Source: Arthrobacter sp. FW306-07-I | GTDB taxonomy: Bacteria > Actinomycetota > Actinomycetes > Actinomycetales > Micrococcaceae | Assembly (NCBI RefSeq): GCF_021800405.1 | Contig: NZ_CP084550.1 | Span: 2,046,001-2,110,000 of the forward strand | DNA length: 64,000 nt | Direction: 5' to 3' | Shown: in pieces, positions 1-64,000 of the stretch | Layout of the letters: each line of letters opens with the position of its first letter | Numbering within the stretch: the stretch's first letter is position 1 | The notes under the pieces: model-generated | Told to the model about the DNA's origin: nothing | The model's input: the letters and a program-made list of their open reading frames with translations, nothing else | Databases searched by the model: none | Translations under genes and position numbers: made by a program

Positions 1-2
1 CC

Positions 3-239
3 TACCGGGTGCTGATGGTATGGGTCTACGACAGGACAAGGAGCCTGCTCGTGGCAACTCTGATGCATGCAAGCTACGCAGCCAGCACACTCCCTATCCT
101 CTCGCCGTCCCTGAGTGGGACATCCTTCTTGATCCACGCCTCGCTGCTCAGCGCCGCACTCTGGATCGGAGTCGCAGTGGTCGCTCTGACCGACCACGAA
201 CACCTCACCTGGCATCAGCTGGGACTGCATCCCGCGTGA
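3..239 (+). CDS. CPBP family intramembrane metalloprotease, C-terminal part (gene cut by window start)
   Basis: Only the last 78 residues lie in the window; the frame is open to the left edge and ends at a TGA. The visible piece reads YRVLMVWVYDRTRSLL, then VATLMHASYAAS, then a hydrophobic segment. This is how the last conserved part of CPBP (Abi, PF02517) proteases looks, with the third-motif His in a transmembrane helix (MHASYAAS). These are membrane proteins related to type II CAAX prenyl endopeptidases. The catalytic Glu-Glu motif would be upstream and cannot be checked. A second CPBP gene is at 16.4-17.3 kb on the other strand. Confidence 0.65.
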   Translation, partial: YRVLMVWVYDRTRSLLVATLMHASYAASTLPILSPSLSGTSFLIHASLLSAALWIGVAVVALTDHEHLTWHQLGLHPA

Positions 240-279
240 AAAAGCTCTGGCATTGTTCTCGCCCCGGTAGTCTCCAGGG

Positions 280-1131
280 ATGGAATCCTGGCACCGGAAC
301 CGGCTCAGCGCCGGACAGGCTGGCTTTGTGGAGAGCCGGTTTCCCGGCGTTCGCCTCCTGAATGATCTTTCGTGGAATCTCGTAGATACCACCGTGCTGG
401 AGGTGGAGCACGGTGAGCGCAGATACGTGGTCAAGGCTGCGGGACCGGCCAACCGTCACATCGGCCGTGAGATAGCGGCCCACGGGTCCTTCACCGGCAT
501 CTGGGCCTCCAAGGACAGGGCACCCAGCTTAGTAACTGCCAGCCGAGGGCTGAACCTCTTGGTGACGGAATACCTGGACGGTTCCCCGGTCGAAGGAGGA
601 GCCGCTGAATATGACGCAGACACCTACCTGCAGGCCGGCCAGTTACTGCGTGCCTTCCACGCCCAAGCGGTACGGGTGGACCCGCAGTATGAAGATGCAG
701 CCACCGCCAAAGCCATGGCCTGGCTGGACAAGCCCCAGCAGATGGACAAAGCCGCCGCAGAAAAAGCGCGGAACATCCTCGCCTCCTACCGGCCGGAACC
801 GGTCAGGGCCGTCCCGACCCACGGCGACTGGCAACCGCGTAACTGGCTCATGAACGGGACCGAGCTCAGGATCATCGACTTCGGACGGTTCGAGTTCAGG
901 CCCGCACTCAGCGATTTCTGCCGCTTGGCCGCGCAGCAATGGCGATCGGGCCCCGAACTGGAGGAGGCCTTCTTCAAGGGGTACGGTTTCGACCCTCGAG
1001 AGAGCAGGCTTTGGAACATAACCCAGCTTCGCGAAGCTGTCTCCACCGCTGCCTGGGCGTTCCAGGTTGGTGACCGTGAGTTCGAGGAACAAGGTCACCA
1101 CATGCTCCGGGATGCCCTCGCTAACTACTGA
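280..1131 (+). CDS. Aminoglycoside phosphotransferase (APH)-like family protein
   Basis: A 283-residue protein of the APH/choline kinase fold. Residues 181-190 read HGDWQPRNWL, which carries the Brenner-type HGDxxxxN motif (catalytic Asp183, metal-binding Asn188). IIDFGR places the second metal-binding Asp at residue 200. The N-terminal lobe has a likely ATP-binding Lys at 52 (RYVVKAAG). Family members phosphorylate antibiotics, sugars or other small metabolites, and the substrate cannot be read from the sequence; this gene should not be called a resistance gene on family alone. It begins 40 bases after the CPBP gene and may be co-transcribed with it. The 180 bases downstream hold no recognisable gene. 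Confidence 0.8.
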   Translation: MESWHRNRLSAGQAGFVESRFPGVRLLNDLSWNLVDTTVLEVEHGERRYVVKAAGPANRHIGREIAAHGSFTGIWASKDRAPSLVTASRGLNLLVTEYLDGSPVEGGAAEYDADTYLQAGQLLRAFHAQAVRVDPQYEDAATAKAMAWLDKPQQMDKAAAEKARNILASYRPEPVRAVPTHGDWQPRNWLMNGTELRIIDFGRFEFRPALSDFCRLAAQQWRSGPELEEAFFKGYGFDPRESRLWNITQLREAVSTAAWAFQVGDREFEEQGHHMLRDALANY

Positions 1132-1311
1132 CCGGGCTTGCGATTGGGGCTGGTTTTGGGCCTTCAACTCAACATAGCCACCAGCTCTGCCAAGCTCTGA
1201 AGCGAACCACTTCGTCCAGTGCCTTTCCTGCCGGGCGGAGTTGAGTTGCTCGATTTCAAACCAGGAACGCTGGTTAAGATGCCCAAGGAAGCCAGGGGGT
1301 ATCCCTAAGCT

Positions 1312-1974
1312 GTGAGCATGGGGCAGCAGGCCGAGGTGGTACTTGTGCACGGATTGTGGCACCAGCCCGCCCACTTTGACCGGCTCGCGGAGGCCCTAAG
1401 GGAGCAGGCTGTTACTGTCCATGTTCCCCGTCTGCATCGGGGCTCGCTGGCCGCGGATACTGCGGGGGTGCAGGAGGTGGTGGACGCGTGCCACGTCCCG
1501 CCCGTCGCCGTCGGTCACTCCTACGGGGGATCAGTCATCAGCGGCCTGCAACGAATTTCGCGACTCGTGTACGTCGCGGCGTTCGTGCCCGCGGCGGGTG
1601 AGAGCGGGGCCTCACTGGGCGGTCCCGGCGCTGCAATCAACAGCGCACTGCAGCACAACGACGATGGAAGCACCAGCATTCAGCCAGGGCTCGCCCGGGA
1701 AGCCCTTTATGCCGACTGCACTGACGCCGACAGCGCCTGGGCAACGGCGCTGCTGGTACCGCAGCAACCGGGCCACGGCCGCGGAATGCCCGAGCGCATG
1801 GCGTGGCAAAGCCTTGAAAGCACCTACGTTCTCTGCGAGGGTGACAAAGCACTGGATCCCGCGCTTCAGGAGCGCATGGCGGAAAGGTGCACCACATCGG
1901 TCACCATTAAGGCGGGCCACTCACCTTTCATCAGCCGTCCCGCAGATCTCGCCACGGTGATCATGAGCGTCTGA
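1312..1974 (+). CDS. Alpha/beta hydrolase
   Basis: A 220-residue single-domain alpha/beta hydrolase. The strand-loop VVLVHGLWHQPAHF provides the oxyanion region, GHSYGG near residue 70 is the nucleophile elbow (Ser70), and AGHSPFIS near the C-terminus supplies the His. There is no signal peptide, so it should be cytoplasmic. Length and pattern match the small EstC/salicylate esterase-like hydrolases. The substrate is unknown. The GTG at 1312 and an ATG at 1318 are both possible starts; an AGGGGGT stretch about 15-20 bases upstream does not decide between them. Confidence 0.75.
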   Translation: MSMGQQAEVVLVHGLWHQPAHFDRLAEALREQAVTVHVPRLHRGSLAADTAGVQEVVDACHVPPVAVGHSYGGSVISGLQRISRLVYVAAFVPAAGESGASLGGPGAAINSALQHNDDGSTSIQPGLAREALYADCTDADSAWATALLVPQQPGHGRGMPERMAWQSLESTYVLCEGDKALDPALQERMAERCTTSVTIKAGHSPFISRPADLATVIMSV

Positions 1975-2060
1975 AGTCCACCTCAAGAGCAATATTTTCC
2001 TGGACTTGCTGCCTGACCGAAGATCGCCGAGGTTAGACGTTGCCAAAAATGCTTCGCACG

Positions 2061-2080
2061 GGACACGCCCAGCCGTGTCC
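2061..2080. promoter_or_regulatory. Perfect 7-bp inverted repeat upstream of formate dehydrogenase operon
   Basis: GGACACG (2061-2067) and CGTGTCC (2074-2080) form a perfect inverted repeat with a 6-base centre. It lies 37 bases before the formate dehydrogenase start and about 87 bases after the hydrolase stop. It could be a regulator site for the fdh operon or a weak terminator for the hydrolase; a short T-containing tract (TGTTACTT) follows but is not a proper U-run. No convincing -35/-10 pair was found. The role is inferred from position only. Confidence 0.3.
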
Positions 2081-2116
2081 TGTTACTTCGGCCGTGGTCA
2101 GGGGTAAGCTCCAGAA

Positions 2117-5100
2117 ATGGCACCGCGAAGTTTTCTTCAATGGCCGGTCGTCCGTCAGCTGAGCACGGGCGACCTGTTCGGCCGTGGCCCAGCGGTCACA
2201 TCGGCCAAGACCAAGGCAATAGCTCCCCGCACGGCCACTGCCGACCGTGTGGTGCAGAGCGTGTGCCCCTACTGCGCCGTTGGCTGTGGGCAACGCGTCT
2301 ACGTTAAGGACGAAAAGGTAGTCCAGATCGAAGGCGATCCGGATTCACCCATTTCACGCGGCCGGCTGTGCCCCAAAGGCTCTGCCAGTGAGCAGTTGGT
2401 CAATTCGCCGGGCCGGCAGACCAAAGTGCTTTATCGTGCGCCGCGTTCCACCGAGTGGGAACACCTGGACCTGGAGAAGGCCCTTGACATGGTGGCGGAC
2501 CGGTTTATCGAGACCCGCCGCAGGACCTGGCAACAGGAAGACGATCAAGGCCGGCTGCTGCGCCGCACCATGGGCATCGCTTCGCTGGGTGGCGCAACCC
2601 TGGACAACGAAGAGAACTACCTCATCAAGAAGCTCTTCACAGCAGCAGGGGCGGTGCAGACCGAGAACCAGGCCCGCATATGACACTCCGCGACGGTTCC
2701 CAGTTTGGGAGCCTCTTTTGGACGCGGTGGTGCAACGCAATCACTGCAGGACATGGCCAACGCCGACTGCATCGTCATCCAGGGGTCCAACATGGCCGAG
2801 TGCCACCCTGTGGGCTATCAGTGGGTGGCGGAGGCGAAGGCGCGCGGTGCGAAGGTCATCCACGTCGATCCCCGCTTCACCCGCACGTCAGCGGTCTCGG
2901 ATAAGCACATACCTATTCGGGCCGGCTCGGACGTCGTGCTTCTCGGCGCACTGATCAACTACGTCATCAGCAACGATCTCTGGTTCAAGGAGTACGTCAG
3001 CGCGTATACCAACGCTGCAACCTTGGTCCACGACGATTACCGCGATGCCGAGGATCTGGGCGGGCTGTTCTCCGGCTTCGATCCCGAGAAGGGTGCTTAC
3101 GACACGTCCTCATGGGCATACGCGGAACGCGGGGACGGCGCCATTGACGAGCCCGGCCCCGGATCGGAACACGGTGCCGATGCCAGGGACCGCGCTGCCG
3201 GACATGCTTTCGGCAGCGGTGGTCCGCCCTTGGAGCACGCCGAAGTCCAGCGTGACGATACCCTCCAGAACCCCCGGACCGTTTTCCAGATCGTGAAGCG
3301 GCACTACGCCCGTTACACGGCTGAGATGGTCCAGGACATGTGCGGAATCAGCGTGGCCGACTTCGAGTACCTGGCACGCACCATCACGGAGAACTCGGGC
3401 CGCGACCGGACCACCTGTTTCGCCTATGCTGTGGGCTGGACCCAGCACTCGCTGGGAACGCAGTTCATCCGGGCTGCCGCCATCCTGCAGCTCCTGCTCG
3501 GAAACGTGGGACGCCCGGGAAGCGGAATCATGGCCCTCCGCGGACATGCCAGCATCCAGGGCTCCACGGACATCCCCACCCTGTTCAACCTGCTGCCCGG
3601 GTACCTGCCGATGCCCAGCGCAGGCCGCCACGACACGCTCGAGGACTATCTGTCCGTCATCGGGTCGAAGCAGCAAAAAGGTTACTGGGCCAATGCAGAT
3701 GCCTACACCATCAGCCTTCTTAAGGCATGGTGGGGCGACGCCGCCACAGCGGACAACGACTGGGCATATGACTACATTCCGAGGCTGACCGGAGCCCACG
3801 GAACATACGAGACCGTGATGGGCATGCTCGAGGACGAAGTGGAAGGGTACTTCATCCTTGGACAGAACCCTGCTGTGGGTTCAGCCCACGGCCGGATGCA
3901 GCGGATGGGCATGTCCCACTTGAAGTGGCTTGTGGTGCGGGATCTGAATCTCATCGAGTCCGCTACCTGGTGGAAAGACGGTCCGGAGATCGAATCGGGG
4001 GAGCTGCGCACCGAAGACATCGAGACAGAGGTGTTCTTCATGCCGGCGGCGACCCACGTGGAGAAAGCCGGCTCGTTCACCCAGACCCAAAGGCTGCTGC
4101 AGTGGCGCCACCAGGCGGTTGCACCGCCAGGGGAGTGCCAAAGCGAACTGCAGTTCTTCTTTGAACTGGGTAAGCGGATCCGCGAGAAGCTGGCCGATTC
4201 CAAGGACGAACGCGACCGTCCGCTGCTCGACCTGACATGGGACTACCCCACGGACGAGCACGGCGATCCCGATGCGGAAGCGGTCCTTGCCGAGATCAAC
4301 GGCCGCCACCTGGCAGGTCCTGACGCCGGGAAGCCCCTGTCCTCCTACACGGAGATGCAGGCTGACGGATCCACGTCTGGCGGCTGCTGGATCTACACCG
4401 GTGTTTACGCTGACGGCTTCAACCATGCCGCCAACCGCAAGCCGGGCCAGGAACAGGGGCCGACGGCGTCGGAATGGGGCTGGGCTTGGCCTGCCAACCG
4501 CCGGATCCTCTACAACCGCGCCTCGGCCGACCCGGACGGTAAGCCGTGGAGCGAGCGGAAGAAGTACATCTGGTGGGACCAGGAGCAGGGTAAATGGGTC
4601 GGAGACGACGTGCCCGACTTCCCGGTTGACCTTGCCCCGGGCAGCCACCCGGACCCCTCTGTCGGTGGTCCGGCCGCCCTCAGCGGTGATGATCCCTTCA
4701 TCATGCAGGCTGACGGCAAGGGCTGGCTGTTTGCGCCGAAGGGCCTCATGGACGGACCCCTGCCCACGCACTACGAGGCGCAGGAATCACCGGTGGCCAA
4801 TGCGCTGTACCCGCAGCAGCAGAACCCTGCGCGGCTGGTGTTCCCCCGCAAGGACAACCTGAGTGCGCCAAGCGCGGGGACCAGTGGCTCCGACGTCTAC
4901 CCGTATGTCTTCACCACGTACCGGCTGACCGAGCACCATACAGCGGGCGGAATGAGCCGCTGGCTTCCGTACCTGTCCGAGCTGCAACCGGAGATGTTCT
5001 GCGAAGTCTCGCCTCAGCTGGCGGCGGAGCGGGGTCTCGAACCTTACGGGTGGGCCACGATTATTTCGGCGCGCTCCGCCATCGAGGCAAAGGTCTTGGT

Positions 5101-5452
5101 TACTGACCGCATGGCGCCGCTCAAGGTCGGAGGCCACACCGTGCACCAGATCGGGCTGCCGTACCACTGGGGCGTCGGCAGCAATGCCGTCGTCAGCGGC
5201 GACGCTGCAAACGATTTGCTGGGTGTGACCCTTGATCCCAATGTCCAGATTCAGGAATCGAAGGTGGCCTCGTGCGACATCCGGCCGGGCCGCAGGCCCC
5301 GCGGGGCGGAACTGCTTGCCCTGGTTGCTGAATATCAGGAACGGGCCGGAGTGACCACCGAGACCGGCAACCGCGCCGTCACCAATCCCGCGGCGGAAGG
5401 CATCCAACCCCGCCCGGGTGAAAAGGGCAGCGCCGACGGTGGGGAGAACTGA
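2117..5452 (+). CDS. fdnG: Selenocysteine-containing formate dehydrogenase, major (alpha) subunit
   Basis: Catalytic subunit of a formate dehydrogenase-N/O type enzyme (formate to CO2), a molybdenum/tungsten bis-MGD oxidoreductase. The reading frame is interrupted by a TGA at 2681-2683 but continues in the same frame to 5452; read through it gives 1111 residues with selenocysteine at 189. The context ENQARI-Sec-HSATVPSLGASFGRGG aligns with the Sec site of E. coli FdnG (NQARV-Sec-HGPTVASL). Cys50, Cys53, Cys57 and Cys85 (CPYCAVGCG ... LCPKG) bind a 4Fe-4S cluster. The conserved GWTQH, LLLGNVGRPG and LRGHASIQG blocks follow, with a C-terminal molydopterin-binding domain. No Tat signal is present; an in-frame TAA at 2105 prevents a longer N-terminus. 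Residues ~336-380 are a Gly/Asp-rich insertion relative to FdnG. First gene of the fdh operon. Confidence 0.95.
2681..2713 (+). promoter_or_regulatory. Selenocysteine UGA codon with bacterial SECIS-like hairpin
   Basis: The in-frame TGA (2681-2683) is followed after exactly 11 bases by a hairpin. GGTTCCC (2695-2701) pairs with GGGAGCC (2707-2713) through seven pairs, including one G-U wobble, closing a five-base AGTTT loop that has the apical G-U dinucleotide at 2703-2704. Spacing and apical GU match the minimal E. coli fdhF SECIS recognised by the C-terminal winged helices of SelB. The bulged U of fdhF is replaced here by a U-G/U-A pair. Presence of selA, selB, selC and selD a few kilobases away makes recoding to Sec, not termination, the expected outcome. 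Confidence 0.9.
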
Positions 5453-5553
5453 TGAGTCTGCTCCCCACCGTGTCAGCCCAAGCAAACACTGCCCCGTCCG
5501 GAACGCTGCCTGCCGGCGGCGTTCCGGACACCAACCCGACGACGGAGGACTAG
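5452..5553 (+). CDS. Possible 33-residue small protein between formate dehydrogenase alpha and beta genes
   Basis: An ATG at 5452 overlaps the alpha-subunit stop (TGATG), and the frame runs 33 codons to a TAG at 5551-5553, directly abutting the beta-subunit ATG at 5554. The peptide begins MSLLPTVSAQANTAPSG and is rich in Pro, Thr, Gly and Ala, with no Cys and no membrane segment. Both junctions have the geometry of translational coupling, and the beta-subunit ribosome site (GGAGGA) lies in its last codons. It is not a family I recognise. It could equally be an untranslated spacer or a leader that couples beta translation to alpha; the composition gives no strong coding signal. Confidence 0.35.
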   Translation: MSLLPTVSAQANTAPSGTLPAGGVPDTNPTTED

Positions 5554-6561
5554 ATGGGCCAGCTGTCCGGACCGACCGACCCCACCGCCGATGCCCACTG
5601 GGAGCACAACCATCCGCGCAAGGGGTTCTTCACCGACACCTCGATCTGCATCGGCTGCAAGGCCTGCGAAGTTGCCTGCAAGGAGTGGAACCACAACCCG
5701 CAGGACGGAAACCTGGAACTGCTTGGGTCCTCCTACGACAACACCGGATCGCTGGGTGCCAGCACCTGGCGGCACGTCGCCTTTATTGAACAGGGCCAGG
5801 AACGCATTATCGAGGCGCGAGAGTCAGGCCGTGCCCTGGTCAGCCTGGGCATGCCGCGCATCGGGCCGCCGGCCCCGGCAACGGCTGTTACGGATCTTGC
5901 GGACGCTGATACTACCCCGCCGGACACCGCAGACTTCCGGTGGCTGATGTCCTCTGATGTCTGCAAGCACTGCACCCACGCCGGCTGCCTCGACGTCTGC
6001 CCCACCGGCGCGCTGTTCCGCACAGAGTTCGGCACCGTCGTGGTCCAGGATGACGTCTGCAACGGCTGCGGTACCTGCGTGGCCGGGTGCCCCTTCGGCG
6101 TGATCGAGCGCCGCAGCAACGGCACGGTCAAAGTCGCCAGCAGCAGGGAAGAACAGCACGCCAAGCATCCCGACGTCCCCAACGAGGGCATCGCCCAGAA
6201 GTGCACGCTGTGCTATGACCGGCTGCTTGACGACCAGACGCCGGCATGCGCCAAGGCATGCCCGACGACGTCCATCAAGTTCGGCGACCACGATGACATG
6301 GTGGAGACGGCCCGGGAGCGGGTGGCCACCCTGCATGCGCAGGGGATGACCGAAGCAAGGCTCTACGGGGCGAACGAAAACGACGGCGTCGGCGGAACCG
6401 GATCTGTCTTCCTGCTGCTGGACGAACCAGAAGTGTACGGGCTTCCGCCGGACCCCCGGGTGCCCACCGCAGACTTGCCGAAGATGTACCGCCGCGCCGG
6501 CATGGCCGTGGCAGGCATGGCTGCGGCCGCTGCGTTGGCCTTCCTGGGAGGACGGGCGTGA
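5554..6561 (+). CDS. fdnH: Formate dehydrogenase iron-sulfur (beta) subunit
   Basis: A 335-residue polyferredoxin-type electron transfer subunit that carries electrons from the molybdenum subunit to the membrane subunit. Sixteen Cys in four groups can bind four 4Fe-4S clusters: Cys32/35/38/42 (CIGCKACEVAC), Cys137/140/145/149 (CKHCTHAGCLDVC), Cys169/172/175/179 (CNGCGTCVAGC) and Cys217/220/232/236. The C-terminus ends in one hydrophobic helix (RRAGMAVAGMAAAAALAFLGG), like the anchor helix of E. coli FdnH. No Tat signal is visible. A GGAGGA ribosome site lies just before the ATG. The stop overlaps the GTG of the next gene (GTGA), so the genes are translationally coupled. Confidence 0.93.
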   Translation: MGQLSGPTDPTADAHWEHNHPRKGFFTDTSICIGCKACEVACKEWNHNPQDGNLELLGSSYDNTGSLGASTWRHVAFIEQGQERIIEARESGRALVSLGMPRIGPPAPATAVTDLADADTTPPDTADFRWLMSSDVCKHCTHAGCLDVCPTGALFRTEFGTVVVQDDVCNGCGTCVAGCPFGVIERRSNGTVKVASSREEQHAKHPDVPNEGIAQKCTLCYDRLLDDQTPACAKACPTTSIKFGDHDDMVETARERVATLHAQGMTEARLYGANENDGVGGTGSVFLLLDEPEVYGLPPDPRVPTADLPKMYRRAGMAVAGMAAAAALAFLGGRA

Positions 6562-7649
6562 CCCTCTCAGAGTTCGACAGCTTCCGGCCATCAGAACCTG
6601 CCCGACGCCGCCGGCAGGGCGGCAAGCGCGGCACCGGTCGACGCCGGGACAATGGTGACGGCTCACGGGAAATGCCCATGGTTCCGGAGCCTGAGTTCAC
6701 CTCGTACTACGGGCGTCCCGTCGTGAAGCCGGCGCCTTGGGGCGATGACGTGGCCATATACCTGTTCCTGGGTGGCGTGGCAGGCGGGTCAGCCCTCCTC
6801 GGTCTTGGCGGGCAGCTGACCGGCCGGCCTATCCTTCGCCGCAACGCCCGGCTGGGCGCCTTGGCGGCAGTAAGCGCCGGTGCCGTTGCCCTGGTGAAGG
6901 ACCTGGGCAGGCCGGAACGTTTCCTGCACATGCTGCGGACCTTCAAGGTGACCTCGCCGATGAGTGTGGGCTCGTGGATCCTTAGCGCCTTCAGCGCGGG
7001 CACGGCCGTGACCGCGGTGGCGGAAATCGACCGGATGACCGGCAGCCGGCTTCCGCTGGGTCCGTTGCGGAAGGTCCTGCATGCAGTGGAAGGTGCGGCC
7101 GGCGTCGAAGCGGCGGTTTTCGCCGGGCCACTGGCGGCGTACACGGCTGTCCTGCTGGGTGATACCGCCACCCCGACATGGAATGCTGCGCACGAGGAAC
7201 TGCCATTCGTCTTCGTTAGTTCGGCCTGCCTCGCTTCTGCCGGCCTCGCCATGGTTACCACACCCATCCATGAGACAGGACCGGCCCGGAAACTTGCGGT
7301 GCTCGGCGTGCTGGGGGATGTCGCTGCCATGAAGGTGATGGAGCGCCGCATGGATCCGGTGGCCGCCGAGCCCCTGCACCAGGGTAAGGCGGGCTCCATG
7401 CTGAAGTGGAGCGAGCGGTTGGCGTTGGCCGGCGGACTCGGAACGCTGCTCGCGGGGCGCAACCGCGTGGTGGCGGCAGCTTCGGGATTGGCGCTGCTGG
7501 GCGCTTCGGCCCTGACCCGCTTCGGCGTGTTCGAAGCGGGCCTCGCCTCGGCCAGGGATCCGCGGTACACCATCGAACCGCAGAAGAACCGGCTCGCTGC
7601 CCGCCGTGCCGCAGGCGTGACCGGCGACGCGATCACCACCGCCGGTTGA
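6558..7649 (+). CDS. NrfD/PsrC-like membrane subunit of formate dehydrogenase
   Basis: A 363-residue polytopic membrane protein with about eight hydrophobic helices, from VAIYLFLGGVAGGSALLGLG onward. This opening pattern, followed by LVKDLGRPERFLHMLRTFKVTSPMSVGSW split over two helices, is typical of NrfD/PsrC quinone-interacting subunits, not of the cytochrome b FdnI. It likely passes formate-derived electrons to menaquinone without heme. The first ~35 residues are polar and very Arg-rich (ARRRRQGG, GRRRDNG), unusual for the family, which supports a cytoplasmic N-terminus. The GTG start overlaps the beta-subunit stop by 4 bases. The gene ends only 13 bases from the convergent selD stop. Confidence 0.85.
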   Translation: MTLSEFDSFRPSEPARRRRQGGKRGTGRRRDNGDGSREMPMVPEPEFTSYYGRPVVKPAPWGDDVAIYLFLGGVAGGSALLGLGGQLTGRPILRRNARLGALAAVSAGAVALVKDLGRPERFLHMLRTFKVTSPMSVGSWILSAFSAGTAVTAVAEIDRMTGSRLPLGPLRKVLHAVEGAAGVEAAVFAGPLAAYTAVLLGDTATPTWNAAHEELPFVFVSSACLASAGLAMVTTPIHETGPARKLAVLGVLGDVAAMKVMERRMDPVAAEPLHQGKAGSMLKWSERLALAGGLGTLLAGRNRVVAAASGLALLGASALTRFGVFEAGLASARDPRYTIEPQKNRLAARRAAGVTGDAITTAG

Positions 7650-7662
7650 GCGGGCAGCCGCG

Positions 7663-8688
7663 TCAGCGGACCTCGATGCCCCGCCCTGCAGTGGTGTGGC
7701 CGATCACCGGGTAGCCCGGCAACTCGCCGACCACCAGCAGCCCGCCTGAGGTCTGGGCATCGGCCAGCAGCAGCAGGTCGTTTTCGGTGACGCCGGCAGC
7801 GGAGCGCAGGTGCGGCCGCACCCAATCAAGGTTGCGCCGGGTTCCGCCGGAGACGAAACCGTCACGGAGTGCCTCCCGCGCGCCCTCGATCAGTGGTACA
7901 GCCTTCAGATCGATCACGGCGCCCACCTCCGAGGCGCGGACCATCTTGTAAAGGTGCCCCAGCAGGCCAAAACCCGTCACGTCAGTGGCGGCCCGGACGC
8001 CGGCAGCAACCGCGGCGTCGGCTGCGTCCCGGTTGAGGGCCGCCATCGTCTCCACCGCTTCAGCGAACACCTCCCCGGTCTGCTTGTGCCGGTTGTTGAG
8101 AAGTCCGACGCCGAGTGGCTTGGTGAGCGTGATCGGCAGCCCGGGCTGGGCGGCGTCGTTGCGGAGCAGGCGGTCGGGGTGGGCGACGCCCGTGACAGCC
8201 ATGCCGTACTTCGGCTCCGGATCGTCGATGGAGTGCCCACCGAGCACCGGGCACCCCGCCTGGGACGCCACACTCAGCCCGCCGCGGAGGACTTCCGTCA
8301 TCAATTCCATCGGCAGGACTCCGCGGGGCCAGCCGACGAGGTTGATCGCCGTGACCGGGCGGCCGCCCATCGCGTAGATGTCCGAGAGGGCATTGGCGGC
8401 CGCAATCCGGCCCCAGTCAAACGCGTCGTCAACCACGGGAGTGAAGAAGTCAGCGGTGGTGAGGACGGCCAGATCATCGCGGACCAGGACCGCCGCGGCG
8501 TCGTCGCCGCTGTCCAGGCCAACCAGCACCTCTGCGCCCGGTTGGCCGATCAGGCCGCGGACGGCGTCCTCGAGTTCGCCTGGCGGAATCTTGCAGGCGC
8601 AGCCTCCGCCGTGGGCATAGTCGGTGAGCCGGAGCAAGCCGGCGGCACCATCATCAAGTTGCTGTACTGACGTCTGAGCCTCATTCAC
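7663..8688 (-). CDS. selD: Selenide, water dikinase (selenophosphate synthetase)
   Basis: Makes selenophosphate from selenide and ATP, the selenium donor for SelA. The 341-residue protein has the glycine-rich N-terminus YAHGGGCACKI, which gives the catalytic Cys30 and Lys33 that match Cys17 and Lys20 of E. coli SelD. This enzyme therefore uses Cys, not Sec, at that site. The PurM-like blocks LDSGDDAAAVLV, TTADFFTPVVDD and ATDVTGFGLLGHL follow. It is transcribed toward the formate dehydrogenase operon and divergently from tRNA-Sec/selA/selB, with 44 bases between its start and the tRNA 5' end. Length is normal for the family. Confidence 0.95.
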   Translation of the reverse strand: MNEAQTSVQQLDDGAAGLLRLTDYAHGGGCACKIPPGELEDAVRGLIGQPGAEVLVGLDSGDDAAAVLVRDDLAVLTTADFFTPVVDDAFDWGRIAAANALSDIYAMGGRPVTAINLVGWPRGVLPMELMTEVLRGGLSVASQAGCPVLGGHSIDDPEPKYGMAVTGVAHPDRLLRNDAAQPGLPITLTKPLGVGLLNNRHKQTGEVFAEAVETMAALNRDAADAAVAAGVRAATDVTGFGLLGHLYKMVRASEVGAVIDLKAVPLIEGAREALRDGFVSGGTRRNLDWVRPHLRSAAGVTENDLLLLADAQTSGGLLVVGELPGYPVIGHTTAGRGIEVR

Positions 8689-8719
8689 CCGCCTAGCGTA
8701 CCCCTCCAGTTAACCCTGC

Positions 8720-8725
8720 TATATT
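8720..8725 (+). promoter_or_regulatory. Probable -10 element of the tRNA-Sec/selAB transcript
   Basis: TATATT lies 7 bases before the first base of tRNA-Sec, the spacing expected if transcription starts at or near the mature 5' end. No good -35 hexamer is found at the usual distance. This is the only A/T-rich hexamer in the 44-base gap between the divergent selD and selC genes. The call rests on position and similarity to TATAAT only. Confidence 0.4.
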
Positions 8726-8732
8726 GAGGCGC

Positions 8733-8827
8733 GGTGGCGTCCGGGTCCTGGTGGGCCCCCCGGTCTTCAAAACCGGTGAGGCTGAGCATCTCGGCCTGGC
8801 GGGTTCGATTCCCGTCCGCCACCGCCA
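8733..8827 (+). tRNA. selC: tRNA-Sec, anticodon UCA
   Basis: A 95-base tRNA ending in an encoded GCCA, the same length as E. coli selC. The anticodon stem CCGGT/ACCGG closes the loop CTTCAAA with anticodon TCA (8767-8769), which reads UGA. Features that define tRNA-Sec are present: a six-pair D stem (GGGTCC/GGGCCC) with a four-base loop, a long variable arm (AGGCTGAG/CTCGGCCT, eight pairs, three-base loop) and a T arm GCGGG-TTCGATT-CCCGT. The acceptor has seven clear pairs (GGTGGCG/CGCCACC); the eighth position would be a U-C mismatch. It lies 36 bases before selA, so tRNA and protein genes are probably co-transcribed. Confidence 0.96.
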
Positions 8828-8863
8828 AACTACCGGCGTGAATGCCGTGAAAAGAGGAGGGCT

Positions 8864-10195
8864 GTGGTCCAGGTCGATCCCCGGCGGCTGATTCCCCGCA
8901 CGAACGACCTGCTGGCGTTGCCCGCCGTCCGCGAGGCCCGGACACGGATGAATGAGCGCGTCGTCCGCGAACTCGTCCGAAAAATCCAGGGACAGGCCCG
9001 CCGCGGTGAGCTGCCTCCCAACCAGGTGCAACCTGCCCTGCTCGCAGCCGTCGCTTCACATAAAGCAACAACCCTCCGTCCGGTGCTGAACGCAACCGGC
9101 GTCATCGTGCACACGAACCTTGGCCGCGCCCCCCTTTCTGCAGCGGCGGTGGAAGCCCTTGTCGCTGCCAGCGGCTACGTTGACGTGGAACTGGACCTTG
9201 CAGACGGCGGCCGCTCCCGCCGCGGTGCCGGTGCCCGGGCCGCCCTCCTCGCTGCCTGTCCTGCCGCCGAGGACGCCTTGGTGGTCAACAACGGAGCTGC
9301 AGCGCTGGTGCTGGCCACCACAGCCCTGGCCGCCGGCCGGGAGGTGGTGGTGAGCCGCGGGGAACTCGTCGAGATCGGTGCAGGCTTCAGGCTGACCGAC
9401 CTGATGGAGTCGACAGGCGCGGTGCTTCACGAGGTGGGTACCACCAACCGGACACACCTGCATGACTACGCGGGGGCCGTCGGACCGGACACGGGCTGCA
9501 TCCTCAAGGTGCACCCGAGCAACTTCCGGGTGGACGGGTTCACGTCCGCGGTTCCGATTGCCGAACTGAGCCGGCTGACCGCGGCACACGGCGTTCCACT
9601 CGTGGCTGACCTGGGCAGTGGGCTGCTGGCGCCCGATCCGTACCTGCCGGACGAACCGGATGTCGCCTCCGCCCTGGCGGGCGGCGCCGACGTCGTCATC
9701 GCCAGCGGCGACAAACTGCTGGGCGGCCCCCAGGCCGGGTTGCTGCTGGGCCGCAAGGAAATCATTACCCGGCTGGCCCGCCACCCGCTCGCCCGTGCTG
9801 TCCGGGCGGACAAGCTTGCCCTGGCCGCCCTGGAAGCAACCGTCGCCGGCGGGCCGACGCCCGTCGTCGAGGCGCTGCACGCCGACGTCGAACAGTTGCG
9901 GCGCCGTACTGACAGGCTCGCCCACGCCTTGGGCGTCCCCGTCGTACCCCATGACGGCCGGGTGGGCGGCGGCGGCGCCCCCGGCGTTCCGCTGCCGGGA
10001 TGGGCGCTGCGGCTCCCCGAGGGAATTGCAGGACGCTTGCGCACCGGCGACCCGGCCGTGTTGCCGCGCGTCCACGACGGCGCCTGCCTGATCGACTTGC
10101 GCTGTGTGCCGCCGGCCGAGGATGACCGGATCCTCGATGCCGTTCGGCAGGCACTGGCAACCCTCGACGTTGCGGACGCAGGCAGGGCGGGCTGA
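8864..10195 (+). CDS. selA: L-seryl-tRNA(Sec) selenium transferase
   Basis: PLP-dependent enzyme that converts seryl-tRNA(Sec) to selenocysteyl-tRNA(Sec) with selenophosphate. The 443-residue protein has the SelA blocks NATGVIVHTNLGRAPLS, VSRGELVEIGAGFR, HEVGTTNRTH and the PLP-binding SGDKLLGGPQAG with Lys284. The N-terminal helical domain that binds tRNA-Sec is present. It starts at GTG 8864 with a strong GAGGAGG only 3 bases upstream, which is close for a ribosome site; no better in-frame start is apparent. The stop is followed two bases later by the selB start. Slightly shorter than E. coli SelA (463). Confidence 0.95.
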   Translation: MVQVDPRRLIPRTNDLLALPAVREARTRMNERVVRELVRKIQGQARRGELPPNQVQPALLAAVASHKATTLRPVLNATGVIVHTNLGRAPLSAAAVEALVAASGYVDVELDLADGGRSRRGAGARAALLAACPAAEDALVVNNGAAALVLATTALAAGREVVVSRGELVEIGAGFRLTDLMESTGAVLHEVGTTNRTHLHDYAGAVGPDTGCILKVHPSNFRVDGFTSAVPIAELSRLTAAHGVPLVADLGSGLLAPDPYLPDEPDVASALAGGADVVIASGDKLLGGPQAGLLLGRKEIITRLARHPLARAVRADKLALAALEATVAGGPTPVVEALHADVEQLRRRTDRLAHALGVPVVPHDGRVGGGGAPGVPLPGWALRLPEGIAGRLRTGDPAVLPRVHDGACLIDLRCVPPAEDDRILDAVRQALATLDVADAGRAG

Positions 10196-10197
10196 CC

Positions 10198-11994
10198 GTG
10201 CACGTCGTTGCCACGGCCGGACATGTCGATTCCGGTAAAAGCACCCTGGTCCGCGCCCTTACCGGCATGGAGCCGGACCGATGGGAGGAAGAGCGGCGCC
10301 GCGGGCTGACCATTGACCTCGGCTACGCATGGACCACCTTGCCGTCCGGGCAGGACGTTGCCTTCGTCGACGTGCCCGGCCACGAACGCTTCCTCGGCAA
10401 CATGCTTGCCGGAATCGGACCGGCTCCGGTGGTCTGCTTCGTCGTAGCCGCGGATGAGGGCTGGCAGGCCCAGTCAAGCGATCATCGGGATGCGGTAGCT
10501 GCGCTTGGCATTGAACACGGCGTGGTAGTCCTCAGCCGCGCGGACCGGGCATCCGGGCAGCGCGTCGCCGACGTGCTGTCGCGGGCCCGCACGGAGCTGG
10601 CAGGGACCGGGCTGCGGGATGCCCCAGCCATCGCTGTTTCGGCCATCAACGGGACCGGCCTGGCTGAGTTGCGTGCAGCGCTCGACGGCGTCCTGGCCCA
10701 GGTGCCTGCCCCCACCACAACGGGGCGGGTCCGGTTGTGGGTGGACCGGTCGTTCACGATCAACGGGTCCGGAACGGTGGTCACCGGAACACTGGCAGCG
10801 GGCACGCTCGCCCAGGGTGACCGGCTGGAACTGCTGGGCCATTCGGGGTCCCGGCCGGTGGCGGTCCGCGGCCTGCAAAGCCGCGACACCTCGTACCAGT
10901 CGGTGGAGCCGGTCAGCCGGGTGGCGTTGAACCTGCGCGACGTTGCCGCAACGGACATCAGGCGCGGGGACGCGCTGGTTACCCCTGGTGCATGGCCCAC
11001 CACCGGCGTCGTAGGCATCCACCGCACCACCGGGGTGGCGTATACCGACGTGCCCGAGCAAATCATGGTGCATGTGGGCACGGCGTCCGTGCCGGCGCGG
11101 CTGCGTCCCTTCGGGGCCGACCATGCCCGGCTGGTCCTCGACAGGCACCTGCCCCTGGTTCTCGGGGACCGGCTGGTGCTGCGCGACCCTGGCAGCCGTT
11201 CGGTCCTGGGTGGGGCGCGCATTCTCGACGCGGACCCACCGGAGCTGCGGTGGCGCGGTGACGGCGCGCACTGGGCCGAACGGCTTGCAGGGATGGATCC
11301 CGCAGGGGACGTTCTGGGGGAAGTGGCAGCCCGCGGAGCGGTCCAAATGGATCATCTCCGCAAGCTTGGGCTGCTGCCCGGGCACGCTGTGGATTCCCCG
11401 CAGGGCGTGCGGGTTTTCGGTGACTGGTGGGTGCATGCCCCTGTCCTTGAGGCGTGGCAGCACCGGCTTCGGGGCGCGGTCGAGGCGCTGCAGGAGCGGG
11501 ACCCCCTGGCCCCAGGCCTTTCCATGGGCGCGGCGCGGGACCTGCTCAGGTTGCCCGACGAGAGGTTGCTGTCCCACGTTATCCGCGGGGCGGAGCTGGA
11601 GCAGGACAGCGGCCACATCCGGGTGCCGGGCAGCCAGGGCAACCTTGGCCCCATTGAGCCGGCAATCGCCCGGTTGGAGCGCAGGCTCAAGACAGACGCG
11701 TTCCATGCCCCGGAAGCCGACGAGCTGGCGTCAATGGGCCTCGGCGCCCGGGAACTGGCCGCCGCCGAACGCACGGGACGGCTGCTGCGTCTGCGTGACG
11801 GGGTGGTGCTGCTGCCCACGGCACCCGCGCTTGCGATGCGCACCCTCGCCGGCCTGGCCCAGCCCTTCACCACCAGCCAGGCACGCCAGGCGCTGGACAC
11901 AACACGCCGGATCGCGGTCCCGCTGCTGGAGCACCTTGATTCCCGCGGCTGGACCAAACGGATTGATGCCGGTCACCGTACAGTGGTTCGCTGA
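10198..11994 (+). CDS. selB: Selenocysteine-specific translation elongation factor
   Basis: GTPase that delivers Sec-tRNA(Sec) to ribosomes at UGA codons marked by a SECIS. The 598-residue protein has an EF-Tu-like N-terminal part with G1 GHVDSGKS near residue 8, G3 DVPGHERF and a G4 motif written SRAD, in place of the NKxD of EF-Tu (E. coli SelB has TKAD). Beta-barrel domains follow, and the C-terminal ~240 residues hold winged-helix repeats that bind the SECIS hairpin. The GTG start is two bases after selA, so the two are coupled. It converges with the following kinase gene with 34 bases between. Confidence 0.95.
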   Translation: MHVVATAGHVDSGKSTLVRALTGMEPDRWEEERRRGLTIDLGYAWTTLPSGQDVAFVDVPGHERFLGNMLAGIGPAPVVCFVVAADEGWQAQSSDHRDAVAALGIEHGVVVLSRADRASGQRVADVLSRARTELAGTGLRDAPAIAVSAINGTGLAELRAALDGVLAQVPAPTTTGRVRLWVDRSFTINGSGTVVTGTLAAGTLAQGDRLELLGHSGSRPVAVRGLQSRDTSYQSVEPVSRVALNLRDVAATDIRRGDALVTPGAWPTTGVVGIHRTTGVAYTDVPEQIMVHVGTASVPARLRPFGADHARLVLDRHLPLVLGDRLVLRDPGSRSVLGGARILDADPPELRWRGDGAHWAERLAGMDPAGDVLGEVAARGAVQMDHLRKLGLLPGHAVDSPQGVRVFGDWWVHAPVLEAWQHRLRGAVEALQERDPLAPGLSMGAARDLLRLPDERLLSHVIRGAELEQDSGHIRVPGSQGNLGPIEPAIARLERRLKTDAFHAPEADELASMGLGARELAAAERTGRLLRLRDGVVLLPTAPALAMRTLAGLAQPFTTSQARQALDTTRRIAVPLLEHLDSRGWTKRIDAGHRTVVR

Positions 11995-12028
11995 CCGGGC
12001 CCCTCATGCAGCACGTTTGGAAGGACGG

Positions 12029-12544
12029 CTAGTCCGGGACGGCTGGCTGGACGCGGCGGAGGATGTCATCCACGACGCGCGCCAGCGGGGCAGTGGCGTC
12101 GATCGTGATGCCGCCGGGTGGAATCTCCTCCCGTGTTCGGTGCAGGTGCTCAATCAGCTCCCGTTCTGTTTGGCGTCCTCCCCATTCGTCCTCAGGGCGC
12201 TGATCCAGCCGCTGCTTCAAGGTTTCCAGGTCCACCTCAAGAACGAAGACACCATCGAAGAGATCGATGAACTTGGCGAGGTTCCGCGACCCGCCGCAGA
12301 AAAAGGTCACCGCTTCCCGCGGGTCCGCGGCCAACGCCCTGACCTGGTCCACCCTCCAGAGGTGGTGCCCGTGTACGGCGACTCCGGTGATGCCGCCTAC
12401 CGGTTCTCCGGTTTCCGGATCACCTTGATAGGCGAGTTCGCGGTCGCCGTTGATGGCGTGGTAGCCACGGCGGCGCAATTCATTGCAGACTGCCGTCTTG
12501 CCGGTGCCCGAGCCGCCTTCGATGAGGTAGTTCTTCCTGCCCAT
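12029..12544 (-). CDS. P-loop nucleotide kinase-like protein (AAA family ATPase)
   Basis: A 171-residue protein with a Walker A motif GGSGTGKT at residues 10-17 and the overall size of a small nucleoside or metabolite kinase. Conserved-looking parts include INGDRELAYQGDPETGEP and a short region FDGVFVLEVDLETLKQRLDQR, typical of the lid and base-contact region of adenylate-kinase-like folds. The phosphate acceptor is unknown. It faces selB convergently, so it is not part of the sel operon; no link to selenium should be inferred from position. The start has no obvious strong ribosome site. Confidence 0.65.
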   Translation of the reverse strand: MGRKNYLIEGGSGTGKTAVCNELRRRGYHAINGDRELAYQGDPETGEPVGGITGVAVHGHHLWRVDQVRALAADPREAVTFFCGGSRNLAKFIDLFDGVFVLEVDLETLKQRLDQRPEDEWGGRQTERELIEHLHRTREEIPPGGITIDATAPLARVVDDILRRVQPAVPD

Positions 12545-12629
12545 GCCTGATGGTACCGATGCGCGGCCAGGGGAGTTCTCCCCGTGTCCCTTGCGGGCAA
12601 TTGCGAAGGGTGCTGCCTAAGCTGTGGTC

Positions 12630-13217
12630 ATGACGACGCCACCACATGTTTGCGTGACACCGATGAAATCCCTGTTGTACTGGCGAAAAAGCATGATCAA
12701 TGGAGCCAAGACAGTGCCCGTGGTGGTCAGCATGGATTCCTCAGGGATGTTTCGCATGGTGGATGCTGCCGGCATGAGTGTGCTCTCCCTGCCTGTGAAG
12801 CAGGCATCATTCCGATTCACCAGCATGGGAACAATGGCAGTCACAGCCCAGGGCCGGAAATTTGACCTGCTGGGCGTCGGGGCGTCAATGTCGCCGGACC
12901 CGTCGCCGGAGCAGAAGGCGGAGATGAAGGTGGCCTCCGACGACTTCAAGGACCGCACAGCCCTCAACCGTGCCGGTTCCGCGGGCGCTGCCATGAGCGG
13001 CGCAGGGGGAGTGGGCGGCGTGGCCGGCATTGCCGGGAGTGCCTTGATGATGTTCTCCTACTACGAGGGGCTGGAAACCATCAAGGCCTGGCAGGCGGTC
13101 CTTTCCCAAACAGGGGCACCCGTCCGGACGAGCGCAATGAAGGCCGGCCTTTACATGATGCTGGGGCTCGTAGCAGCCATCATCATAGGCATCGTTGTTG
13201 CCATCAACGTTCTCTAG
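12630..13217 (+). CDS. Hypothetical protein with two C-terminal hydrophobic segments
   Basis: Unrecognised protein of about 195 residues. The N-terminal half is soluble and beta-rich in appearance (VPVVVSMDSSGMFRMVD, KQASFRFTSMGTMAVTAQG). A polar stretch follows, then a Gly/Ala-rich segment (GGVGGVAGIAGSALMMF) and a strongly hydrophobic C-terminal helix (MLGLVAAIIIGIVVAINVL). Such an arrangement suggests a membrane-anchored protein with a cytoplasmic domain. The start is uncertain: GTG 12624, ATG 12630 and a downstream ATG at 12663 are possible and none has a strong ribosome site. It ends 10 bases before the alcohol dehydrogenase start and may be in the same transcript. Confidence 0.55.
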   Translation: MTTPPHVCVTPMKSLLYWRKSMINGAKTVPVVVSMDSSGMFRMVDAAGMSVLSLPVKQASFRFTSMGTMAVTAQGRKFDLLGVGASMSPDPSPEQKAEMKVASDDFKDRTALNRAGSAGAAMSGAGGVGGVAGIAGSALMMFSYYEGLETIKAWQAVLSQTGAPVRTSAMKAGLYMMLGLVAAIIIGIVVAINVL

Positions 13218-13227
13218 GGTGGGTCTT

Positions 13228-14262
13228 ATGCGTGCAATCGTCATGGACCGCATCGCCGGCCCGCTGGCTGTCCAACAGGTAGCCGTACCTGAGGTGCCGG
13301 CAGGCGGTGTCCTGGTCACCGTCGCCGCCACCGGCCTCTGCCGCAGCGACTGGCACGCCTGGGCCGGCCACGACGACATAGCGTTGCCGCATGTTCCGGG
13401 CCATGAGTTCGCCGGCGTCGTTGCCGCCGTGGGCGCAGGGGTGACCAGGTGGGCGGTCGGCGACAGAGTGACGGCCCCCTTCGTCGAGGGCTGCGGGGCC
13501 TGTGAGTGGTGCCGCGGGGGGAACGCGCAGGTCTGTCCCGCACAGCAGCAACCCGGCTTCACCCATTGGGGCTCCTTCGCCGAGCAAGTAGTCATTCACG
13601 GTGCGGACACTAACCTTGTCGCCGTCCCGGCAGGAGTCAGTTTCGAGGCAGCGGCAAGCCTGGGGTGCCGTTTTGCCACGGCGTACCGCGCGCTTACCGG
13701 CAGGGCACGCCTCGCCGACGGCGAATGGGTCACCATCGTGGGGGCCGGCGGCGTAGGGCTCAGCGCGGTCATGATTGCGAAGGCACTCGGCGGCAAGGTG
13801 GTGGTTGTGGACCGCAATCCGGGGGCACTCAAGGTGGCCGCTACTCTTGGCGCCGACCACGTCCTGGTCGCCGACAGTTCGGACATCCCGTCCCAAGTGC
13901 ACGCCCTAACCGGTGGAAGCCATGTCTCCATTGATGCCGTGGGTAGTGAGCAAACCTGCGCTGACGCGCTCCTTAGCCTGCGGCGCCGCGGCCGGCACGT
14001 CCAGATCGGACTCCTCCCGCCAGTGGAGGGGCATCCCCGGGTGCCCATGGCCCGAGTCATTGCGTGGGAACTGGATGTCTTCGGCAGCCACGGCATGGCA
14101 GCGGTGGATTACCCCGGAATGCTCGCCCTGATCGCATCGGGAGCACTGGAACCACAGAAACTCATCGAGCGCATTATCGGGTTGGAGGAGGCCGCTGCCA
14201 TGCTGCCCCGCTTCGATACTGCGAACGTCGCCGGCATGACAATGATCGATCCCACGCGGTGA
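13228..14262 (+). CDS. Zinc-dependent alcohol dehydrogenase (MDR superfamily)
   Basis: A 344-residue medium-chain dehydrogenase. Catalytic zinc ligands are Cys38 (GLCRSDWHAW), His59-Glu60 (PGHEFAG) and a later Cys in SLGCRFATAY. The structural zinc lobe has Cys89, Cys92, Cys95 and Cys103 (CGACEWCRGGNAQVC). The Rossmann motif is GAGGVGLSAVMIA, followed by VVVVDRN, where the acidic residue suggests NAD preference. The likely role is oxidation of a primary or secondary alcohol or reduction of an aldehyde. The ATG at 13228 is chosen because it follows AGGGTGGG and gives a normal N-terminus; an open frame extends 11 codons further upstream. Confidence 0.88.
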   Translation: MRAIVMDRIAGPLAVQQVAVPEVPAGGVLVTVAATGLCRSDWHAWAGHDDIALPHVPGHEFAGVVAAVGAGVTRWAVGDRVTAPFVEGCGACEWCRGGNAQVCPAQQQPGFTHWGSFAEQVVIHGADTNLVAVPAGVSFEAAASLGCRFATAYRALTGRARLADGEWVTIVGAGGVGLSAVMIAKALGGKVVVVDRNPGALKVAATLGADHVLVADSSDIPSQVHALTGGSHVSIDAVGSEQTCADALLSLRRRGRHVQIGLLPPVEGHPRVPMARVIAWELDVFGSHGMAAVDYPGMLALIASGALEPQKLIERIIGLEEAAAMLPRFDTANVAGMTMIDPTR

Positions 14263-14299
14263 CGCATTCGGTTCCCGGATTGAGTGGTTTGATTAGTCA

Positions 14300-15052
14300 G
14301 TGCTCCGTGTAAGACGCTTTGTAGTTTTCAGCCTGTTTGTGGCCTGCGCCAGCGCGGTTTTCTCGTTTTGGGTGATGGGACAGGCCGGGGCGGACGCCAG
14401 GGTGGCACTTTCGCCGCCGCCGCGGGCGCTGGTGACTCTTGAAACCGGGACGGGCGGGATGACCACTGCCGTGGACGTCACACACAGTCCCGACGCCGAA
14501 TGGCTTCGCGCGGCTTCCGCCGAAACTGGAATCCCTGCCCGTGCCCTGCGCGCTTATGTTGCTGCGGCCGTGACGGCAAATGGTTCCATGCCGCAATGCA
14601 GAATCGGCTGGAATACCCTGGCCGCCGTCGGCTTCGTCGAATCAGGCCACGGAACCTATGGTGGGGGCAGCCTGGACGCCTTGGGCCAGGCCAGCGGGCC
14701 CATCGTGGGCCCAAGCCTCAATGGGTCAGGTTTCGCCGCTATCCCCGACACCGACGCCGGTGCCCTGGATGGCGACGCCAACTGGGACCACGCGGTGGGG
14801 CCCATGCAATTCATTCCTTCCACCTGGCGTCTGGCAGGGAGGGACGGGAACGGGGACGGAACAGCAGACCCCTTCAATATCGACGATGCCGCCCTCAGCG
14901 CCGCCACCTACTTGTGTGACCGCGGCCGCGACCTCACGACAGCGCAGGGGTGGACGGATGCCATCTACGCCTACAACCAGTCCGACGCCTATATCCGCAA
15001 GGTACGTGCCCAAGCCACTGCCTACGCCACGAAAACGGGTACCCCCGACTAA
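14300..15052 (+). CDS. Lytic transglycosylase (SLT-like murein hydrolase), exported
   Basis: A 250-residue exported peptidoglycan-cleaving enzyme. A hydrophobic N-terminus (RFVVFSLFVACASAVFSFWVMG) is a signal peptide or membrane anchor. The transglycosylase domain has GFVESGHGTY with catalytic Glu114 and the GPMQFIPSTW block that shapes the glycan cleft. DGNGDGTADPFNIDDAALSAATYLC is the usual middle region and YNQSDAYIRKV ends it. It likely cuts glycan strands outside the membrane for wall turnover. The GTG start at 14300 has no strong ribosome site. The stop codon lies in the 5' arm of the terminator described next. Confidence 0.85.
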   Translation: MLRVRRFVVFSLFVACASAVFSFWVMGQAGADARVALSPPPRALVTLETGTGGMTTAVDVTHSPDAEWLRAASAETGIPARALRAYVAAAVTANGSMPQCRIGWNTLAAVGFVESGHGTYGGGSLDALGQASGPIVGPSLNGSGFAAIPDTDAGALDGDANWDHAVGPMQFIPSTWRLAGRDGNGDGTADPFNIDDAALSAATYLCDRGRDLTTAQGWTDAIYAYNQSDAYIRKVRAQATAYATKTGTPD

Positions 15053-15078
15053 GCCACGACTGGCAGTCGGGGGTTTTT
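15042..15078 (+). terminator. Rho-independent terminator overlapping the transglycosylase stop codon
   Basis: CCCCCGACT (15042-15050) and AGTCGGGGG (15065-15073) form a perfect nine-pair stem with a 14-base loop, followed by TTTTT (15074-15078). The TAA stop (15050-15052) is at the stem-loop boundary, so the 5' arm is coding. This is the clearest intrinsic terminator in the window. It separates the transglycosylase from the convergent P450 gene, whose stop is 24 bases further on. Confidence 0.85.
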
Positions 15079-15101
15079 CCGGGCGCTTGCCTGGGCGGCG
15101 G

Positions 15102-16271
15102 TCAGGCGGGGTGCCAGGTAATGGGAAGTGCTTTCAAGCCGTAGACGATGGTGCTTTCCATGCGCTTCAGTCGGGCTCCGGGAGGCACGGACAGCCCGGG
15201 CAGGCGGGCCAGCAGGGCCTCCAGTGCGATTTTCGCCTCGAGCCGGGCCAGCGGCGCGCCGAGGCAAAAGTGGATGCCGTGGCCGAACGCCAGATGCCGG
15301 TTCGGGTTGCGGTCGACGTCGAACTCCGCCGCGTGTTCAAACTGCCGCTCGTCGCGGTTGGCCGAGCCGATCCAGGCCACGATCGGTGCCCCGGCCGGGA
15401 TGCGTACGCTGCCCACATCGGTGTCCGCTACGCTCACCCGGTACATCGACTGGACAGGGGAGCGAAAGCGCAGCACCTCTTCGAGGGTCTGGGGCAACAA
15501 GGCCGGTTCGTTCAGTAGGCGCTCAAGGGTGCCGGGCGATTCGGCCAGGCATAAAACGGCGTTGCCGATCAGGTTGGTGGTGGTCTCGTTGCCGGCGACC
15601 AGCAGCAGGGCGCAGAAACCCAGCAGTTCGGGCACCGAAAGTTTTTGGCCTTCGATCTCGGCAGACAGCAGCCTGCTGATCAGGTCCTCACCCGGATGCC
15701 TCCTGCGCTGGTCGATCAGGGCCAGGAAGTATTCGACCATTTCCGATGTGGTGGAGTCCTGGCGGTCGGTGCCCGGCCCGGTCCGTGTTTGGCTGACAAT
15801 CGTGTCCGACCAGTGCTTGAAGCGCTCACGGTCCTGCCCCGGAATGCCCATCAGTTCGGAGATCACAATAACCGGCAACGGGTAGGCCAAGTCCTGGATC
15901 AGGTCCGCGCTGCCGCCGCGCCCCACGAGTCCCTCCAGCAGTTCGTCCGTGAGTGCGGAGATGCGGGGAGCCAAGGCATCGACTGCTTTCGGCGTGAAAG
16001 CCTGGGTCACCAGGGAACGCAGCTGCCGATGCCGCGGGGGATCGGCTGTGATCAGGCTTGATGCGAACAACTGGCCGGAACCCGATGGAGCGTCGCCGCC
16101 CATGCGTGAGGAGAACGTAGCGTGCTCGGACAGCACCCGCTGAACGTCATCGTACCGGAACACGTGCCAGCTCCCTGATGGTTCGTCGTGGAAAACGGGG
16201 GCGGCTGCGCGCATGTGTTCATAGTGGGAAAAGGGATCCAGCGGGTATTGCGTGGACTCAGCGGTGTCCAT
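15102..16271 (-). CDS. Cytochrome P450
   Basis: A bacterial class I P450 of 389 residues. The heme signature FGHGIHFCLGAPLAR places the thiolate ligand at Cys336. The I-helix motif is LLLVAGNETTTN and the K-helix ExxR is in EEVLRFRSP, so all core elements are intact. No signal or membrane anchor is present, as expected for a soluble CYP using ferredoxin partners; none is encoded nearby. The substrate is unknown. The ATG at 16271 is preferred because GAGAGG lies 5 bases upstream and the protein then starts MDTAESTQYPLDPF; the frame stays open 21 codons further upstream. Confidence 0.92.
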   Translation of the reverse strand: MDTAESTQYPLDPFSHYEHMRAAAPVFHDEPSGSWHVFRYDDVQRVLSEHATFSSRMGGDAPSGSGQLFASSLITADPPRHRQLRSLVTQAFTPKAVDALAPRISALTDELLEGLVGRGGSADLIQDLAYPLPVIVISELMGIPGQDRERFKHWSDTIVSQTRTGPGTDRQDSTTSEMVEYFLALIDQRRRHPGEDLISRLLSAEIEGQKLSVPELLGFCALLLVAGNETTTNLIGNAVLCLAESPGTLERLLNEPALLPQTLEEVLRFRSPVQSMYRVSVADTDVGSVRIPAGAPIVAWIGSANRDERQFEHAAEFDVDRNPNRHLAFGHGIHFCLGAPLARLEAKIALEALLARLPGLSVPPGARLKRMESTIVYGLKALPITWHPA

Positions 16272-16391
16272 GGTGGCCTCTCTGCTCGGCGGCCCCCTGT
16301 GCCTCACGCTGCTGGCGGGAACGCAGAGTGCCAAGCACCCAATTGAATAACCGTAGAACCTCGATCTTAATCAAAGCCTGCCCCTGGGTCG

Positions 16392-17342
16392 TTACTCCCG
16401 GCGTCGTACGTTCTTGCCCTTTGCTTTGTCATCCCTGGCCCCCCGCACTCCAGCCAAGCCGGACCGGCGCTCATGCCGCGCGGCGAACCAAACAGCCGCC
16501 ACCATCAGGCCCAGTACGTCCGCGAAACCCAGGATCGCCTCCCACGGCATCCGGATCGAACCTCCGCGCAGGTTGCTGTAAAAGGAACCGAGGGGGACCA
16601 GCAGGGGCCAGAGGACGATCAGGTTCCGGGCGACGCTGAACGCAACCGCGTAGACCACACCGAGGCCGAAAAGAAAGAGCATCTCGGACCCTGTCATGCC
16701 ATAGCCGACGTGGTAGGCCGCGTACAGTGCGGCGGCGCCGGCCACTCCCGCGATCGGGCCGAAGCTGGCTTCCAGGCGCGCCTGGATGAAGCCCCGGAAG
16801 AAGACTGCTTCGAAGAAACCCACGGTGATGGCAAGGGCTGCCAGAGGCACCCAGTCGACGGGGCGCGGAAGCGGGTACCCCCAAAGCGTGATGACGAACT
16901 GCACGGCTGCGAGGGCGAGTCCCAGGGCGAATGCCTGGCCCAGGTTTTTGCGGCTGATCCCTAGCGCGTCCAGGGACCTCCTCCGGATCCAGGTGTTGTA
17001 CCCGATGGGGCCGAGGACACCGAGGAGCATGCCGGCCGCGAATGACAGGAACAGCCCCAGCGTATTTCCCTGGGTGAACACCCTGAAGGCCAGCCAAAAG
17101 AGGGCCACGACGCCCAGGTACAGTGCGGCAACGGCACCGATGTCAGGCCAGTCCGGATGTCCGGCCCAGCGGGGCCGGGACGTGGGCAAAACGAGTGCGA
17201 AAACCAGCGCGGCAACTGGAACGCCAACCCCGTACACCGCGGGGTTCCCCAAGGACAGCAGCAGTATCGCGCCGACGAGGAACACCGGCCAGGCAAACCG
17301 CGGCAGAACATGGGCCCTTCCACTCAGGTTTGTTCCCGACAT
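16392..17342 (-). CDS. CPBP family intramembrane metalloprotease
   Basis: About 316 residues with eight or so membrane helices. Family motif 1 appears as FFEAVFFRGFIQARLE and motif 2 as LYAAYHVGYG, supplying the conserved Glu, Arg and His of CPBP (PF02517) proteins. The usual Glu-Glu pair of motif 1 is Phe-Glu here, so proteolytic activity is uncertain; some members act as chaperone-like or immunity proteins. The ATG at 17342 is chosen since GGAGTGGGG precedes it; the open frame extends 56 codons upstream without such a signal. It lies between the xylan locus and the P450, both on the same strand. Confidence 0.75.
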   Translation of the reverse strand: MSGTNLSGRAHVLPRFAWPVFLVGAILLLSLGNPAVYGVGVPVAALVFALVLPTSRPRWAGHPDWPDIGAVAALYLGVVALFWLAFRVFTQGNTLGLFLSFAAGMLLGVLGPIGYNTWIRRRSLDALGISRKNLGQAFALGLALAAVQFVITLWGYPLPRPVDWVPLAALAITVGFFEAVFFRGFIQARLEASFGPIAGVAGAAALYAAYHVGYGMTGSEMLFLFGLGVVYAVAFSVARNLIVLWPLLVPLGSFYSNLRGGSIRMPWEAILGFADVLGLMVAAVWFAARHERRSGLAGVRGARDDKAKGKNVRRRE

Positions 17343-17472
17343 GACACCCCACTCCATGCGCCGGCGGACTGCATGTATCAAGTCTTTCCCGAGGCAAACC
17401 CCGGCTATAGGGGCGAAGGGCCCAACCGGGCTTGAACAGTGCCCCGCGGACCGTGCCAAGCTGCGGCGGGCC

Positions 17473-18447
17473 TCAGCGGGCAACCCCGGCGGCGCGGTAA
17501 ATTGCGTCAATGATTTTCATGTTGGCCAGGCAGTCGGACCCCTCCGTGGGCAGTTCGCTGCCCGTTTGAAGAGCAGTGACGACAGCTTCGAGTTGGTGGT
17601 CATACGTCTCGAGCCCCCTTACAGTCCAGGTGCGGTCCAGCCCCTCGGTGGTAAGGGTGATGGAATGGCCCCGGGAGGGGAAGACCATGTTGTTGACCTG
17701 CAGCCGTCCTCCGGTACCGGTTACCTCAAGTGAAGAGTTCAGGTGCTGTGCCTGTTCGACCATTGCCGAGGTGACGAGCGCTTGTGCTCCCGAGGGGAAC
17801 TGCAGGTCGGCGCTGACGCTGAGGTCCGCGCCGAGAGGATTAACTGTCGCCCTCGCCCCAAGCACCGTTGGTTCCTCGCCCATAAGCGCACGCACCCAGT
17901 GGACGGGGTAGCAGCCCAGGTCCATCAGCGACCCACCCCCCAACTGCGGATCGTGCCGCAGCGAGGCCGGATCAAACGGATTGGAGGCGGAAAAGTCCGC
18001 GCGCAACATCGTGATCTCGCCGAGCGCGCCTGAAGCCTTGACGGCATCGACTTCAGCGCTCAACGGGTGGTAACGGTCGTGGAAGGCCTCAATGAGCCGG
18101 TAGCCTGTCGAGCGCGCAGCTTCAATCATTTGGCCGGCCTCTTCAGCGTTCATTGCGAACGGTTTCTCGCAAAGTACGTGCTTGCCGGCCTCCAGGGCCG
18201 CAATAGACCACTCGGCGTGCCCGGAGGGCGGAAGTGCGTTATAGACCAGGTCTATCTCGGAGTCGGCCAGCATTTCGGAGTAGTCCCCGTAGAAGCGGTC
18301 GATTCCGTGGCTATCGGCGAACTGCCGGACACTCTCCTTCCGGCGGGACGCCACGGCCACGACTTGGACGTCGGAGCGGCGGACGGCCGGCCGGATGACT
18401 GCAGCGGGCGCAATTCCTGCTGCACCCAGGATTCCTATTCGTAGCAC
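17473..18447 (-). CDS. Gfo/Idh/MocA family oxidoreductase
   Basis: A 324-residue NAD(P)-dependent dehydrogenase for sugars or sugar-like compounds. The N-terminal Rossmann motif is GILGAAGIAPAAV, the family CEKP motif is at residues 93-96 (VLCEKPFAMN), and the C-terminal domain has GGGSLMDLGCYPVHWV with the catalytic-region Asp and His. D-xylose dehydrogenases are among the known activities of this family, which would suit its place as the last gene of the xylan run, 100 bases after the xylanase; that substrate is inferred from context only. There is no signal peptide. Confidence 0.82.
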   Translation of the reverse strand: MLRIGILGAAGIAPAAVIRPAVRRSDVQVVAVASRRKESVRQFADSHGIDRFYGDYSEMLADSEIDLVYNALPPSGHAEWSIAALEAGKHVLCEKPFAMNAEEAGQMIEAARSTGYRLIEAFHDRYHPLSAEVDAVKASGALGEITMLRADFSASNPFDPASLRHDPQLGGGSLMDLGCYPVHWVRALMGEEPTVLGARATVNPLGADLSVSADLQFPSGAQALVTSAMVEQAQHLNSSLEVTGTGGRLQVNNMVFPSRGHSITLTTEGLDRTWTVRGLETYDHQLEAVVTALQTGSELPTEGSDCLANMKIIDAIYRAAGVAR

Positions 18448-18547
18448 TGTGTTTTCTCCTTGCTATGCCGCCGTCGTTGACCGGAAGGCCGGCGATGTCT
18501 ACCTGTGCATCACCGGCCTCCCGGCAAAGCTCCGTCAGCTGCCGGAC

Positions 18548-19699
18548 TTAGCCCCGGCCCGCTCCTTGGCCGCTCCTGTGAGGTGCGCCCGCTGCAAGCT
18601 GCAAGTCCTGCTGAAGGGCGTAATACTGCGGCTTCGGCTGGAGGTTCTCGTCATAGATGCTCGCTGCGCCTTCGCCCTGGAAGACTCCGGGCACCCACGA
18701 GTAGGCGTCACCGAAGCCCCATATGGTGTAGGAGATGCATTCCTTCACTGCCATGCAGGCCTGGAGCGTCTGCGAGTATGCGGCCACTTGTGCCGACTGT
18801 TCGACGGGTGTGACCGGCAGGGTGGTCCGCACGTCGACTTCTGTCTCTGCCACGTCCAGGCCAAGGTCAGCGAATCTCTGCAGGTTGTTCTTCAGGTCAG
18901 GCAGCGGGTATTGCGTGTCCAGGTGGGTCTGGAACCCCACCCCGTCGATGGGAACGCCCTGCGCTTTCAGGTCCTTGACGAGCGCATAGGCGGCGTTGCT
19001 CTTCGGCCCGGTGGATTCGATGTTGTAGTCGTTGTAAAAGAGCTTGGCCTGTGGATCTGCCTCGTGCGCCCAACGGAAGGCATCTGCGATATAGCCCGGC
19101 CCCAGCTTCTGCAGCCAGATGCTGTTGCGCAGGGTGCCGTCTTCATTGAACGCCTCGTTGACGACATCCCACTGCCAGATTTTGCCCTTGAAGTGCGTGA
19201 CTTGATCAGTGACATGCTTGTGCAGGACCTGCCTCAGCTGGTCCGCACTCATCCCTGGGGCGGCAGCCGTAAGCCAGCTGGGGAGCTGGCTGTGCCAAAC
19301 CAGGGTGTGACCGCGCACCAACTGGTGGTTCGCCTCAGCAAATGCCACGAGCCGATCAGCGGCAGCCCAGTCATAGTTGCCTTGGGTCGGTTCAACCACT
19401 TCCCATTTCATGACGTTCTCCGGTGTGACCGTGGAAAACTGGGCGGCGGTGATATCGGTGTAGGCCGGATTGCTTCCGAGTTGGTCACTGTTGACCGCAG
19501 TGCCGATGCGCAATCCGATATTGGCGCCAAGTGCGCGGAGAGAATCGCGCTGCTGCGACGGTCCGCCGGCTTCCAGTGGTCCTGATGCAGCCATGGCAGC
19601 GGCTGGAGTGGCGAGCAGGGCGCACAAGCCGAGCGCACCGATGAAAAGGGAACGTTGAAAAGGCACGTAGTACTCCTTCGGTTTCTGGTTTGACTTCAT
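18548..19699 (-). CDS. Secreted endo-1,4-beta-xylanase, GH10
   Basis: Cleaves internal xylan linkages outside the cell. The 383-residue protein has a signal peptide (SLFIGALGLCALLATPAAAMAAS), then a single GH10 barrel from ~residue 55. WDVVNEAFNEDG gives the acid/base Glu182, and ETEVDVRTT gives the nucleophile Glu287. GHTLVWHSQLPSWL and FYNDYNIE are further GH10 blocks. No carbohydrate-binding module is attached; the C-terminus is a short basic tail. Its ATG overlaps the stop of the esterase upstream by 4 bases (ATGA), so the two are translationally coupled. Confidence 0.95.
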   Translation of the reverse strand: MKSNQKPKEYYVPFQRSLFIGALGLCALLATPAAAMAASGPLEAGGPSQQRDSLRALGANIGLRIGTAVNSDQLGSNPAYTDITAAQFSTVTPENVMKWEVVEPTQGNYDWAAADRLVAFAEANHQLVRGHTLVWHSQLPSWLTAAAPGMSADQLRQVLHKHVTDQVTHFKGKIWQWDVVNEAFNEDGTLRNSIWLQKLGPGYIADAFRWAHEADPQAKLFYNDYNIESTGPKSNAAYALVKDLKAQGVPIDGVGFQTHLDTQYPLPDLKNNLQRFADLGLDVAETEVDVRTTLPVTPVEQSAQVAAYSQTLQACMAVKECISYTIWGFGDAYSWVPGVFQGEGAASIYDENLQPKPQYYALQQDLQLAAGAPHRSGQGAGRG

Positions 19700-20697
19700 C
19701 TTTCAGAGGCGGAGATCTTGTCGCCGTGAGAGGGCGCCGCGAGCCGTGGTGCCAGGAACTGGCGTACCAATTGGTCGTCGTCCGGCCCGCCGGCTTCATG
19801 TCCGTTAAAGGGCCAGACTTTAATTTCCTTCTCGCCGCTGTATGCGTTGTAGGCGGCGAAGACCGTCGACGGAGGGGTAATCGGGTCCATGAGTGCTACG
19901 GAAAAGTAGGCGGGGTGCCTTGACCGTTCAGCGAAGTTGACACCGTCGAAATAGCTGAGGGTGTCGGCTACGGCTTCAGTGTTGTCACGGTGGGTGGAAA
20001 GATAGTCCGCGATCTCCCGGAAGGGATACGCGTCCGTGATGACTGTTGCCCTTGGGAAGTCGCAGAGAAAGGGGACAGTCACGGCCACTGCCGAGATGTC
20101 CGGCACCAGCGCGCCCACCGCAAGCGCAATCGCCCCTCCCTGGCTTCCCCCGGTCACAGCGATCCGGCCAGGATCGATCCAGGGGAGGGTGCGGACCGCA
20201 TCGACTGCCCGGACGCCGTCAGCGATGAGGCGGCGGTAGTAGTAGGTTTCCTTGCTGGTGATTCCTTTTGTCATGACGCCCGGAACCTGCGGGCCCGAGG
20301 GGCCCGGATCGGGGGTGTCGCCGACCGACCAGCCGGATCCCTGCCCCCTGGTGTCCATCTGCAGGTGGGCGAAGCCGGCGGAGGCCCAGAAAAGGTTCTC
20401 CCAGGGACGTCCCCGGCCTCCGCCGTAACCTACGTACTGGACTACCGCGGGCAGTGGTCCGTTTGGATTCTTCGGGGCCCGCAGCCAGGCCTTGATGGGA
20501 TCCCCTCCGAAGCCGGGGAAGGTCACGTCGTAGACATCAACTGTCTTCAGGCCTGGATGCACCGGTTCGACCACCACTTCGCCGCCGGCCTGGCGGGTTT
20601 CCTGCAGGGTCTGCTCCCAGAATGCGTCAAAGTCCTCGTTGCAGAGTTGGGAGCTCTTGTAGGTTCGGAGTTCCGTTTCGGGCATGTCGTTGTACAT
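19696..20697 (-). CDS. Acetylxylan esterase / cephalosporin-C deacetylase family (CE7)
   Basis: A 333-residue CE7 esterase that removes acetyl groups from xylo-oligosaccharides. The nucleophile elbow is GGSQGGA with Ser185, the acid is Asp271 (ALMDPITPPS) and the base is His300 (FNGHEAGG), and RGQG at 117-120 is the family-specific motif. There is no signal peptide, so it should act in the cytoplasm on imported oligosaccharides, unlike the secreted xylanase. An ATG four codons downstream (20685) is an alternative start. It lies 63 bases after the GH3 gene in the same run. Confidence 0.93.
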   Translation of the reverse strand: MYNDMPETELRTYKSSQLCNEDFDAFWEQTLQETRQAGGEVVVEPVHPGLKTVDVYDVTFPGFGGDPIKAWLRAPKNPNGPLPAVVQYVGYGGGRGRPWENLFWASAGFAHLQMDTRGQGSGWSVGDTPDPGPSGPQVPGVMTKGITSKETYYYRRLIADGVRAVDAVRTLPWIDPGRIAVTGGSQGGAIALAVGALVPDISAVAVTVPFLCDFPRATVITDAYPFREIADYLSTHRDNTEAVADTLSYFDGVNFAERSRHPAYFSVALMDPITPPSTVFAAYNAYSGEKEIKVWPFNGHEAGGPDDDQLVRQFLAPRLAAPSHGDKISASER

Positions 20698-20760
20698 ATG
20701 CAGAACTTTCTCGGGTGGAACTGGGGGCTTCCTGTCGGGCCCAGGTCTCTTTGCTGGGCG

Positions 20761-23079
20761 CTATCTGGCTGGGGAGGGGGCCGGCACGGCGACACTGTGC
20801 CGGGCCAGTCGGGCATCGTCGGCCGTTACGACATGCTCGGGGCCCGTGATGGTGAACACCGCTGTGGTTTCACGTTCCGCGCAGGACGGTCCAACCCAAA
20901 GCTCGATGTCACCGGGCTCCACGATGCGCGCACCATGCCGGCCGGTGAAGGCCAGCCGGGCAGTCGGCACATCGAATGTCACCAACCCGCTTTCACCCGG
21001 TTCCAGCGAGATTCGAGCGTAGGCAAGGAGCTGCGCGACGGGGCGGGTGACAGTGGCGTAGGTATCGTGCGCGTAGAGCTGAACCAGGTCGGTGCCCGCG
21101 CGTTCGCCTGTGTTCCGGACGGTAACCGTTGCCGTGAAAGCGTCGCCGGCGGACACCGTGTCCGCTACCTCGAGCCCGCTGTGCTCGAACGTCGTATAGG
21201 TCAGGCCGTGCCCGAAAGGGAGCACAGGTGTGCTGTCGGCGCTGGTAACGTCTGACGGACCTCCGAGTACAGGGTGCAGATACGAGAACGGCTGCGACCC
21301 CGCTGAGCGCGGCAGCGAGACCGGCAGGTGGCCGGACGGAGCTGCGCGCCCTGACAGTACCGCGGCTGCGGCCGGTCCGCCTTCTTCTCCTGGAAAGAAG
21401 GCCTGCAACACTGCGGCCGGGGCAGTGGCCCCCTGCAGTGCCCATCCGATGGCGTACGGCCGCCCAGAGAGTACGAGCATCACGGTAGGTGTGCCTGTTC
21501 GGACTACAGCCTCCACCAGTTCACGTTGGACGCCCGGCAGCTCCAGGCTCTCGACATCGTTACCCTCTCCTACAGTCCCGCGGCCAAACAGCCCGGCGCG
21601 GTCACCGACCACCACGATGGCAACGTCTGCGCCGGCTGCGGTCTCAACGGCTTCCTGGATGCCCGAGCGGTCGTCGTCGTCCACATCGCAGCCTCGGGCC
21701 GAAGCGACTGCGGCCGCAGGGAATTCGTCCCGCAGCGCTTCCAGGACCGATACGATGTCGAACCCGAGCGGCACCTCCGGGTGGTGTGCCAGCACGTGGT
21801 TGGCGAACGAGTAGCACCCCATCAGGGCCTCCGCCGCGTTGGCATTTGGTCCCAGCACCGCGATGCTTCCCTGGTTCCGCTTCAGTGGCAGGACCCCATC
21901 ATTCGCCAGCAACACCAATGATTCCCCGGCCAGCCGCAACGCCAGGTTGCGGTGGCGCGGGCTGTCCAGGTCAATTTCTGTGGGTGGGGCGTCGAACGTC
22001 TCGTCGAGCAGCCCCAGTTCTTCTTTCTGGCTCAACACACGCAGCACCGCGCGATCCACCAGCACCTCGTCGGAGAGGCCGCTGCGGATCCGTTCGGCGA
22101 GCGGGCCCACAAATGCATCACCGGTGGGCAACTCGACGTCGATGCCGGCCTGCAGCGCCAGCTCTGCGGCTTCACCGCGGTCGGCGGCGATCCGGTGCAT
22201 CGTGTGCAGGAAAGCGACGGAAAAGTAATCGGAGACCACGGTGCCGTCGAAATTCCATTCATCGCGCAGGATGCCCGTCAGGTACTCAGGGGCCGCCGCG
22301 ACGGGCACGCCGTCGATTTCGGAGTACGAATTCATTACCGAGCGTACGTTCCCGTCACGTACCGCCATCTCGAACGGCTGCAGCAGGACGTCCCGGAGTT
22401 CGCGGGCACCGACGTGCACGGGGGCATGATTGCGGCCTGCCTGTGACGCCGAGTAACCGACGAAGTGCTTGAGCGTGGCATGCACCCCCGCTGACTGCAG
22501 GCCCCGTACGTAAGCCGTACCGATGGTGCCCACCACATACGGGTCCTCCGAAATGCACTCGTCCACCCGGCCCCACCTCGGGTCACGGATGACGTCCAGC
22601 ACCGGCGCCAGGCCCTGGTGGATGCCGAGCGCGCGCATCGAGTCGCCGATGGCAGCGCCCAACTCCTCCACCAGGTCGGGGTTGAACGCGGCACCCCAGG
22701 CAAGGGGAGTGGGGAACGTGGCCGCCTTCCAGGCTGCCAGCCCGGTCAGGCATTCTTCGTGCACCAGCGCGGGAATGCCGAGGCGGGTCTGCTCCCGAAG
22801 CCTGCGCTGTTCCGACCACAGCCACCGCGCGCGTTCAAGCGGCTCAACCGGACGGGTGCCGTACACCCGGGTGAGATGTCCGATGCCCTCGGCCGTCGCG
22901 TCAGCGTAACTCGGTACTTCGGCGAACTCACCGTCAAGCGGTGCCACCTTGTCCTCGGATTTGTCCACCCAGTAACCCACCAGTTGGGCCAGCTTTTCCG
23001 GGAGGGTCATCCGGGCATGGAGCCGGCTGACCCGTTCCGACACGGGAGGGAGGGTGGGGCTGTTGCCAGGATTACTCAT
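20761..23079 (-). CDS. GH3 glycoside hydrolase, probable beta-xylosidase/beta-glucosidase
   Basis: A 772-residue three-domain GH3 enzyme. The N-terminal barrel contains APVLDVIRDPRWGR, LKHFVGYSASQAGRNHAPV and GTVVSDYFSV with nucleophile Asp284. A second alpha/beta domain follows (SIAVLGPNANAAEALMGCY), and the C-terminus is a fibronectin III-like domain beginning near GDAFTATVTVRNTG. No signal peptide is present, so it probably releases xylose from imported oligosaccharides in the cytoplasm. Xylosidase over glucosidase is inferred from the neighbouring xylanase and acetylxylan esterase. It starts 27 bases after the permease gene. Confidence 0.92.
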   Translation of the reverse strand: MSNPGNSPTLPPVSERVSRLHARMTLPEKLAQLVGYWVDKSEDKVAPLDGEFAEVPSYADATAEGIGHLTRVYGTRPVEPLERARWLWSEQRRLREQTRLGIPALVHEECLTGLAAWKAATFPTPLAWGAAFNPDLVEELGAAIGDSMRALGIHQGLAPVLDVIRDPRWGRVDECISEDPYVVGTIGTAYVRGLQSAGVHATLKHFVGYSASQAGRNHAPVHVGARELRDVLLQPFEMAVRDGNVRSVMNSYSEIDGVPVAAAPEYLTGILRDEWNFDGTVVSDYFSVAFLHTMHRIAADRGEAAELALQAGIDVELPTGDAFVGPLAERIRSGLSDEVLVDRAVLRVLSQKEELGLLDETFDAPPTEIDLDSPRHRNLALRLAGESLVLLANDGVLPLKRNQGSIAVLGPNANAAEALMGCYSFANHVLAHHPEVPLGFDIVSVLEALRDEFPAAAVASARGCDVDDDDRSGIQEAVETAAGADVAIVVVGDRAGLFGRGTVGEGNDVESLELPGVQRELVEAVVRTGTPTVMLVLSGRPYAIGWALQGATAPAAVLQAFFPGEEGGPAAAAVLSGRAAPSGHLPVSLPRSAGSQPFSYLHPVLGGPSDVTSADSTPVLPFGHGLTYTTFEHSGLEVADTVSAGDAFTATVTVRNTGERAGTDLVQLYAHDTYATVTRPVAQLLAYARISLEPGESGLVTFDVPTARLAFTGRHGARIVEPGDIELWVGPSCAERETTAVFTITGPEHVVTADDARLARHSVAVPAPSPAR

Positions 23080-23105
23080 GCTTCTTTTCCTTAATTGGGC
23101 TGCCG

Positions 23106-23972
23106 TCAGCCCTTGACGGCGCCGGTGAGTCCACCCACGATGCGCCGTTCAAAGAGGCTGAAGAACACCAGCGCGGGGATCATGGACAGGGATGTGAAGG
23201 CCAGGACCTGCGCTGTATCCGTGGAATATTGGGACGAAAACGCCTGCACCCCCAGGGGGAGGGTAAAGGTGGCTTCCTTGTTCAGGATGAACAGCGGCAG
23301 CAGGTAGCTGTTCCAGCTGCCGATGAAGACCAGGATGCCGGTGGTGATCACACCCGGAAGTGAAAGCCGCAGCACCATCCGGAAGAAGAAGCCCAGGCGG
23401 CTGCAGCCGTCGATGAAGGCAGACTCCTGGATTTCATCCGGGATGGCGCGCAGGAACGGCACCAGGATGATGATCGTGGTGGGGAGTGCAAACGCGATTT
23501 GCGGGAGGATGACGCCGGCCAGGGAGTTCATAAGGCCGAGGTTGCGCACCACAATGTACAGCGGTGTGATGGCAACGGTGATGGGAAACATCAGCCCGGC
23601 CGCGAAAAGCGAGTACAGCGCGCCGCGCCCCCGGAACTGGTACCGGGCGAGCACGTAGCTGGCCATCAGGCCCAAGCCGACCGCGCCCAGGGTGGTTACG
23701 GCCCCCACAATGGTTGAGTTCAGCACCTGCCGCCAGAAGACGCCCCCGCCTATGACAGTGAGGTAGTTGCCCACGTTCCAGGGATTTGGCAGGCCTGCCG
23801 GGTCAGTGGTGATCTGCGCATTCGTACGGAAACCGCCGAAAATGATGTAGGCGATCGGTGCCAACATGAGCGCAATGACCACAAGCGCAACGAAGTACAC
23901 GACGGGGGAGCCCCATGGCAGGCTTTGCTGGTCAGCCCGACGGGAACGCCGGGCGGTGATGGCGGCGGTCAT
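23106..23972 (-). CDS. Carbohydrate ABC transporter permease (MalG type)
   Basis: A 288-residue inner membrane permease with six predicted helices. The EAA-type loop that docks to the ATPase reads QESAFIDGCSRLGFFFRMVLRLSLPG. The N-terminal segment with FRTNAQITTDPAGLPNPWNVGNY is typical of MalG-like CUT1 permeases. It forms a heterodimer with the permease encoded just upstream, and their genes overlap by 4 bases. Together with the binding lipoprotein it should import xylo-oligosaccharides; no ATPase gene is in the operon. Confidence 0.92.
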   Translation of the reverse strand: MTAAITARRSRRADQQSLPWGSPVVYFVALVVIALMLAPIAYIIFGGFRTNAQITTDPAGLPNPWNVGNYLTVIGGGVFWRQVLNSTIVGAVTTLGAVGLGLMASYVLARYQFRGRGALYSLFAAGLMFPITVAITPLYIVVRNLGLMNSLAGVILPQIAFALPTTIIILVPFLRAIPDEIQESAFIDGCSRLGFFFRMVLRLSLPGVITTGILVFIGSWNSYLLPLFILNKEATFTLPLGVQAFSSQYSTDTAQVLAFTSLSMIPALVFFSLFERRIVGGLTGAVKG

Positions 23973-24988
23973 CGCGCCTTCCTTTCTGTCAGGGCGCCTG
24001 CGGTGTCACGGCGCAGCACGAACCGCTGGTACACCAAGGCGACGACGAGGGAGATGATGAAGATCACGACGGCGACAGCGTTGCCGTAACCGTAGTTTCC
24101 GGCGTTTCGGCCGTTCGTCACCATGTAGCTGGCCATGGTGGACGTGCCGGCAGTGGACGCGACGTACTGGCCCCAAATGATGTAGACGAGGTCGAACAGC
24201 TGCAGGGCGCCAATAACGGACAGGAACGCCCAGATGCGCAGCGTCGGACCCAGCAGCGGCAACGTAATTCGCCGCTGGATCTGCCAATAGGAAGCACCGT
24301 CGAGCGAGGCAGCCTCATAAAGCTCTTCCGGGATGCCCTGCAGGCCGGCGAGGAACAGGATGACGGCGAACCCGATGTACTTCCACGTCAGGATGCCCAT
24401 CAGGGTCCACATGGCCACGCCGGGATCCGCCAGCCAGTCGTGGGCCAGGGCGCCGAGCCCCAGGTTGCGCAGCCAGCCGTTGAGCGCGCCATTGTTCTGG
24501 AGCATCAGGCTCCATCCCGTACCCACGACCACCTCGGAGATGACGTAGGGCACGAAGATCAGGACGCGAATGACGGATTGCCCGCGCATCCTGCGGTTTA
24601 GCAGCAGCGCCAACAGGATCGCGGCGGGCCCTTGAAGGACGAGCGAGGCCACGACGATAAATGCGTTGTGGGACAAGGCCTGCAAAAATGCCGGGTCCTG
24701 CAGGATGACCACGTAGTTCTGCAGCCCGACGAAGTTGGTGGGTGGCCCGTATCCGTTCCAGCGGTAAAAGCCGTAATACGCAGCCATGGCGACAGGCAGG
24801 ATAACGAAGGCCACGAAGAAGACAATCGCCGGTCCTGCCAGGATTGCAATCTCCAAAGGTCCGGACCAGGCGGTACGGCGGCGGCGCTGCTTCGATGGGA
24901 GCGACGCGCGGGCGACGCTCCCATCGTGCTGCGCAAGCTCCGCCGTCGACACACGCTCGGTCGAGGTTGTCTGGGGGGCGTTGCTCAC
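23969..24988 (-). CDS. Carbohydrate ABC transporter permease (MalF type)
   Basis: A 339-residue permease with about six helices and a short polar N-terminus. The EAA-type loop is ELYEAASLDGASYWQIQRRITLPLLG, which contacts the ATPase. The segment NFVGLQNYVVILQDPAFLQALSHN is characteristic of MalF-like CUT1 permeases. The GTG at 24988 is chosen because GAGGA lies six to ten bases upstream and it starts 11 bases after the binding-protein stop. A longer open frame reaches 25129 but would overlap the binding-protein gene and add a highly basic, non-hydrophobic tail. Confidence 0.92.
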   Translation of the reverse strand: MSNAPQTTSTERVSTAELAQHDGSVARASLPSKQRRRRTAWSGPLEIAILAGPAIVFFVAFVILPVAMAAYYGFYRWNGYGPPTNFVGLQNYVVILQDPAFLQALSHNAFIVVASLVLQGPAAILLALLLNRRMRGQSVIRVLIFVPYVISEVVVGTGWSLMLQNNGALNGWLRNLGLGALAHDWLADPGVAMWTLMGILTWKYIGFAVILFLAGLQGIPEELYEAASLDGASYWQIQRRITLPLLGPTLRIWAFLSVIGALQLFDLVYIIWGQYVASTAGTSTMASYMVTNGRNAGNYGYGNAVAVVIFIISLVVALVYQRFVLRRDTAGALTERKAR

Positions 24989-24999
24989 GGATCTTCCTC

Positions 25000-26286
25000 T
25001 TAGCCCTTCTTGGCGGCGTCGTTCGCCGTCTGGATAAGCTTTTGCGGATCGCTCTTGCCGGCCAGCATGTCGACGACGGCAACGTTCAGGGCGTTGCCGA
25101 TGTTCTGGCCGAGCACGGTGTCGAGCCACTGCGAGACGTAGGGAGCTGCGTTGTATGCCTTCAGGATTTCCTGCAGGTACGGTTCGGTGACGGACTTCTG
25201 CGCTTCGGAGTTCACGGGCGGGGCGTTGAAGGCCTTGTAGTAGGCGACCTGCTGCGGAGTGCTTGCGATGAAGTTGAGGAAGTCAACGCATTCCTTGGGC
25301 GCATTGACGGAGCACGAGAATCCGTCAACACCGCCCATGATGGCAGCGGGGTCGCCCTTTCCGCCGGGGACTGCGGGGAAGGGGTACCAGGAAAGGTCTT
25401 TCAGCGGCTTCTGGTCCGGTGTGAGCGAGGCAATGACGCCCGGATCCCACGCGCCCATGAGTTCCATCCCGGCCTTGTGGTTGGCAAGCAGGCCTGCTGA
25501 GCTGCCTGCGCCCTGCTGGGCGGAGGTGGTCAGGAATCCGTCGTTGAACGGCTTCTTGTCAGCAAAGCTCTGCAGGTCCTGGGCCGCCTTCAGCCAGCAG
25601 GGGTCGGAAAAGTCTTTCGAGTCCGCCGTCTTCTGCATCGTCGCGGCATCACATTCGCGCAGCGAGAACCAGTAGAACCACATTGCTGCCGGCCATGCGT
25701 CCTTCCCGCCGAGTGCAACCGGGGCGACACCGCTTGCCTTCAGTTTTTCGACGTCGGCTTCGAGGTCGCTGATCGTGGCGGGGGCGCCGGTGATGTTGGC
25801 GGCCTTGAGAAGGTCCTGGCTGTAGAAGAGGCCGCCGGGAAGTACCGCGATGGGCATCGCCCAGACCTTGTCCTGGTAGGTTTCGGCCTTGAAGGATCCT
25901 GCCGAAACTACCTTCTTCGTGTCAGGCGAAATCTTGTCGGTCAGGTCCATCAACTGTCCGGCCTGGACCATTGCCGTCATCTTGCCGCCGCCGCGCTGCA
26001 TGAAGATATCAGGTGCGTCGCCGGAGTTGAGGGCAGTCTGCAGCTTGCCGTCCAGGTCCTCGTTCTGGATGGCCTGGACATTGATGGTGACGTTCGGGTT
26101 TGCCTTTTCGAAGTCAGCGACAGCCGACTTCCAGAATTCCAGGCCGGGACCCGTCGTCGAATTCTCCCAAAGTGTCATAGACACCTTGCCGTCCGAGGAA
26201 TTGCCGGAAGGACCGCCGCAAGCGCTAAGGGCTATGGACCCCAGGGCCAGAATGGCCGCCCCTCTCAAGAATTTCCTGGCTTTCAT
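25000..26286 (-). CDS. Sugar-binding lipoprotein of ABC transporter, probable xylo-oligosaccharide receptor
   Basis: A 428-residue extracellular solute-binding protein of the family 1 type. It has a lipoprotein signal with lipobox ALSACGG (lipid-modified Cys23), followed by a typical start VSMTLWENSTTGPGLEFWKSAV. The motif SGDAPDIFMQRGGGKM is common in oligosaccharide receptors. It is anchored outside the membrane and feeds the two permeases downstream. First gene of the seven-gene run; AGGATGG lies 7 bases before the ATG. Ligand specificity is inferred from the xylanolytic neighbours. Confidence 0.93.
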   Translation of the reverse strand: MKARKFLRGAAILALGSIALSACGGPSGNSSDGKVSMTLWENSTTGPGLEFWKSAVADFEKANPNVTINVQAIQNEDLDGKLQTALNSGDAPDIFMQRGGGKMTAMVQAGQLMDLTDKISPDTKKVVSAGSFKAETYQDKVWAMPIAVLPGGLFYSQDLLKAANITGAPATISDLEADVEKLKASGVAPVALGGKDAWPAAMWFYWFSLRECDAATMQKTADSKDFSDPCWLKAAQDLQSFADKKPFNDGFLTTSAQQGAGSSAGLLANHKAGMELMGAWDPGVIASLTPDQKPLKDLSWYPFPAVPGGKGDPAAIMGGVDGFSCSVNAPKECVDFLNFIASTPQQVAYYKAFNAPPVNSEAQKSVTEPYLQEILKAYNAAPYVSQWLDTVLGQNIGNALNVAVVDMLAGKSDPQKLIQTANDAAKKG

Positions 26287-26452
26287 CTAATTCCATCCTG
26301 TTCTCGTCGTTGAGCCGTCCGTGGGGACGTGCGTAGGAGCGAAGCCCGTTCCTTGGCAGGGCATAAATGAATGACCGGCTCAGTGGGGCTAGAAGTGATC
26401 CGGAGCACCCCGGACGACTAAAGCCTGCCAATGGCCGGAGAGGCCGTCAAAC

Positions 26453-26482
26453 GTTTTCGAAAACATTTTCCATGGCTAGAAT
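26453..26482 (+). promoter_or_regulatory. LacI-type operator palindrome and probable promoter in the xylan divergent region
   Basis: GTTTTCGAAAAC (26453-26464) is a perfect 12-base palindrome centred on CG, the usual centre of LacI-family operators. TAGAAT at 26477-26482 is a good -10, with TTTTCG at 26454-26459 as a weak -35 at 17-base spacing, so the operator would overlap the -35. Transcription would start within a base or two of the lacI-family GTG at 26491, giving a leaderless mRNA. The palindrome is 167 bases from the binding-lipoprotein start and may serve both directions. Binding by the neighbouring regulator is inferred. Confidence 0.6.
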
Positions 26483-26490
26483 CGTGACTT

Positions 26491-27492
26491 GTGAGAAGGC
26501 GTGCAACCATCCTCGACGTCGCCGAAGCGGCCGGCGTCTCAGTCTCAACCGTGTCCAAAGCAGTGAATGGACGCTACGGCATTGCGGTAGAGACGGTAGA
26601 ACGAGTCCTACAGGTCGCGCGCGACCTCGGATACGAGTCAAGCCTCGTGGCCAGCAGCATGCGCTCCCGCAAGACGGGCGTCATCGGGGTGCTGGTGGCC
26701 GACTTTGAGCCCTTCAGTGCCGAGATCCTGAAGGGCGTGGGCTCCGCCCTCAGCGGTTCCCGCTACGACCTCCTGGCCTACAGCGGTTCGAACCAGCTCT
26801 CCTCCGAGGGATGGGAACGGCGATCGCTCAGCCGCCTGAGCGGGACCCTTATCGACGGCGCGATCATGGTGACCCCGACGGTTGTGAACGTCACTGCGGA
26901 CGTGCCGATTGTGGCCGTGGATCCCCACACTGGCCGGGCCGACCTCCCCACCGTGGAATCAGACAACCTGGGCGGCGCACGTGACGCCACCAGGTTTCTG
27001 ATGGGCCTCGGCCACCGGCGGATCGGCTTCGTCGCCGGCCGCCCCGACCTGCGTTCCGCTATCGCAAGGGAGGCGGGGTACCGCCGGGCCCTGTCCGAAG
27101 GCGGCCTTCCCTTTGACCAGACCCTGGTCGAGATCGGGAACTACGACCCCGAATATGCCCGTAGGGCAGCTCACCGCCTCCTCACCAGGCACGACCGCCC
27201 CACTGCCGTTTTCGCCGCAAACGACCTCTCTGCCATCGTTGTCATCGCGGTGGCGCGGGAGCTTGGAATACAGGTGCCCGGAGAGCTTTCAGTAGTCGGC
27301 TTCGATGACATTCCGGAAGCAGCCCGGCACGCCTTACCGCTTACCACGGTGCACCAGCCCATGAGCCGTATGGGCGCCTCGGCAGCCGCCTTGGTGGTGG
27401 CGCTCATGAATGGCGAGGCGCCTGAAACCACCCAGCTCAAGATGCCGACCCGGCTGATTGTCCGAACCACCACGGCCCCACCTGCTCCTTGA
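26491..27492 (+). CDS. LacI family transcriptional regulator of the xylan locus
   Basis: A 333-residue repressor. The N-terminal helix-turn-helix is ATILDVAEAAGVSVSTVSKA with hinge region SSLVASSMRSRKTG, followed by a periplasmic-binding-like effector domain with TRFLMGLGHRRIGFVAG and AARELGIQVPGELSVVGFDD-type blocks. It diverges from the xylan operon, so it probably represses the operon until a xylo-oligosaccharide or xylose binds. The GTG start has no ribosome site, consistent with a leaderless transcript from the -10 at 26477. The effector is not known from sequence. Confidence 0.92.
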   Translation: MRRRATILDVAEAAGVSVSTVSKAVNGRYGIAVETVERVLQVARDLGYESSLVASSMRSRKTGVIGVLVADFEPFSAEILKGVGSALSGSRYDLLAYSGSNQLSSEGWERRSLSRLSGTLIDGAIMVTPTVVNVTADVPIVAVDPHTGRADLPTVESDNLGGARDATRFLMGLGHRRIGFVAGRPDLRSAIAREAGYRRALSEGGLPFDQTLVEIGNYDPEYARRAAHRLLTRHDRPTAVFAANDLSAIVVIAVARELGIQVPGELSVVGFDDIPEAARHALPLTTVHQPMSRMGASAAALVVALMNGEAPETTQLKMPTRLIVRTTTAPPAP

Positions 27493-27516
27493 GCTGCCGG
27501 GGCTTCCCTTGCGCCC

Positions 27517-29592
27517 TTAGCTCAGGCCCAGTGCGACGGCCAGGTCCGGCCCAAGTGACTTCGCGAAGGTATTCGTCATGTGGTTGTCCCGGTAGACCAG
27601 AACGTTGCCAATGACAGCAGGGCAAAGACCTTCCCGGCAAAAGAACCTCGACAGGTCCACAACTTCGACGCCGTTAATCCGTCCGGCTGCCGACACAAGC
27701 GCGTCCTCACCGCTCGCCAGGGCTTCCGAAGCGGGCGTGGCACAGGCGTCGCCGTCGGCATGCTTCTGAACGCATTCCACCGGGTTCCCGTGGGGATATG
27801 GCAGGTCCGCGATGACGGCGACGCGGAGCCCGGCAGCGCGCAGGGCGGAAAGGGATTGGACATAACCATCCAGCAGCGGGGCGTCCGGCCCCCAGGACCA
27901 TCCAAGCGCTTTCCGGTACCCCGTTTCGCGCATCCCGGCAACCAGGACAAGGTCAGGTTTTGCTGCCGCGATCTTTTCCGCCGTTACAGCGTTTTGGGCC
28001 GGGCAGTTGGTGTAGACGGTGGCGGCAGACCGTGGCGGCGTCAGCGCAAACGGGCAGCCATTGCGCACCATGGCGTGGATCCTGAGCGGAATATGTTTTG
28101 AGACGGCGATGAGGGGGTCAACAAACTGACCCGCATGGGAATCCCCGACAACCACGACAACCGGGGCACCTTGATCTGCCGTTGAACCGAACCAGCAATC
28201 CGTGTCGGGCACCAGGGCGGGGTCGTACACGCCGCAGGCCCCGACGCTCGTGGCCGGCACGTCCTGCATGGCCACTGAGGGGTCAGGGCGGACGGGCAGG
28301 CCGGCGGGGACGGCCGCAGGACGGGCAGACCACGCCTGCGCACCGGGGTAATCGTGATCGGACAGTTCGGTGGACAACTGTGCGCGCTTGAACTCGATGA
28401 CCTGCCAAGGCGCCCACGCTGCCCCAGACACCACCAGCGCCACGCAAAGGGCCATGGCGTATACCCGGCGGTACGTGCGCCAGTCAGCCTGTCCGGAGTG
28501 GTGCCGGAAGCGCTGCTCCACCAGGTAGTAGGAGGCGGCGGCGAGGGCGAGGCTTACGACGGCGAGGAGGAGTGCTTCGCTGATGCGCGGGGCGCGGCCC
28601 AACAGCGCGACAGCGAAGACGATGACCGGCCAGTGCCACAGGTACAGGGAATATGACACGTCGCCAACGAAGGTCATGGGCCGGATGCCAAGGAACCGGG
28701 AGGCGGACCACGGAACGGCCATTGACAGGGTGCCCGTACGCAGCAGGATGGCGGTGCCCAGCACCGGAATGGCGGCGATGCTGCCCGGGAAGGCCATATC
28801 GGTGCTGAAGAGGAAGGCGGGCACAACGATGGCGGAGACGCCCAGCCAGCCGCTGAGTGAGGCAAGGCGGGCGGAGCCCTTCAGCAGGGTCGGGAGTAGG
28901 GCAGCGAGTCCGCCGACGGCGAGTTCCCAAATCCTGGTGGTGGTGGCAAAGTACGCGATGGTGTGCTCGTGGCCGCTCAGGTAGATGCTGTAAATGAACG
29001 ATGCCAAGGCAGTTACGGATAAGGCCGGGACAATGAACCGGCCGGCCTTTTGCCCTGCAGCGTGGGCGGCGGCGACCAGGCCAAGGAAGAAGAACGGGAT
29101 GACGAGGTAGAACTGCTCCTCGACGGCGAGGGACCAGAAGTGCTGCAGGGGAGACACTTCCTGCGTGGCACCCGCATAGGAAACGGCGGAAAGAGCCTGG
29201 TGCCAGTTTTGTACCTGGAGCAGCGAAAACAGGACATCGGAGGAGATGTTCTGCCAGCGGCTGGGGGCAAGCAGCAGGACAGCGCCGGCCAGGACTGCGA
29301 CCAAAACAACTGCCGACGCCGGGAACAGCCTCCGGATGCGCCGGGTGTAGAAATCAAGGACGGAGATGGACGCGTTTCTGGCGGCTTCCCTTGCAAGGGA
29401 GCCAATGATGAGGAAACCCGAGACGACGAAGAACACGTCGACTCCTACGAATCCGCCCGGGAGGGCTTCCGGGCGAAGATGGTAGATCACCACGATCCCC
29501 ACGGCCAGCGCCCGGAGGCCCTGGATGTCCGGCCTGGGGCCATGGCCGGCCCGGACGTGCCCCCGGCGTCGCTTAACCGCGGCGTGCCTCAT
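27517..29592 (-). CDS. Acyltransferase 3 (OafA/YrhL type) with C-terminal SGNH domain
   Basis: About 691 residues. The first ~380 residues form an integral membrane acyltransferase 3 domain: RPDIQGLRALAVGIVVIYHL, then GGFVGVDVFFVVSGFLI with the conserved motifs, RRIRRLFPAS, and HFWSLAVEEQFYLV. The C-terminal half is an SGNH-hydrolase-like domain outside the membrane, with VVVVGDSHAGQFVDPL as nucleophile block and YRDNHMTN supplying the His. These fusions O-acetylate cell-wall glycans or surface polysaccharides. The ATG at 29592 is preferred because GGAGGG lies 6 bases upstream; a 74-codon upstream extension is low-quality sequence. It converges with the LacI gene. Confidence 0.88.
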   Translation of the reverse strand: MRHAAVKRRRGHVRAGHGPRPDIQGLRALAVGIVVIYHLRPEALPGGFVGVDVFFVVSGFLIIGSLAREAARNASISVLDFYTRRIRRLFPASAVVLVAVLAGAVLLLAPSRWQNISSDVLFSLLQVQNWHQALSAVSYAGATQEVSPLQHFWSLAVEEQFYLVIPFFFLGLVAAAHAAGQKAGRFIVPALSVTALASFIYSIYLSGHEHTIAYFATTTRIWELAVGGLAALLPTLLKGSARLASLSGWLGVSAIVVPAFLFSTDMAFPGSIAAIPVLGTAILLRTGTLSMAVPWSASRFLGIRPMTFVGDVSYSLYLWHWPVIVFAVALLGRAPRISEALLLAVVSLALAAASYYLVEQRFRHHSGQADWRTYRRVYAMALCVALVVSGAAWAPWQVIEFKRAQLSTELSDHDYPGAQAWSARPAAVPAGLPVRPDPSVAMQDVPATSVGACGVYDPALVPDTDCWFGSTADQGAPVVVVVGDSHAGQFVDPLIAVSKHIPLRIHAMVRNGCPFALTPPRSAATVYTNCPAQNAVTAEKIAAAKPDLVLVAGMRETGYRKALGWSWGPDAPLLDGYVQSLSALRAAGLRVAVIADLPYPHGNPVECVQKHADGDACATPASEALASGEDALVSAAGRINGVEVVDLSRFFCREGLCPAVIGNVLVYRDNHMTNTFAKSLGPDLAVALGLS

Positions 29593-29813
29593 TGCTTTCC
29601 CTCCGTACAACGCTGTCAATCTCCGCCCTGCAGGGGGAATCGAGGCGAGTGAGGCTCGCCGACAGCCGATTGTATCCGAAACATATCCTGCAGGATCCGG
29701 CGCGGTAAGGTCACCGGTACGATGCTTGCGGCTAGGGTGGTGCCTGTGCCGCCGCCGGGGCCTGTCGTGTCCGGGCACGCCGCGGCGGAACCCTGGACCG
29801 CAAAGGAGCTCCA

Positions 29814-30707
29814 ATGGTTAGCGACTTCACGACCGGCTCACTTGAGTGCCTTTTCACGGGCTCGGTCTGGGCCGAAGGACCTCTGTGGGTTCCTTCGTCG
29901 CAGACGGTGCGCTGGAGTGACATCCCGAATGACCGCATCCTGGAATTCAGCCCGGCCAGCGGTGCCACCCGGGAGTATGCCGTCGGCGTCGAATACACCA
30001 ACGGCCGCACCCTCGACGCCGACGGGAGCGTGGTGCAGTGCAGCCACGGCCGGCGCCGGGTGGAGCGGGACAGTGAAGGGACCGTGACGGGCCTGGTGGA
30101 CTCCTTCGAGGGCCGCCGGCTGAACTCACCCAACGATGTGGTGGTGGCCCGTGACTCCAGCATCTGGTTCACCGACCCGCCGTACGGCATTCTTCCGGGG
30201 ACGAAGGAGGGGCACGAGGGTGAGCAGGAATACGGCGGCTGCAACGTCTTCCGCTTCGATCCGGCCACGGGGAGACTCAGTGCTGTCATCACGGACCTGG
30301 TGCACCCCAACGGGCTGGCCTTCTCACCTGACGAGACGGTCCTCTACGTCGCCGACACCGCCGGTCCCCGTTACGGCGTCCCCCTGCGAATCGCCAGCTA
30401 CAGTGTTGGCGATGGTACCTGCGGACCCCGGACAGGCACTTTGGAATTGGAAGACGGGTACCCGGCGGACGGCTTGAGGATCGACGTCGAAGGCAGGATC
30501 TGGACTTCAGCCGGCCCTTCGGTCCGCGTCTATTCGCCGTCCTCCGATCTCCTGGAGACCATCGCCGTGCCGGAAACCGTATCCAACCTGTGCTTTGGCG
30601 GCCCCGACGGGCAGGACCTCTACCTCACCGCAACCACCAGCCTGTACCGGATCCGCACCACCACCACGGACGCGGCCGCGCGCACCTTTCCGCCCGACAC
30701 CAACTGA
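29814..30707 (+). CDS. SMP-30/gluconolactonase family lactonase
   Basis: A 297-residue six-bladed beta-propeller of the SMP-30 family, which hydrolyses sugar lactones using a central metal. Metal-ligand blocks are visible: WAEGPLW (Glu21), LNSPNDVVVARDSSIWFTDP (Asn, Asp), LVHPNGLAFS (Asn) and PADGLRIDVEG (Asp). No signal peptide is present. It lies 14 bases upstream of an aldo/keto reductase in an apparent two-gene operon. The substrate may be a pentono- or hexono-lactone; a link to xylose oxidation is only a possibility raised by the nearby locus. GGAGC precedes the ATG. Confidence 0.88.
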   Translation: MVSDFTTGSLECLFTGSVWAEGPLWVPSSQTVRWSDIPNDRILEFSPASGATREYAVGVEYTNGRTLDADGSVVQCSHGRRRVERDSEGTVTGLVDSFEGRRLNSPNDVVVARDSSIWFTDPPYGILPGTKEGHEGEQEYGGCNVFRFDPATGRLSAVITDLVHPNGLAFSPDETVLYVADTAGPRYGVPLRIASYSVGDGTCGPRTGTLELEDGYPADGLRIDVEGRIWTSAGPSVRVYSPSSDLLETIAVPETVSNLCFGGPDGQDLYLTATTSLYRIRTTTTDAAARTFPPDTN

Positions 30708-30721
30708 TCGCGAGGACACCC

Positions 30722-31753
30722 ATGCAGTACCGAACCCTAGGAAACAGCGGCACCATCGTCACCAGCTATGCGCTGGGCACCATGACCTTCGGCGCAGAGG
30801 CGACAGAGGAAACCTCCCATGCCATCCTGGACAGCTACTTCGAGGCCGGCGGCAACTTCATTGACACCGCGGACGTGTACAGCGCCGGAGTGTCGGAGGA
30901 AATCATCGGACGGTGGCTGGCCAAACGGCCCGAGGCCAGGGACAGCGCCGTGGTCGCCACCAAGGGGCGCTTCCCCATGGGGACGGCACCGAACGACGTC
31001 GGGACGTCCCGCCGTCGCCTGGCGCGGGCCCTGGATAATTCCCTCCGCCGCCTTGGCGTGGAACAGGTCGATCTTTACCAGATGCACGCATGGGACCCGA
31101 TCACCCCGCTGGAGGAAACCCTCCGCTTCCTGGACGATGCCGTGGCAAGCGGAAAAATCGCCTACTACGGTTTCTCCAACTTCCTGGGCTGGCAGCTCAC
31201 CAAGGCCGTGCACGTGGCCCGCAGCCAAGGCTGGAACCCGCCCGTAAGCCTCCAGCCGCAGTACAGCCTGCTGGTCCGGGACATCGAGTTCGAGATCGTT
31301 CCGGCCGCGCTCGACGCCGGTATCGGCCTGCTGCCCTGGTCACCGCTGGGCGGCGGCTGGCTGTCCGGCAAGTACCAGCGGGACCAGCGCCCGTCCGGTG
31401 CAACCCGCCTCGGCGAAAACCCCGAACGCGGCATGGAGGCCTGGAAGGCGCGCAACGAGAACCCGCGGACGTGGGCAGTTCTCGACGCCGTTGCGGACAT
31501 TGCTTCTGCCCACGGTGTCAGCCATTCCCAGGTGGCGCTGGCGTGGCTGGCGGACCGGCCTGCAGTGACCTCGGTGATCCTGGGCGCCCGCACCACGGAG
31601 CAGCTGGCGGACAACTTGGCCGCCGCCGAACTGGAACTCACCGCGGAGGAAATCTCCCGCCTCACTCAGGCCAGCCAGCCCGAAACCGGCGTCTACCCCT
31701 ACGGGCCGATGGCCCAGGAGCAGCGCAGCCGCAAGATGGAGGGCGGCCGGTAG
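30722..31753 (+). CDS. Aldo/keto reductase
   Basis: A 343-residue NADPH-dependent AKR of the YghZ/AKR11-like type. The catalytic tetrad is visible as Asp in NFIDTADVY, Tyr in ADVYSAG, Lys in AVVATKG and His in YQMHAWD. The phosphate-binding C-terminal block is VTSVILGARTTEQLADNL. It likely reduces sugar or other aldehydes in the cytoplasm. The ATG at 30722 follows GAGGACACCC and gives the family-typical start MQYRTLGNSG; an open frame extends upstream into the lactonase gene but is not credible. Confidence 0.9.
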   Translation: MQYRTLGNSGTIVTSYALGTMTFGAEATEETSHAILDSYFEAGGNFIDTADVYSAGVSEEIIGRWLAKRPEARDSAVVATKGRFPMGTAPNDVGTSRRRLARALDNSLRRLGVEQVDLYQMHAWDPITPLEETLRFLDDAVASGKIAYYGFSNFLGWQLTKAVHVARSQGWNPPVSLQPQYSLLVRDIEFEIVPAALDAGIGLLPWSPLGGGWLSGKYQRDQRPSGATRLGENPERGMEAWKARNENPRTWAVLDAVADIASAHGVSHSQVALAWLADRPAVTSVILGARTTEQLADNLAAAELELTAEEISRLTQASQPETGVYPYGPMAQEQRSRKMEGGR

Positions 31754-31785
31754 CGAGCCACGACAGGTCCGGGGGAGCCCCCAAC

Positions 31786-32022
31786 TTAGTGCTTGAGCAC
31801 GTCCGGCAGTTCATCCACATACACGGTTTGCGGAGGGTCGAAGTAGATCACCAGCACTTCAGCACCCACCGGAAAGTCGCTGGCTTTGTCGAATGGGTGG
31901 GCGTGGAAGGCCATGATGCCGCCGAGATAGGGCAGCATGACTTCGCCGATGGTGCCCGGGCCAACCCGCCCGGTCACCCGGCCAATCTTTCCAGTCAGGC
32001 TGCGGTCAACGTTTTTGCGCAT
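31786..32022 (-). CDS. Small NfeD/YuaF-like OB-fold protein
   Basis: A soluble protein of about 78 residues, MRKNVDRSLTGKIGRV onward. The core pattern GRVTGRVGPGTIGEVMLP ... FPVGAEVLVIYFDPPQTVYV resembles the C-terminal OB-fold of NfeD proteins, which pair with flotillins or stomatins. It starts 19 bases after the flotillin stop on the same strand, matching the known flotillin-NfeD pairing. Unlike full NfeD proteins it has no membrane helix, so it may be tethered through flotillin. The ATG at 32022 is preferred; a 20-codon upstream extension overlaps flotillin. Confidence 0.65.
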   Translation of the reverse strand: MRKNVDRSLTGKIGRVTGRVGPGTIGEVMLPYLGGIMAFHAHPFDKASDFPVGAEVLVIYFDPPQTVYVDELPDVLKH

Positions 32023-32041
32023 CCAGGGTTCCCCAAACCCG

Positions 32042-33475
32042 CTAGGAGCCCTGTGCCCGCGCGGGGCGCTTGGCGTCTTCACCCTTGCGCAGCGCTGACG
32101 CGAGGGCGGGGAGGTAGTCGCCGGCCTGGGCCAGGATTCCGCCCAGCATCTGGTTGACGCCCTCTCCGCCGTTCAGGACGGTCATGTTGCCGACATGGGA
32201 GAAAGGTTCCGCCGCCGCAGCAATGATGGCGGGCATGTTCTCGGCAAGCTGCTGGGATATGACTGCGTCCTGGTTGGTGCCCAGTGCTTCGGCGCGCGCC
32301 TTGATGCCGTCTGCCTCGGCCAGTGCCTTGGCCTTGATCGCGGAGGCCGCGGCATCTCCCTTGGCCCTGGTGGCGGCGGCTTCGGCCTCGCCGGTGACCT
32401 TGGTGGCACCGGCAGTGGCAGCGGCTGCGGTGGCATTGGCCTGGGCCAGCAGCTCCGTCCGCCGTGCGTTGGCCTGGGCTTCCAGTTCCGTTCGGCGGGC
32501 CAATGCCTCCGCGGCGCTGATGTCCGCGGCCTTCTTGCCCTCCGCTTCGGTCCTTGTGGCATAGGCCTTGGCGTCCGCCGGCTTCCTGACAATGGTTTGG
32601 AGCTTCTGCTCTTCGCGGTCGGCCTCGAGCTTGGCCACCTCCGTTTCCTGGACCACCACCTGCTGCCGTGCCGTCGCTTCGGCCAGCGGGCCGGCCTGGG
32701 AAGCGTTTGCCCTGGCGCGCTCGGCGTTGGCCTGCGCCACGGACTGCCTGATTGCGGAAGCACTCTGCGCGTCCGCAATCAACGCTGCCGCCTCTGCCTC
32801 CTTCTCCGCAGCTTCCCGGTTGCGGGTGGCCTCCGCAATGCGGGCCTCCATCTTCACCTGGGCGATATGCGGCTTGGCGATGTTCTGGATGTAGCCCGTT
32901 GGGTCCTGGAGGTCCTTGATCTGCAGGGAGTCCACCACCAGCCCCAGCTTCTCCATCTCCACGCCACTGGCGCTGCGGACTTGGGAAGCGAGCTTGTCCC
33001 GCTCACGGATGATCTCCTCCACCGTCATGCTGCCGATGATGGAGCGCAGATGGCCCTCGAAGACGTTATAGACCTGGCTTTCCATTTTTGGCTGCTGGCC
33101 CAGGAAACGGCGGGCCGCATTGGCGATAAATGGCGGGGCATCACCGATTTTGTAAATAACCACGCCCTCCACGACGACCTGGATGCCCTGGGACGTAACG
33201 CAGGAAACCTTGAGCTCGGTTTCATTCAACGTCAGCGACAGCGGCCGCACCGTCTGGAGGCCGGGCAGGACCAAGGCGCCTTTGCCGGTGACAATCTTGA
33301 AGTCCATTCCTTCCCGGGTTTCCAGCGTTCCGCGCGTGAGTCCGGAGATGATGAGGGCCTCATTAGGTTCAGCTACTTTCCACATCAGCTTGGTGGCCAC
33401 CCAGATAAAGGCGATGGCAAAAAGAACCCCCAAAACAATGGCAATAAGCGGGAAGAACGGTGCAAAGTCCGGCAT
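32042..33475 (-). CDS. Flotillin family (SPFH domain) membrane protein
   Basis: A 477-residue membrane microdomain scaffold. It has one N-terminal transmembrane helix (FFPLIAIVLGVLFAIAFIWV), then an SPFH/band 7 domain (NEALIISGLTRG ... GIQVVVEGVVIYKIGD) to about residue 200, then a long Ala/Glu/Arg-rich coiled coil up to ~410. The coiled coil has a local duplication (ARRTELEAQAN followed by ARRTELLAQAN). Flotillins organise membrane proteins and fluidity. A CCGTGA/TCACGG inverted repeat (33494-33512) lies just upstream of the start. It forms a likely operon with the NfeD-like gene. Confidence 0.92.
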   Translation of the reverse strand: MPDFAPFFPLIAIVLGVLFAIAFIWVATKLMWKVAEPNEALIISGLTRGTLETREGMDFKIVTGKGALVLPGLQTVRPLSLTLNETELKVSCVTSQGIQVVVEGVVIYKIGDAPPFIANAARRFLGQQPKMESQVYNVFEGHLRSIIGSMTVEEIIRERDKLASQVRSASGVEMEKLGLVVDSLQIKDLQDPTGYIQNIAKPHIAQVKMEARIAEATRNREAAEKEAEAAALIADAQSASAIRQSVAQANAERARANASQAGPLAEATARQQVVVQETEVAKLEADREEQKLQTIVRKPADAKAYATRTEAEGKKAADISAAEALARRTELEAQANARRTELLAQANATAAAATAGATKVTGEAEAAATRAKGDAAASAIKAKALAEADGIKARAEALGTNQDAVISQQLAENMPAIIAAAAEPFSHVGNMTVLNGGEGVNQMLGGILAQAGDYLPALASALRKGEDAKRPARAQGS

Positions 33476-33721
33476 AACCAGATCCTTTCAATGCCGTGAA
33501 CAGGCATCACGGTCAAGCCCCAATAAGTGCAGCCGTCCTTTTACCGCACCGCTGAAGTGCCCTCGATTCAGGCGTTTCCGGCCAGCTGTTGTAGACAGTT
33601 TGATTCGGCCCCGCGCAGGAGTCCAGAGCTGGGCCGACATTTGCCTGCGGCAACGGAAAATGGCTAACGACGACGGCACCTGGCGTCCGTTGTCGGGTCC
33701 GGCAACCGGGGCGGGACCAGG

Positions 33722-34510
33722 TCAGGAGGGAGGGCTTTTCTCCAGGTAGCCGAGGGCAGCGCTGGCCGCCCTCGCGGCGTCCGCGACCGCCGGACCCAGC
33801 CGCCCGACGTCGTCCGGACTTACGCGCTGGGTGGGAAAACCGACGCCCAGGACCGCAGCGAGGCGCCCGGCGTGGTTGAAGACCGGGGCGCTGATGGAGC
33901 CCACGTCTGAGTTCCGCTCCCCAAAGGCTGCGTAGAAGCCCGCAGCTTTCGCCTCGCTGACCTGGCTGTCGAGTTTCTCCCACGTATCCGGGGTCGCCGA
34001 GGTGTAGCTGGTCAGCTCCGTGTCCTGGATTGCCTCACGGGCTTCGGGATCGAAGGCAAGGAAGATCTTTCCCGGCGCCCCGGCATGCATCGGCATGACC
34101 TGCCCCACCAGGAAGGGCCGCATCACCACGTGACGGGTTTCGGCCACCGCAACCACAGTGCGGAAGGCGCCGTCACGCATGTACAGGCAGGCCGTCTCTC
34201 CGGTCTTGTCGCGCAGTTCCTGGAGGAAGGGATGGACCAAACGGACCACATCCAGGCCGAAGGTGCCGGGGGTGGCCCACTGGACCAGGCGCAACCCGAT
34301 CCGGTAGCGGTCTCCGTCGCGGTCAAGGAACCCTTCCCGCACCATGTTCTGCACCAGCCGCTGGCATGTACTCGACGGCAGCCCCGTCTGCCGGACGATT
34401 TGCTGGAGCGTAGGTTCCGGGAACTCAATGGAAAAGCAGTTCAGGATCTCGCTGACTTTGCGCAGCACCAGGAGGGGCTGCGCGGATCCGCTGCTTCGCT
34501 CTGACGCCAA
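33722..34510 (-). CDS. IclR family transcriptional regulator
   Basis: A 262-residue regulator with an N-terminal winged helix (VSEILNCFSIEFPEPTLQQIVRQTGLPSSTCQRLVQNM) and a C-terminal IclR effector-binding domain (GETACLYMRDG, PMHAGAPGKIFLAF, GSISAPVFNHAGRLAAVLGVG). It starts at a TTG (34510), which fits the family N-terminus MASERSSGSAQPLLVL. It diverges from an MHS transporter gene and likely controls that catabolic cluster in response to an aromatic or short organic acid, which is inferred from position. Confidence 0.9.
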   Translation of the reverse strand: MASERSSGSAQPLLVLRKVSEILNCFSIEFPEPTLQQIVRQTGLPSSTCQRLVQNMVREGFLDRDGDRYRIGLRLVQWATPGTFGLDVVRLVHPFLQELRDKTGETACLYMRDGAFRTVVAVAETRHVVMRPFLVGQVMPMHAGAPGKIFLAFDPEAREAIQDTELTSYTSATPDTWEKLDSQVSEAKAAGFYAAFGERNSDVGSISAPVFNHAGRLAAVLGVGFPTQRVSPDDVGRLGPAVADAARAASAALGYLEKSPPS

Positions 34511-34588
34511 CGCCTTTGTCCCTTATCTCAGCGATCTTCCGGGGTGTGAGTGGTTATTCTATGGCGCCGCGCCAGGTGAAGTTAATTG

Positions 34589-34643
34589 TTGACATAGGCA
34601 ACGAGGACCCGCACCATGGGTTGGAGAACCGCATTGCGGGTCC
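34589..34643. promoter_or_regulatory. Consensus -35 box and nested inverted repeat between IclR and MHS genes
   Basis: TTGACA at 34589-34594 is a perfect -35 hexamer reading toward the MHS gene. Immediately downstream a perfect 9-base inverted repeat, GGACCCGCA (34605-34613) and TGCGGGTCC (34635-34643), flanks an inner GGTT/AACC pair around GGAG. A regulator bound there would cover the -10 region, where no good hexamer is seen. The site lies midway between the divergent starts and is a good candidate IclR-type operator; the assignment is inferred. Confidence 0.45.
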
Positions 34644-34725
34644 AGTGGGCCTGATTTCGGAACCCCCATCTGTCCGATTTTGAAGCCAGGCCGGCGCCCT
34701 ACTACATCTGACCAATGGAGTGATG

Positions 34726-36048
34726 ATGAGTATTCAAGGAGTGACCCGGGAGCAGGCCGTAAGGCGGGCCACCGTGGCAAGTGTCGTGGGTACAACGATC
34801 GAGTGGTACGACTTTTTCCTTTATGGAACTGCCGCTGCCCTGGTGTTTCCCCAGTTGTTCTTCCCGGGCCAAGTGGCCTTCGCCGGTGTGCTTGCAGCTT
34901 TCGGCACACAGTTTGTCGGCTTTGTGGCCCGGCCCATCGGTGCGGCCATCTTCGGCCACTTCGGTGACCGGATCGGCCGCAAGACAACGCTCATGGCCAC
35001 GCTTTTCCTCATGGCCTTCGGAACCGTGCTAATTGGCTGCCTCCCGACGTACCAAAGCATCGGCGTCGCCGCGCCGGTCCTGCTGGTACTGCTCCGCATC
35101 ATCCAGGGCATCGGCGTTGGCGGCGAGTGGGGCGGGTCGGTCCTGCTGAGCATGGAATGGGGCGACCAGGCCCGGCGGGGCTTGTCCGCTTCCTGGCCGC
35201 AGATCGGGGTGCCGCTGGGATTGGTCCTGTCCACCGGCGTCGTCCGGCTGACTACTGCCGCCACCGGCGCTGAGGGATTTGTCGCCTATGGCTGGCGGAT
35301 CCCCTTCATTCTGAGCATCATCCTGATCGGTGTAGGCCTGTTCGTTCGCCTGCGCGTCATTGAAAGCCCCGAGTTCGACGCCGTCCGGCAGTCCAACAAG
35401 GTGGTAAGGGCTCCGATCATCGAGGTGATCCGGAGGCAGCCCAAGGAGATCCTGCTCTCCGCACTGGTGCGCACTTCGGAACAGGCACCTTTCTACCTGT
35501 TCATTACCTTCGTGATCACGTACGCCACCAAGCAGCTGAAGCTGGACAGCAACTCCATCCTCGATGACACGCTGATTGCAGCAGCCTTGGGGCTGATCAG
35601 CGTGCCCCTCTTCGGGCGCCTTTCAGACCGTTTCGGCCGCCGGCGCGTCTACGGAACCGGCATCGTGCTCACGGCGCTGTTTGCATTTCCCTACTTTGGG
35701 CTGCTGAACACCCGGGACGCACTGTGGGTCGGCGTTGCGGTGGTGGTCAGCCTGATCCTGCACGACATCCAGTACGGCCCGCAGGCTGCCCTGATCGCCG
35801 AAAGCTTCGACACGGACATCCGTTACACCGGTGCCGGACTGGGATACCAGCTGGCCAGCGTGATCGCCGGTGGTCCCGCGCCCCTGATTGCGGCGGCGTT
35901 ACTGGCAAACTACGGCAACTCGACGTCGATCTCGCTCTACATCATCCTCTGCTGCATCATCGCCATGCTTGCCCTGATCTTCCTGCCCAGGGCAAAGGGG
36001 GCGCTGGCCAAGGACGCCGCTGCCGCCGCGACGCCCAGGAACCTGTAG
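34726..36048 (+). CDS. MHS-family (metabolite:H+ symporter) MFS transporter
   Basis: About 440 residues and twelve membrane helices. The opening ATVASVVGTTIEWYDFFLYG is diagnostic of the MHS group (ShiA, KgtP, ProP relatives), and the inter-helix motif GHFGDRIGRKTTL follows helix 2, with a second copy GRLSDRFGRRRVYG after helix 7. The substrate is probably a carboxylic or aromatic acid. Starts at 34720 (GTG), 34723 and 34726 (ATG) are consecutive; the last is chosen because GGAG (34717-34720) is then 5 bases away. It leads a cluster with a flavin reductase remnant and an enoyl-CoA hydratase-like gene. Confidence 0.9.
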   Translation: MSIQGVTREQAVRRATVASVVGTTIEWYDFFLYGTAAALVFPQLFFPGQVAFAGVLAAFGTQFVGFVARPIGAAIFGHFGDRIGRKTTLMATLFLMAFGTVLIGCLPTYQSIGVAAPVLLVLLRIIQGIGVGGEWGGSVLLSMEWGDQARRGLSASWPQIGVPLGLVLSTGVVRLTTAATGAEGFVAYGWRIPFILSIILIGVGLFVRLRVIESPEFDAVRQSNKVVRAPIIEVIRRQPKEILLSALVRTSEQAPFYLFITFVITYATKQLKLDSNSILDDTLIAAALGLISVPLFGRLSDRFGRRRVYGTGIVLTALFAFPYFGLLNTRDALWVGVAVVVSLILHDIQYGPQAALIAESFDTDIRYTGAGLGYQLASVIAGGPAPLIAAALLANYGNSTSISLYIILCCIIAMLALIFLPRAKGALAKDAAAAATPRNL

Positions 36049-36053
36049 GACGA

Positions 36054-36556
36054 ATGCGATCAGACTTTGACCCCGGCCAGCTGGGGCCGCGGGAGTTCTA
36101 CAAGTTCCTGACCTCCGTAGTTGTTCCACGGCCCATCGCCTGGGTTTCGAGCACGTCACCGGCAGGCGTGGACAACCTCGCGCGTTCTTCACTGTCGCCT
36201 CGGTGGACCCTCCGATCATCCAGTTCACCTCCGTGGGGGAAAAGGACTCCTTGCGGAACATCGAGGCGACGGGGGAGTTCGTTGTGAACCTTGCTCCGGC
36301 CGCGCTGATCCAGGAGGTCAACGCCACCGGCACGAATTTCCGTTCCGACGTGAGCGAGTTTGATGCCGCGGGCCTCACCCGCGAGCCCAGCGCCGTGGTC
36401 CGGCCGCCCCGCGTCAAGGAGTCCCCGGCAGTTCTGGAGTGTTCACTTCACCAGACCCTGCGTATCGGCGACTGCGTCCTGGTGTTCGGGGTGGTGGTCC
36501 ACGGATCAGTCTCCACCGGGGTGCAGGAAAGGGCAGCCGACGTATGGCGTCAGTAA
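36054..36556 (+). pseudogene. Flavin reductase-like domain protein, frameshifted and truncated
   Basis: The gene begins at ATG 36054 with a normal family N-terminus (QLGPREFYKFLTSVVVPRPIAWVSS ... VDNLA). Near 36178-36190 homology jumps to another frame, resuming as FFTVASVDPPIIQFTSVGEK and running through NATGTNFRSDVSEFDAAGL to VFGVVVHGSVSTGV. The junction CTCGCGCGTTCTTC lacks about 7-8 bases relative to the expected LAPHSFFTV coding. The C-terminus is also short: relatives run some 40 residues further, while here a TAA falls at 36554 inside the next gene's start region. Two independent defects make a real pseudogene more likely than a single base-call error. Confidence 0.7.
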
Positions 36557-37299
36557 GTGTTGAAGAAGCGGGAGCTGTCGCGACGCTGTCCTTTGGCAGC
36601 GGGCAACGGCTCAATGCCCTCGGTTACGCCGAGTGGCAGGAGCTGGGGCATGCAGTCAATGGGCTGGCAGCCAGCCCGTCCCTGCGTGCGGTGGTAGTGC
36701 GGGGCAGGGGAGGAGTGTTCTGCTCAGGTTTTGACGTGCGCGAATGGGAGGGCCGGACGGACACGGAGGTCAGCCGGACGTTCGATGTGATCGAGTCCGC
36801 CCTGCAGGCGCTCGAGGACCTGCCAGTACCTACCGTGGCCATTGTGGAGGGAGTAGCGGCCGGCGGGGGCTGCCAGCTGGCTCTCGCCTGCGACCTGCAG
36901 CTGCTCACCCCGTCGGCCCGCATCGGGATGCCTGTGGCGCGCCTCGGACTGCTGGTTCCAGCCACCTTCGCCAACCGCATGGCACTGCGCATAGGCCCGT
37001 CGCGGACCAAGGACCTTCTGTTTGGCGGCCGTATGCTGACCGCCCACCAAGCCTGGTCCATGGGCCTGGTCACCACCCTGGCTCCCGACGATGACGCGGA
37101 TGCGCTGCTGGAAGCGATCCTCGATAATTGGCGGGGAGCTTCGGCGGCGTCCCTGCGGGCATCAAAGGCAGCCGTCAACGAGGGTCTGGGCCTGGTGACG
37201 GACGCCGGTCGTCGGGCAACACCGGGGCCTGCAGTGGATCCCGTTGAGTTCCAGGGCCGCGTCAAGGGCTTCCTGGCCCGTCAGCGAAAGAACGTGTAG
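36544..37299 (+). CDS. Enoyl-CoA hydratase/isomerase family protein
   Basis: A 251-residue crotonase-fold protein. The oxyanion-hole segments are GRGGVFCSGFDVREWEG and EGVAAGGGCQLALACDLQL. The region that carries catalytic Glu in hydratases (PEVKLGLIP type) reads GMPVARLGLLVPATF, so that Glu is not present; the protein may be an isomerase, hydrolase or other crotonase member and not a true hydratase. The ATG at 36544 overlaps the end of the flavin reductase remnant and follows AGGAAAGG. Its last 38 bases overlap the convergent SDR gene. Confidence 0.8.
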   Translation: MASVSVEEAGAVATLSFGSGQRLNALGYAEWQELGHAVNGLAASPSLRAVVVRGRGGVFCSGFDVREWEGRTDTEVSRTFDVIESALQALEDLPVPTVAIVEGVAAGGGCQLALACDLQLLTPSARIGMPVARLGLLVPATFANRMALRIGPSRTKDLLFGGRMLTAHQAWSMGLVTTLAPDDDADALLEAILDNWRGASAASLRASKAAVNEGLGLVTDAGRRATPGPAVDPVEFQGRVKGFLARQRKNV

Positions 37300-38206
37300 C
37301 ACTTCCGTCAGGACTTGCCCCGGTACGAGGGGCGCACCCCGGAAGCGGTTGCTGCGGCTGTTCCAGGACGGTGACGTCCAGGGCCATCCGGTGCCTGTCG
37401 CGCAGGCGCCCGTGCAGGACGTTGCGCAGCCCGTACGTCACCAGCCTCCGCTTGGTCAGGAACCGGAATTCCGCCTTATCCGAGGTCACCAGGTCCACGA
37501 TGGGCCATGCGGCATCGTCCGCCGTCTGGCCCCACAGCCCGACGACCACCGGCAGGGCGCCGAGGCGGTGCTGGTACCCGGGCTGGGAGGTCACCCGCCC
37601 CAGGAGATCGGTCTGCACCAGGCCGGGATTCATGCCGTGCACCCGGACGCCGGTGCCTTTGGTTTCCAGCCGCAGCGTCTCCGTGAACTGGCGGACCCAC
37701 CGCTTGCTGGAGGCATAGGCGTTCTGGAGCGCGACGGGCCCGCGGTCGCCCTGGCCGTACAGGTTGACCAGGTCGCCGTGGCCTTGGGCAAGGAACACCG
37801 GCAACGCCACCCGGGCGCCGTGGAAAGTCCCCAGGATGTTGGTTCGCACCACTTGCGTGAAGTCAGCCACGGGCGTGGACGCCGTCGGCCCGAACACGCC
37901 GGACACGCCTGGGTTATTGACCCAAATGTCCAACGTCCCCCGGCTGGTGGCCTCGTCCCGGAGCACCTCCACGTCCCCTGGCTCTCCGGTGTCGCACCGC
38001 CGTCCTGACGCCGCGATGCCTTCAGCCCGCAGGCGCCCGACGGCGGCAGCAACGCCGTCGTCCGACCTGGACGCCAGCACCACCGTTGCGCCGTGCAGGC
38101 CCAGAGCCCGTGCCATGGCAAAGCCGAGCCCGCGGGACGATCCGGTCACCACCGCTACGCGGCCCTGAAGCACGTCCCGGGGAAGGGCACCGCGTTGTAA
38201 ACGCAT
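37262..38206 (-). CDS. Short-chain dehydrogenase/reductase (SDR)
   Basis: A 314-residue SDR with nucleotide-binding TGSSRGLG (residues 21-28), VNNPG at 96-100 (usual NNAG) and catalytic YASSK with Tyr164 and Lys168. The active-site Ser normally 13 residues before Tyr is Gly151 (NLYGQGDRG), so activity may be changed. After ~260 residues of SDR fold there is an Arg/Pro-rich tail (PLPGCAPRTGASPDG). The tail overlaps the convergent enoyl-CoA hydratase gene by 38 bases and may have grown by read-through into it. Substrate unknown. Confidence 0.82.
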   Translation of the reverse strand: MRLQRGALPRDVLQGRVAVVTGSSRGLGFAMARALGLHGATVVLASRSDDGVAAAVGRLRAEGIAASGRRCDTGEPGDVEVLRDEATSRGTLDIWVNNPGVSGVFGPTASTPVADFTQVVRTNILGTFHGARVALPVFLAQGHGDLVNLYGQGDRGPVALQNAYASSKRWVRQFTETLRLETKGTGVRVHGMNPGLVQTDLLGRVTSQPGYQHRLGALPVVVGLWGQTADDAAWPIVDLVTSDKAEFRFLTKRRLVTYGLRNVLHGRLRDRHRMALDVTVLEQPQQPLPGCAPRTGASPDGSATRSFADGPGSP

Positions 38207-38253
38207 TCCTCAGTGATACGCGCCCGGCGCGGAGGAGGGCAAGGGGCCGGCGG

Positions 38254-40863
38254 CTACCCGTGCCGGGCTGCGTGGCGGGCCTGAAGTGCGGCAGCCAGGT
38301 AGGGCGCGGTGCGGCTGTCAACGGAACGCGCGACGGCGGCCGGGTCACCGGCGGCGACGATCTCCCCGCCGGCGTCACCACCGGCGGGCCCCAGGTCCAT
38401 CACCCAGTCGGCGGCGGCCACCACATCCATCGCATGTTCCACCAGGACCACGGTGTTTCCGGAGTCCACCAGCCGGTTGAGCTGCGCCATCAGGAGCTGA
38501 ACGTCCGCGGGGTGCAGTCCCGTGGTGGGCTCATCCAGGAGGTACAGCGTGTGCCCGCGCCGGGCGCGCTGCAGCTCCGTGGCCAGCTTGATCCGCTGCG
38601 CCTCGCCGCCGGAGAGTTCGGTGGCGGGCTGGCCCAGCCGGAGGTAGCCCAGCCCCACGTCCTGCAGCGTCTGCAGGGAACGTGCCGCGGTGGGAACTCC
38701 CGTCAGGAAACCGGCGGCGGCGTCGACCGTCATGCCCAGTACCTCGGCGATGTTCCTGCCGTGGTACGTGACCTCCAGGGTCTCCGGGTTGTAGCGCGAG
38801 CCGTGGCATTCCGGGCACGGACCGTAGCTGCCGGGCAGGAAGAGCAGTTCCACGGCCACGAACCCTTCGCCCTGGCAGGTCTCGCAGCGCCCGCCGGGCA
38901 CATTGAACGAGAAACGGCCGGGCCCGAACCCCCGGCTCCTGGCAGCCTCAGTGGCAGCGAACTCCTTCCGGACGGCGTCGAACAGCCCGGTGTAGGTGGC
39001 GAGGTTGGAGCGCGGAGTGCGGCCGATCGGCCTTTGGTCCACCTTGACCAGGCGGTCGATCCCTTCCAGCCCGCTCACGGTGCCGACGCTCAGGGGCCCA
39101 TTGTTGTCTTCGGCCTGGTCCGGTTCCGGCTCATCGGCGGCAGGCCCGGTCACCGTGCGCAGTGCCGCGCCGGCCACGCCGGCCAGGACCTGGCTGACCA
39201 GGGTGGACTTCCCGGAACCGGACACACCGGTGACCGCCGTCAGGACGCCGAGTGGAAAAGCCGCGTCCAGGTTCCGCAGGTTGTGGCGGCTCACATCGCG
39301 CAGCTCAAGCCAGCCCGCGGGCTGCCGGGGCCCACCCCTGCCGGCGTCAGCGCCGCCGTCGCCCGTTGCCGCTTGCCGTTCCCCCCGGAGCTCTCCCTCC
39401 TGGAAAAGGAACGGCCGCGTCACGGACTCCGGCACTGCCTTGAGGCCCTGCACCGGGCCGCTGTACAGCACCTCTCCGCCGTCTTCGCCCGCACGGGGTC
39501 CCACGTCCACCAGCCAGTCCGCGCGGCGGACCAGGTCCATGTTGTGCTCCACCACGAACACGGAATTCCCGGACGATTTGAGCTGGTCCAGCACGGCAAC
39601 TAGGGGTTCGGCGTCTGCCGGATGCAGGCCTGCGGACGGTTCATCGAGCACGTAGATCACGCCGAAAAGCCCGGAGCGCAGCTGCGTGGCAATCCGGAGC
39701 CGCTGCATTTCGCCGGGCGAAAGCGTTGGCGTGGGCCGGCCAAGCGCCAGGTAGCCCAAGCCAAGCTCCAGCAGCACGTTGATGCGCTGCAGCAGGTCCC
39801 GGGTGATGGCAACGGCCACTTCGTTGGACTCGGAGGACTGCCTTCGGGAGGCGGTTCCCGCAGCGGCCAGTTCCGTGGTGGGGCGGATAAGCTCCGCCAG
39901 TTTGGCCATGGGCACGGCGTTAAGCCCGGAAATGGTGTGGCCGGCGAAGGTGACCGCCAGAGCCTCGGGCCGGAGTCCTGTCCCGCCGCAGCGGGGGCAC
40001 GGTCCCGTCTCCATGAACCGCAGCACTTTCTCCCGCATTGCAGGGCTCTTGGAGTCGAGCAGCGTGTGCATCACGTAGCTCTTGGCGCTCCAGAACCGGC
40101 CTTTGTAGGGCTTGGCCACGCGGTCCCGCTGCGGCGTCACTTCCACCACAGGCTGTTCTTCGGTGAACAGGATCCAGTCGCGCTGCTTCCTGGGAAGCTG
40201 ATGCCAGGGGGTGTCGACGTCGTAGCCCAGGTGGGACAGGATGTCGCGCAGGTTCTTGCCCTGCCAGGCGCCGGGCCAGGCCGCGATGGCGCCATCACGG
40301 ATGCTCAGGGACGGGTCTGGAACCAGCGATGCTTCACTGACGGTGTGGGCAGTACCCAGGCCGTGGCATTCCGGGCAGGCGCCAGCCGCAGTGTTGGGGG
40401 AGAAGGCGTCCGAGTCCAGCGAAGGGGCGCCGGCAGGGTAGGTGCCTGCACGCGAGAAGAGCATGCGCAGCGAATTGGACAAGGTGGTGACGGTCCCAAC
40501 GGTGGAGCGGGAGGTGGCCGTGCCCCGGCGCTGCTGGAGGGCGACGGCGGGCGGCAGCCCGGTAACCTGTTCCACCTTGGGGTTGTGCCCCTGCTGGATG
40601 AGCCGCCGGGCATAGGGTGCCACCGATTCGAAGAACCTGCGCTGCGCTTCCGCGTAGATGGTGCCGAACGCGAGGGACGACTTGCCGGAGCCGGAGACAC
40701 CGGTGAACGCCACGATCGCATCCCGTGGCACGTCCACGCTCACGTTCCGCAGGTTGTTTTCGCGGGCCCCACGCACCCGGACGAACCCGTCTTCGGCATT
40801 GCCGGCCGCAACGGACGGTAGGGTCGGGGCGGTCAGTTCGTCAGGGTTCTGTTTTGCATGCAC
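38254..40863 (-). CDS. UvrA-like ABC ATPase (short UvrA paralogue)
   Basis: An 869-residue tandem ABC ATPase of the excinuclease UvrA family, shorter than canonical UvrA (~950). Two Walker A motifs GVSGSGKS (residues 55-62 and about 545), two signature motifs ([12 protein letters not shown] and [12 protein letters not shown]) and two DEPS/DEPT Walker B ends are intact. Cys pairs CPECHG, CPRCGG and the C-terminal zinc module CETCQGEGF...CPECHGSRY are present. Short UvrA paralogues of this kind usually lack the UvrB-binding insert and are tied to drug or DNA-damage tolerance. No uvrB or uvrC is adjacent. Confidence 0.88.
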
Positions 40864-41021
40864 CGCTTCGACTGTAGTGCCGATCCGTGGATGGCCGGGA
40901 ATTTCTTTGCACCTGTTGGGCCGGCACGGGCGGATTTACACTGAATCATTCCGCGACGCTGGCAGGCGGGGAGGCTGACCGGGAAGAGAAGAACCAACTA
41001 CATATTTGGGAAGGGCCGGCC

Positions 41022-41846
41022 ATGGGCAACGCGTCGCAGGGAGCTAACAGGGCAGTATCGGAGGCCGCATCCGCCAGCCGCAGCCCGGTGGTCCGCATGT
41101 TGGCCCGGGCAGGATTTGTCTTCATCGGCCTGGTCCATATCCTGATCGGCGTCATTGCCCTGCAACTGGCCCGCGGCCAGGGCGGCGAGGCCGACCAGTC
41201 GGGCGCGATCGGAACGCTGGCAGCCAAGCCCGGCGGCGGCATCCTGCTTTGGGCCGGCGCCGTGGCCTGCGGCGCACTCGCCCTGTGGATGCTCAGTGAA
41301 GCGTTCTATGGTGCCCGCAGCGGGACTGAATCCAAAAAGAAGGTCAAAGAGGCGGCCACCGCCGTGGGCAAGGCCGTCGTGTTTGGTTTCCTGGCCTTCA
41401 CCTTTGCCGTCTTTGCCTCGGGCGGCAGCAAGAACTCCAGCCAGTCGGCCAGCGACTTCACGGCAAAGCTGATGGGGGCACCGGCCGGGATGGTGCTTGT
41501 GGTTGCGGTGGGGCTGGCGATCGCCGGCGCCGGCATCTTTTATGCCTACCGGGGTGTTTCCCGGAAGTTCATGAAGGACCTGCAGGATCCGGGCAGCGCC
41601 CGCACGGCGGTCGAGTGGCTCGGAACTGTCGGCTACACAGCCAAAGGTGTGGTGCTCGCCGTCGTCGGCGTCCTGATCATCGTGGCGGCCGCCACCGCTG
41701 ACCCGTCCAAATCCTCAGGTTTGGACGGTGGACTGAAAACCCTCGGGTCACAGCCTTACGGCGTGTTCCTTCTCGCCGCCATCGCGGCCGGGCTCATCTG
41801 CTACGGCGTGTACTCCATGGCGCGGGGGCGCTACGGAAAGTTCTGA
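41022..41846 (+). CDS. DUF1206 family membrane protein
   Basis: A 274-residue membrane protein with six predicted helices in three similar pairs. ARAGFVFIGLVHILIGVIAL, VGKAVVFGFLAFTFAVFASG and LGTVGYTAKGVVLAVVGVLI look like repeats of one unit, the DUF1206 pattern common in actinobacteria. Function is unknown. The ATG at 41022 follows AAGGGCCGG; an upstream open extension is not family-like. The final 16 bases overlap the convergent MBL-fold gene. Confidence 0.8.
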   Translation: MGNASQGANRAVSEAASASRSPVVRMLARAGFVFIGLVHILIGVIALQLARGQGGEADQSGAIGTLAAKPGGGILLWAGAVACGALALWMLSEAFYGARSGTESKKKVKEAATAVGKAVVFGFLAFTFAVFASGGSKNSSQSASDFTAKLMGAPAGMVLVVAVGLAIAGAGIFYAYRGVSRKFMKDLQDPGSARTAVEWLGTVGYTAKGVVLAVVGVLIIVAAATADPSKSSGLDGGLKTLGSQPYGVFLLAAIAAGLICYGVYSMARGRYGKF

Positions 41847-42649
41847 ACCCGCCCCGGACGGCCCCGCCAGGATGAGCGTTCCCGGGCGCCCCGGCCGAGG
41901 GCGTCCAGAGCCGCGCCCAACGGGAGGTGCAGCGCGGGCCCGTGGCCGGGGAGGATGACAGTGGCATCCGTTCCCTCCAGTTTCCGCAGGGCGGCCACCG
42001 CCTCTGCAGGGTCTGTGTGATACATCCGGTGCAGCATCTGCGGCCCTGCAGTCCGGCTGATCGGGTGGCCGGTGACGAACGAATCACCAACTGCGATGAC
42101 GCCCGCCTCCGGAAGGAGGATTGCCGCGTTGCCCGGGGTATGGCCGGGCAGTGAGACGGCGACGGGGTTGCCCGGCAGGGACCGGAGCGTGGCCGCGTCC
42201 CACCCCTGTGCTCCGGCCGCAGGCTTCGCCGCCAGCGCACCGGCTTTTATGGCATGAACCATCCAGCGCAGGACGCGCGGCCGCCATGCACGCCTGAGCA
42301 CCTGACCAAGGGTGACCTGGTGCTTTTCCGTTCCCTGCACGTGGGCCAGTTCTTCGGGGGCGCACAGCACCGGGGTTCCGAACGCCTCGGCGAAGTACGC
42401 CGCGGAGCCGGTGTGGTCCACATGGCCGTGCGTGACCAGCAGCGCAAGGGCGTCGGCAGGTTCCAGGCCCAGATAGCGGAGTGAGGCAAGGACGTGGCGG
42501 CGGTCGGCGGGGTAGCCGCTGTCGATGAGGATGAAGCCCGTCCCGTCCCGGACCACGATCCAGTTGGCGGCCGGCCCTTCGGCGAAGTAGATGCCAGGTG
42601 CCTGCTCGGAAAGGCTGGCGGCGGGGTTCCACGTGGATTGCTGCTGCAC
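41831..42649 (-). CDS. MBL-fold metallo-hydrolase
   Basis: A 272-residue metallo-beta-lactamase-fold hydrolase. The metal motif HGHVDH spans residues 74-79 (His74, His76, Asp78, His79), with further ligands in LPGHTPGN, VGDSF and LPGHGPAL. No signal peptide. The family includes glyoxalase II-like thioesterases, lactonases and others; the substrate cannot be told. It starts at GTG 42649 and converges with the DUF1206 gene with a 16-base overlap. Confidence 0.88.
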   Translation of the reverse strand: MQQQSTWNPAASLSEQAPGIYFAEGPAANWIVVRDGTGFILIDSGYPADRRHVLASLRYLGLEPADALALLVTHGHVDHTGSAAYFAEAFGTPVLCAPEELAHVQGTEKHQVTLGQVLRRAWRPRVLRWMVHAIKAGALAAKPAAGAQGWDAATLRSLPGNPVAVSLPGHTPGNAAILLPEAGVIAVGDSFVTGHPISRTAGPQMLHRMYHTDPAEAVAALRKLEGTDATVILPGHGPALHLPLGAALDALGRGARERSSWRGRPGRVQNFP

Positions 42650-42764
42650 GGGTCAAGGGTAGCTGCCCAAGCGCAGCCGGGGTGGCCGTGGACCCCTGCC
42701 CCCAAACCCGGCCGAGGGGCTACCTAATGCCCTAAGACTTCCTGTGCAGTCGCTGTGCATCCTG

Positions 42765-42792
42765 TTGATTCTGGTCACCTTCGCCCTACAGT
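42765..42792 (+). promoter_or_regulatory. Possible promoter upstream of the SGNH hydrolase
   Basis: TTGATT (42765-42770) and TACAGT (42787-42792) are separated by 16 bases, each matching four of six consensus positions. They lie about 100 bases before the SGNH hydrolase start, inside the 239-base gap between two divergent genes. The call is weak and based on motif matching alone. Confidence 0.25.
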
Positions 42793-42888
42793 GTTCCCAC
42801 AATTGCCTACGATGGGACACGGACAAAGGACAGATCGGCGGCAGCGAGTCAGCTGCCGCCACGCATTTCCAGGGAGGAGGCAGCACCC

Positions 42889-43632
42889 ATGCGGCACAAT
42901 TTCTTGCTTTCCGAGCACCCCGGGCGCGTTCTCGCGGCGGGAGCTGTTGCCCTCCTCCTGGCCGTCACATCGGGAAGCACGGCCCAGACCCAGCCATCCG
43001 CCACGGCGGCGCCTCCTGTCCGCGTGGTGGTGGTCGGGGACTCACTGAGCACAGGCCACGGTACCTCTCCACAGCAGGCATGGCCGGCGCTCATGCGGAA
43101 AGACCCGGAAGTGGCCGGCCTGGAAGTGGTCAACGCCGCCGAGGACGGAAGCGGCTACCTCAGCCTGGGTGACTACAACGGAACCTTCGGCACCCAGGTC
43201 GAAGACTTCGTCACCCCGGACACGGGCATTGTGGTCTTCTTCGGATCCGAGAACGACCTGGGGTACGCGCCCGCTGACATAGGCAGCGCTGCCCTTGCCG
43301 CAATGGACCGGGCGGAGACCCTGGCCCCTGATGCCAGAATCATCGTGGTGGGCCCGCCTTCCTACACGGCAACCCCGGACCCGGGGCTGGTGGACATCAG
43401 CGACCAGCTCAAGGCCGCCGCCCAGCAGGCCGGCGGGGAGTTCGTGGACCCGATTGCCGAGGGCTGGATCAGCGATGACTTCGACGATCTGATCGGTCCC
43501 GACGGCGACCATCCAACCGTCCAGGGGCAGCACTACTTGCTGGACCACATCGGCGCCTACCTTGAGCAGGCAGCCCCGGCGGCAGCGGCCGCCATGGAAG
43601 GGCGCCAGGACCCGCGCAGGCCTGCCGCCTAG
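42889..43632 (+). CDS. Secreted SGNH/GDSL hydrolase
   Basis: A 247-residue exported esterase/lipase-type hydrolase. The signal peptide is RVLAAGAVALLLAVTSGSTAQT. Block I GDSLSTGHGT has nucleophile Ser52, block III is FFGSENDLGY (Asn), and block V DGDHPTVQGQHY has the catalytic Asp and His, so the family is well supported. The substrate is unknown; wall or polysaccharide deacylation is common. A strong GGAGGAGG lies 9 bases before the ATG. Confidence 0.88.
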   Translation: MRHNFLLSEHPGRVLAAGAVALLLAVTSGSTAQTQPSATAAPPVRVVVVGDSLSTGHGTSPQQAWPALMRKDPEVAGLEVVNAAEDGSGYLSLGDYNGTFGTQVEDFVTPDTGIVVFFGSENDLGYAPADIGSAALAAMDRAETLAPDARIIVVGPPSYTATPDPGLVDISDQLKAAAQQAGGEFVDPIAEGWISDDFDDLIGPDGDHPTVQGQHYLLDHIGAYLEQAAPAAAAAMEGRQDPRRPAA

Positions 43633-43638
43633 TCCCAC

Positions 43639-43662
43639 GGCCAGGACCGGAGAGGCCTGGCC
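43639..43662. terminator. GC-rich hairpin between convergent SGNH and SCO1664-family genes
   Basis: GGCCAGG (43639-43645) and CCTGGCC (43656-43662) form a perfect seven-pair stem with a 10-base loop, 6 bases after the SGNH stop and 22 bases from the stop of the opposite gene. There is no T-tract on either strand. It may be a bidirectional, U-less terminator, as is common in high-GC actinobacteria. Confidence 0.4.
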
Positions 43663-43684
43663 GGAACCATCTGGATCAAAGCAT

Positions 43685-44396
43685 CTAGACCAAGGGCCAG
43701 GGGTAGCGCATGCCCGTGCGGTCCACGGGGAGGACCTTTTCCTGCAGCATGCGTTGGACCCTGCGCTGGAGTGCGGCCACCTCGGCTTCGTCAAGCAACG
43801 CAGCGAGGTCGGGCGGCACCGCGGCGGCCAAGGGGCTGATGTCCTCGAGCAGGGCATCAGGAACGGGGTCGCCGGCGAAGTCCCAGATCACCGTCCGCAG
43901 CTTGAACGCGGCCGAGAAGCACAGGCTGGTCGATCCCCCAGATGTGGCCGTCGGTGCCGCGCAGCACGTGGCCGCTTTTCCGGTCGGTATTGTTCGCCAC
44001 GTAATCGAACAAGGCCATCCGGGCAAGCTCCGGATGAGTTTCGGGGGAGTCGGCGAAAAGTGTGAAGTAGTGCTCCTCGAGGTCGCCCTCGATGAACCAC
44101 TGCAGGGACCCCACCCCCAGCGGTGCATCCGTGCGGACCACCGTCGGCGGGACGATTCCCCATCCCAGTGCCTCACTGAGCAGGTACGCGGCCCGCTCCC
44201 GGCGGTGCAGGCCGGCGTCGAAATCTGCGAGCGGACGTTCCCCCGCAACGGGTTTATAGACTGCCCAGTTGGAGTCGTCCCCGCACGAAAGCTCCACGAG
44301 GAAGGTGGCATTGCTGCCGCTCATGATGCGGCCCAGCAACTCCACGCGGCCCTCCGTGAGGAGTGTCAGTTCCCGCCCGGACACCGCAGGCCCCAC
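43685..44396 (-). pseudogene. SCO1664-family (PI3/PI4-kinase-like) protein, frameshifted
   Basis: The gene opens at GTG 44396 and reads LTEGRVELLGRIMSGSNATFLVEL ... ARMALFDYVANNTDRKSGHVLRG ... GHIWGID, a kinase-like fold typical of the SCO1664 family (TIGR03843). At about 43926/43927 homology moves to another frame, continuing GLCFSAAFKLRTVIWDFAGDPVPDALLEDI and EVAALQRRVQRML to the stop at 43685. The junction reads GACCAGCCTG where GACCA(CG)GCCTG would restore the frame, so two bases are missing. With the shift the product is 179 residues and loses the conserved WDFAGD end. It is a recent mutation or a sequencing error, since both halves are otherwise intact. Confidence 0.75.
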
Positions 44397-44412
44397 GCTA
44401 GTGCACGTCCAT

Positions 44413-45042
44413 TCACTGCGCCCTCAGCCCGCTGAGGGGTTCGGACATCGAATTCACAGTGAGCACGGCGGGTGCCTGGCCGTCGGTGTAGGAGATCGCC
44501 GAGACCGACGCCGGGCTGATCATGATCCGCTGGAAGAGGTCCAGGTGGGTGCCCAGCGCGTGCGCCACGGCCGCTTTAATGGGGTCCGCGTGGGAAAAAC
44601 AGACGACGACGGCACCCGGGTGCGCGGCCCGGAGTGCGTCCAGGCTGCCGACAATCCGGGCCTGCATTCCGGAGAACCCCTCGCCATTGGGGAAACGGAA
44701 AGCGGACGGGTTGTGCTGGACGGTTTGCCACTCCGGCAAACCCGTCAGGCCGGCGAGCGCGGCACCGGTCCAGTCGCCGAAATCGCATTCCAGGAGACCG
44801 GCGTCCTCGCTGACGGTGACCCCGGCACGGACCGCAGTAGGCTCCGCCGTCTCCCGTGCCCGCTCGAGGGGCGAGGAATAGACCGCGTGCACGGGCAGGC
44901 CGGAAAGGCGCTCAGCCACGGCGTCGGCCTGGGCACGTCCCCGCTCGGAAAGGTGCAGCCCCGGGGCCCGGCCGGGCAGGACGGTACCAGTGGTGGGCGT
45001 CTGGCCGTGCCGGACTAAAAGGATCAATGTGCTCTGTGTCAT
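44413..45042 (-). CDS. Histidine phosphatase (MSMEG_4193-family putative phosphomutase)
   Basis: A 209-residue histidine phosphatase superfamily member. LLVRHGQTPTTG has the phospho-accepting His, followed by YSSPLERARETAEPT and the second-His block VVCFSHADPIKAAVAHALG. The family (TIGR03848) is usually encoded next to SCO1664-family and DUF3090 genes in actinobacteria. Here SCO1664 follows after 16 bases, and no DUF3090 gene is visible. The physiological substrate is not known to me. Confidence 0.85.
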   Translation of the reverse strand: MTQSTLILLVRHGQTPTTGTVLPGRAPGLHLSERGRAQADAVAERLSGLPVHAVYSSPLERARETAEPTAVRAGVTVSEDAGLLECDFGDWTGAALAGLTGLPEWQTVQHNPSAFRFPNGEGFSGMQARIVGSLDALRAAHPGAVVVCFSHADPIKAAVAHALGTHLDLFQRIMISPASVSAISYTDGQAPAVLTVNSMSEPLSGLRAQ

Positions 45043-45054
45043 TGCGTCTAAGCG

Positions 45055-45164
45055 TAGCCGCGAGGGGACCCCGTGCCGAGCCTGCGAGGCGCGGGGAGCG
45101 GCAAGCGGTAGCCGCGAGGGGACCCCGTGCCGAGCCTGCTAGGCGCTGGGAGCGGCAAGCGGTA
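45055..45164. repeat. Tandem direct repeat, 54-bp unit, two copies
   Basis: The unit beginning TAGCCGCGAGGGGACCCCGT (45055-45108) is repeated immediately at 45109-45162, with two substitutions (CGAGG to CTAGG, GCGCGGG to GCGCTGG) and the first bases of a third copy (TA). Each unit can fold, for example CCCCG with CGGGG. It fills most of the 189-base gap between the divergent histidine phosphatase and the MoxR-type AAA+ genes, ending about 68 bases before the AAA+ start. It codes for nothing obvious. Confidence 0.9.
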
Positions 45165-45231
45165 CGGGCAGCCGTTTGGGAATCTGGAGGAATCTCTCGA
45201 TTAGCCGCAGGGCGGGGCTTACGGTAGAGAG

Positions 45232-46620
45232 GTGACTGATCGCCCCGATATCTACACCGTTGGTGAACTCCGTGCGGCAGGCTACGTCCTCAAGGACCTT
45301 CGCCACGAAATCCGCGACAATCTCCTCGCCGCCCTGGCGGAAGGACGCGACCCCTGGCCAGGCCTCTATGGCTTCAGCAGGACGGTGATTCCCCAGCTGG
45401 AGCGGGCACTGATAGCAGGCCATGACATTGTCCTGCTGGGCGAGCGCGGCCAGGGCAAGACCCGCCTGCTCCGCACCCTGGCCGGGCTGCTGGACGAGTG
45501 GTCGCCCGTGATTGAGGATTCGGAGCTTAACGAGCATCCGTTCGAACCGATCACCGAACAGTCCCGGACCCGCGCGGTGACCGAAGGGGACCGGCTGCGG
45601 GTTGCATGGCGGCACCGTTCGGAGCGCTATGTCGAGAAACTGGCAACGCCGGACACCTCGGTGGCAGACCTCATCGGTGACGTGGACCCGATGCGCGTGG
45701 CCGAAGGCCGCCGGCTGGGGGACCCGGAGACCATCCACTACGGGCTCATTCCGCGCTCGAACCGCGGCATCATCGCCATCAACGAGCTGCCGGACCTTGC
45801 CGAACGCATCCAGGTGGCCATGCTCAACGTCATGGAGGAGCGGGACATCCAGATTCGCGGCTACGTGTTGCGGCTGCCGCTGGACGTGTTGGTGGTCGCC
45901 TCCGCCAACCCTGAGGACTACACCAACCGCGGCCGGATCATCACGCCGCTGAAGGACCGCTTCGGCGCGGAGATCCGCACGCACTACCCGATCGAACTGG
46001 AAGACGAGGTCTCGGTCATCCGGCAGGAGGGCCGCCTGGTGGCGGATGTCCCGCCGTTCATCCTGGAGATCCTGGCCCGCTACACCAGGGCGCTGCGGCA
46101 GTCGCCGGCGATCAACCAGACGTCCGGTGTTTCCGCCCGGTTTGCCATTGCCGGGGCAGAGACCATCGCCGCCGCGGCCCTGCGGCGGGCCAGCCTGCGG
46201 GGTGAGGACCAAGCCGTCGCCAGGATCATCGACCTGGAACCCGCCGTGGAGGTGCTCACCGGGAAGATTGAATTCGAATCGGGCGAGGAAGGGCGCGAGC
46301 AGGGCGTCCTTGACCACCTGCTGCGCACCGCCACAGCCGAGGCGGTCAGGGCCCATTTCCAGGGGCTGGACATGGGCCCGCTCGTGAACGCCCTCGATGG
46401 CCACCGGACCGTCAGCACCGGCGAGCAGGTCACAGCCCGGGAGTTCCTTGGCAACCTGCCGTCGCTGAACGGCTCCGGCCTCTACGAGGAAATTGGCCGG
46501 CGCCTCGGTGCGGTGAACGACGGCCAGCGGGCCGCCGCCGTCGAACTCGCCTTGGAAGGCCTGTACCTGGGCCGGCGGATCTCCAAGGAGTCCGACGACG
46601 AGGAAACCATTTACGGCTAA
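45232..46620 (+). CDS. MoxR/magnesium-chelatase-like AAA+ ATPase
   Basis: A 462-residue AAA+ ATPase. Walker A is GERGQGKT (residues 70-77), and the following region GIIAINELPDLAERIQVAMLNVMEERDIQIRG carries a Walker B-like segment with Asn-Glu and the sensor ASANPEDYTNRGRIITPLKDRFG. This arrangement is shared by MoxR and ChlI/BchI subunits. The partner is the vWA protein encoded 14 bases downstream; such pairs act as chaperone or metal-insertion machines. Bacteriochlorophyll genes are absent, so a chelatase role is not indicated. The start is GTG 45232. Confidence 0.88.
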   Translation: MTDRPDIYTVGELRAAGYVLKDLRHEIRDNLLAALAEGRDPWPGLYGFSRTVIPQLERALIAGHDIVLLGERGQGKTRLLRTLAGLLDEWSPVIEDSELNEHPFEPITEQSRTRAVTEGDRLRVAWRHRSERYVEKLATPDTSVADLIGDVDPMRVAEGRRLGDPETIHYGLIPRSNRGIIAINELPDLAERIQVAMLNVMEERDIQIRGYVLRLPLDVLVVASANPEDYTNRGRIITPLKDRFGAEIRTHYPIELEDEVSVIRQEGRLVADVPPFILEILARYTRALRQSPAINQTSGVSARFAIAGAETIAAAALRRASLRGEDQAVARIIDLEPAVEVLTGKIEFESGEEGREQGVLDHLLRTATAEAVRAHFQGLDMGPLVNALDGHRTVSTGEQVTAREFLGNLPSLNGSGLYEEIGRRLGAVNDGQRAAAVELALEGLYLGRRISKESDDEETIYG

Positions 46621-46634
46621 GCCCAGGAGGCACC

Positions 46635-48635
46635 ATGGCTATCCACAAACGGTCCGCCAGGTACGGCCGGTACAGGGGCGGCCCGGACCCGCTCGCCCCG
46701 CCGGTGGACCTGGCCGAGGCGCTCGACGCCGTCGCCGAGGACGTCATGGCAGGCTACTCGCCGCGCCACGCCCTGCAGGAGTTCCTGCGCAGGGGCGGCC
46801 GGAACCGCGACGGGCTGGACGACCTTGCCCGGCGCGTCCAGCAGCGGCGGCGCGACCTGCTTGGCCGGCACCGGCTGGACGGCACCCTGGACGAAGTGAA
46901 GAAACTCCTGGACACCGCCGTGCTGGAAGAACGCAAGCAACTCGCCCGGGACGCCATGATGGACAACACCGACCGTGCCTTCCGGGAAATGCAGCTGCAG
47001 AACCTCCCGCCATCCACCGCCGCGGCCGTCAACGAGCTCGCATCCTACGACTGGCAGTCAAGTGCAGCCCGCGAGGCTTACGAACAGATCAAGGACCTGC
47101 TGGGCCGGGAAGTCCTGGAGCAGCGGTTCGCCGGGATGAAGCAGGCGCTGGAGAGCGCCACCGATGAAGACCGCGAGGCCGTAAGCGCCATGCTCCGGGA
47201 CCTTAACGAGCTGCTGGGCAAACACCGGCGGGGCGAAGACACAGACTCGGACTTCCAGGAATTCATGGCCAAGCACGGCCAGTACTTTCCGGAGAACCCG
47301 CAGTCGGTTGAGGAACTGGTGGATGCCCTGGCCCAGCGCGCCGCCGCGGCCCAGCGGCTCCTGCAGTCAATGTCCCCGGAGCAGCGTGATCAGCTGATGC
47401 GGCTGTCCGCCCAGGCCTTCGGTTCACCCGAACTCATGGCCCAGCTCAGCGAACTCGACGCCACCCTGCAGGAATTGCGGCCCGGGGAGGACTGGAACGG
47501 ATCGGAACGCTTCGAAGGACAGGAGGGCCTGGGCCTGGGTGATGGCACCGGGGTGCTCCAGGACATCGCCGAACTCGACGAACTGTCCGAACAGCTGTCA
47601 CAAAGCTACAACGGCTCCCGGCTGGACGACCTGGACCTGGATGCCCTTGCGCGCCAGCTCGGGGAGAGCGCCGCGGTAAGCGCCAGGACGCTTGCGGAGA
47701 TTGAGCGGGCGATGCAGGACGGCGGCTATCTGCGGCGCGGGGCGGACGGCGACCTTCGGCTGTCCCCGCAGGCCATGCGCCGGCTTGGAAAGTCGCTGCT
47801 GCGTGACGCTGCCAGGCAGCTGTCCGGGCGGCAGGGCAGCCGGGACACCAGGATGGCAGGGGCTGCGGGCGAACAGACCGGGTCCAGCCGGCAGTGGGAG
47901 TTCGGCGACGCCGAGCCCTGGGACGTCACCCGCACCATGACCAACGCCATCCGGCGGACCATGGCCGACGGCGGTGACCCGGCCCGCGGACTGCGCCTCG
48001 CCGTGGACGACATCGAAGTAGCGGAGACGGAAGCCCGGACCCAAGCCGCCGTTGCCCTGCTGGTGGACGTGTCCTTCTCCATGGCTGCCGAGGGGCGGTG
48101 GGTTCCCATGAAGCGGACGGCGCTCGCGCTGCACCACCTGGTGTCCACCCGTTTCCGGGGGGACCGGCTGCAGCTGATCACGTTCGGCCGCTACGCGCAG
48201 TCCATGGACATCGGGGAACTGACGGCTTTGCCGGCCCTGCGCGAACAGGGCACCAACCTGCACCACGGCCTGCTGCTGGCGGGCCGCTTCTTCCGCCAGC
48301 ACCCGTCCATGCAGCCGGTCCTGCTGGTGGTTACCGACGGCGAACCCACCGCGCATCTGCTGCCCGACGGGGACTCCTGGTTCAACTGGCCGCCCGATGC
48401 GGAAACCATCCGGGCTACCATCGGGGAACTGGACCGGCTTGGCCGCATGGGGGCACAGACCACCTTTTTCCGCTTGGGGAACGACCCCGGCCTGGAACGC
48501 TTCATCCAGCGGATGGCGCACCGCGTGGATGGTCGGGTGGTGGCCCCCGAGGTGGGCGATCTGGGGGCCGCAGTGGTGGGCGAGTACCTGCGCGCCCACG
48601 TCCGCAGCGCCTACGCCGACGGCGATTGGTTCTGA
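46635..48635 (+). CDS. von Willebrand factor A domain protein, partner of MoxR-like ATPase
   Basis: A 666-residue protein. The N-terminal 430 residues are charged, mostly helical and Gln/Leu/Arg-rich, without a signal peptide or membrane segment. The C-terminal vWA domain has a complete MIDAS site: DVSFS at residues 478-482, Thr in REQGTNLHHGLLL, and Asp in VVTDGEPTAH. It should bind a divalent metal and a client protein, with ATP-driven work done by the MoxR-like ATPase just upstream. A GGAGG site precedes the ATG. The client is unknown. Confidence 0.88.
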   Translation: MAIHKRSARYGRYRGGPDPLAPPVDLAEALDAVAEDVMAGYSPRHALQEFLRRGGRNRDGLDDLARRVQQRRRDLLGRHRLDGTLDEVKKLLDTAVLEERKQLARDAMMDNTDRAFREMQLQNLPPSTAAAVNELASYDWQSSAAREAYEQIKDLLGREVLEQRFAGMKQALESATDEDREAVSAMLRDLNELLGKHRRGEDTDSDFQEFMAKHGQYFPENPQSVEELVDALAQRAAAAQRLLQSMSPEQRDQLMRLSAQAFGSPELMAQLSELDATLQELRPGEDWNGSERFEGQEGLGLGDGTGVLQDIAELDELSEQLSQSYNGSRLDDLDLDALARQLGESAAVSARTLAEIERAMQDGGYLRRGADGDLRLSPQAMRRLGKSLLRDAARQLSGRQGSRDTRMAGAAGEQTGSSRQWEFGDAEPWDVTRTMTNAIRRTMADGGDPARGLRLAVDDIEVAETEARTQAAVALLVDVSFSMAAEGRWVPMKRTALALHHLVSTRFRGDRLQLITFGRYAQSMDIGELTALPALREQGTNLHHGLLLAGRFFRQHPSMQPVLLVVTDGEPTAHLLPDGDSWFNWPPDAETIRATIGELDRLGRMGAQTTFFRLGNDPGLERFIQRMAHRVDGRVVAPEVGDLGAAVVGEYLRAHVRSAYADGDWF

Positions 48636-48641
48636 CCGGCG

Positions 48642-49250
48642 GTGGGCCAGTTGATGGTGGACCTGATCGTCACCCTGGACGGCTGTGCCAATGGGGAGGG
48701 TTGGCCGGGCTGGTGGGGCCTGGAAGGGCCGGAATACCTGGCCTGGCTCAAGCAGGAGGCCCGTAAGGAGCGGACCTATCTGATGGGGGCCAACACCTAC
48801 CGCCTCATGTCCGGCATGTCGGAGGACGCGGCGGCCGGGGGTGAAGGGTTCTCCGCGGAGGAAGCCACTTCGCTGACGGGCCTCGCTGCCGTCCCCAAGG
48901 TGGTGTTTTCCTCCAGTTTAAAAACACCCCTCCGGTGGCCGAACTCCCAACTGGTGGCCGGGGACGCCGTTGAGGCCGTCAGGCAGATGAAACAGGCCTC
49001 CGCGGGGCCTTTGAGTACCCTGGGCAGCCTCAGCCTTTGCCGGTCCCTGGTTACAGCCGGCCTGGTGGACCGGTTTCGCCTGGTTGTCTTCCCCCTGATC
49101 ACCGGCCGTACCGGAAGCGAATGGATCTATGAGGGCTACCCTGACGTTGCCCTGGAGATGGTGGACAGCAGGACCTTTGACGGGCGCCTCCAGCTGCTCG
49201 AGTACATCCCGCGCGTGATCGACACGCCGCAAGGGGCTGGGCAGGCGTAA
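48642..49250 (+). CDS. Dihydrofolate reductase-like (RibD C-terminal) family protein
   Basis: A 202-residue protein of the DHFR/RibD-C fold. LIVTLDGCANGEG is the N-terminal strand, RTYLMGANTYRLMSGM and KVVFSSSLKTP are nucleotide-contact regions, and LVDRFRLVVFPLITG is near-diagnostic of the family. Such proteins reduce pterin- or pyrimidine-like substrates with NADPH, but substrates of this branch are mostly unknown. The GTG start is 6 bases after the vWA stop, so it may be in that transcript. Confidence 0.8.
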   Translation: MGQLMVDLIVTLDGCANGEGWPGWWGLEGPEYLAWLKQEARKERTYLMGANTYRLMSGMSEDAAAGGEGFSAEEATSLTGLAAVPKVVFSSSLKTPLRWPNSQLVAGDAVEAVRQMKQASAGPLSTLGSLSLCRSLVTAGLVDRFRLVVFPLITGRTGSEWIYEGYPDVALEMVDSRTFDGRLQLLEYIPRVIDTPQGAGQA

Positions 49251-49266
49251 AGCCTCCGGCGTCAGG

Positions 49267-50561
49267 TCACCGTGGAAGCACCACGACTTCGGTCCGGTAG
49301 GCCTGCGAGGAGCGCATGCTGCCGCGGAACCAGCAAACCGCATGCACGGCGGCGTCTCCGGGCGGCACCATCGGACGAAGGTTGTCCACGCCGGAGTTGG
49401 CTGTCACTGCCTCCCACTCCCACGTGGCGCCGCCGTCCCGGGTCCGGCCGGCGTAGAGCTCGTAATGTGCGGTGGCATCGCCGGTCCGGGGATCGGCCGG
49501 AGCGGAGACGTACACCCGGTCCAGGTCGTAGGGGTCCACCGCACCCAGCCCGGTGTAGTCCTGTTCGTGGGGGAGCAGGGCCGGGCCGGCCGCTGCGAGA
49601 TGGTGCAACTGCCAGCGCATCCCGTCGAAGCGGGCGTAGAGCAGGCGGTGGTCATCGACGTCGAGCGCCTGCTCCCGCCCGAGGGCGCCGTTGACGTCGT
49701 TAGACCGGCAGCTGATGATGGCGGCCAGCTGGGAGCCCTGGCCGCGGACGTCGACGGTCCAGCCGTGGGTGAGGATGTCCCCGCCGAGTTCGGTGCCTGC
49801 CTTGAAAACCGTGGTGAGGGAGCTCTGGTTGATGCCGGGGAGCCGAGCAGGGGCTTGGAAACCACCTGGCCCTGTCCATCGTGCAGCGCGTTGTCCCGGA
49901 TGAAGCCGTGATAAATGCTGTTGTTGAAGTCGCGGGGGTGGTGGTCCGTGGTGATGAGGTCGATACGGTCGGTGCCGTTGCCGACATAGCGGGTGTAGCC
50001 GTTGACGTAGCCGATTTTAGGCCGGGTAAAGAGCTTGCCACCGTAACTCCAGCTGCTGCCGTCGTCCTCCGAGACCATCATCGTGGGGTCGTCGTTGATG
50101 GCCCGGACAAAGTTGTATACCCGGGATTCCGCGTCCAGGCGGTGCAGGTTGGAGTAGGTGGCGCCGCGGCCGGCCGCCAGTTCCGTCCAGTCGAAGCATT
50201 CTTCCGGGCCCCATTCAGAGGCGTCGTGGGGTCGCGTGGAGATTCGCCAGCGGGAAAAGTTGTCTGTCTTGTGCTTCGCGTACATGGCCAGGTACCGGCC
50301 GTCCGGCCTGATCAGCAGCGCGGGCGCATTGTGGTCGTCGGGCTCCAGCCTCTGGTGCAGGACGTGCACCGTGCTCTGGCCGGTGGCCAGGTCCAGGACG
50401 GCAATTTCGATGTTGCCGCCCCGGCTTTCGCCGCCGGGGCCGTCGGGGGCAGCCACGGAACCCGCCAGCAGGGTGTTGGTAACGGGATCGACCAGGGCCC
50501 GCTCGTCCTGGAACCAGCACCATGCGCCGTTGTCGTTGATTGTGATCGGGTCCGCGGGCAT
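49267..50561 (-). pseudogene. BNR-repeat glycosidase/lyase-like protein, single-base frameshift
   Basis: The gene starts at ATG 50561 with AGGAG upstream and reads NDNGAWCWFQDERAL ... NSIYHGFIRDNALHDGQGQVVSKPLLGSP, the BNR_4-type neuraminidase-like propeller. Near 49835-49840, at a CCGGGG run, the frame changes; shifting one base restores INQSSLTTVFKAGTELGGDIL and continues DVDDHRLLYARFDGMRWQL to the stop at 49267. About 430 residues are predicted for the repaired protein. No signal peptide is seen. A single missing base in a GC run could be a sequencing error, and both halves look under normal selection. Confidence 0.75.
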
Positions 50562-50719
50562 GGCACTCCTGGTTCGAGTAGGAAAGCGTATTCCGCTATC
50601 CTCGCCCATGCCTCCCCGGGGGTCAACGCCTCTGAACCAGGTGGTCATCCCTGGGCGGCCGCTTCAGGCACGGGACCCGCCTGCTGCCGTACGGAGCCGT
50701 TCCGTGTCAGGATCAAGGT

Positions 50720-51658
50720 ATGCCCCAGCGCCTCATGCTGCTCGACACTGCCTCCCTCTACTTCCGTGCCTTCTACGGCCTCCCGGACACCATCCGCCAT
50801 CCGGACGGTACGCCGGTCAACGCCGTCCGCGGACTGCTGGACATGATCGCCCGGCTCACCATCGACTACCAGGCCACCCATCTTGTGGCTTGCTGGGACG
50901 ATGACTGGCGGCCCCAATGGCGGGTGGACCTGCTTCCCACCTACAAGGCCCACCGGGTGGCCCGGGCGGTACCGGATGGCACGGACGTTGAGGTGGTCCC
51001 GGAGGGGCTCGAAGCGCAGCTGCCCATGATCCGCAGGGTGCTGGAGCTGGCCGGCATCGCGATCGTCGGCGCGGCCCACCATGAGGCCGACGACGTCGTT
51101 GGGACTTATGCGAGCCAGTCTGCCTTTCCGGTGGACGTCGTCACGGGCGACCGTGACCTTTTCCAGGTCTGCGATGACGAGCGCGGCGTCCGGGTGATCT
51201 ACACCGCCCGCGGCATGAAGAACCTCGAAGTCATCACGGAAGAAAGCGTGGTGGCCAAGTACAAGGTGCTGCCGCAGCAGTACGCCGATTATGCAACCTT
51301 GCGCGGGGATGCCTCCGACGGCCTGCCCGGCGTGGCGGGAATCGGGGAGAAGACGGCTTCGTCCCTGCTGCTCAAGCACGGCACCCTGGAACGCCTGCTG
51401 GCAGCGGCGGAAGAGCCCGACGGCGGGGTATCCGGTCCTGTCCAGGCCAAGCTGGCTGCCGCCGCCGCGTACCTTGAAGCAGCCCCCGCCGTCGTCCGCC
51501 TGGTGCGGGACCTGGAACTTCCCACCCTTGACGAAGCCGGCGCCCTCCTGCACCCCGTGAGCGGCGAGCGGCGCGCCGAACTCGAGCGGCTTGCCGCCGA
51601 CTGGAACCTGGGCGGATCGGTCCGGCGGCTGCTGGCCGCGCTGGACCAGCGCGGCTAG
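50720..51658 (+). CDS. 5'-3' exonuclease (flap endonuclease-like)
   Basis: A 312-residue member of the family of the N-terminal exonuclease domain of DNA polymerase I. Acidic metal-binding residues are in LLDTASLYFRAFYG, HHEADDVVGT, VVTGDRDLFQV and RGDASDGLPGVAGIGEKTA, the last being the helix-3-turn-helix that binds DNA. It should trim 5' flaps in repair. It stands alone with no polymerase fusion. The frame reaches 50720 ATG after a short AGGT-containing leader. Confidence 0.88.
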   Translation: MPQRLMLLDTASLYFRAFYGLPDTIRHPDGTPVNAVRGLLDMIARLTIDYQATHLVACWDDDWRPQWRVDLLPTYKAHRVARAVPDGTDVEVVPEGLEAQLPMIRRVLELAGIAIVGAAHHEADDVVGTYASQSAFPVDVVTGDRDLFQVCDDERGVRVIYTARGMKNLEVITEESVVAKYKVLPQQYADYATLRGDASDGLPGVAGIGEKTASSLLLKHGTLERLLAAAEEPDGGVSGPVQAKLAAAAAYLEAAPAVVRLVRDLELPTLDEAGALLHPVSGERRAELERLAADWNLGGSVRRLLAALDQRG

Positions 51659-51870
51659 CCAGGCGCGAAGGGCGCGAATGGCCGCGACGAGAACCGTCAT
51701 GTGTTACGTCATCCAGGGACACGGCAGGATCCAGGTGGACCAGTGCGGATGACGCCGGATGTACGGGCGTGACGCTGGATTGCGGTCCGAGTCCGCGCGT
51801 TTCAGGCCGCTTGAACAGGCCTGGTCGGGGTGGTTTGGTGAGGTAACGATCCAGATGAGAGGCCATTTCC

Positions 51871-52386
51871 ATGACAGTCACTTCAGATCTTGCCCCGCGC
51901 CGCCTGCGCGATATTTTCGGAACATTCGCCAGTGGCCTGACCGTAATTACCAGTTCCACTCCGGACGGGCCCGCCGGTTTTACCTGCCAGTCCTTCGCAT
52001 CCCTGTCGTTGGATCCTGCCCTAATCACGTTCAGCCCGGCGCGCACCTCAACCACGTGGCCGGTGCTGCGGAAGGCCGGTTCCTTCACCGTCAACATCCT
52101 CCCGGCAGAACACCAGCACCTCGCGGGGCAGTTCGCCCGCTCGGGAGCAGATAAGTTTGCCGGCGTCAGCCACACCTCCTCGCCGCTGGGAAATCCCGTG
52201 CTCGATGATGCGCTCGCGTGGATCGACTGCGAGCTCCACGCAGAGTACGACGGCGGCGACCACACCATCGTGGTGGCCGCGGTGCGGCACCTCCACGCGC
52301 GGCACGACGCCGAACCGCTGCTCTTCTACAAGGGCCGGTACGCCGGCCTTGCGCCGGCGGAGAGCCTGCTCGAAGCGGCGGGCTGA
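51871..52386 (+). CDS. Flavin reductase family protein
   Basis: A 171-residue FMN-binding split-barrel protein. RDIFGTFASGLTVITSSTPDGPAGFTCQSFASLSLDPALITFS is the classic flavin-reductase N-terminus, followed by FTVNILPAEHQHLAGQF and a His-rich HAEYDGGDHTIVVAAV end. It likely supplies reduced flavin to a monooxygenase or acts as a flavin-dependent reductase. GAGAGG precedes the ATG. The 212 bases upstream hold no gene or clear signal. This is intact, unlike the related remnant at 36.1 kb. Confidence 0.85.
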   Translation: MTVTSDLAPRRLRDIFGTFASGLTVITSSTPDGPAGFTCQSFASLSLDPALITFSPARTSTTWPVLRKAGSFTVNILPAEHQHLAGQFARSGADKFAGVSHTSSPLGNPVLDDALAWIDCELHAEYDGGDHTIVVAAVRHLHARHDAEPLLFYKGRYAGLAPAESLLEAAG

Positions 52387-52473
52387 CCGGGCCTGCCCAT
52401 CGATGGGCGTAAGGCTTCCGCTCCGCGCGCGGGAACGCCGGCCTTCCGTACTCTTGCTTCAGGCCCATCAGGT

Positions 52474-52507
52474 AGTAAGCTTACTGAGCATTACTAGTAA
52501 GCTTGCT
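52474..52507. promoter_or_regulatory. Duplicated palindromic operator AGTAAGCTTACT
   Basis: AGTAAGCTTACT (52474-52485) is a perfect 12-base palindrome. A near copy AGTAAGCTTGCT lies at 52496-52507, exactly 22 bases on, about two helical turns. A further palindrome TTACTAGTAA (52491-52500) sits between them. The A/T-rich block stands out in GC-rich DNA and ends 26 bases before the following small membrane protein gene. Cooperative binding of a dimeric regulator (MarR, PadR or TetR type) is likely. No regulator gene adjoins it. Confidence 0.6.
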
Positions 52508-52533
52508 GATTAAATGGGATGGGAGCAGGAGCC

Positions 52534-52836
52534 ATGGGCGCAATTTTCGGTACGGCCCTGTCACTGATGCTGACCGTTGGCGGGGCGGCGGTTGCCGCTG
52601 AGGGTGGCCCGGGAGCTGCCCAGCACTATCTTGCGGGCCATGTGCTCCTCGGAGTGGGCATCGGCCTGTTGATCGCCACCATCCTGCGGACGGCTGTCCG
52701 GATTCTCCTGGCCCGGCGTACTGCCCCCGCAGACAAGACCACGGCCGCGGCCGCCGGGGCCGAACCGGCCACCGTCACCGTGCTGCCTGTTCGCTCCACC
52801 GCTCCCATGCCGATGCGGGGCCGGCATGCCGCGTGA
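52534..52836 (+). CDS. Small membrane protein, unknown function
   Basis: A protein of about 100 residues with two hydrophobic segments, AIFGTALSLMLTVGGAAVAA and LAGHVLLGVGIGLLIATIL, and a basic then Ala/Thr-rich tail. I do not recognise the family. The ATG at 52534 has AGGAG just upstream; an ATG at 52519 is an alternative. It follows the duplicated operator and overlaps the next gene by 11 bases, so the two are likely one operon with a shared regulator. Confidence 0.6.
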   Translation: MGAIFGTALSLMLTVGGAAVAAEGGPGAAQHYLAGHVLLGVGIGLLIATILRTAVRILLARRTAPADKTTAAAAGAEPATVTVLPVRSTAPMPMRGRHAA

Positions 52837-53443
52837 GGGGGAACCGGCCACGGCACCGGGACACACCGCTGAGGCAGCCGGGGCAAACCCTGCGCCAGCG
52901 CGCCGCCGGAGGCTCCGTGGCCTGATCGCCCTGTGCTGCACCCTGGTTGCCGCGGCGTTGGTGGTTGGCGCGGCAGGCATTCGCTCTGCGGACGCCGACG
53001 AAAACGTCCTCCGGGGCTTCCAGATCCGCGTCCTGAGCATCAGCCAGGCGGCCGCGGAGAACAGGATGGACGGGGCACTGGCCGCCCTGCAGGCACTCGA
53101 GAAAGACCTGGGTGACGCGGCGGCAGCGGGGCGCCTCTCCGCCGCACGCTACCGCGGCATCGAGACCGCGCTCTCGGCAGTAAAGTCGGACCTCGCCACG
53201 AAAGTGGCGGCCGCCGCAGCACCTCCCGCGCCGGAACCCGGTGCAGCCGCTCCTGCCCCCTCCGACAGCACCCCACTTGCCGACACGGACCAAAGTGGAC
53301 CCGTCCCCGCTCCCGTGGAACCGGCGGTGCCTGCCGTTGCTCCCGCCCCTGAACCGGCCGCGGATGTTCCCGGCGACCAGCGGTCGGACACTGCCAAAGA
53401 AGCCAAGGACAAGAACAAGGGCAAGGGGCAAGGAAAGCCCTGA
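52826..53443 (+). CDS. Membrane-anchored protein with Pro/Ala-rich tail, unknown
   Basis: A 205-residue protein: a polar Arg-rich N-terminus, one transmembrane helix (LIALCCTLVAAALVVGAAG), then a helical extracellular part (SQAAAENRMDGALAALQALEKDLGDAAAAG) and a long Pro/Ala/Glu-rich region ending in a Lys/Gly-rich tail (KDKNKGKGQGKP). The helical part is like the short domains after low-complexity spacers in exported actinobacterial proteins. The tail suggests a wall-spanning segment. It overlaps the preceding gene by 11 bases in another frame. No family call is made. Confidence 0.6.
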   Translation: MPREGEPATAPGHTAEAAGANPAPARRRRLRGLIALCCTLVAAALVVGAAGIRSADADENVLRGFQIRVLSISQAAAENRMDGALAALQALEKDLGDAAAAGRLSAARYRGIETALSAVKSDLATKVAAAAAPPAPEPGAAAPAPSDSTPLADTDQSGPVPAPVEPAVPAVAPAPEPAADVPGDQRSDTAKEAKDKNKGKGQGKP

Positions 53444-53484
53444 CCCCAACGGCGGGGTGCCACACGGCAGGGCAGAATGGACGG

Positions 53485-56109
53485 ATGACTCCCCTTGAGG
53501 GCCCTCTGCCCGCCGACGCCTTCGACCTTGCGGCCATCGGCGCCGGGCTTGCCTTCGAGGGTTCCCTGTCCGCATTGCGCAGCGTACTGGAAAGCGGCAG
53601 CTCACCCGGCGCAGCTGTGGTGCAGGCGCCGCCCGGAACAGGAAAGACCACGCTCGTCCCGCCGCTGCTGGCGAATCTGTACGGCCGGCGCGGGCGCGTC
53701 GTCGTCACCCAGCCGCGCCGTGTTGCCGCCCGGGCCGCTGCCCGCCGGCTCTCCGTCCTGGACGGAAGGGGGCGGGGGGAAGGCCGCGTGGGCTACACCG
53801 TCCGCGGGGAACGCCAGGCAGGCCCCGGCACCCGGGTCGAATTTGTCACCCCGGGCATCCTGCTCCACCGCCTGCTGGCCGATCCCGGGCTTGACGGGAC
53901 CGCCGCCGTCGTCCTGGACGAGGTGCACGAACGTGGGCTGGAAACCGACCTCCTGGTGGGCATGCTCGCGGAGGTCCGGGCGCTCAGGGGCGACCTCGCC
54001 GTCGTCGCCATGTCTGCAACGCTGGACGCGCCAAGGTTCGCCGGGCTGCTGGGGGATTCCGACGGCGGCATGCCGGCACCCGTGGTCGACTGTCCTTCCG
54101 TGAACCATCCGTTGGAGGTCCAGTGGATCCCGGCGCCAGGGGCGCGGCTGGACGCCAGGGGGGTGAGCCGTTCCTTCCTGGACCATGTGGCCGCGGCAGC
54201 GGCGGACGCCCACGCCCGCGCCATCGCCGCCGGCCAGTCAGTGGACGCCCTCGTGTTCCTCCCTGGCGCCCGGGAGGTCTCCCACGTTGCAGCAGCGCTG
54301 CGTACCCGCACTGGTCGCACCGTGGACGTCCTCGAACTCCACGGCCAGGTGGGCGCGGCGGAGCAGGACAGGGCGGTGTCGGGACGCGGTCCCGGTGACC
54401 CGCCGCGGATCATCGTCTCCACCGATCTTGCCGAGTCTTCCCTGACGGTGCCCGGCGTCCGGCTGGTCATCGACTCCGGGCTCGCGCGCGAGCCGCGGCG
54501 GGACTCCGGCCGGGGCATGAGCGGGCTGGTGACGGTCTCCTGCTCCCGCGCGTCCGCCGACCAGCGTGCCGGCCGCGCCGCGCGGCAAGGGCCGGGAACG
54601 GTGGTCCGCTGCTACTCGCAGCAGGCATACGGGGCGGCCCCCGCCCACGTGACGCCGGAAATCAACGTGGCCGACCTGACAAGTGCCGCCCTCACACTGG
54701 CCTGCTGGGGTGCCCCGGGCGGAAGGGGGCTCGCCCTTCCGGATGCACCCCCGCGGCTGGCCATGGAGGACGCCGTCGAGGTGCTCCGCGAGCTGGGCGC
54801 CGTGTCCGACGACGGCCAGGTGACGAAGGCGGGGCGCGCCCTTGCCGGGATACCCGCCGATCCCCGGTTGGCCCGGGCATTGCTCGACGGCGGCGCCTCC
54901 CATGGCCAGCAGCTCGCCGCCGAGGTGGTGGCGGCGCTCTCCGGGGACAACCGTGCCCCCGGAGCCGACCTGCCCCGCCTCCTCGCCCAGCTCCGTGCCG
55001 ACCCGGGCCCCGCGGGCCGCCGCTGGGCAGAAGAGGCCAAGCGCCTGGCTGGCCTGGCACGGCGGCAAAAAACCGCTGCCGTGGCAGGCCCTGCCATACC
55101 TGCCACCGGCGGCGAAGCTGTAGGGGCCGTCGTCGCCCTCGCCTTTCCGGACCGGGTGGCCCGCCGCGTTCCCGCCAGCGGGGGCGCCGGGCAGTACTTA
55201 CTTACATCCGGTACCAGGGCCGGCCTGCCCGTTGGCAGCAGCCTGTCGGGGGAGGAATGGGTGGCCGTGGCGGAAGTGTCCCGGACGGAGGGCCGGGCCG
55301 CTGCCGGAACCGGCGCCGTGATCCGCGCGGCTGCACCCCTTTCGGCGGCGATGGCCGAAAGGGCCGCGGCGAACCTGCTGGCCGAGACGGTGGACACCGA
55401 ATTCCGTGGCGGCCGGGTGAGTGCGCGAAGGACCAGGCGGCTCGGGGCCATCGTGCTGTCCGCCACGCCGGTCCGCCCCACGGCAGAGCAGGGCAGGAGG
55501 GCCGTGGCGGCGGCGCTTCAGTCCGGGGGGCTCTCGACGCTGGCATGGTCAGCGTCGGCGTCCGTATTGAGGCGCAGGCTCGCCTTCCTGCATCACGGGC
55601 TGGGAGCGCCCTGGCCCGATATGTCGGACAGTGCACTGCTGTCGCGGCTGGAAGACTGGCTGGGGCCGGAGCTGGAAGAGCTCGCCGCCGGCAAGCCGGT
55701 GGGTTCCCTCGACCTGGCCCAGCCCCTGCGCCGCCTGCTGCCGTGGCCCGAAGCCGCCCGGCTGGACGAGCTCGCCCCGGAAGGACTTGACGTGCCCAGC
55801 GGCGCCAAAGTCCGGATTGACTACCCGGAGCCCGGTGACGGCGCGGCTGCCCCGGTGGTGGCGGTGAAACTGCAGGAGTGCTTCGGCCTGGCCGAATCCC
55901 CGAGGCTGCTGGGAGGCAGGGTGCCGGTGCTGTTCCACCTGCTTTCGCCGGCCCGCCGCCCCCTCGCCGTCACCGATGACCTCACCTCATTCTGGTCGGG
56001 ACCGTACAGCCAGGTACGTGCGGAAATGCGGGGCCGCTACCCCAAGCATCCGTGGCCGGAAGACCCCTGGTCCGCCCCGGCCACGGCACGGACCAAGCAG
56101 CGCAGGTAG
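53485..56109 (+). CDS. hrpB: ATP-dependent RNA helicase HrpB
   Basis: An 874-residue DExH helicase of the HrpB group. Walker A APPGTGKTT lies near residue 48-56, motif II is DEVHER (DEVH), motif III MSAT, and motif VI region QRAGRAARQGPG. The long C-terminal part with PLRRLLPWPEAARLDELAPEGLDVPSG and a terminal FWSGPYSQVRAEMRGRYPKHPWPEDP is diagnostic of HrpB. The cellular role is unclear in most bacteria. It is followed 17 bases later by a convergent hydrolase gene. Confidence 0.93.
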   Translation: MTPLEGPLPADAFDLAAIGAGLAFEGSLSALRSVLESGSSPGAAVVQAPPGTGKTTLVPPLLANLYGRRGRVVVTQPRRVAARAAARRLSVLDGRGRGEGRVGYTVRGERQAGPGTRVEFVTPGILLHRLLADPGLDGTAAVVLDEVHERGLETDLLVGMLAEVRALRGDLAVVAMSATLDAPRFAGLLGDSDGGMPAPVVDCPSVNHPLEVQWIPAPGARLDARGVSRSFLDHVAAAAADAHARAIAAGQSVDALVFLPGAREVSHVAAALRTRTGRTVDVLELHGQVGAAEQDRAVSGRGPGDPPRIIVSTDLAESSLTVPGVRLVIDSGLAREPRRDSGRGMSGLVTVSCSRASADQRAGRAARQGPGTVVRCYSQQAYGAAPAHVTPEINVADLTSAALTLACWGAPGGRGLALPDAPPRLAMEDAVEVLRELGAVSDDGQVTKAGRALAGIPADPRLARALLDGGASHGQQLAAEVVAALSGDNRAPGADLPRLLAQLRADPGPAGRRWAEEAKRLAGLARRQKTAAVAGPAIPATGGEAVGAVVALAFPDRVARRVPASGGAGQYLLTSGTRAGLPVGSSLSGEEWVAVAEVSRTEGRAAAGTGAVIRAAAPLSAAMAERAAANLLAETVDTEFRGGRVSARRTRRLGAIVLSATPVRPTAEQGRRAVAAALQSGGLSTLAWSASASVLRRRLAFLHHGLGAPWPDMSDSALLSRLEDWLGPELEELAAGKPVGSLDLAQPLRRLLPWPEAARLDELAPEGLDVPSGAKVRIDYPEPGDGAAAPVVAVKLQECFGLAESPRLLGGRVPVLFHLLSPARRPLAVTDDLTSFWSGPYSQVRAEMRGRYPKHPWPEDPWSAPATARTKQRR

Positions 56110-56126
56110 TGGCTGGCCGAGGACCC

Positions 56127-56804
56127 TTAGGAGTGCGCTGCAATGAAGTCGGCGACCGGGGCGGCCAAGGACGCCCCCACCTCGTCGGCGGGGCGCTTCT
56201 TGCCCGCCACCGCGAACGAGTGGTCACCGCCTTCAACCCACTGCAGGACGGCACTGGGCCCGATCCGGGACACGACGTCCGACAGGATGTCGGCGGTGGC
56301 AAAGGTGTCCCGGGTCCCCTGCAGGAACAGCATGGGCGTGGTAAGCCCGTACAGGTGTTCGTCCCGGAGCTTGTCGGGTTTCCCCGGAGCGTGCAGGGGG
56401 TAGCCCAGGTACACCAGGCCTGCGGCGTTCATCCCCTCGGCCACGGCCATGGAGGCCATTCGTCCGCCGAACGACTTGCCGGCAGCCCACACCGGGCCGC
56501 GGTCAGCATGCGCTTCAGCCTGTGACCGGGCCGCAGCCATCGCGGCCCGCCAGGCGGCAATCGCCGCGGGAGGGCGGTCGGGAAACTTCCGCCCTGCCTC
56601 CCGGTAAGGGAAGTTGAAGCGCAGGGTGGCCAGGCCCAGGCGGTTGAGGGCATCACTGAAGCCGCGGAGGAACGGGTGCTCCATGCCCGCGCCTGCGCCG
56701 TGTGCCACCACCACGGTTGCGGTGGGCTCCGCGGGGCGGGCATAGACGGCGGAAAAGGTGGCGTCACCTGCGGTGATGGTGAGCTGCTGTTCGGAGGCTG
56801 GCAT
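56127..56804 (-). CDS. Alpha/beta hydrolase (dienelactone hydrolase/KANL3-Tex30-like)
   Basis: A 225-residue hydrolase. VVVAHGAGAGMEHPFLRGF supplies the oxyanion loop, AAGKSFGGRMAS the nucleophile Ser111, LFLQGTRDTFA the acid Asp, and EGGDHSFAVAGKK the His. The GAGAGMEHPF pattern and GKSFGGR elbow are typical of the small Tex30/KANL3-like hydrolases, whose substrates are mostly unknown. No signal peptide. It diverges from the polymerase-domain gene. Confidence 0.8.
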   Translation of the reverse strand: MPASEQQLTITAGDATFSAVYARPAEPTATVVVAHGAGAGMEHPFLRGFSDALNRLGLATLRFNFPYREAGRKFPDRPPAAIAAWRAAMAAARSQAEAHADRGPVWAAGKSFGGRMASMAVAEGMNAAGLVYLGYPLHAPGKPDKLRDEHLYGLTTPMLFLQGTRDTFATADILSDVVSRIGPSAVLQWVEGGDHSFAVAGKKRPADEVGASLAAPVADFIAAHS

Positions 56805-56872
56805 GGGTCCATCATGCCGGAGCCCTGCCGGATGTGCCGGTCCCGGCCTGCGCCGGGGTGTACGTTGTCCCC

Positions 56873-57895
56873 ATGGCGAGTGAACAGACCACCATCACAG
56901 TGCAGGGTCCCCACGGTCCGCGGGAGATGCGGATTTCCAGTCCCAGCCGGGTCCTGTGGCCGGACCTGGGCCTCACCAAGCTGGACCTGGTGAACTACAT
57001 CTGCGATGTGGGGGAGGCGTTCATCGCCGCCAACGGGGACCGGCCGGTGGCGCTGCAAAGATTTTCCGGCAACATCGACGGTGAACAGTTCTTCTCCAAG
57101 AACCCGCCCAAGGGCACGCCGGACTTCATCCGCTCAGTCAAAGTGGTCTACCCCAGTGCCCGGTCCCACCCGCAGCTGGTGTTCGATGAGCCCGCGGCCG
57201 CCGTCTGGGCCGTCCAGATGAACACGGTGGTGTTCCACCCCTGGCCTTCGCGCGCAGAAAACACCGACAACCCGGACCAGCTGCGCATCGACCTCGACCC
57301 GCAGCCCGGCACCGACTTCGATGACGCCGTCCCCGCCGCCCTGGTGCTGAAGGAGGTCCTCGCCGAGGCCGGGCTGACCTGCTTCATCAAGACTTCCGGA
57401 AACCGCGGACTCCACGTCTATGCGCCCATCGAACCCACCCGCGAGTTCCTGGACGTCAGGCATGCAGTCATCGCCGCTGCCCGGGAAGTGGAGCGGCGCA
57501 TCCCGGACAGAGTGACCACTGCCTGGTGGAAGGAAGAACGGGGCCGGCGCGTGTTCCTGGACTTCAACCAGGCCAACCGCGACCGCACCATCGCCGGCGC
57601 ATACAGCCCGCGGGCGCTTCCGCACGCCCCAGTCTCATGCCCCATTACATGGGACGAACTGGAGCACGCCGATCCGAAAAACTTCACCATCCTCACCGTC
57701 CCCGGACGGCTGAAGGCGGTGGGCGATCCCTGGGCGGATTTCAGTGCAAGCCCCGGCACCATCGATACTCTGCTGGAGTGGTGGGACCGCGACTGCAAGG
57801 CCGGCCTGGGCGAGTTGCCCTTTCCGCCGGACTACCCCAAGATGCCGGGGGAACCGCCGAGGGTCCAGCCCAGCAGGGCACGCAAGCAGGACTAA
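56873..57895 (+). CDS. Stand-alone LigD-type DNA polymerase/primase domain protein
   Basis: A 340-residue archaeo-eukaryotic primase-like polymerase, equal to the PolDom of LigD, which fills gaps in non-homologous end joining. Catalytic Asp140 and Asp142 are in RIDLDPQPG and the third carboxylate is in RVFLDFNQANRD. SGNRGLHVYAP and AGAYSPRALPHAPVSCP are further PolD motifs. No nuclease or ligase domain is attached, and no ku or ligase gene is in the window. The ATG at 56873 gives the normal N-terminus; an open frame extends 13 codons upstream. Confidence 0.9.
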   Translation: MASEQTTITVQGPHGPREMRISSPSRVLWPDLGLTKLDLVNYICDVGEAFIAANGDRPVALQRFSGNIDGEQFFSKNPPKGTPDFIRSVKVVYPSARSHPQLVFDEPAAAVWAVQMNTVVFHPWPSRAENTDNPDQLRIDLDPQPGTDFDDAVPAALVLKEVLAEAGLTCFIKTSGNRGLHVYAPIEPTREFLDVRHAVIAAAREVERRIPDRVTTAWWKEERGRRVFLDFNQANRDRTIAGAYSPRALPHAPVSCPITWDELEHADPKNFTILTVPGRLKAVGDPWADFSASPGTIDTLLEWWDRDCKAGLGELPFPPDYPKMPGEPPRVQPSRARKQD

Positions 57896-57911
57896 GCCGC
57901 CCACCCGTAAT

Positions 57912-57980
57912 GGGGCACGTTGACACGGACCCGCCGGCCGCCGTCGTAACTTACGACGGCGGCCGGCGGCAAAGTGCCCC
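57912..57980. terminator. Large cruciform/inverted repeat between convergent genes
   Basis: Two nested inverted repeats. The inner has perfect 19-base arms (57931-57949 and 57951-57969) around one central base, from CCGCCGG to CCGGCGG. The outer has GGGGCAC (57912-57918) and GTGCCCC (57974-57980). It fills the gap between the convergent polymerase-domain and YrdC-like genes, 16 bases after the stop of the first. No T-run follows on either strand. It probably terminates transcription both ways, but its size and perfection are unusual. Confidence 0.6.
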
Positions 57981-58012
57981 GCGACGGCTCCCTGCGGATA
58001 CTCCTGTGTGGG

Positions 58013-58633
58013 TTATTCGAACCTGGACGGATCGCCCATGCCGCGCCGGACAATCTCGGCGACCCCGCTGGAGAAGTCCACCACGGTGGTGGGCTCGGCG
58101 CCGCAGTCCCCGGCGTCGATGACGGCATCCACCTGGTGGTCCAGCCGCTCCTTGATCTCCCAGCCCACGGTCAGCGGTTCCTCCTCATCCGGCAGAAGCA
58201 GTGTGCTGGACAGCAGCGGCTCGCCCAGTTCGGCCAGCAGCGCCTGCACCACGCGGTTGTCCGGGATACGCACGCCCACGGTCTTCTTCTTGGGATGGAG
58301 CAGGCGCTTGGGAACTTCCCTGGTGGCGGGCAGGATGAACGTGTAGCTGCCGGGGGTGACGGCCTTGATGCTCCGGAACACGTCATTACTGATGTTCACG
58401 AACTGCCCCAGCTGGGCGAAGTCCCGGCAGACCAGCGTGAAGTGGTGCTTGTCATCCAGGTGCCGGATGCTCCTGATCCGGTCCAGGGCCTCGCGGTTGC
58501 CCATCTGAGCGCCCAGCGCGTAGCAGGAGTCGGTGGGGTAGGCGATCAGGCCGCCGTCGCGGATGATCTTCACCGCCTGCGCAATGGCGCGGGGCTGGGG
58601 GTCGTGGGGGTGGACATCAAAGAATCGGGCCAT
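58013..58633 (-). CDS. YrdC/Sua5-family L-threonylcarbamoyladenylate synthase-like protein
   Basis: A 206-residue YrdC-fold protein. The N-terminal GGLIAYPTDSCYALGAQMGN is the nucleotide/threonine-binding block, with IRHLDDKHHFTLVCRDFAQL after it, PGSYTFILPATREVPKRLLHPKKKTVGVRIPD in the centre and ISSTLLLP-like SSTLLLPDEEEPL near the end. These features fit the YciO/YrdC/Sua5 group; true Sua5 makes threonylcarbamoyl-AMP for t6A in tRNA, while YciO-type members may not. This form lacks the Sua5 C-terminal domain. It is convergent with the polymerase gene. Confidence 0.87.
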   Translation of the reverse strand: MARFFDVHPHDPQPRAIAQAVKIIRDGGLIAYPTDSCYALGAQMGNREALDRIRSIRHLDDKHHFTLVCRDFAQLGQFVNISNDVFRSIKAVTPGSYTFILPATREVPKRLLHPKKKTVGVRIPDNRVVQALLAELGEPLLSSTLLLPDEEEPLTVGWEIKERLDHQVDAVIDAGDCGAEPTTVVDFSSGVAEIVRRGMGDPSRFE

Positions 58634-58739
58634 GCCCCGAGCCTACGTTCCCGCGGGCCGCACCGCACCCCTCCTCCGCCGCCGGCCGGCGCGGCGGAGG
58701 AGGGCACCTGCCCTGCCCATTGGTGGGAGAATGTGCCTC

Positions 58740-60743
58740 ATGGCTAGGGAACGCATCGTCATCGGCCTTAACGGCAGCGGCGAGGGAGACCTCCTGGTGC
58801 GCCGCGCCGCGAAGCTCCTGGAGCGGGCGGGCGAAGGTGACGTCCTTGCCGTCCACGTCCGGACCCCGTCCGGCGCGCAGGGCGAGTCGCCGCATGCGCT
58901 GGAGGCCCAGCGGCAGCTCGTCGCAGGGCTCGGCGGCAGCTATCACGCGCTTTCGTCCGGCGACGTCGCCGGGGCCCTGCTCGACTATGCCCGCGCGCAC
59001 GATGCCACGCACATCCTGGTAGGGCAGAGCCGCCGCAGGTTTGCCGTCCTGTCCGGCGGCAGCGTGGAAGCGAAGGTGGTGCGCGGTGCCGGGGACATCG
59101 ATGTCCAGGTGGTGCCCCGGCCTGCGGTGTCCCGGCCATCCCTGTCCAGGGGCGCCGGGCAGCGGACCGCATTGGGGCGGCGCAGGGTGATGATCGGGTT
59201 TGCGCTCGCCGCCGCGCTTCCGGCCGGGCTGCAACTGCTGTTGGCAGTCTTTGACCACAGCGTGGCCACGGCGGCACTGCTGCAGCTGGCCGGCGCGGTG
59301 GCCGTCGCCCTGGTGGGGGGCCTCTGGCCCGCGATTGCGGGAGCATTATGGAGCAGCGTGCTGGTCAACTACTTTTCCACGCCGCCGCTGCGGGATCTTG
59401 CCATCCACGACCCTCAGGACGTCCTGTCGCTGGCTGTGTTCGCCGGGGTTGCCGTTGCGGTGGCAGGGGTGGTGGACCGGTCTGCCCGGCGGTCCAAGGA
59501 GGCTGCCACGGCACGGGCCGAAGCAGCCACCCTGGCCGATCTGGCCCTCGCGGCGTCCCGGGACGAGGACAACCTGAAGGGGCTTTTGGCTGAAGCGGTG
59601 AACGTTTTCGGCGCCACCGGCGCCGCTGTCCTGGCCCGGCCCGGCGCCGGACCCGGTACCGATGGGCACGCGTCCGCCGGGGGCAGTGACGGGCCGGGCA
59701 CGGCAGTGAAGGACGACGCCGGATCGGACGTTGGGCTGGGCGGCTGGCAGGTGGTTGCCGCAGCCGGGGATGCCGCGGACCGGCTGCGGGGGCCCCTGGC
59801 CGGGGTTCCCGCCACCGGAACTCCCGCTACCACCGTTGAGCAGGTGGATGAGGAAACCTCGCTGGTGCTGCTGGGGCGTGAGGTTCCACCGTCCGGGCGC
59901 AGGCTGCTGGCCGCTTTCGCGGTCCACGTCAAAGCACAGCTCGAGCGCCGCCAGCTGGCAGCCACCCGCACCGAAATGCTCCGCCTCGCGGAGGGAAACG
60001 CCATGCGCACTGCCATCCTCCGGGCAGTGTCCCACGACCTCCGTACGCCCCTGGCCGGCATCAAGCTGGCTGCCGGCGGGCTCCTGCAGCACGGCGTCGC
60101 CTACACCCCGGCGGAGCAGCATGACCTGCTGGAGACCATCGATGAGTGCACGGACAGGCTGGACCTGCTGGTGGCCAACCTCCTGGACATGTCGCGGATC
60201 ACCGCGCAATCGGTGGAACCGCTGCTGGGCCCGGTCCGCTGGTCCGAGGCCGTTGAAGCTGCTTTACGGGGCCTGCCCCGGGGAGCGGTGAGGGTGGCGC
60301 TGCCGGCCAACATGCCCCCGGTGGATGCCGATGCCGGCCTGCTGGAGAGGGCGGTGGCCAACATCCTGGAAAACGCGCTGAAGTATGCCGCGGGCACGGC
60401 TGTAGTGGTGGCAGGCGTTGCCGGCGGCAGTGTCCTGGACGGTCATCCCTGTGGAGAGTTGCAGATCATTGACCACGGCCCCGGCGTTCCGGCCCGCAAA
60501 GTGGTGGAGATGTTCCGTCCGTTCCAGCGGCTCGACGACACATCCACGTCCACCGGGATCGGACTGGGACTCTCGGTGGCGCAGGGCTTCGTCCAGTCGA
60601 TGCGGGGAACGCTCACCGCCAGGGAAACCCCGGGCGGCGGCCTGACCATGGTGATCCGCCTGCCCCTCTCTACCGGCATACCGGCCAGCGCCCCCGCCGG
60701 CGGCAGCCCCGGCATTCACACGGCTGCCGGGGTGCAGCCATGA
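58740..60743 (+). CDS. KdpD-like sensor histidine kinase without the N-terminal KdpD domain
   Basis: A 667-residue membrane histidine kinase. It starts directly with a universal-stress-like domain (RIVIGLNGSGEGDLLVRRAAKLLERAG), followed by DUF4118-type helices (LLQLAGAVAVALVGGLWPAI), a GAF-like cytosolic part, the H-box AVSHDLRTPLAGIK with His432, and a HATPase with IGLGLSVAQGFVQSM. The ~210-residue KdpD N-terminal P-loop sensor domain is absent, so K+ sensing by that domain is lost. GGGAG lies about 10 bases before the chosen ATG. Its stop overlaps the response-regulator start (ATGA). Confidence 0.9.
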   Translation: MARERIVIGLNGSGEGDLLVRRAAKLLERAGEGDVLAVHVRTPSGAQGESPHALEAQRQLVAGLGGSYHALSSGDVAGALLDYARAHDATHILVGQSRRRFAVLSGGSVEAKVVRGAGDIDVQVVPRPAVSRPSLSRGAGQRTALGRRRVMIGFALAAALPAGLQLLLAVFDHSVATAALLQLAGAVAVALVGGLWPAIAGALWSSVLVNYFSTPPLRDLAIHDPQDVLSLAVFAGVAVAVAGVVDRSARRSKEAATARAEAATLADLALAASRDEDNLKGLLAEAVNVFGATGAAVLARPGAGPGTDGHASAGGSDGPGTAVKDDAGSDVGLGGWQVVAAAGDAADRLRGPLAGVPATGTPATTVEQVDEETSLVLLGREVPPSGRRLLAAFAVHVKAQLERRQLAATRTEMLRLAEGNAMRTAILRAVSHDLRTPLAGIKLAAGGLLQHGVAYTPAEQHDLLETIDECTDRLDLLVANLLDMSRITAQSVEPLLGPVRWSEAVEAALRGLPRGAVRVALPANMPPVDADAGLLERAVANILENALKYAAGTAVVVAGVAGGSVLDGHPCGELQIIDHGPGVPARKVVEMFRPFQRLDDTSTSTGIGLGLSVAQGFVQSMRGTLTARETPGGGLTMVIRLPLSTGIPASAPAGGSPGIHTAAGVQP

Positions 60744-61459
60744 GGGGGAACGACGGCGGCACCCCTGGCAGTGCCCGGCAGGCCAGGGCGAGGGTTCTGG
60801 TCATCGATGACGATCCGCACCTGTTGAAGGCCCTCCGGATCACGCTCGCCGCGCACGGCTACGCGGTGGACACGGCCGTGGACGGTGCTTCCGCGCTCGC
60901 GGCGGCCTCCCGGTCCGCGCCGGACGTGCTGGTCCTGGACCTGGGCCTGCCGGACATGGACGGGACCGAGGTCCTGAGGAACCTGCGCCGCTGGAGCGCC
61001 GTGCCCGTCCTGGTCCTGTCCGCCCGCCATGGATCCCCGGACAAGGTGGGCGCCCTTGATGCCGGCGCCGACGACTACATCACCAAGCCCTTTGGCCTCG
61101 ATGAGCTGCTGGCGCGGCTGCGTGCCCTGCTGCGGAGGGTGCCGCAGGCCAAGACACACCCCTTGGTCAGCTCCGCCGGCTTTACCGTTGACCTCCTGGC
61201 CCGGCAGGTCCTGCGTTCCGGGCAGCCCGTGCGGCTCACCCCCACGGAGTGGAACATCCTGGAAATCCTGGTCCGCAACCCGTCGCGGCTCATCTCGCAG
61301 CAGCAGTTGCTGGCCGAAGTCTGGGGACCGTCCTACGGTAAGGAAGCCAACTACCTCCGTGTGTACATGGCCCAGTTGCGGAGGAAGCTGGAGGACGATC
61401 CAGGCAATCCCCGGCACCTGCTGACCGAAGCCGGCGCCGGCTACCGCTTCGTGCCGTGA
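60740..61459 (+). CDS. KdpE-like OmpR-family response regulator
   Basis: A 239-residue response regulator. The receiver domain has acidic VLVIDDDPHLL, phospho-acceptor Asp67 in VLVLDLGLPD, and Lys in YITKPFG. The C-terminal OmpR/PhoB winged helix is LTPTEWNILEILVRNPSRLIS ... YLRVYMAQLRRKLE, close to KdpE. It overlaps the kinase gene by 4 bases, so they are a cognate pair. No kdpFABC K+-ATPase genes are in the window on either side, so the target genes are elsewhere or different. Confidence 0.92.
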   Translation: MRGNDGGTPGSARQARARVLVIDDDPHLLKALRITLAAHGYAVDTAVDGASALAAASRSAPDVLVLDLGLPDMDGTEVLRNLRRWSAVPVLVLSARHGSPDKVGALDAGADDYITKPFGLDELLARLRALLRRVPQAKTHPLVSSAGFTVDLLARQVLRSGQPVRLTPTEWNILEILVRNPSRLISQQQLLAEVWGPSYGKEANYLRVYMAQLRRKLEDDPGNPRHLLTEAGAGYRFVP

Positions 61460-61562
61460 ACAGGGGAGTGTTTCCCTTCCGGGCCGTCACAGCATGGGGC
61501 AGGATGGTGTCTGCCCCAGTTCCGGCCGACGCGGTTCCGGCCCCTTCGAAGGAGACCCTCCC

Positions 61563-61994
61563 ATGCCAACAGTCCTCAATCCCTACCTGAGCTTCCGCGA
61601 CAATGCCCGCGAGGCGATGAACTTCTACCAGTCCGTGTTCGGCGGCGAACTGACGCTCAGCACCTTCGGCGACTTCCAGGCCGGCGAAGACCCTGCGGAA
61701 GCGGAAAAGATCATGCATGCCATGCTGGCCACCACCCAGGGCCTGGTACTCATGGGCGCGGACACCCCCAACAGCATGCAATACCACCCTGGCTCCTCCA
61801 TATCCATTTCCCTCAGCGGGGACGATGAGGTGGAGCTTCGCGGCTACTACCAGAAGCTCAGCGCCGACGGGGGAGCGGTGACAGTTCCCATGGAAAGGGC
61901 TCCGTGGGGAGATGTTTTTGGCATGTGTACCGACCGGTTCGGAGTGTCCTGGCTGGTCAACGTCAACGCCGCGCAGGTGACTCCGGCCTCCTGA
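61563..61994 (+). CDS. VOC superfamily (PhnB-like) protein
   Basis: A 143-residue glyalase/bleomycin-resistance-fold protein of the PhnB/YdcJ-like group. The start PTVLNPYLSFRDNAREAMNFYQSVFGG is diagnostic, with later HAMLATTQGLVLMGAD and PWGDVFGMCTDRFGVSWLVN containing the usual metal-fold residues. Function of this branch is unclear; not an obvious resistance gene. AAGGAGA lies 9 bases upstream of the ATG. Confidence 0.85.
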   Translation: MPTVLNPYLSFRDNAREAMNFYQSVFGGELTLSTFGDFQAGEDPAEAEKIMHAMLATTQGLVLMGADTPNSMQYHPGSSISISLSGDDEVELRGYYQKLSADGGAVTVPMERAPWGDVFGMCTDRFGVSWLVNVNAAQVTPAS

Positions 61995-62071
61995 GCTCCC
62001 TGCCCCGCCGCCGGGTGGCGGATCTTCCCTTGCTTCTTGAGGCCGGGCCCGCGGGCTGGGAGGATTAACGG

Positions 62072-62758
62072 GTGAGCCCCCTCATGGAGTTTCTCTCCGA
62101 CAAGTGGTGGATGGTATTTCCGCTGATGGCGTTCGCCGGTCGCTGGGCAAGCGGCTGGCGGCAGGCAGGCGAACGCCGGCACCGGCGCCGGGTTGAACTG
62201 TACAAGCTCAGGAACCAGGCGCTGGAAGCCGAAAGGGCCTCCGTGGGCGAGGTGCAGGCGCTGATGGCGACCCACGACGCGACCAATCGGCGGTGGCTCG
62301 ACTATGAGCTGGACGTGGGCAAGCTGATCGATTTCCCGATGATGACGGACGTCCGCGAACCGCTCACGGTAGCCTTCCTTCGGGCCAAGCGGGAAGCGGA
62401 CGGCCAGCGGCCCGCCTCCGCCGAAAACCTCCGGTCGGTGGCCGGCCTTGACGCGTACCGGCAGGCGGTCAACAACTTTGCGGTGGCGCTTGACGTGGCC
62501 GAGCGGGAAGCCCGGCGCGTCCGGGACAGCAAGTTCAGCGGGCCCGAACGCGAACGGCTGGCCACGGCACGCAAACTGCTGATGATCGCCGAGAACGACG
62601 CTGCCACCCCGGCCGAACGTCAAGCCGCCTACAAGCGGGCGCGTCATGAGCTGGACGGCCTCATCGTCCTGCCCGATGTCACGGTGGCGGCCCTCGAAGA
62701 GAAGATTGCGCCGGAACTGGATGCCGGGCCACGGCCGCCCCAGTTCCACCAGGGCTGA
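62072..62758 (+). CDS. Hypothetical membrane-anchored coiled-coil protein
   Basis: A 228-residue protein not recognised. It has a short hydrophobic N-terminus (WWMVFPLMAFAGRWASGW), then a basic stretch and a long helical, Ala/Glu/Arg-rich region (ERRHRRRVELYKLRNQALEAERA, VAEREARRVRDSKFSGPER) likely to form a coiled coil. The C-terminus is acidic/Pro-rich. It starts at GTG 62072 and ends 17 bases before the HAD-like gene. Probably a structural or scaffold protein of the cell envelope; this is only a suggestion. Confidence 0.6.
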   Translation: MSPLMEFLSDKWWMVFPLMAFAGRWASGWRQAGERRHRRRVELYKLRNQALEAERASVGEVQALMATHDATNRRWLDYELDVGKLIDFPMMTDVREPLTVAFLRAKREADGQRPASAENLRSVAGLDAYRQAVNNFAVALDVAEREARRVRDSKFSGPERERLATARKLLMIAENDAATPAERQAAYKRARHELDGLIVLPDVTVAALEEKIAPELDAGPRPPQFHQG

Positions 62759-62775
62759 GTCCCTGCAGGTGCAGT

Positions 62776-63282
62776 GTGTGGCGCACGCTCTATTTGGACG
62801 TCGACGGGGTGGTCTGTCCGTTCGGCCCGGACGGCGTAACCGGCTGGGGCTCTGAATGGCGGCGCGCCAACGCCGGGCTGCTGCCGGTGGCCTTCGCTGC
62901 CAAACTCGTGACCGGGCTCAACACCCTGGCCCGGACGCCCTGGCTGCGGTGCGTCTGGCTCACCAGCTGGGAGGAACTGGCCCCGCAATACCTGTGTCCC
63001 GCCGTCGGACTTGCCGGCCGGAACTGGCCGTACCTCGCTGCGGACGGGGCCGCCGGCGGGACCGGCTGGTGGAAGCTCCGGGCCATCCAGGCGGATGTTG
63101 AAAAAACGGGCCCGGATGCCGTGGCCTGGGTGGACGACCAACTGGCCTTCGAGGCTGAAGCACAGCAGTGGGCCCGGATCCTTGGCCACCGCATCCTGAC
63201 CGTCTCGCCGCATCCCCGGCGCGGAATAACGCCTCCGGAACTGGACCGGCTCCGGTCTTTCCTGCTCCAACCCGTGTTTTGA
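62776..63282 (+). CDS. HAD-like hydrolase family protein (unknown)
   Basis: A 168-residue protein with the HAD motif I at its start, LYLDVDGVVCPFGPDG (DxDG), and a possible late motif AWVDDQLAFEAE (DD) for metal binding. Motif II is likely the Thr/Ser in CVWLTSWEELAP. The length is short for a phosphatase but fits small cytosolic HAD members seen in actinobacteria. The GTG start follows GCAGGTGCA. Likely in one transcript with the gene before it. Confidence 0.65.
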   Translation: MWRTLYLDVDGVVCPFGPDGVTGWGSEWRRANAGLLPVAFAAKLVTGLNTLARTPWLRCVWLTSWEELAPQYLCPAVGLAGRNWPYLAADGAAGGTGWWKLRAIQADVEKTGPDAVAWVDDQLAFEAEAQQWARILGHRILTVSPHPRRGITPPELDRLRSFLLQPVF

Positions 63283-63434
63283 CCTCATGCCCGGGACGCG
63301 TACGATCGTTAGGGTTTCCCGCCGGTTGTGCCCGCGCCGCAAGTCATTCCACGCAAACAGCTGGTGAACTATGCTGTGCAAGGCAGCCTGGTAAGTGAAA
63401 CTGCTGAACGTCGACTCTGCAGATTGGGCAACAG

Positions 63435-64000
63435 GTGGATATCACCTTCATGGTGGCGCTGGTCATCGCACTGGCACTATTTTTCGACTTCACGAACGGC
63501 TTCCACGACACCGCGAACGCCATGGCAACGCCCATCGCGACGGGTGCCATCAAGCCCAAGACGGCCGTCGCCCTGGCGGCGGTGCTGAACCTCGTGGGCG
63601 CATTCCTTTCCACCGAGGTTGCCAAGACAATCTCCGGCGGCATCATCAGGGAGGGATCCGGCGGCGTCCAGATCACCCCGGAGATCATCTTCGCCGGGCT
63701 GATGGGTGCCGTCCTGTGGAACATGATCACCTGGCTCAAGGGCCTGCCGTCCAGTTCGTCGCACGCGCTGTTCGGCGGACTCATCGGCGCAGCCATCGTC
63801 GGCGCGGGTTTCAACTCCGTCAACCTTGAAACCCTGCTCCAGAAGGTCATCCTTCCCGCTGTTTTCGCACCTGTCATTGCCGGCCTTGCCGCCTACGTCT
63901 GCACGCGCCTGGCCTACGCCCTGACCTCCCGCCACGATCCCGAGACGGGCACCAAGCTCACCCAGAAGCGCGGCGGCTTCCGCACCGGGCAGATCTTCAC
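63435..64000 (+). CDS. Pit-type inorganic phosphate transporter (N-terminal part, cut by window end)
   Basis: The frame opens at GTG 63435 (an in-frame TGA lies at 63405) and stays open to the window end, 188 complete codons. It begins MDITFMVALVIALALFFDF, then TNGFHDTANAMATPIATGAI, the signature of Pit phosphate permeases, and continues with ALAAVLNLVGAFLSTEVAKT and WLKGLPSSSSHALFGGLIGA, the second conserved Pit repeat segment. It should import phosphate with H+ as a metal-phosphate complex. Several membrane helices are visible; the C-terminal half lies outside. No strong ribosome site precedes the GTG. Confidence 0.9.
   Translation, partial: MDITFMVALVIALALFFDFTNGFHDTANAMATPIATGAIKPKTAVALAAVLNLVGAFLSTEVAKTISGGIIREGSGGVQITPEIIFAGLMGAVLWNMITWLKGLPSSSSHALFGGLIGAAIVGAGFNSVNLETLLQKVILPAVFAPVIAGLAAYVCTRLAYALTSRHDPETGTKLTQKRGGFRTGQIF

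Follow-up and report, generated by a model that had tools for sequence, protein, structure and literature searches.

The window, a 64,000-nucleotide stretch of the genome of the soil bacterium Arthrobacter sp. FW306-07-I, carries a complete selenocysteine (Sec) decoding trait, with selA, selB, selC and selD all in one genome, next to a formate dehydrogenase (FDH) that contains Sec. The sequence-only reading had listed a Sec-containing formate dehydrogenase, selD, tRNA-Sec, selA and selB, and computational identification found every one of them where it was stated to be, at 2117–11994 (Table 1). The fdhA frame is open throughout once its internal TGA is translated as Sec, and its product matches NCBIfam NF041513 ('formate_DH_Act') at 1973.4 bits (cut-off 1400) and TIGR01553 at 929.1 bits (cut-off 814.2). 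In the active site, Sec is followed by His (ARIUHSATV). SelD is of the Cys type, with GGCACK read in translation, SelB ends in a C-terminal winged helix (PF09107), and selC is the sole above-cut-off RF01852 match in the genome.

Two genes in the middle of the block, fdhB and the gene for an NrfD-type protein, were absent from the earlier list. The best NCBIfam match of FdhB is to the FDH-beta model TIGR01582, at 166 bits, which is under the curated cut-off of 334.7, and the NrfD-type protein is probably the quinone-side subunit.

Table 1. Coordinates of the Sec locus within the window.
Feature	Position	Strand	Description
Conserved unit extent	2061..11996		DNA homology in G123, G009, G152
fdhA	2117..5452	+	Sec formate dehydrogenase catalytic subunit, 1111 residues, Sec at 189
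Sec codon TGA	2681..2683	+	Context ENQARI-U-HSATVPSLG
SECIS hairpin	2695..2713	+	8 base pairs, loop GUU, starts 11 nt after TGA
fdhB	5554..6561	+	Iron-sulphur (4Fe-4S) beta subunit; Fer4 domains
NrfD-type membrane subunit	6558..7649	+	PF03916 67 bits, cut-off 25.8
selD	7663..8688	-	Selenophosphate synthetase; TIGR00476 388 bits, above cut-off
selC, tRNA-Sec	8733..8827	+	Anticodon TCA; ARAGORN; RF01852 78.3 bits, cut-off 47
selA	8864..10195	+	Selenocysteine synthase; TIGR00474 417 bits, above cut-off; PF03841
selB	10198..11994	+	Sec-specific elongation factor; TIGR00475 273.5 bits, cut-off 242.25

Under the standard code the frame is interrupted at 2681, as would be the case if the TGA were an ordinary stop or fdhA a pseudogene with the sel genes as unrelated neighbors. 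This explanation is vanishingly improbable. The fdhA genes of relatives also contain an internal TGA, which occupies 93 of 94 aligned sites (loci plus the window, with some genomes counted twice), the sole exception being a Cys paralogue, and it is present in 52 of the 53 selC-positive genomes of the family. Sequence identity is high on either side of the TGA, and the gene co-occurs with the decoding machinery. A SECIS hairpin lies directly 3′ of the in-frame TGA of this selenoprotein gene, in a segment (2678–2735, around the Sec codon and hairpin) with a fold z of −3.06. In the alignment used for both the SECIS model and covariation (32 of 50 distinct sequences), 98.0% of cells are paired, compared with 23–67% for slid versions of the hairpin, and three pairs are changed on both sides, a level reached by 2 of 500 shuffles. 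The pair-type count is not above that of shuffles (reached by 301 of 500), the version slid by −1 has more cells changed on both sides (10 vs 7), and the version slid by +3 has almost as many pairs changed on both sides (2 vs 3). A chance stop or pseudogene is rejected on the conservation of the TGA, the covarying hairpin and the identity that continues across the codon.

Second FDH copies, about 64% identical, were considered as extra Sec clients and rejected, as all eight fetched paralogues have Cys at the Sec position, which also speaks against reading the TGA as an ordinary stop. A TGA was first indicated in five of the eight, none of which has a stop inside the alignment. Because the paralogues carry Cys, G150 is not a case of a Sec-FDH without machinery.

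It is very unlikely that the machinery is kept by further selenoproteins elsewhere in the genome rather than by fdhA. The SECIS model has a single match at E ≤ 1 in the 4.56-Mb genome, which falls within fdhA (E 2.7e-11), and the three other FDH-like matches above 100 bits have no internal stop, nor is a TGA found in other matched FDH-like genes. Published clustered cases likewise have fdhA as the sole selenoprotein (PMC1794560, PMC5029168, as far as these accounts describe them). In favor of additional clients is the narrowness of the search, which was confined to a single SECIS model and a single FDH family and would overlook a differently shaped SECIS; the other selenoproteins that the earlier reading had named as a possible refutation were not seen within this scope. 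A TAG is present in one weak FDH-like fragment of the genome.

The distribution of the trait supports a close association between client and machinery. In a sample of 197 genomes of the family, with tRNA-Sec called at >70 bits and SelB at over its cut-off, tRNA-Sec and SelB occur in an identical set of 53 genomes. Sec use had been described as patchy in the family, and this is borne out by these 53 of 197 genomes and by 18 of 61 in the genus. An fdhA of the window's kind is on the selC contig in 53 of 53 Sec-positive genomes, so that the sel genes are not routinely found apart from fdh in the family, as had been raised as a possible refutation. In 52 of these, fdhA is within 6.4 kb of selC (median gap 3.3 kb, maximum 14.7 kb in G060). 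The TGA is at the Sec position in all but G125, where the contig stops before the site. Sec-fdhA is found without selC in three genomes (G021, G148 and G167), in each of which fdhA adjoins a contig end. Four genomes with RF01852 scores of 47.5–48.5 bits (G004, G035, G081 and G153) were excluded from the tRNA-Sec count; they have no SelB over the cut-off and no FdhA match.

Quick trees of fdhA, selA, selB and selD, with SH-aLRT support alone, show no strongly supported conflict among selA, selB and selD. Strong conflicts of fdhA number eight with selA (of 31 strong fdhA branches), six with selB and two with selD; those with selA and selB that were inspected are shallow. Co-inheritance of the client with its machinery is thus imperfect. 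The suggestion that the parts are inherited or lost as one block is nonetheless supported by their co-occurrence, by DNA homology that, in three of the five genus mates compared, ends where the block ends, and by the absence of strong conflict among the sel trees.

The edges of the block are sharp in these three mates. Computed DNA homology with the window starts at 2061 (G123), 2079 (G009) and 2077 (G152) and stops at 11995–11996, placing the left edge 38–56 bases before fdhA and the right edge at the end of selB. The block DNA is 79.5–84.7% identical, while the flanking sequence is unrelated to that of the window. The same block is thus found in different contexts with sharp edges, as in a mobile island, and sharp edges beside unrelated sequence indicate that it behaves as one unit. 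These unrelated flanks, together with the patchiness in the genus, are consistent with a recent horizontal acquisition of the block as a discrete mobile island from another actinobacterium, and Sec-trait transfers into two Arthrobacter strains are tabled in an earlier survey (PMC5029168, in the part available). We regard such an acquisition as possible but less likely than not. Repeated loss from a block-bearing ancestor fits the patchiness equally. Among the genomes compared, the closest, G205 (97% identical in FdhA), has flanking genes in common with the window on both sides, and right-hand flanking genes are common to G201, G177 and G039; the other two of the five genus mates have right-flank genes in common with the window. 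Furthermore, SelB clusters mostly by genus (20 label changes, against a minimum of 15 and a shuffled mean of 51.2).

The earlier observation that neither an integrase nor a repeat marks the edges also holds within the scope of the tests, and argues against such an acquisition. No integrase, transposase or conjugation gene is present among those neighboring window proteins that were tested against Pfam. The block edges yielded no direct repeat: with each edge searched on its own, there is none in 11800–12200, and the one 12-nt pair in 1700–2300 is inside the upstream gene. When the joined flanks were used as a query for an empty site, none among the matches listed spans a junction, and no clean empty site emerged from them. 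Two short inverted pairs (arms 1770/2179 and 1768/2089) straddle the left edge and may be due to chance.

We are highly confident in the overall account, in which a complete Sec decoding system is packed together with a membrane-bound formate dehydrogenase, the one client detected. Computation established the gene identities, the Sec codon, the covarying SECIS, the co-occurrence and the edges of the block; the biochemistry, the electron acceptor, why the parts are retained together and how the block moves are suggested by what these families are known to do. SelD would make selenophosphate, and SelA would convert Ser-tRNA-Sec to Sec-tRNA-Sec. SelB would then bring Sec-tRNA-Sec to the ribosome at UGA 2681 by recognizing the downstream hairpin, and decoding of this UGA would yield the catalytic Sec of FdhA. 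Together with FdhB and the NrfD-type subunit, FdhA would oxidize formate and deliver the electrons to the quinone pool. Because machinery and client are useless without each other, the block would be kept or lost whole, and its sharp edges and changing neighborhoods indicate that it moves to new places whole as well, probably by homologous or illegitimate recombination given that no mobile gene is seen. The locus offers a clear case from nature of an expanded genetic code that stays beside the enzyme using it: a single enzyme appears to maintain an entire translation pathway, with both co-present or co-absent among close relatives. The genus is accordingly well suited to measuring gains and losses of this 21st amino acid.

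The arrangement has already been published (2006, 2010 and 2016), as has the idea that such a block is inherited or lost together (PMC1794560, PMC5029168, in the parts available), and the window locus is a further example. The seven-part order is kept in 62 of 80 named SelB loci. Corynebacterium aurimucosum similarly has a UGA-containing FDH beside the full Sec pathway (fdnG, fdxH, selD, selA and selB, plus selC), in a gene order that matches the window's as far as described (PMC2830990); its locus among the 80 (L148) has the seven parts in the same order, with FdhA 65% and SelB 55% identical. In alpha-, beta- and gammaproteobacteria, selA-selB-selC operons are linked to fdhA as the sole selenoprotein, and machinery and client have been proposed to move together, although these are other lineages and their selD is described as evolving more independently (PMC1794560). 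The FDH1 cluster of Actinomycetospora chiangmaiensis resembles the window in that a membrane Sec-FDH adjoins selA and selB, and formate removal in culture depended on selenite; it differs in having three deduced Sec-FDH systems and in that selD is tabled without the FDH1 cluster (PMC7176365, as far as the account was available). Six alphaproteobacterial loci from Afipia, Hyphomicrobiales and Xanthobacteraceae (L124, L129, L130, L132, L133 and L146) have SelB 58–60% identical to the window's and a Sec gene near selB, with RTUHAPSVAGL in all six. In contrast to the window, they have a different Sec-FDH, a client resembling the NAD-type FDH (on a Pfam basis for L146), and their selA and selD are 39–44% identical or not detected nearby. 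No Sec-FDH was found in the DNA examined of three of the 80 loci, all outside the family (L127, L136 and L137).

A single-domain rhodanese subfamily, which first surfaced through the joined-flank query, also co-occurs with the Sec trait. It is present in 35 distinct genomes across two samples, all of them Sec-positive. At E ≤ 1e-15, its 23 matches among the 197 family genomes correspond to 23 of 53 Sec-positive genomes and 0 of 144 others; two are weak (G078, partial, and G093, 35% identical), and without them the counts are 21 of 53 and 0 of 144. Of the 61 genus genomes, 14 have close orthologues, and each of these is one of the 18 with Sec-fdhA. The rhodanese is on another contig or >30 kb from fdhA in 20 of the 35 genomes, and linkage hitch-hiking therefore cannot readily explain those cases. 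It has no match in the window's own genome and so is not essential. Rhodaneses have been debated as candidates for selenium delivery to SelD, with unclear physiological relevance (PMC8538045, in the part available). Tentatively, and with rather low confidence, this subfamily may belong functionally to the Micrococcaceae Sec trait, either as a selenium carrier that supplies SelD through a protein perselenide or by donating persulfide specifically for Sec-FDH maturation. We found no published description of the association in a literature screened mostly short of full text; if real, it would provide a genetic handle on bacterial selenium delivery to SelD. The 19 fetched rhodanese neighborhoods have no widely shared partner gene, and the regions of L190, L193 and L194 have common neighbors and look like one genomic place.

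The selenocysteine (Sec) block of the window is a compact run of seven genes, fdhA (+ strand), fdhB, an NrfD-type gene, selD (− strand), the tRNA-Sec gene selC, selA, and selB, and every part named by the sequence-only reading, a Sec-containing formate dehydrogenase (FDH), selD, tRNA-Sec, selA and selB, is present. The fdhA, selD, selA and selB products pass curated cut-offs; fdhB scores under the FDH-beta threshold and owes its name to the best match together with its position in the run. The tRNA-Sec is the sole match above the Rfam cut-off across the 4.56-Mb genome of the window. SelD, as read from the sequence, is the Cys form, and therefore does not provide a second selenoprotein. Downstream of the block lies a xylan-use cluster with genes for a GH10 xylanase, an acetyl xylan esterase, a GH3 enzyme, and a sugar ABC transporter.

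Positions of the features discussed (window coordinates unless a locus or contig is named)
Feature	Position	Strand
Seven-gene Sec block	2117–11994	
TGA read as Sec in fdhA	2681–2683	+
Homology with G123 and G009	from 2061 or 2079 up to 11996	
Homology with G152	2077–11995	
Xylan-use cluster	18548–26286	
Rhodanese gene, example	L162:15100–15552	−
fdhA of G211	L204:3325–6655	
Weak FDH-like fragment, genome of the window	C1:3192547	

With its TGA read as Sec, fdhA encodes 1111 residues with the active site ENQARI-U-HSATVPSLG. TGA occupies this position in 93 of 94 aligned sites (loci plus the window, some genomes being counted twice), the sole exception being a Cys paralogue. The proposed SECIS hairpin begins 11 nt past the TGA and has eight pairs closed by a GUU or GUC loop, seven of the eight being standard in at least 49 of 50 distinct sequences. 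In 32 of the 50, 98.0% of cells are paired, a figure biased towards the structure, which was drawn up from these same sequences; three pairs vary on both sides, and slid versions of the structure are 23–67% paired in the same 32. The number of pair types does not exceed that of shuffles, which counts against covariation, and both-side changes are found in the versions slid by −1 (10 cells in one pair) and +3 (5 cells in two pairs). The window's own copy has a fold z of −3.06, and at E ≤ 1 the covariance model has a single hit in the window's genome, inside fdhA. The three other FDH-like matches above 100 bits in this genome contain no internal stop; a weak FDH-like fragment contains a TAG.

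The co-occurrence of machinery and client across relatives, proposed as a check on the initial reading, is borne out in the Micrococcaceae. tRNA-Sec (>70 bits) and SelB above its cut-off are found in an identical set of 53 of 197 family genomes, and in all 53 fdhA lies on the same contig as selC, with a median gap of 3.3 kb. The largest gap, 14.7 kb in G060, has extra DNA between nrfD and selD. An FdhA relative is present in 59 of the 197, of which 56 have a relative of the window's fdhA and three (G104, G150, G162) have Cys copies alone. Of these 56, 55 have TGA as the Sec codon, the contig of G125 stopping before the site, and in each of the three family genomes with Sec-fdhA but no selC, fdhA is near a contig end. 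In the genus sample, 18 of 61 genomes have window-type fdhA, each match with an internal TGA. A second FDH, about 64% identical and with Cys for Sec (L149–L156), occurs in five family genomes with the Sec block (G018, G084, G121, G175, G186) and in three without it; the two forms are a natural Sec/Cys pair. In G211, one of the 18 genus genomes, fdhA is frameshifted around residues 225–233, and its selD, selA and selB matches are stop-free; the frameshift may reflect ongoing decay or an error in sequencing.

Five block-bearing genus mates (40 kb each) were compared with the window plus 20 kb upstream. Homology with G123 and G009 is limited to the block, and in G152 it is followed immediately by an aldo/keto reductase gene that sits 19 kb further along in the window. 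Right-flank genes are also common to the window, G177 and G039, and in G205, the closest genome seen, both the left and the right flank are shared. In the SelB tree most sequences cluster with their genus, with Sinomonas split and several deeper branches weak. Across 59 rows (the window and 58 loci), the selA, selB and selD trees show no strongly supported mutual conflict; of the 31 strong branches of the fdhA tree, 8 conflict with selA, 6 with selB and 2 with selD, those against selA and selB being sited among close relatives. By these trees the machinery forms a single unit to which the client almost belongs, fdhA being affected by local recombination or by tree error; this fits the suggestion that the block could be inherited or lost as one.

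Joined-flank and protein searches revealed a 150-residue rhodanese (PF00581) associated with the Sec trait; in genus mates including G177, G152 and G039 its gene points away from fdhA. At E ≤ 1e-15, with a query taken from a Sec-positive genome, it matches 23 of 53 Sec-positive family genomes and none of the 144 others (Fisher p 1e-15, which ignores kinship). Fifteen of the 23 matches are close (≥72% identical), six are 46–51% identical, and the other two, G078 (partial) and G093 (35% identical), are weak; the search, which can miss copies, gave no match in the remaining 30 Sec-positive genomes. Close orthologues occur in 14 of 18 genus genomes with Sec-fdhA and 0 of 43 without it. Six of these 43 have weaker matches (34–39% identical, 5e-13 to 4e-11), which also appear as second matches in two Sec-positive genomes. 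As a rough control, a cytochrome P450 gene near the window's block is found in 5 of 6 Sec-positive (the window's genome included) and 2 of 6 Sec-negative genus genomes. Across 35 distinct genomes, the rhodanese is within 30 kb of fdhA in 15, farther on the same contig in 6, and on another contig in 14, which in draft genomes is not necessarily distant. A homologue 47–50% identical lies directly upstream of fdhA, in opposite orientation, in two Corynebacterium loci. The rhodanese is absent from the small sample of three family genomes with Cys-FDH alone. The same search found no copy in the window or its genome; since it can miss copies, absence there is likely rather than certain. In NCBIfam the protein best matches the rhodanese portion of a MoeB-type family, far under the cut-off, making molybdenum cofactor sulphur supply a possible role.

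Linkage of fdhA with sel genes, and their transfer together, have been described before: in proteobacteria in 2006 (PMC1794560), in Corynebacterium aurimucosum in 2010 (PMC2830990), and in 2016 (PMC5029168), the last with Sec-trait transfers into two Arthrobacter strains. Therefore, the linked block is a correct and well-reasoned observation of a kind already known, and our literature search found no paper combining selenocysteine, Pseudarthrobacter and formate dehydrogenase.

Gene order was scored by script in the best 80 of 273 confirmed SelB loci in named genomes: 62 agree with the window in the order and strands of all seven parts, 8 run into the end of the DNA examined, and 10 deviate. 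Six of the 10 belong to Hyphomicrobiales, Afipia or Xanthobacteraceae (L124, L129, L130, L132, L133, L146); their SelB is 58–60% identical to the window's, and each of the six carries, near selB, a Sec gene containing RTUHAPSVAGL. In L146, the sole record tested, Pfam domains of this gene and its neighbours match NAD-type formate dehydrogenase. These alphaproteobacterial records look like machinery of the same kind serving a different client. In L126 fewer of the seven parts are present. In L127 (Amycolatopsis acidicola), L136 and L137 (both Brevibacterium), selC, selA and selB are present with no Sec-FDH visible in the flanks examined, and thus machinery and client may be apart there. A 9.6-kb contig labelled Acidobacteriaceae (L113) carries actinobacterial-type selD, selC, selA and selB; its SelB adjoins Gordonia in the tree, and the contig is possibly mis-binned.
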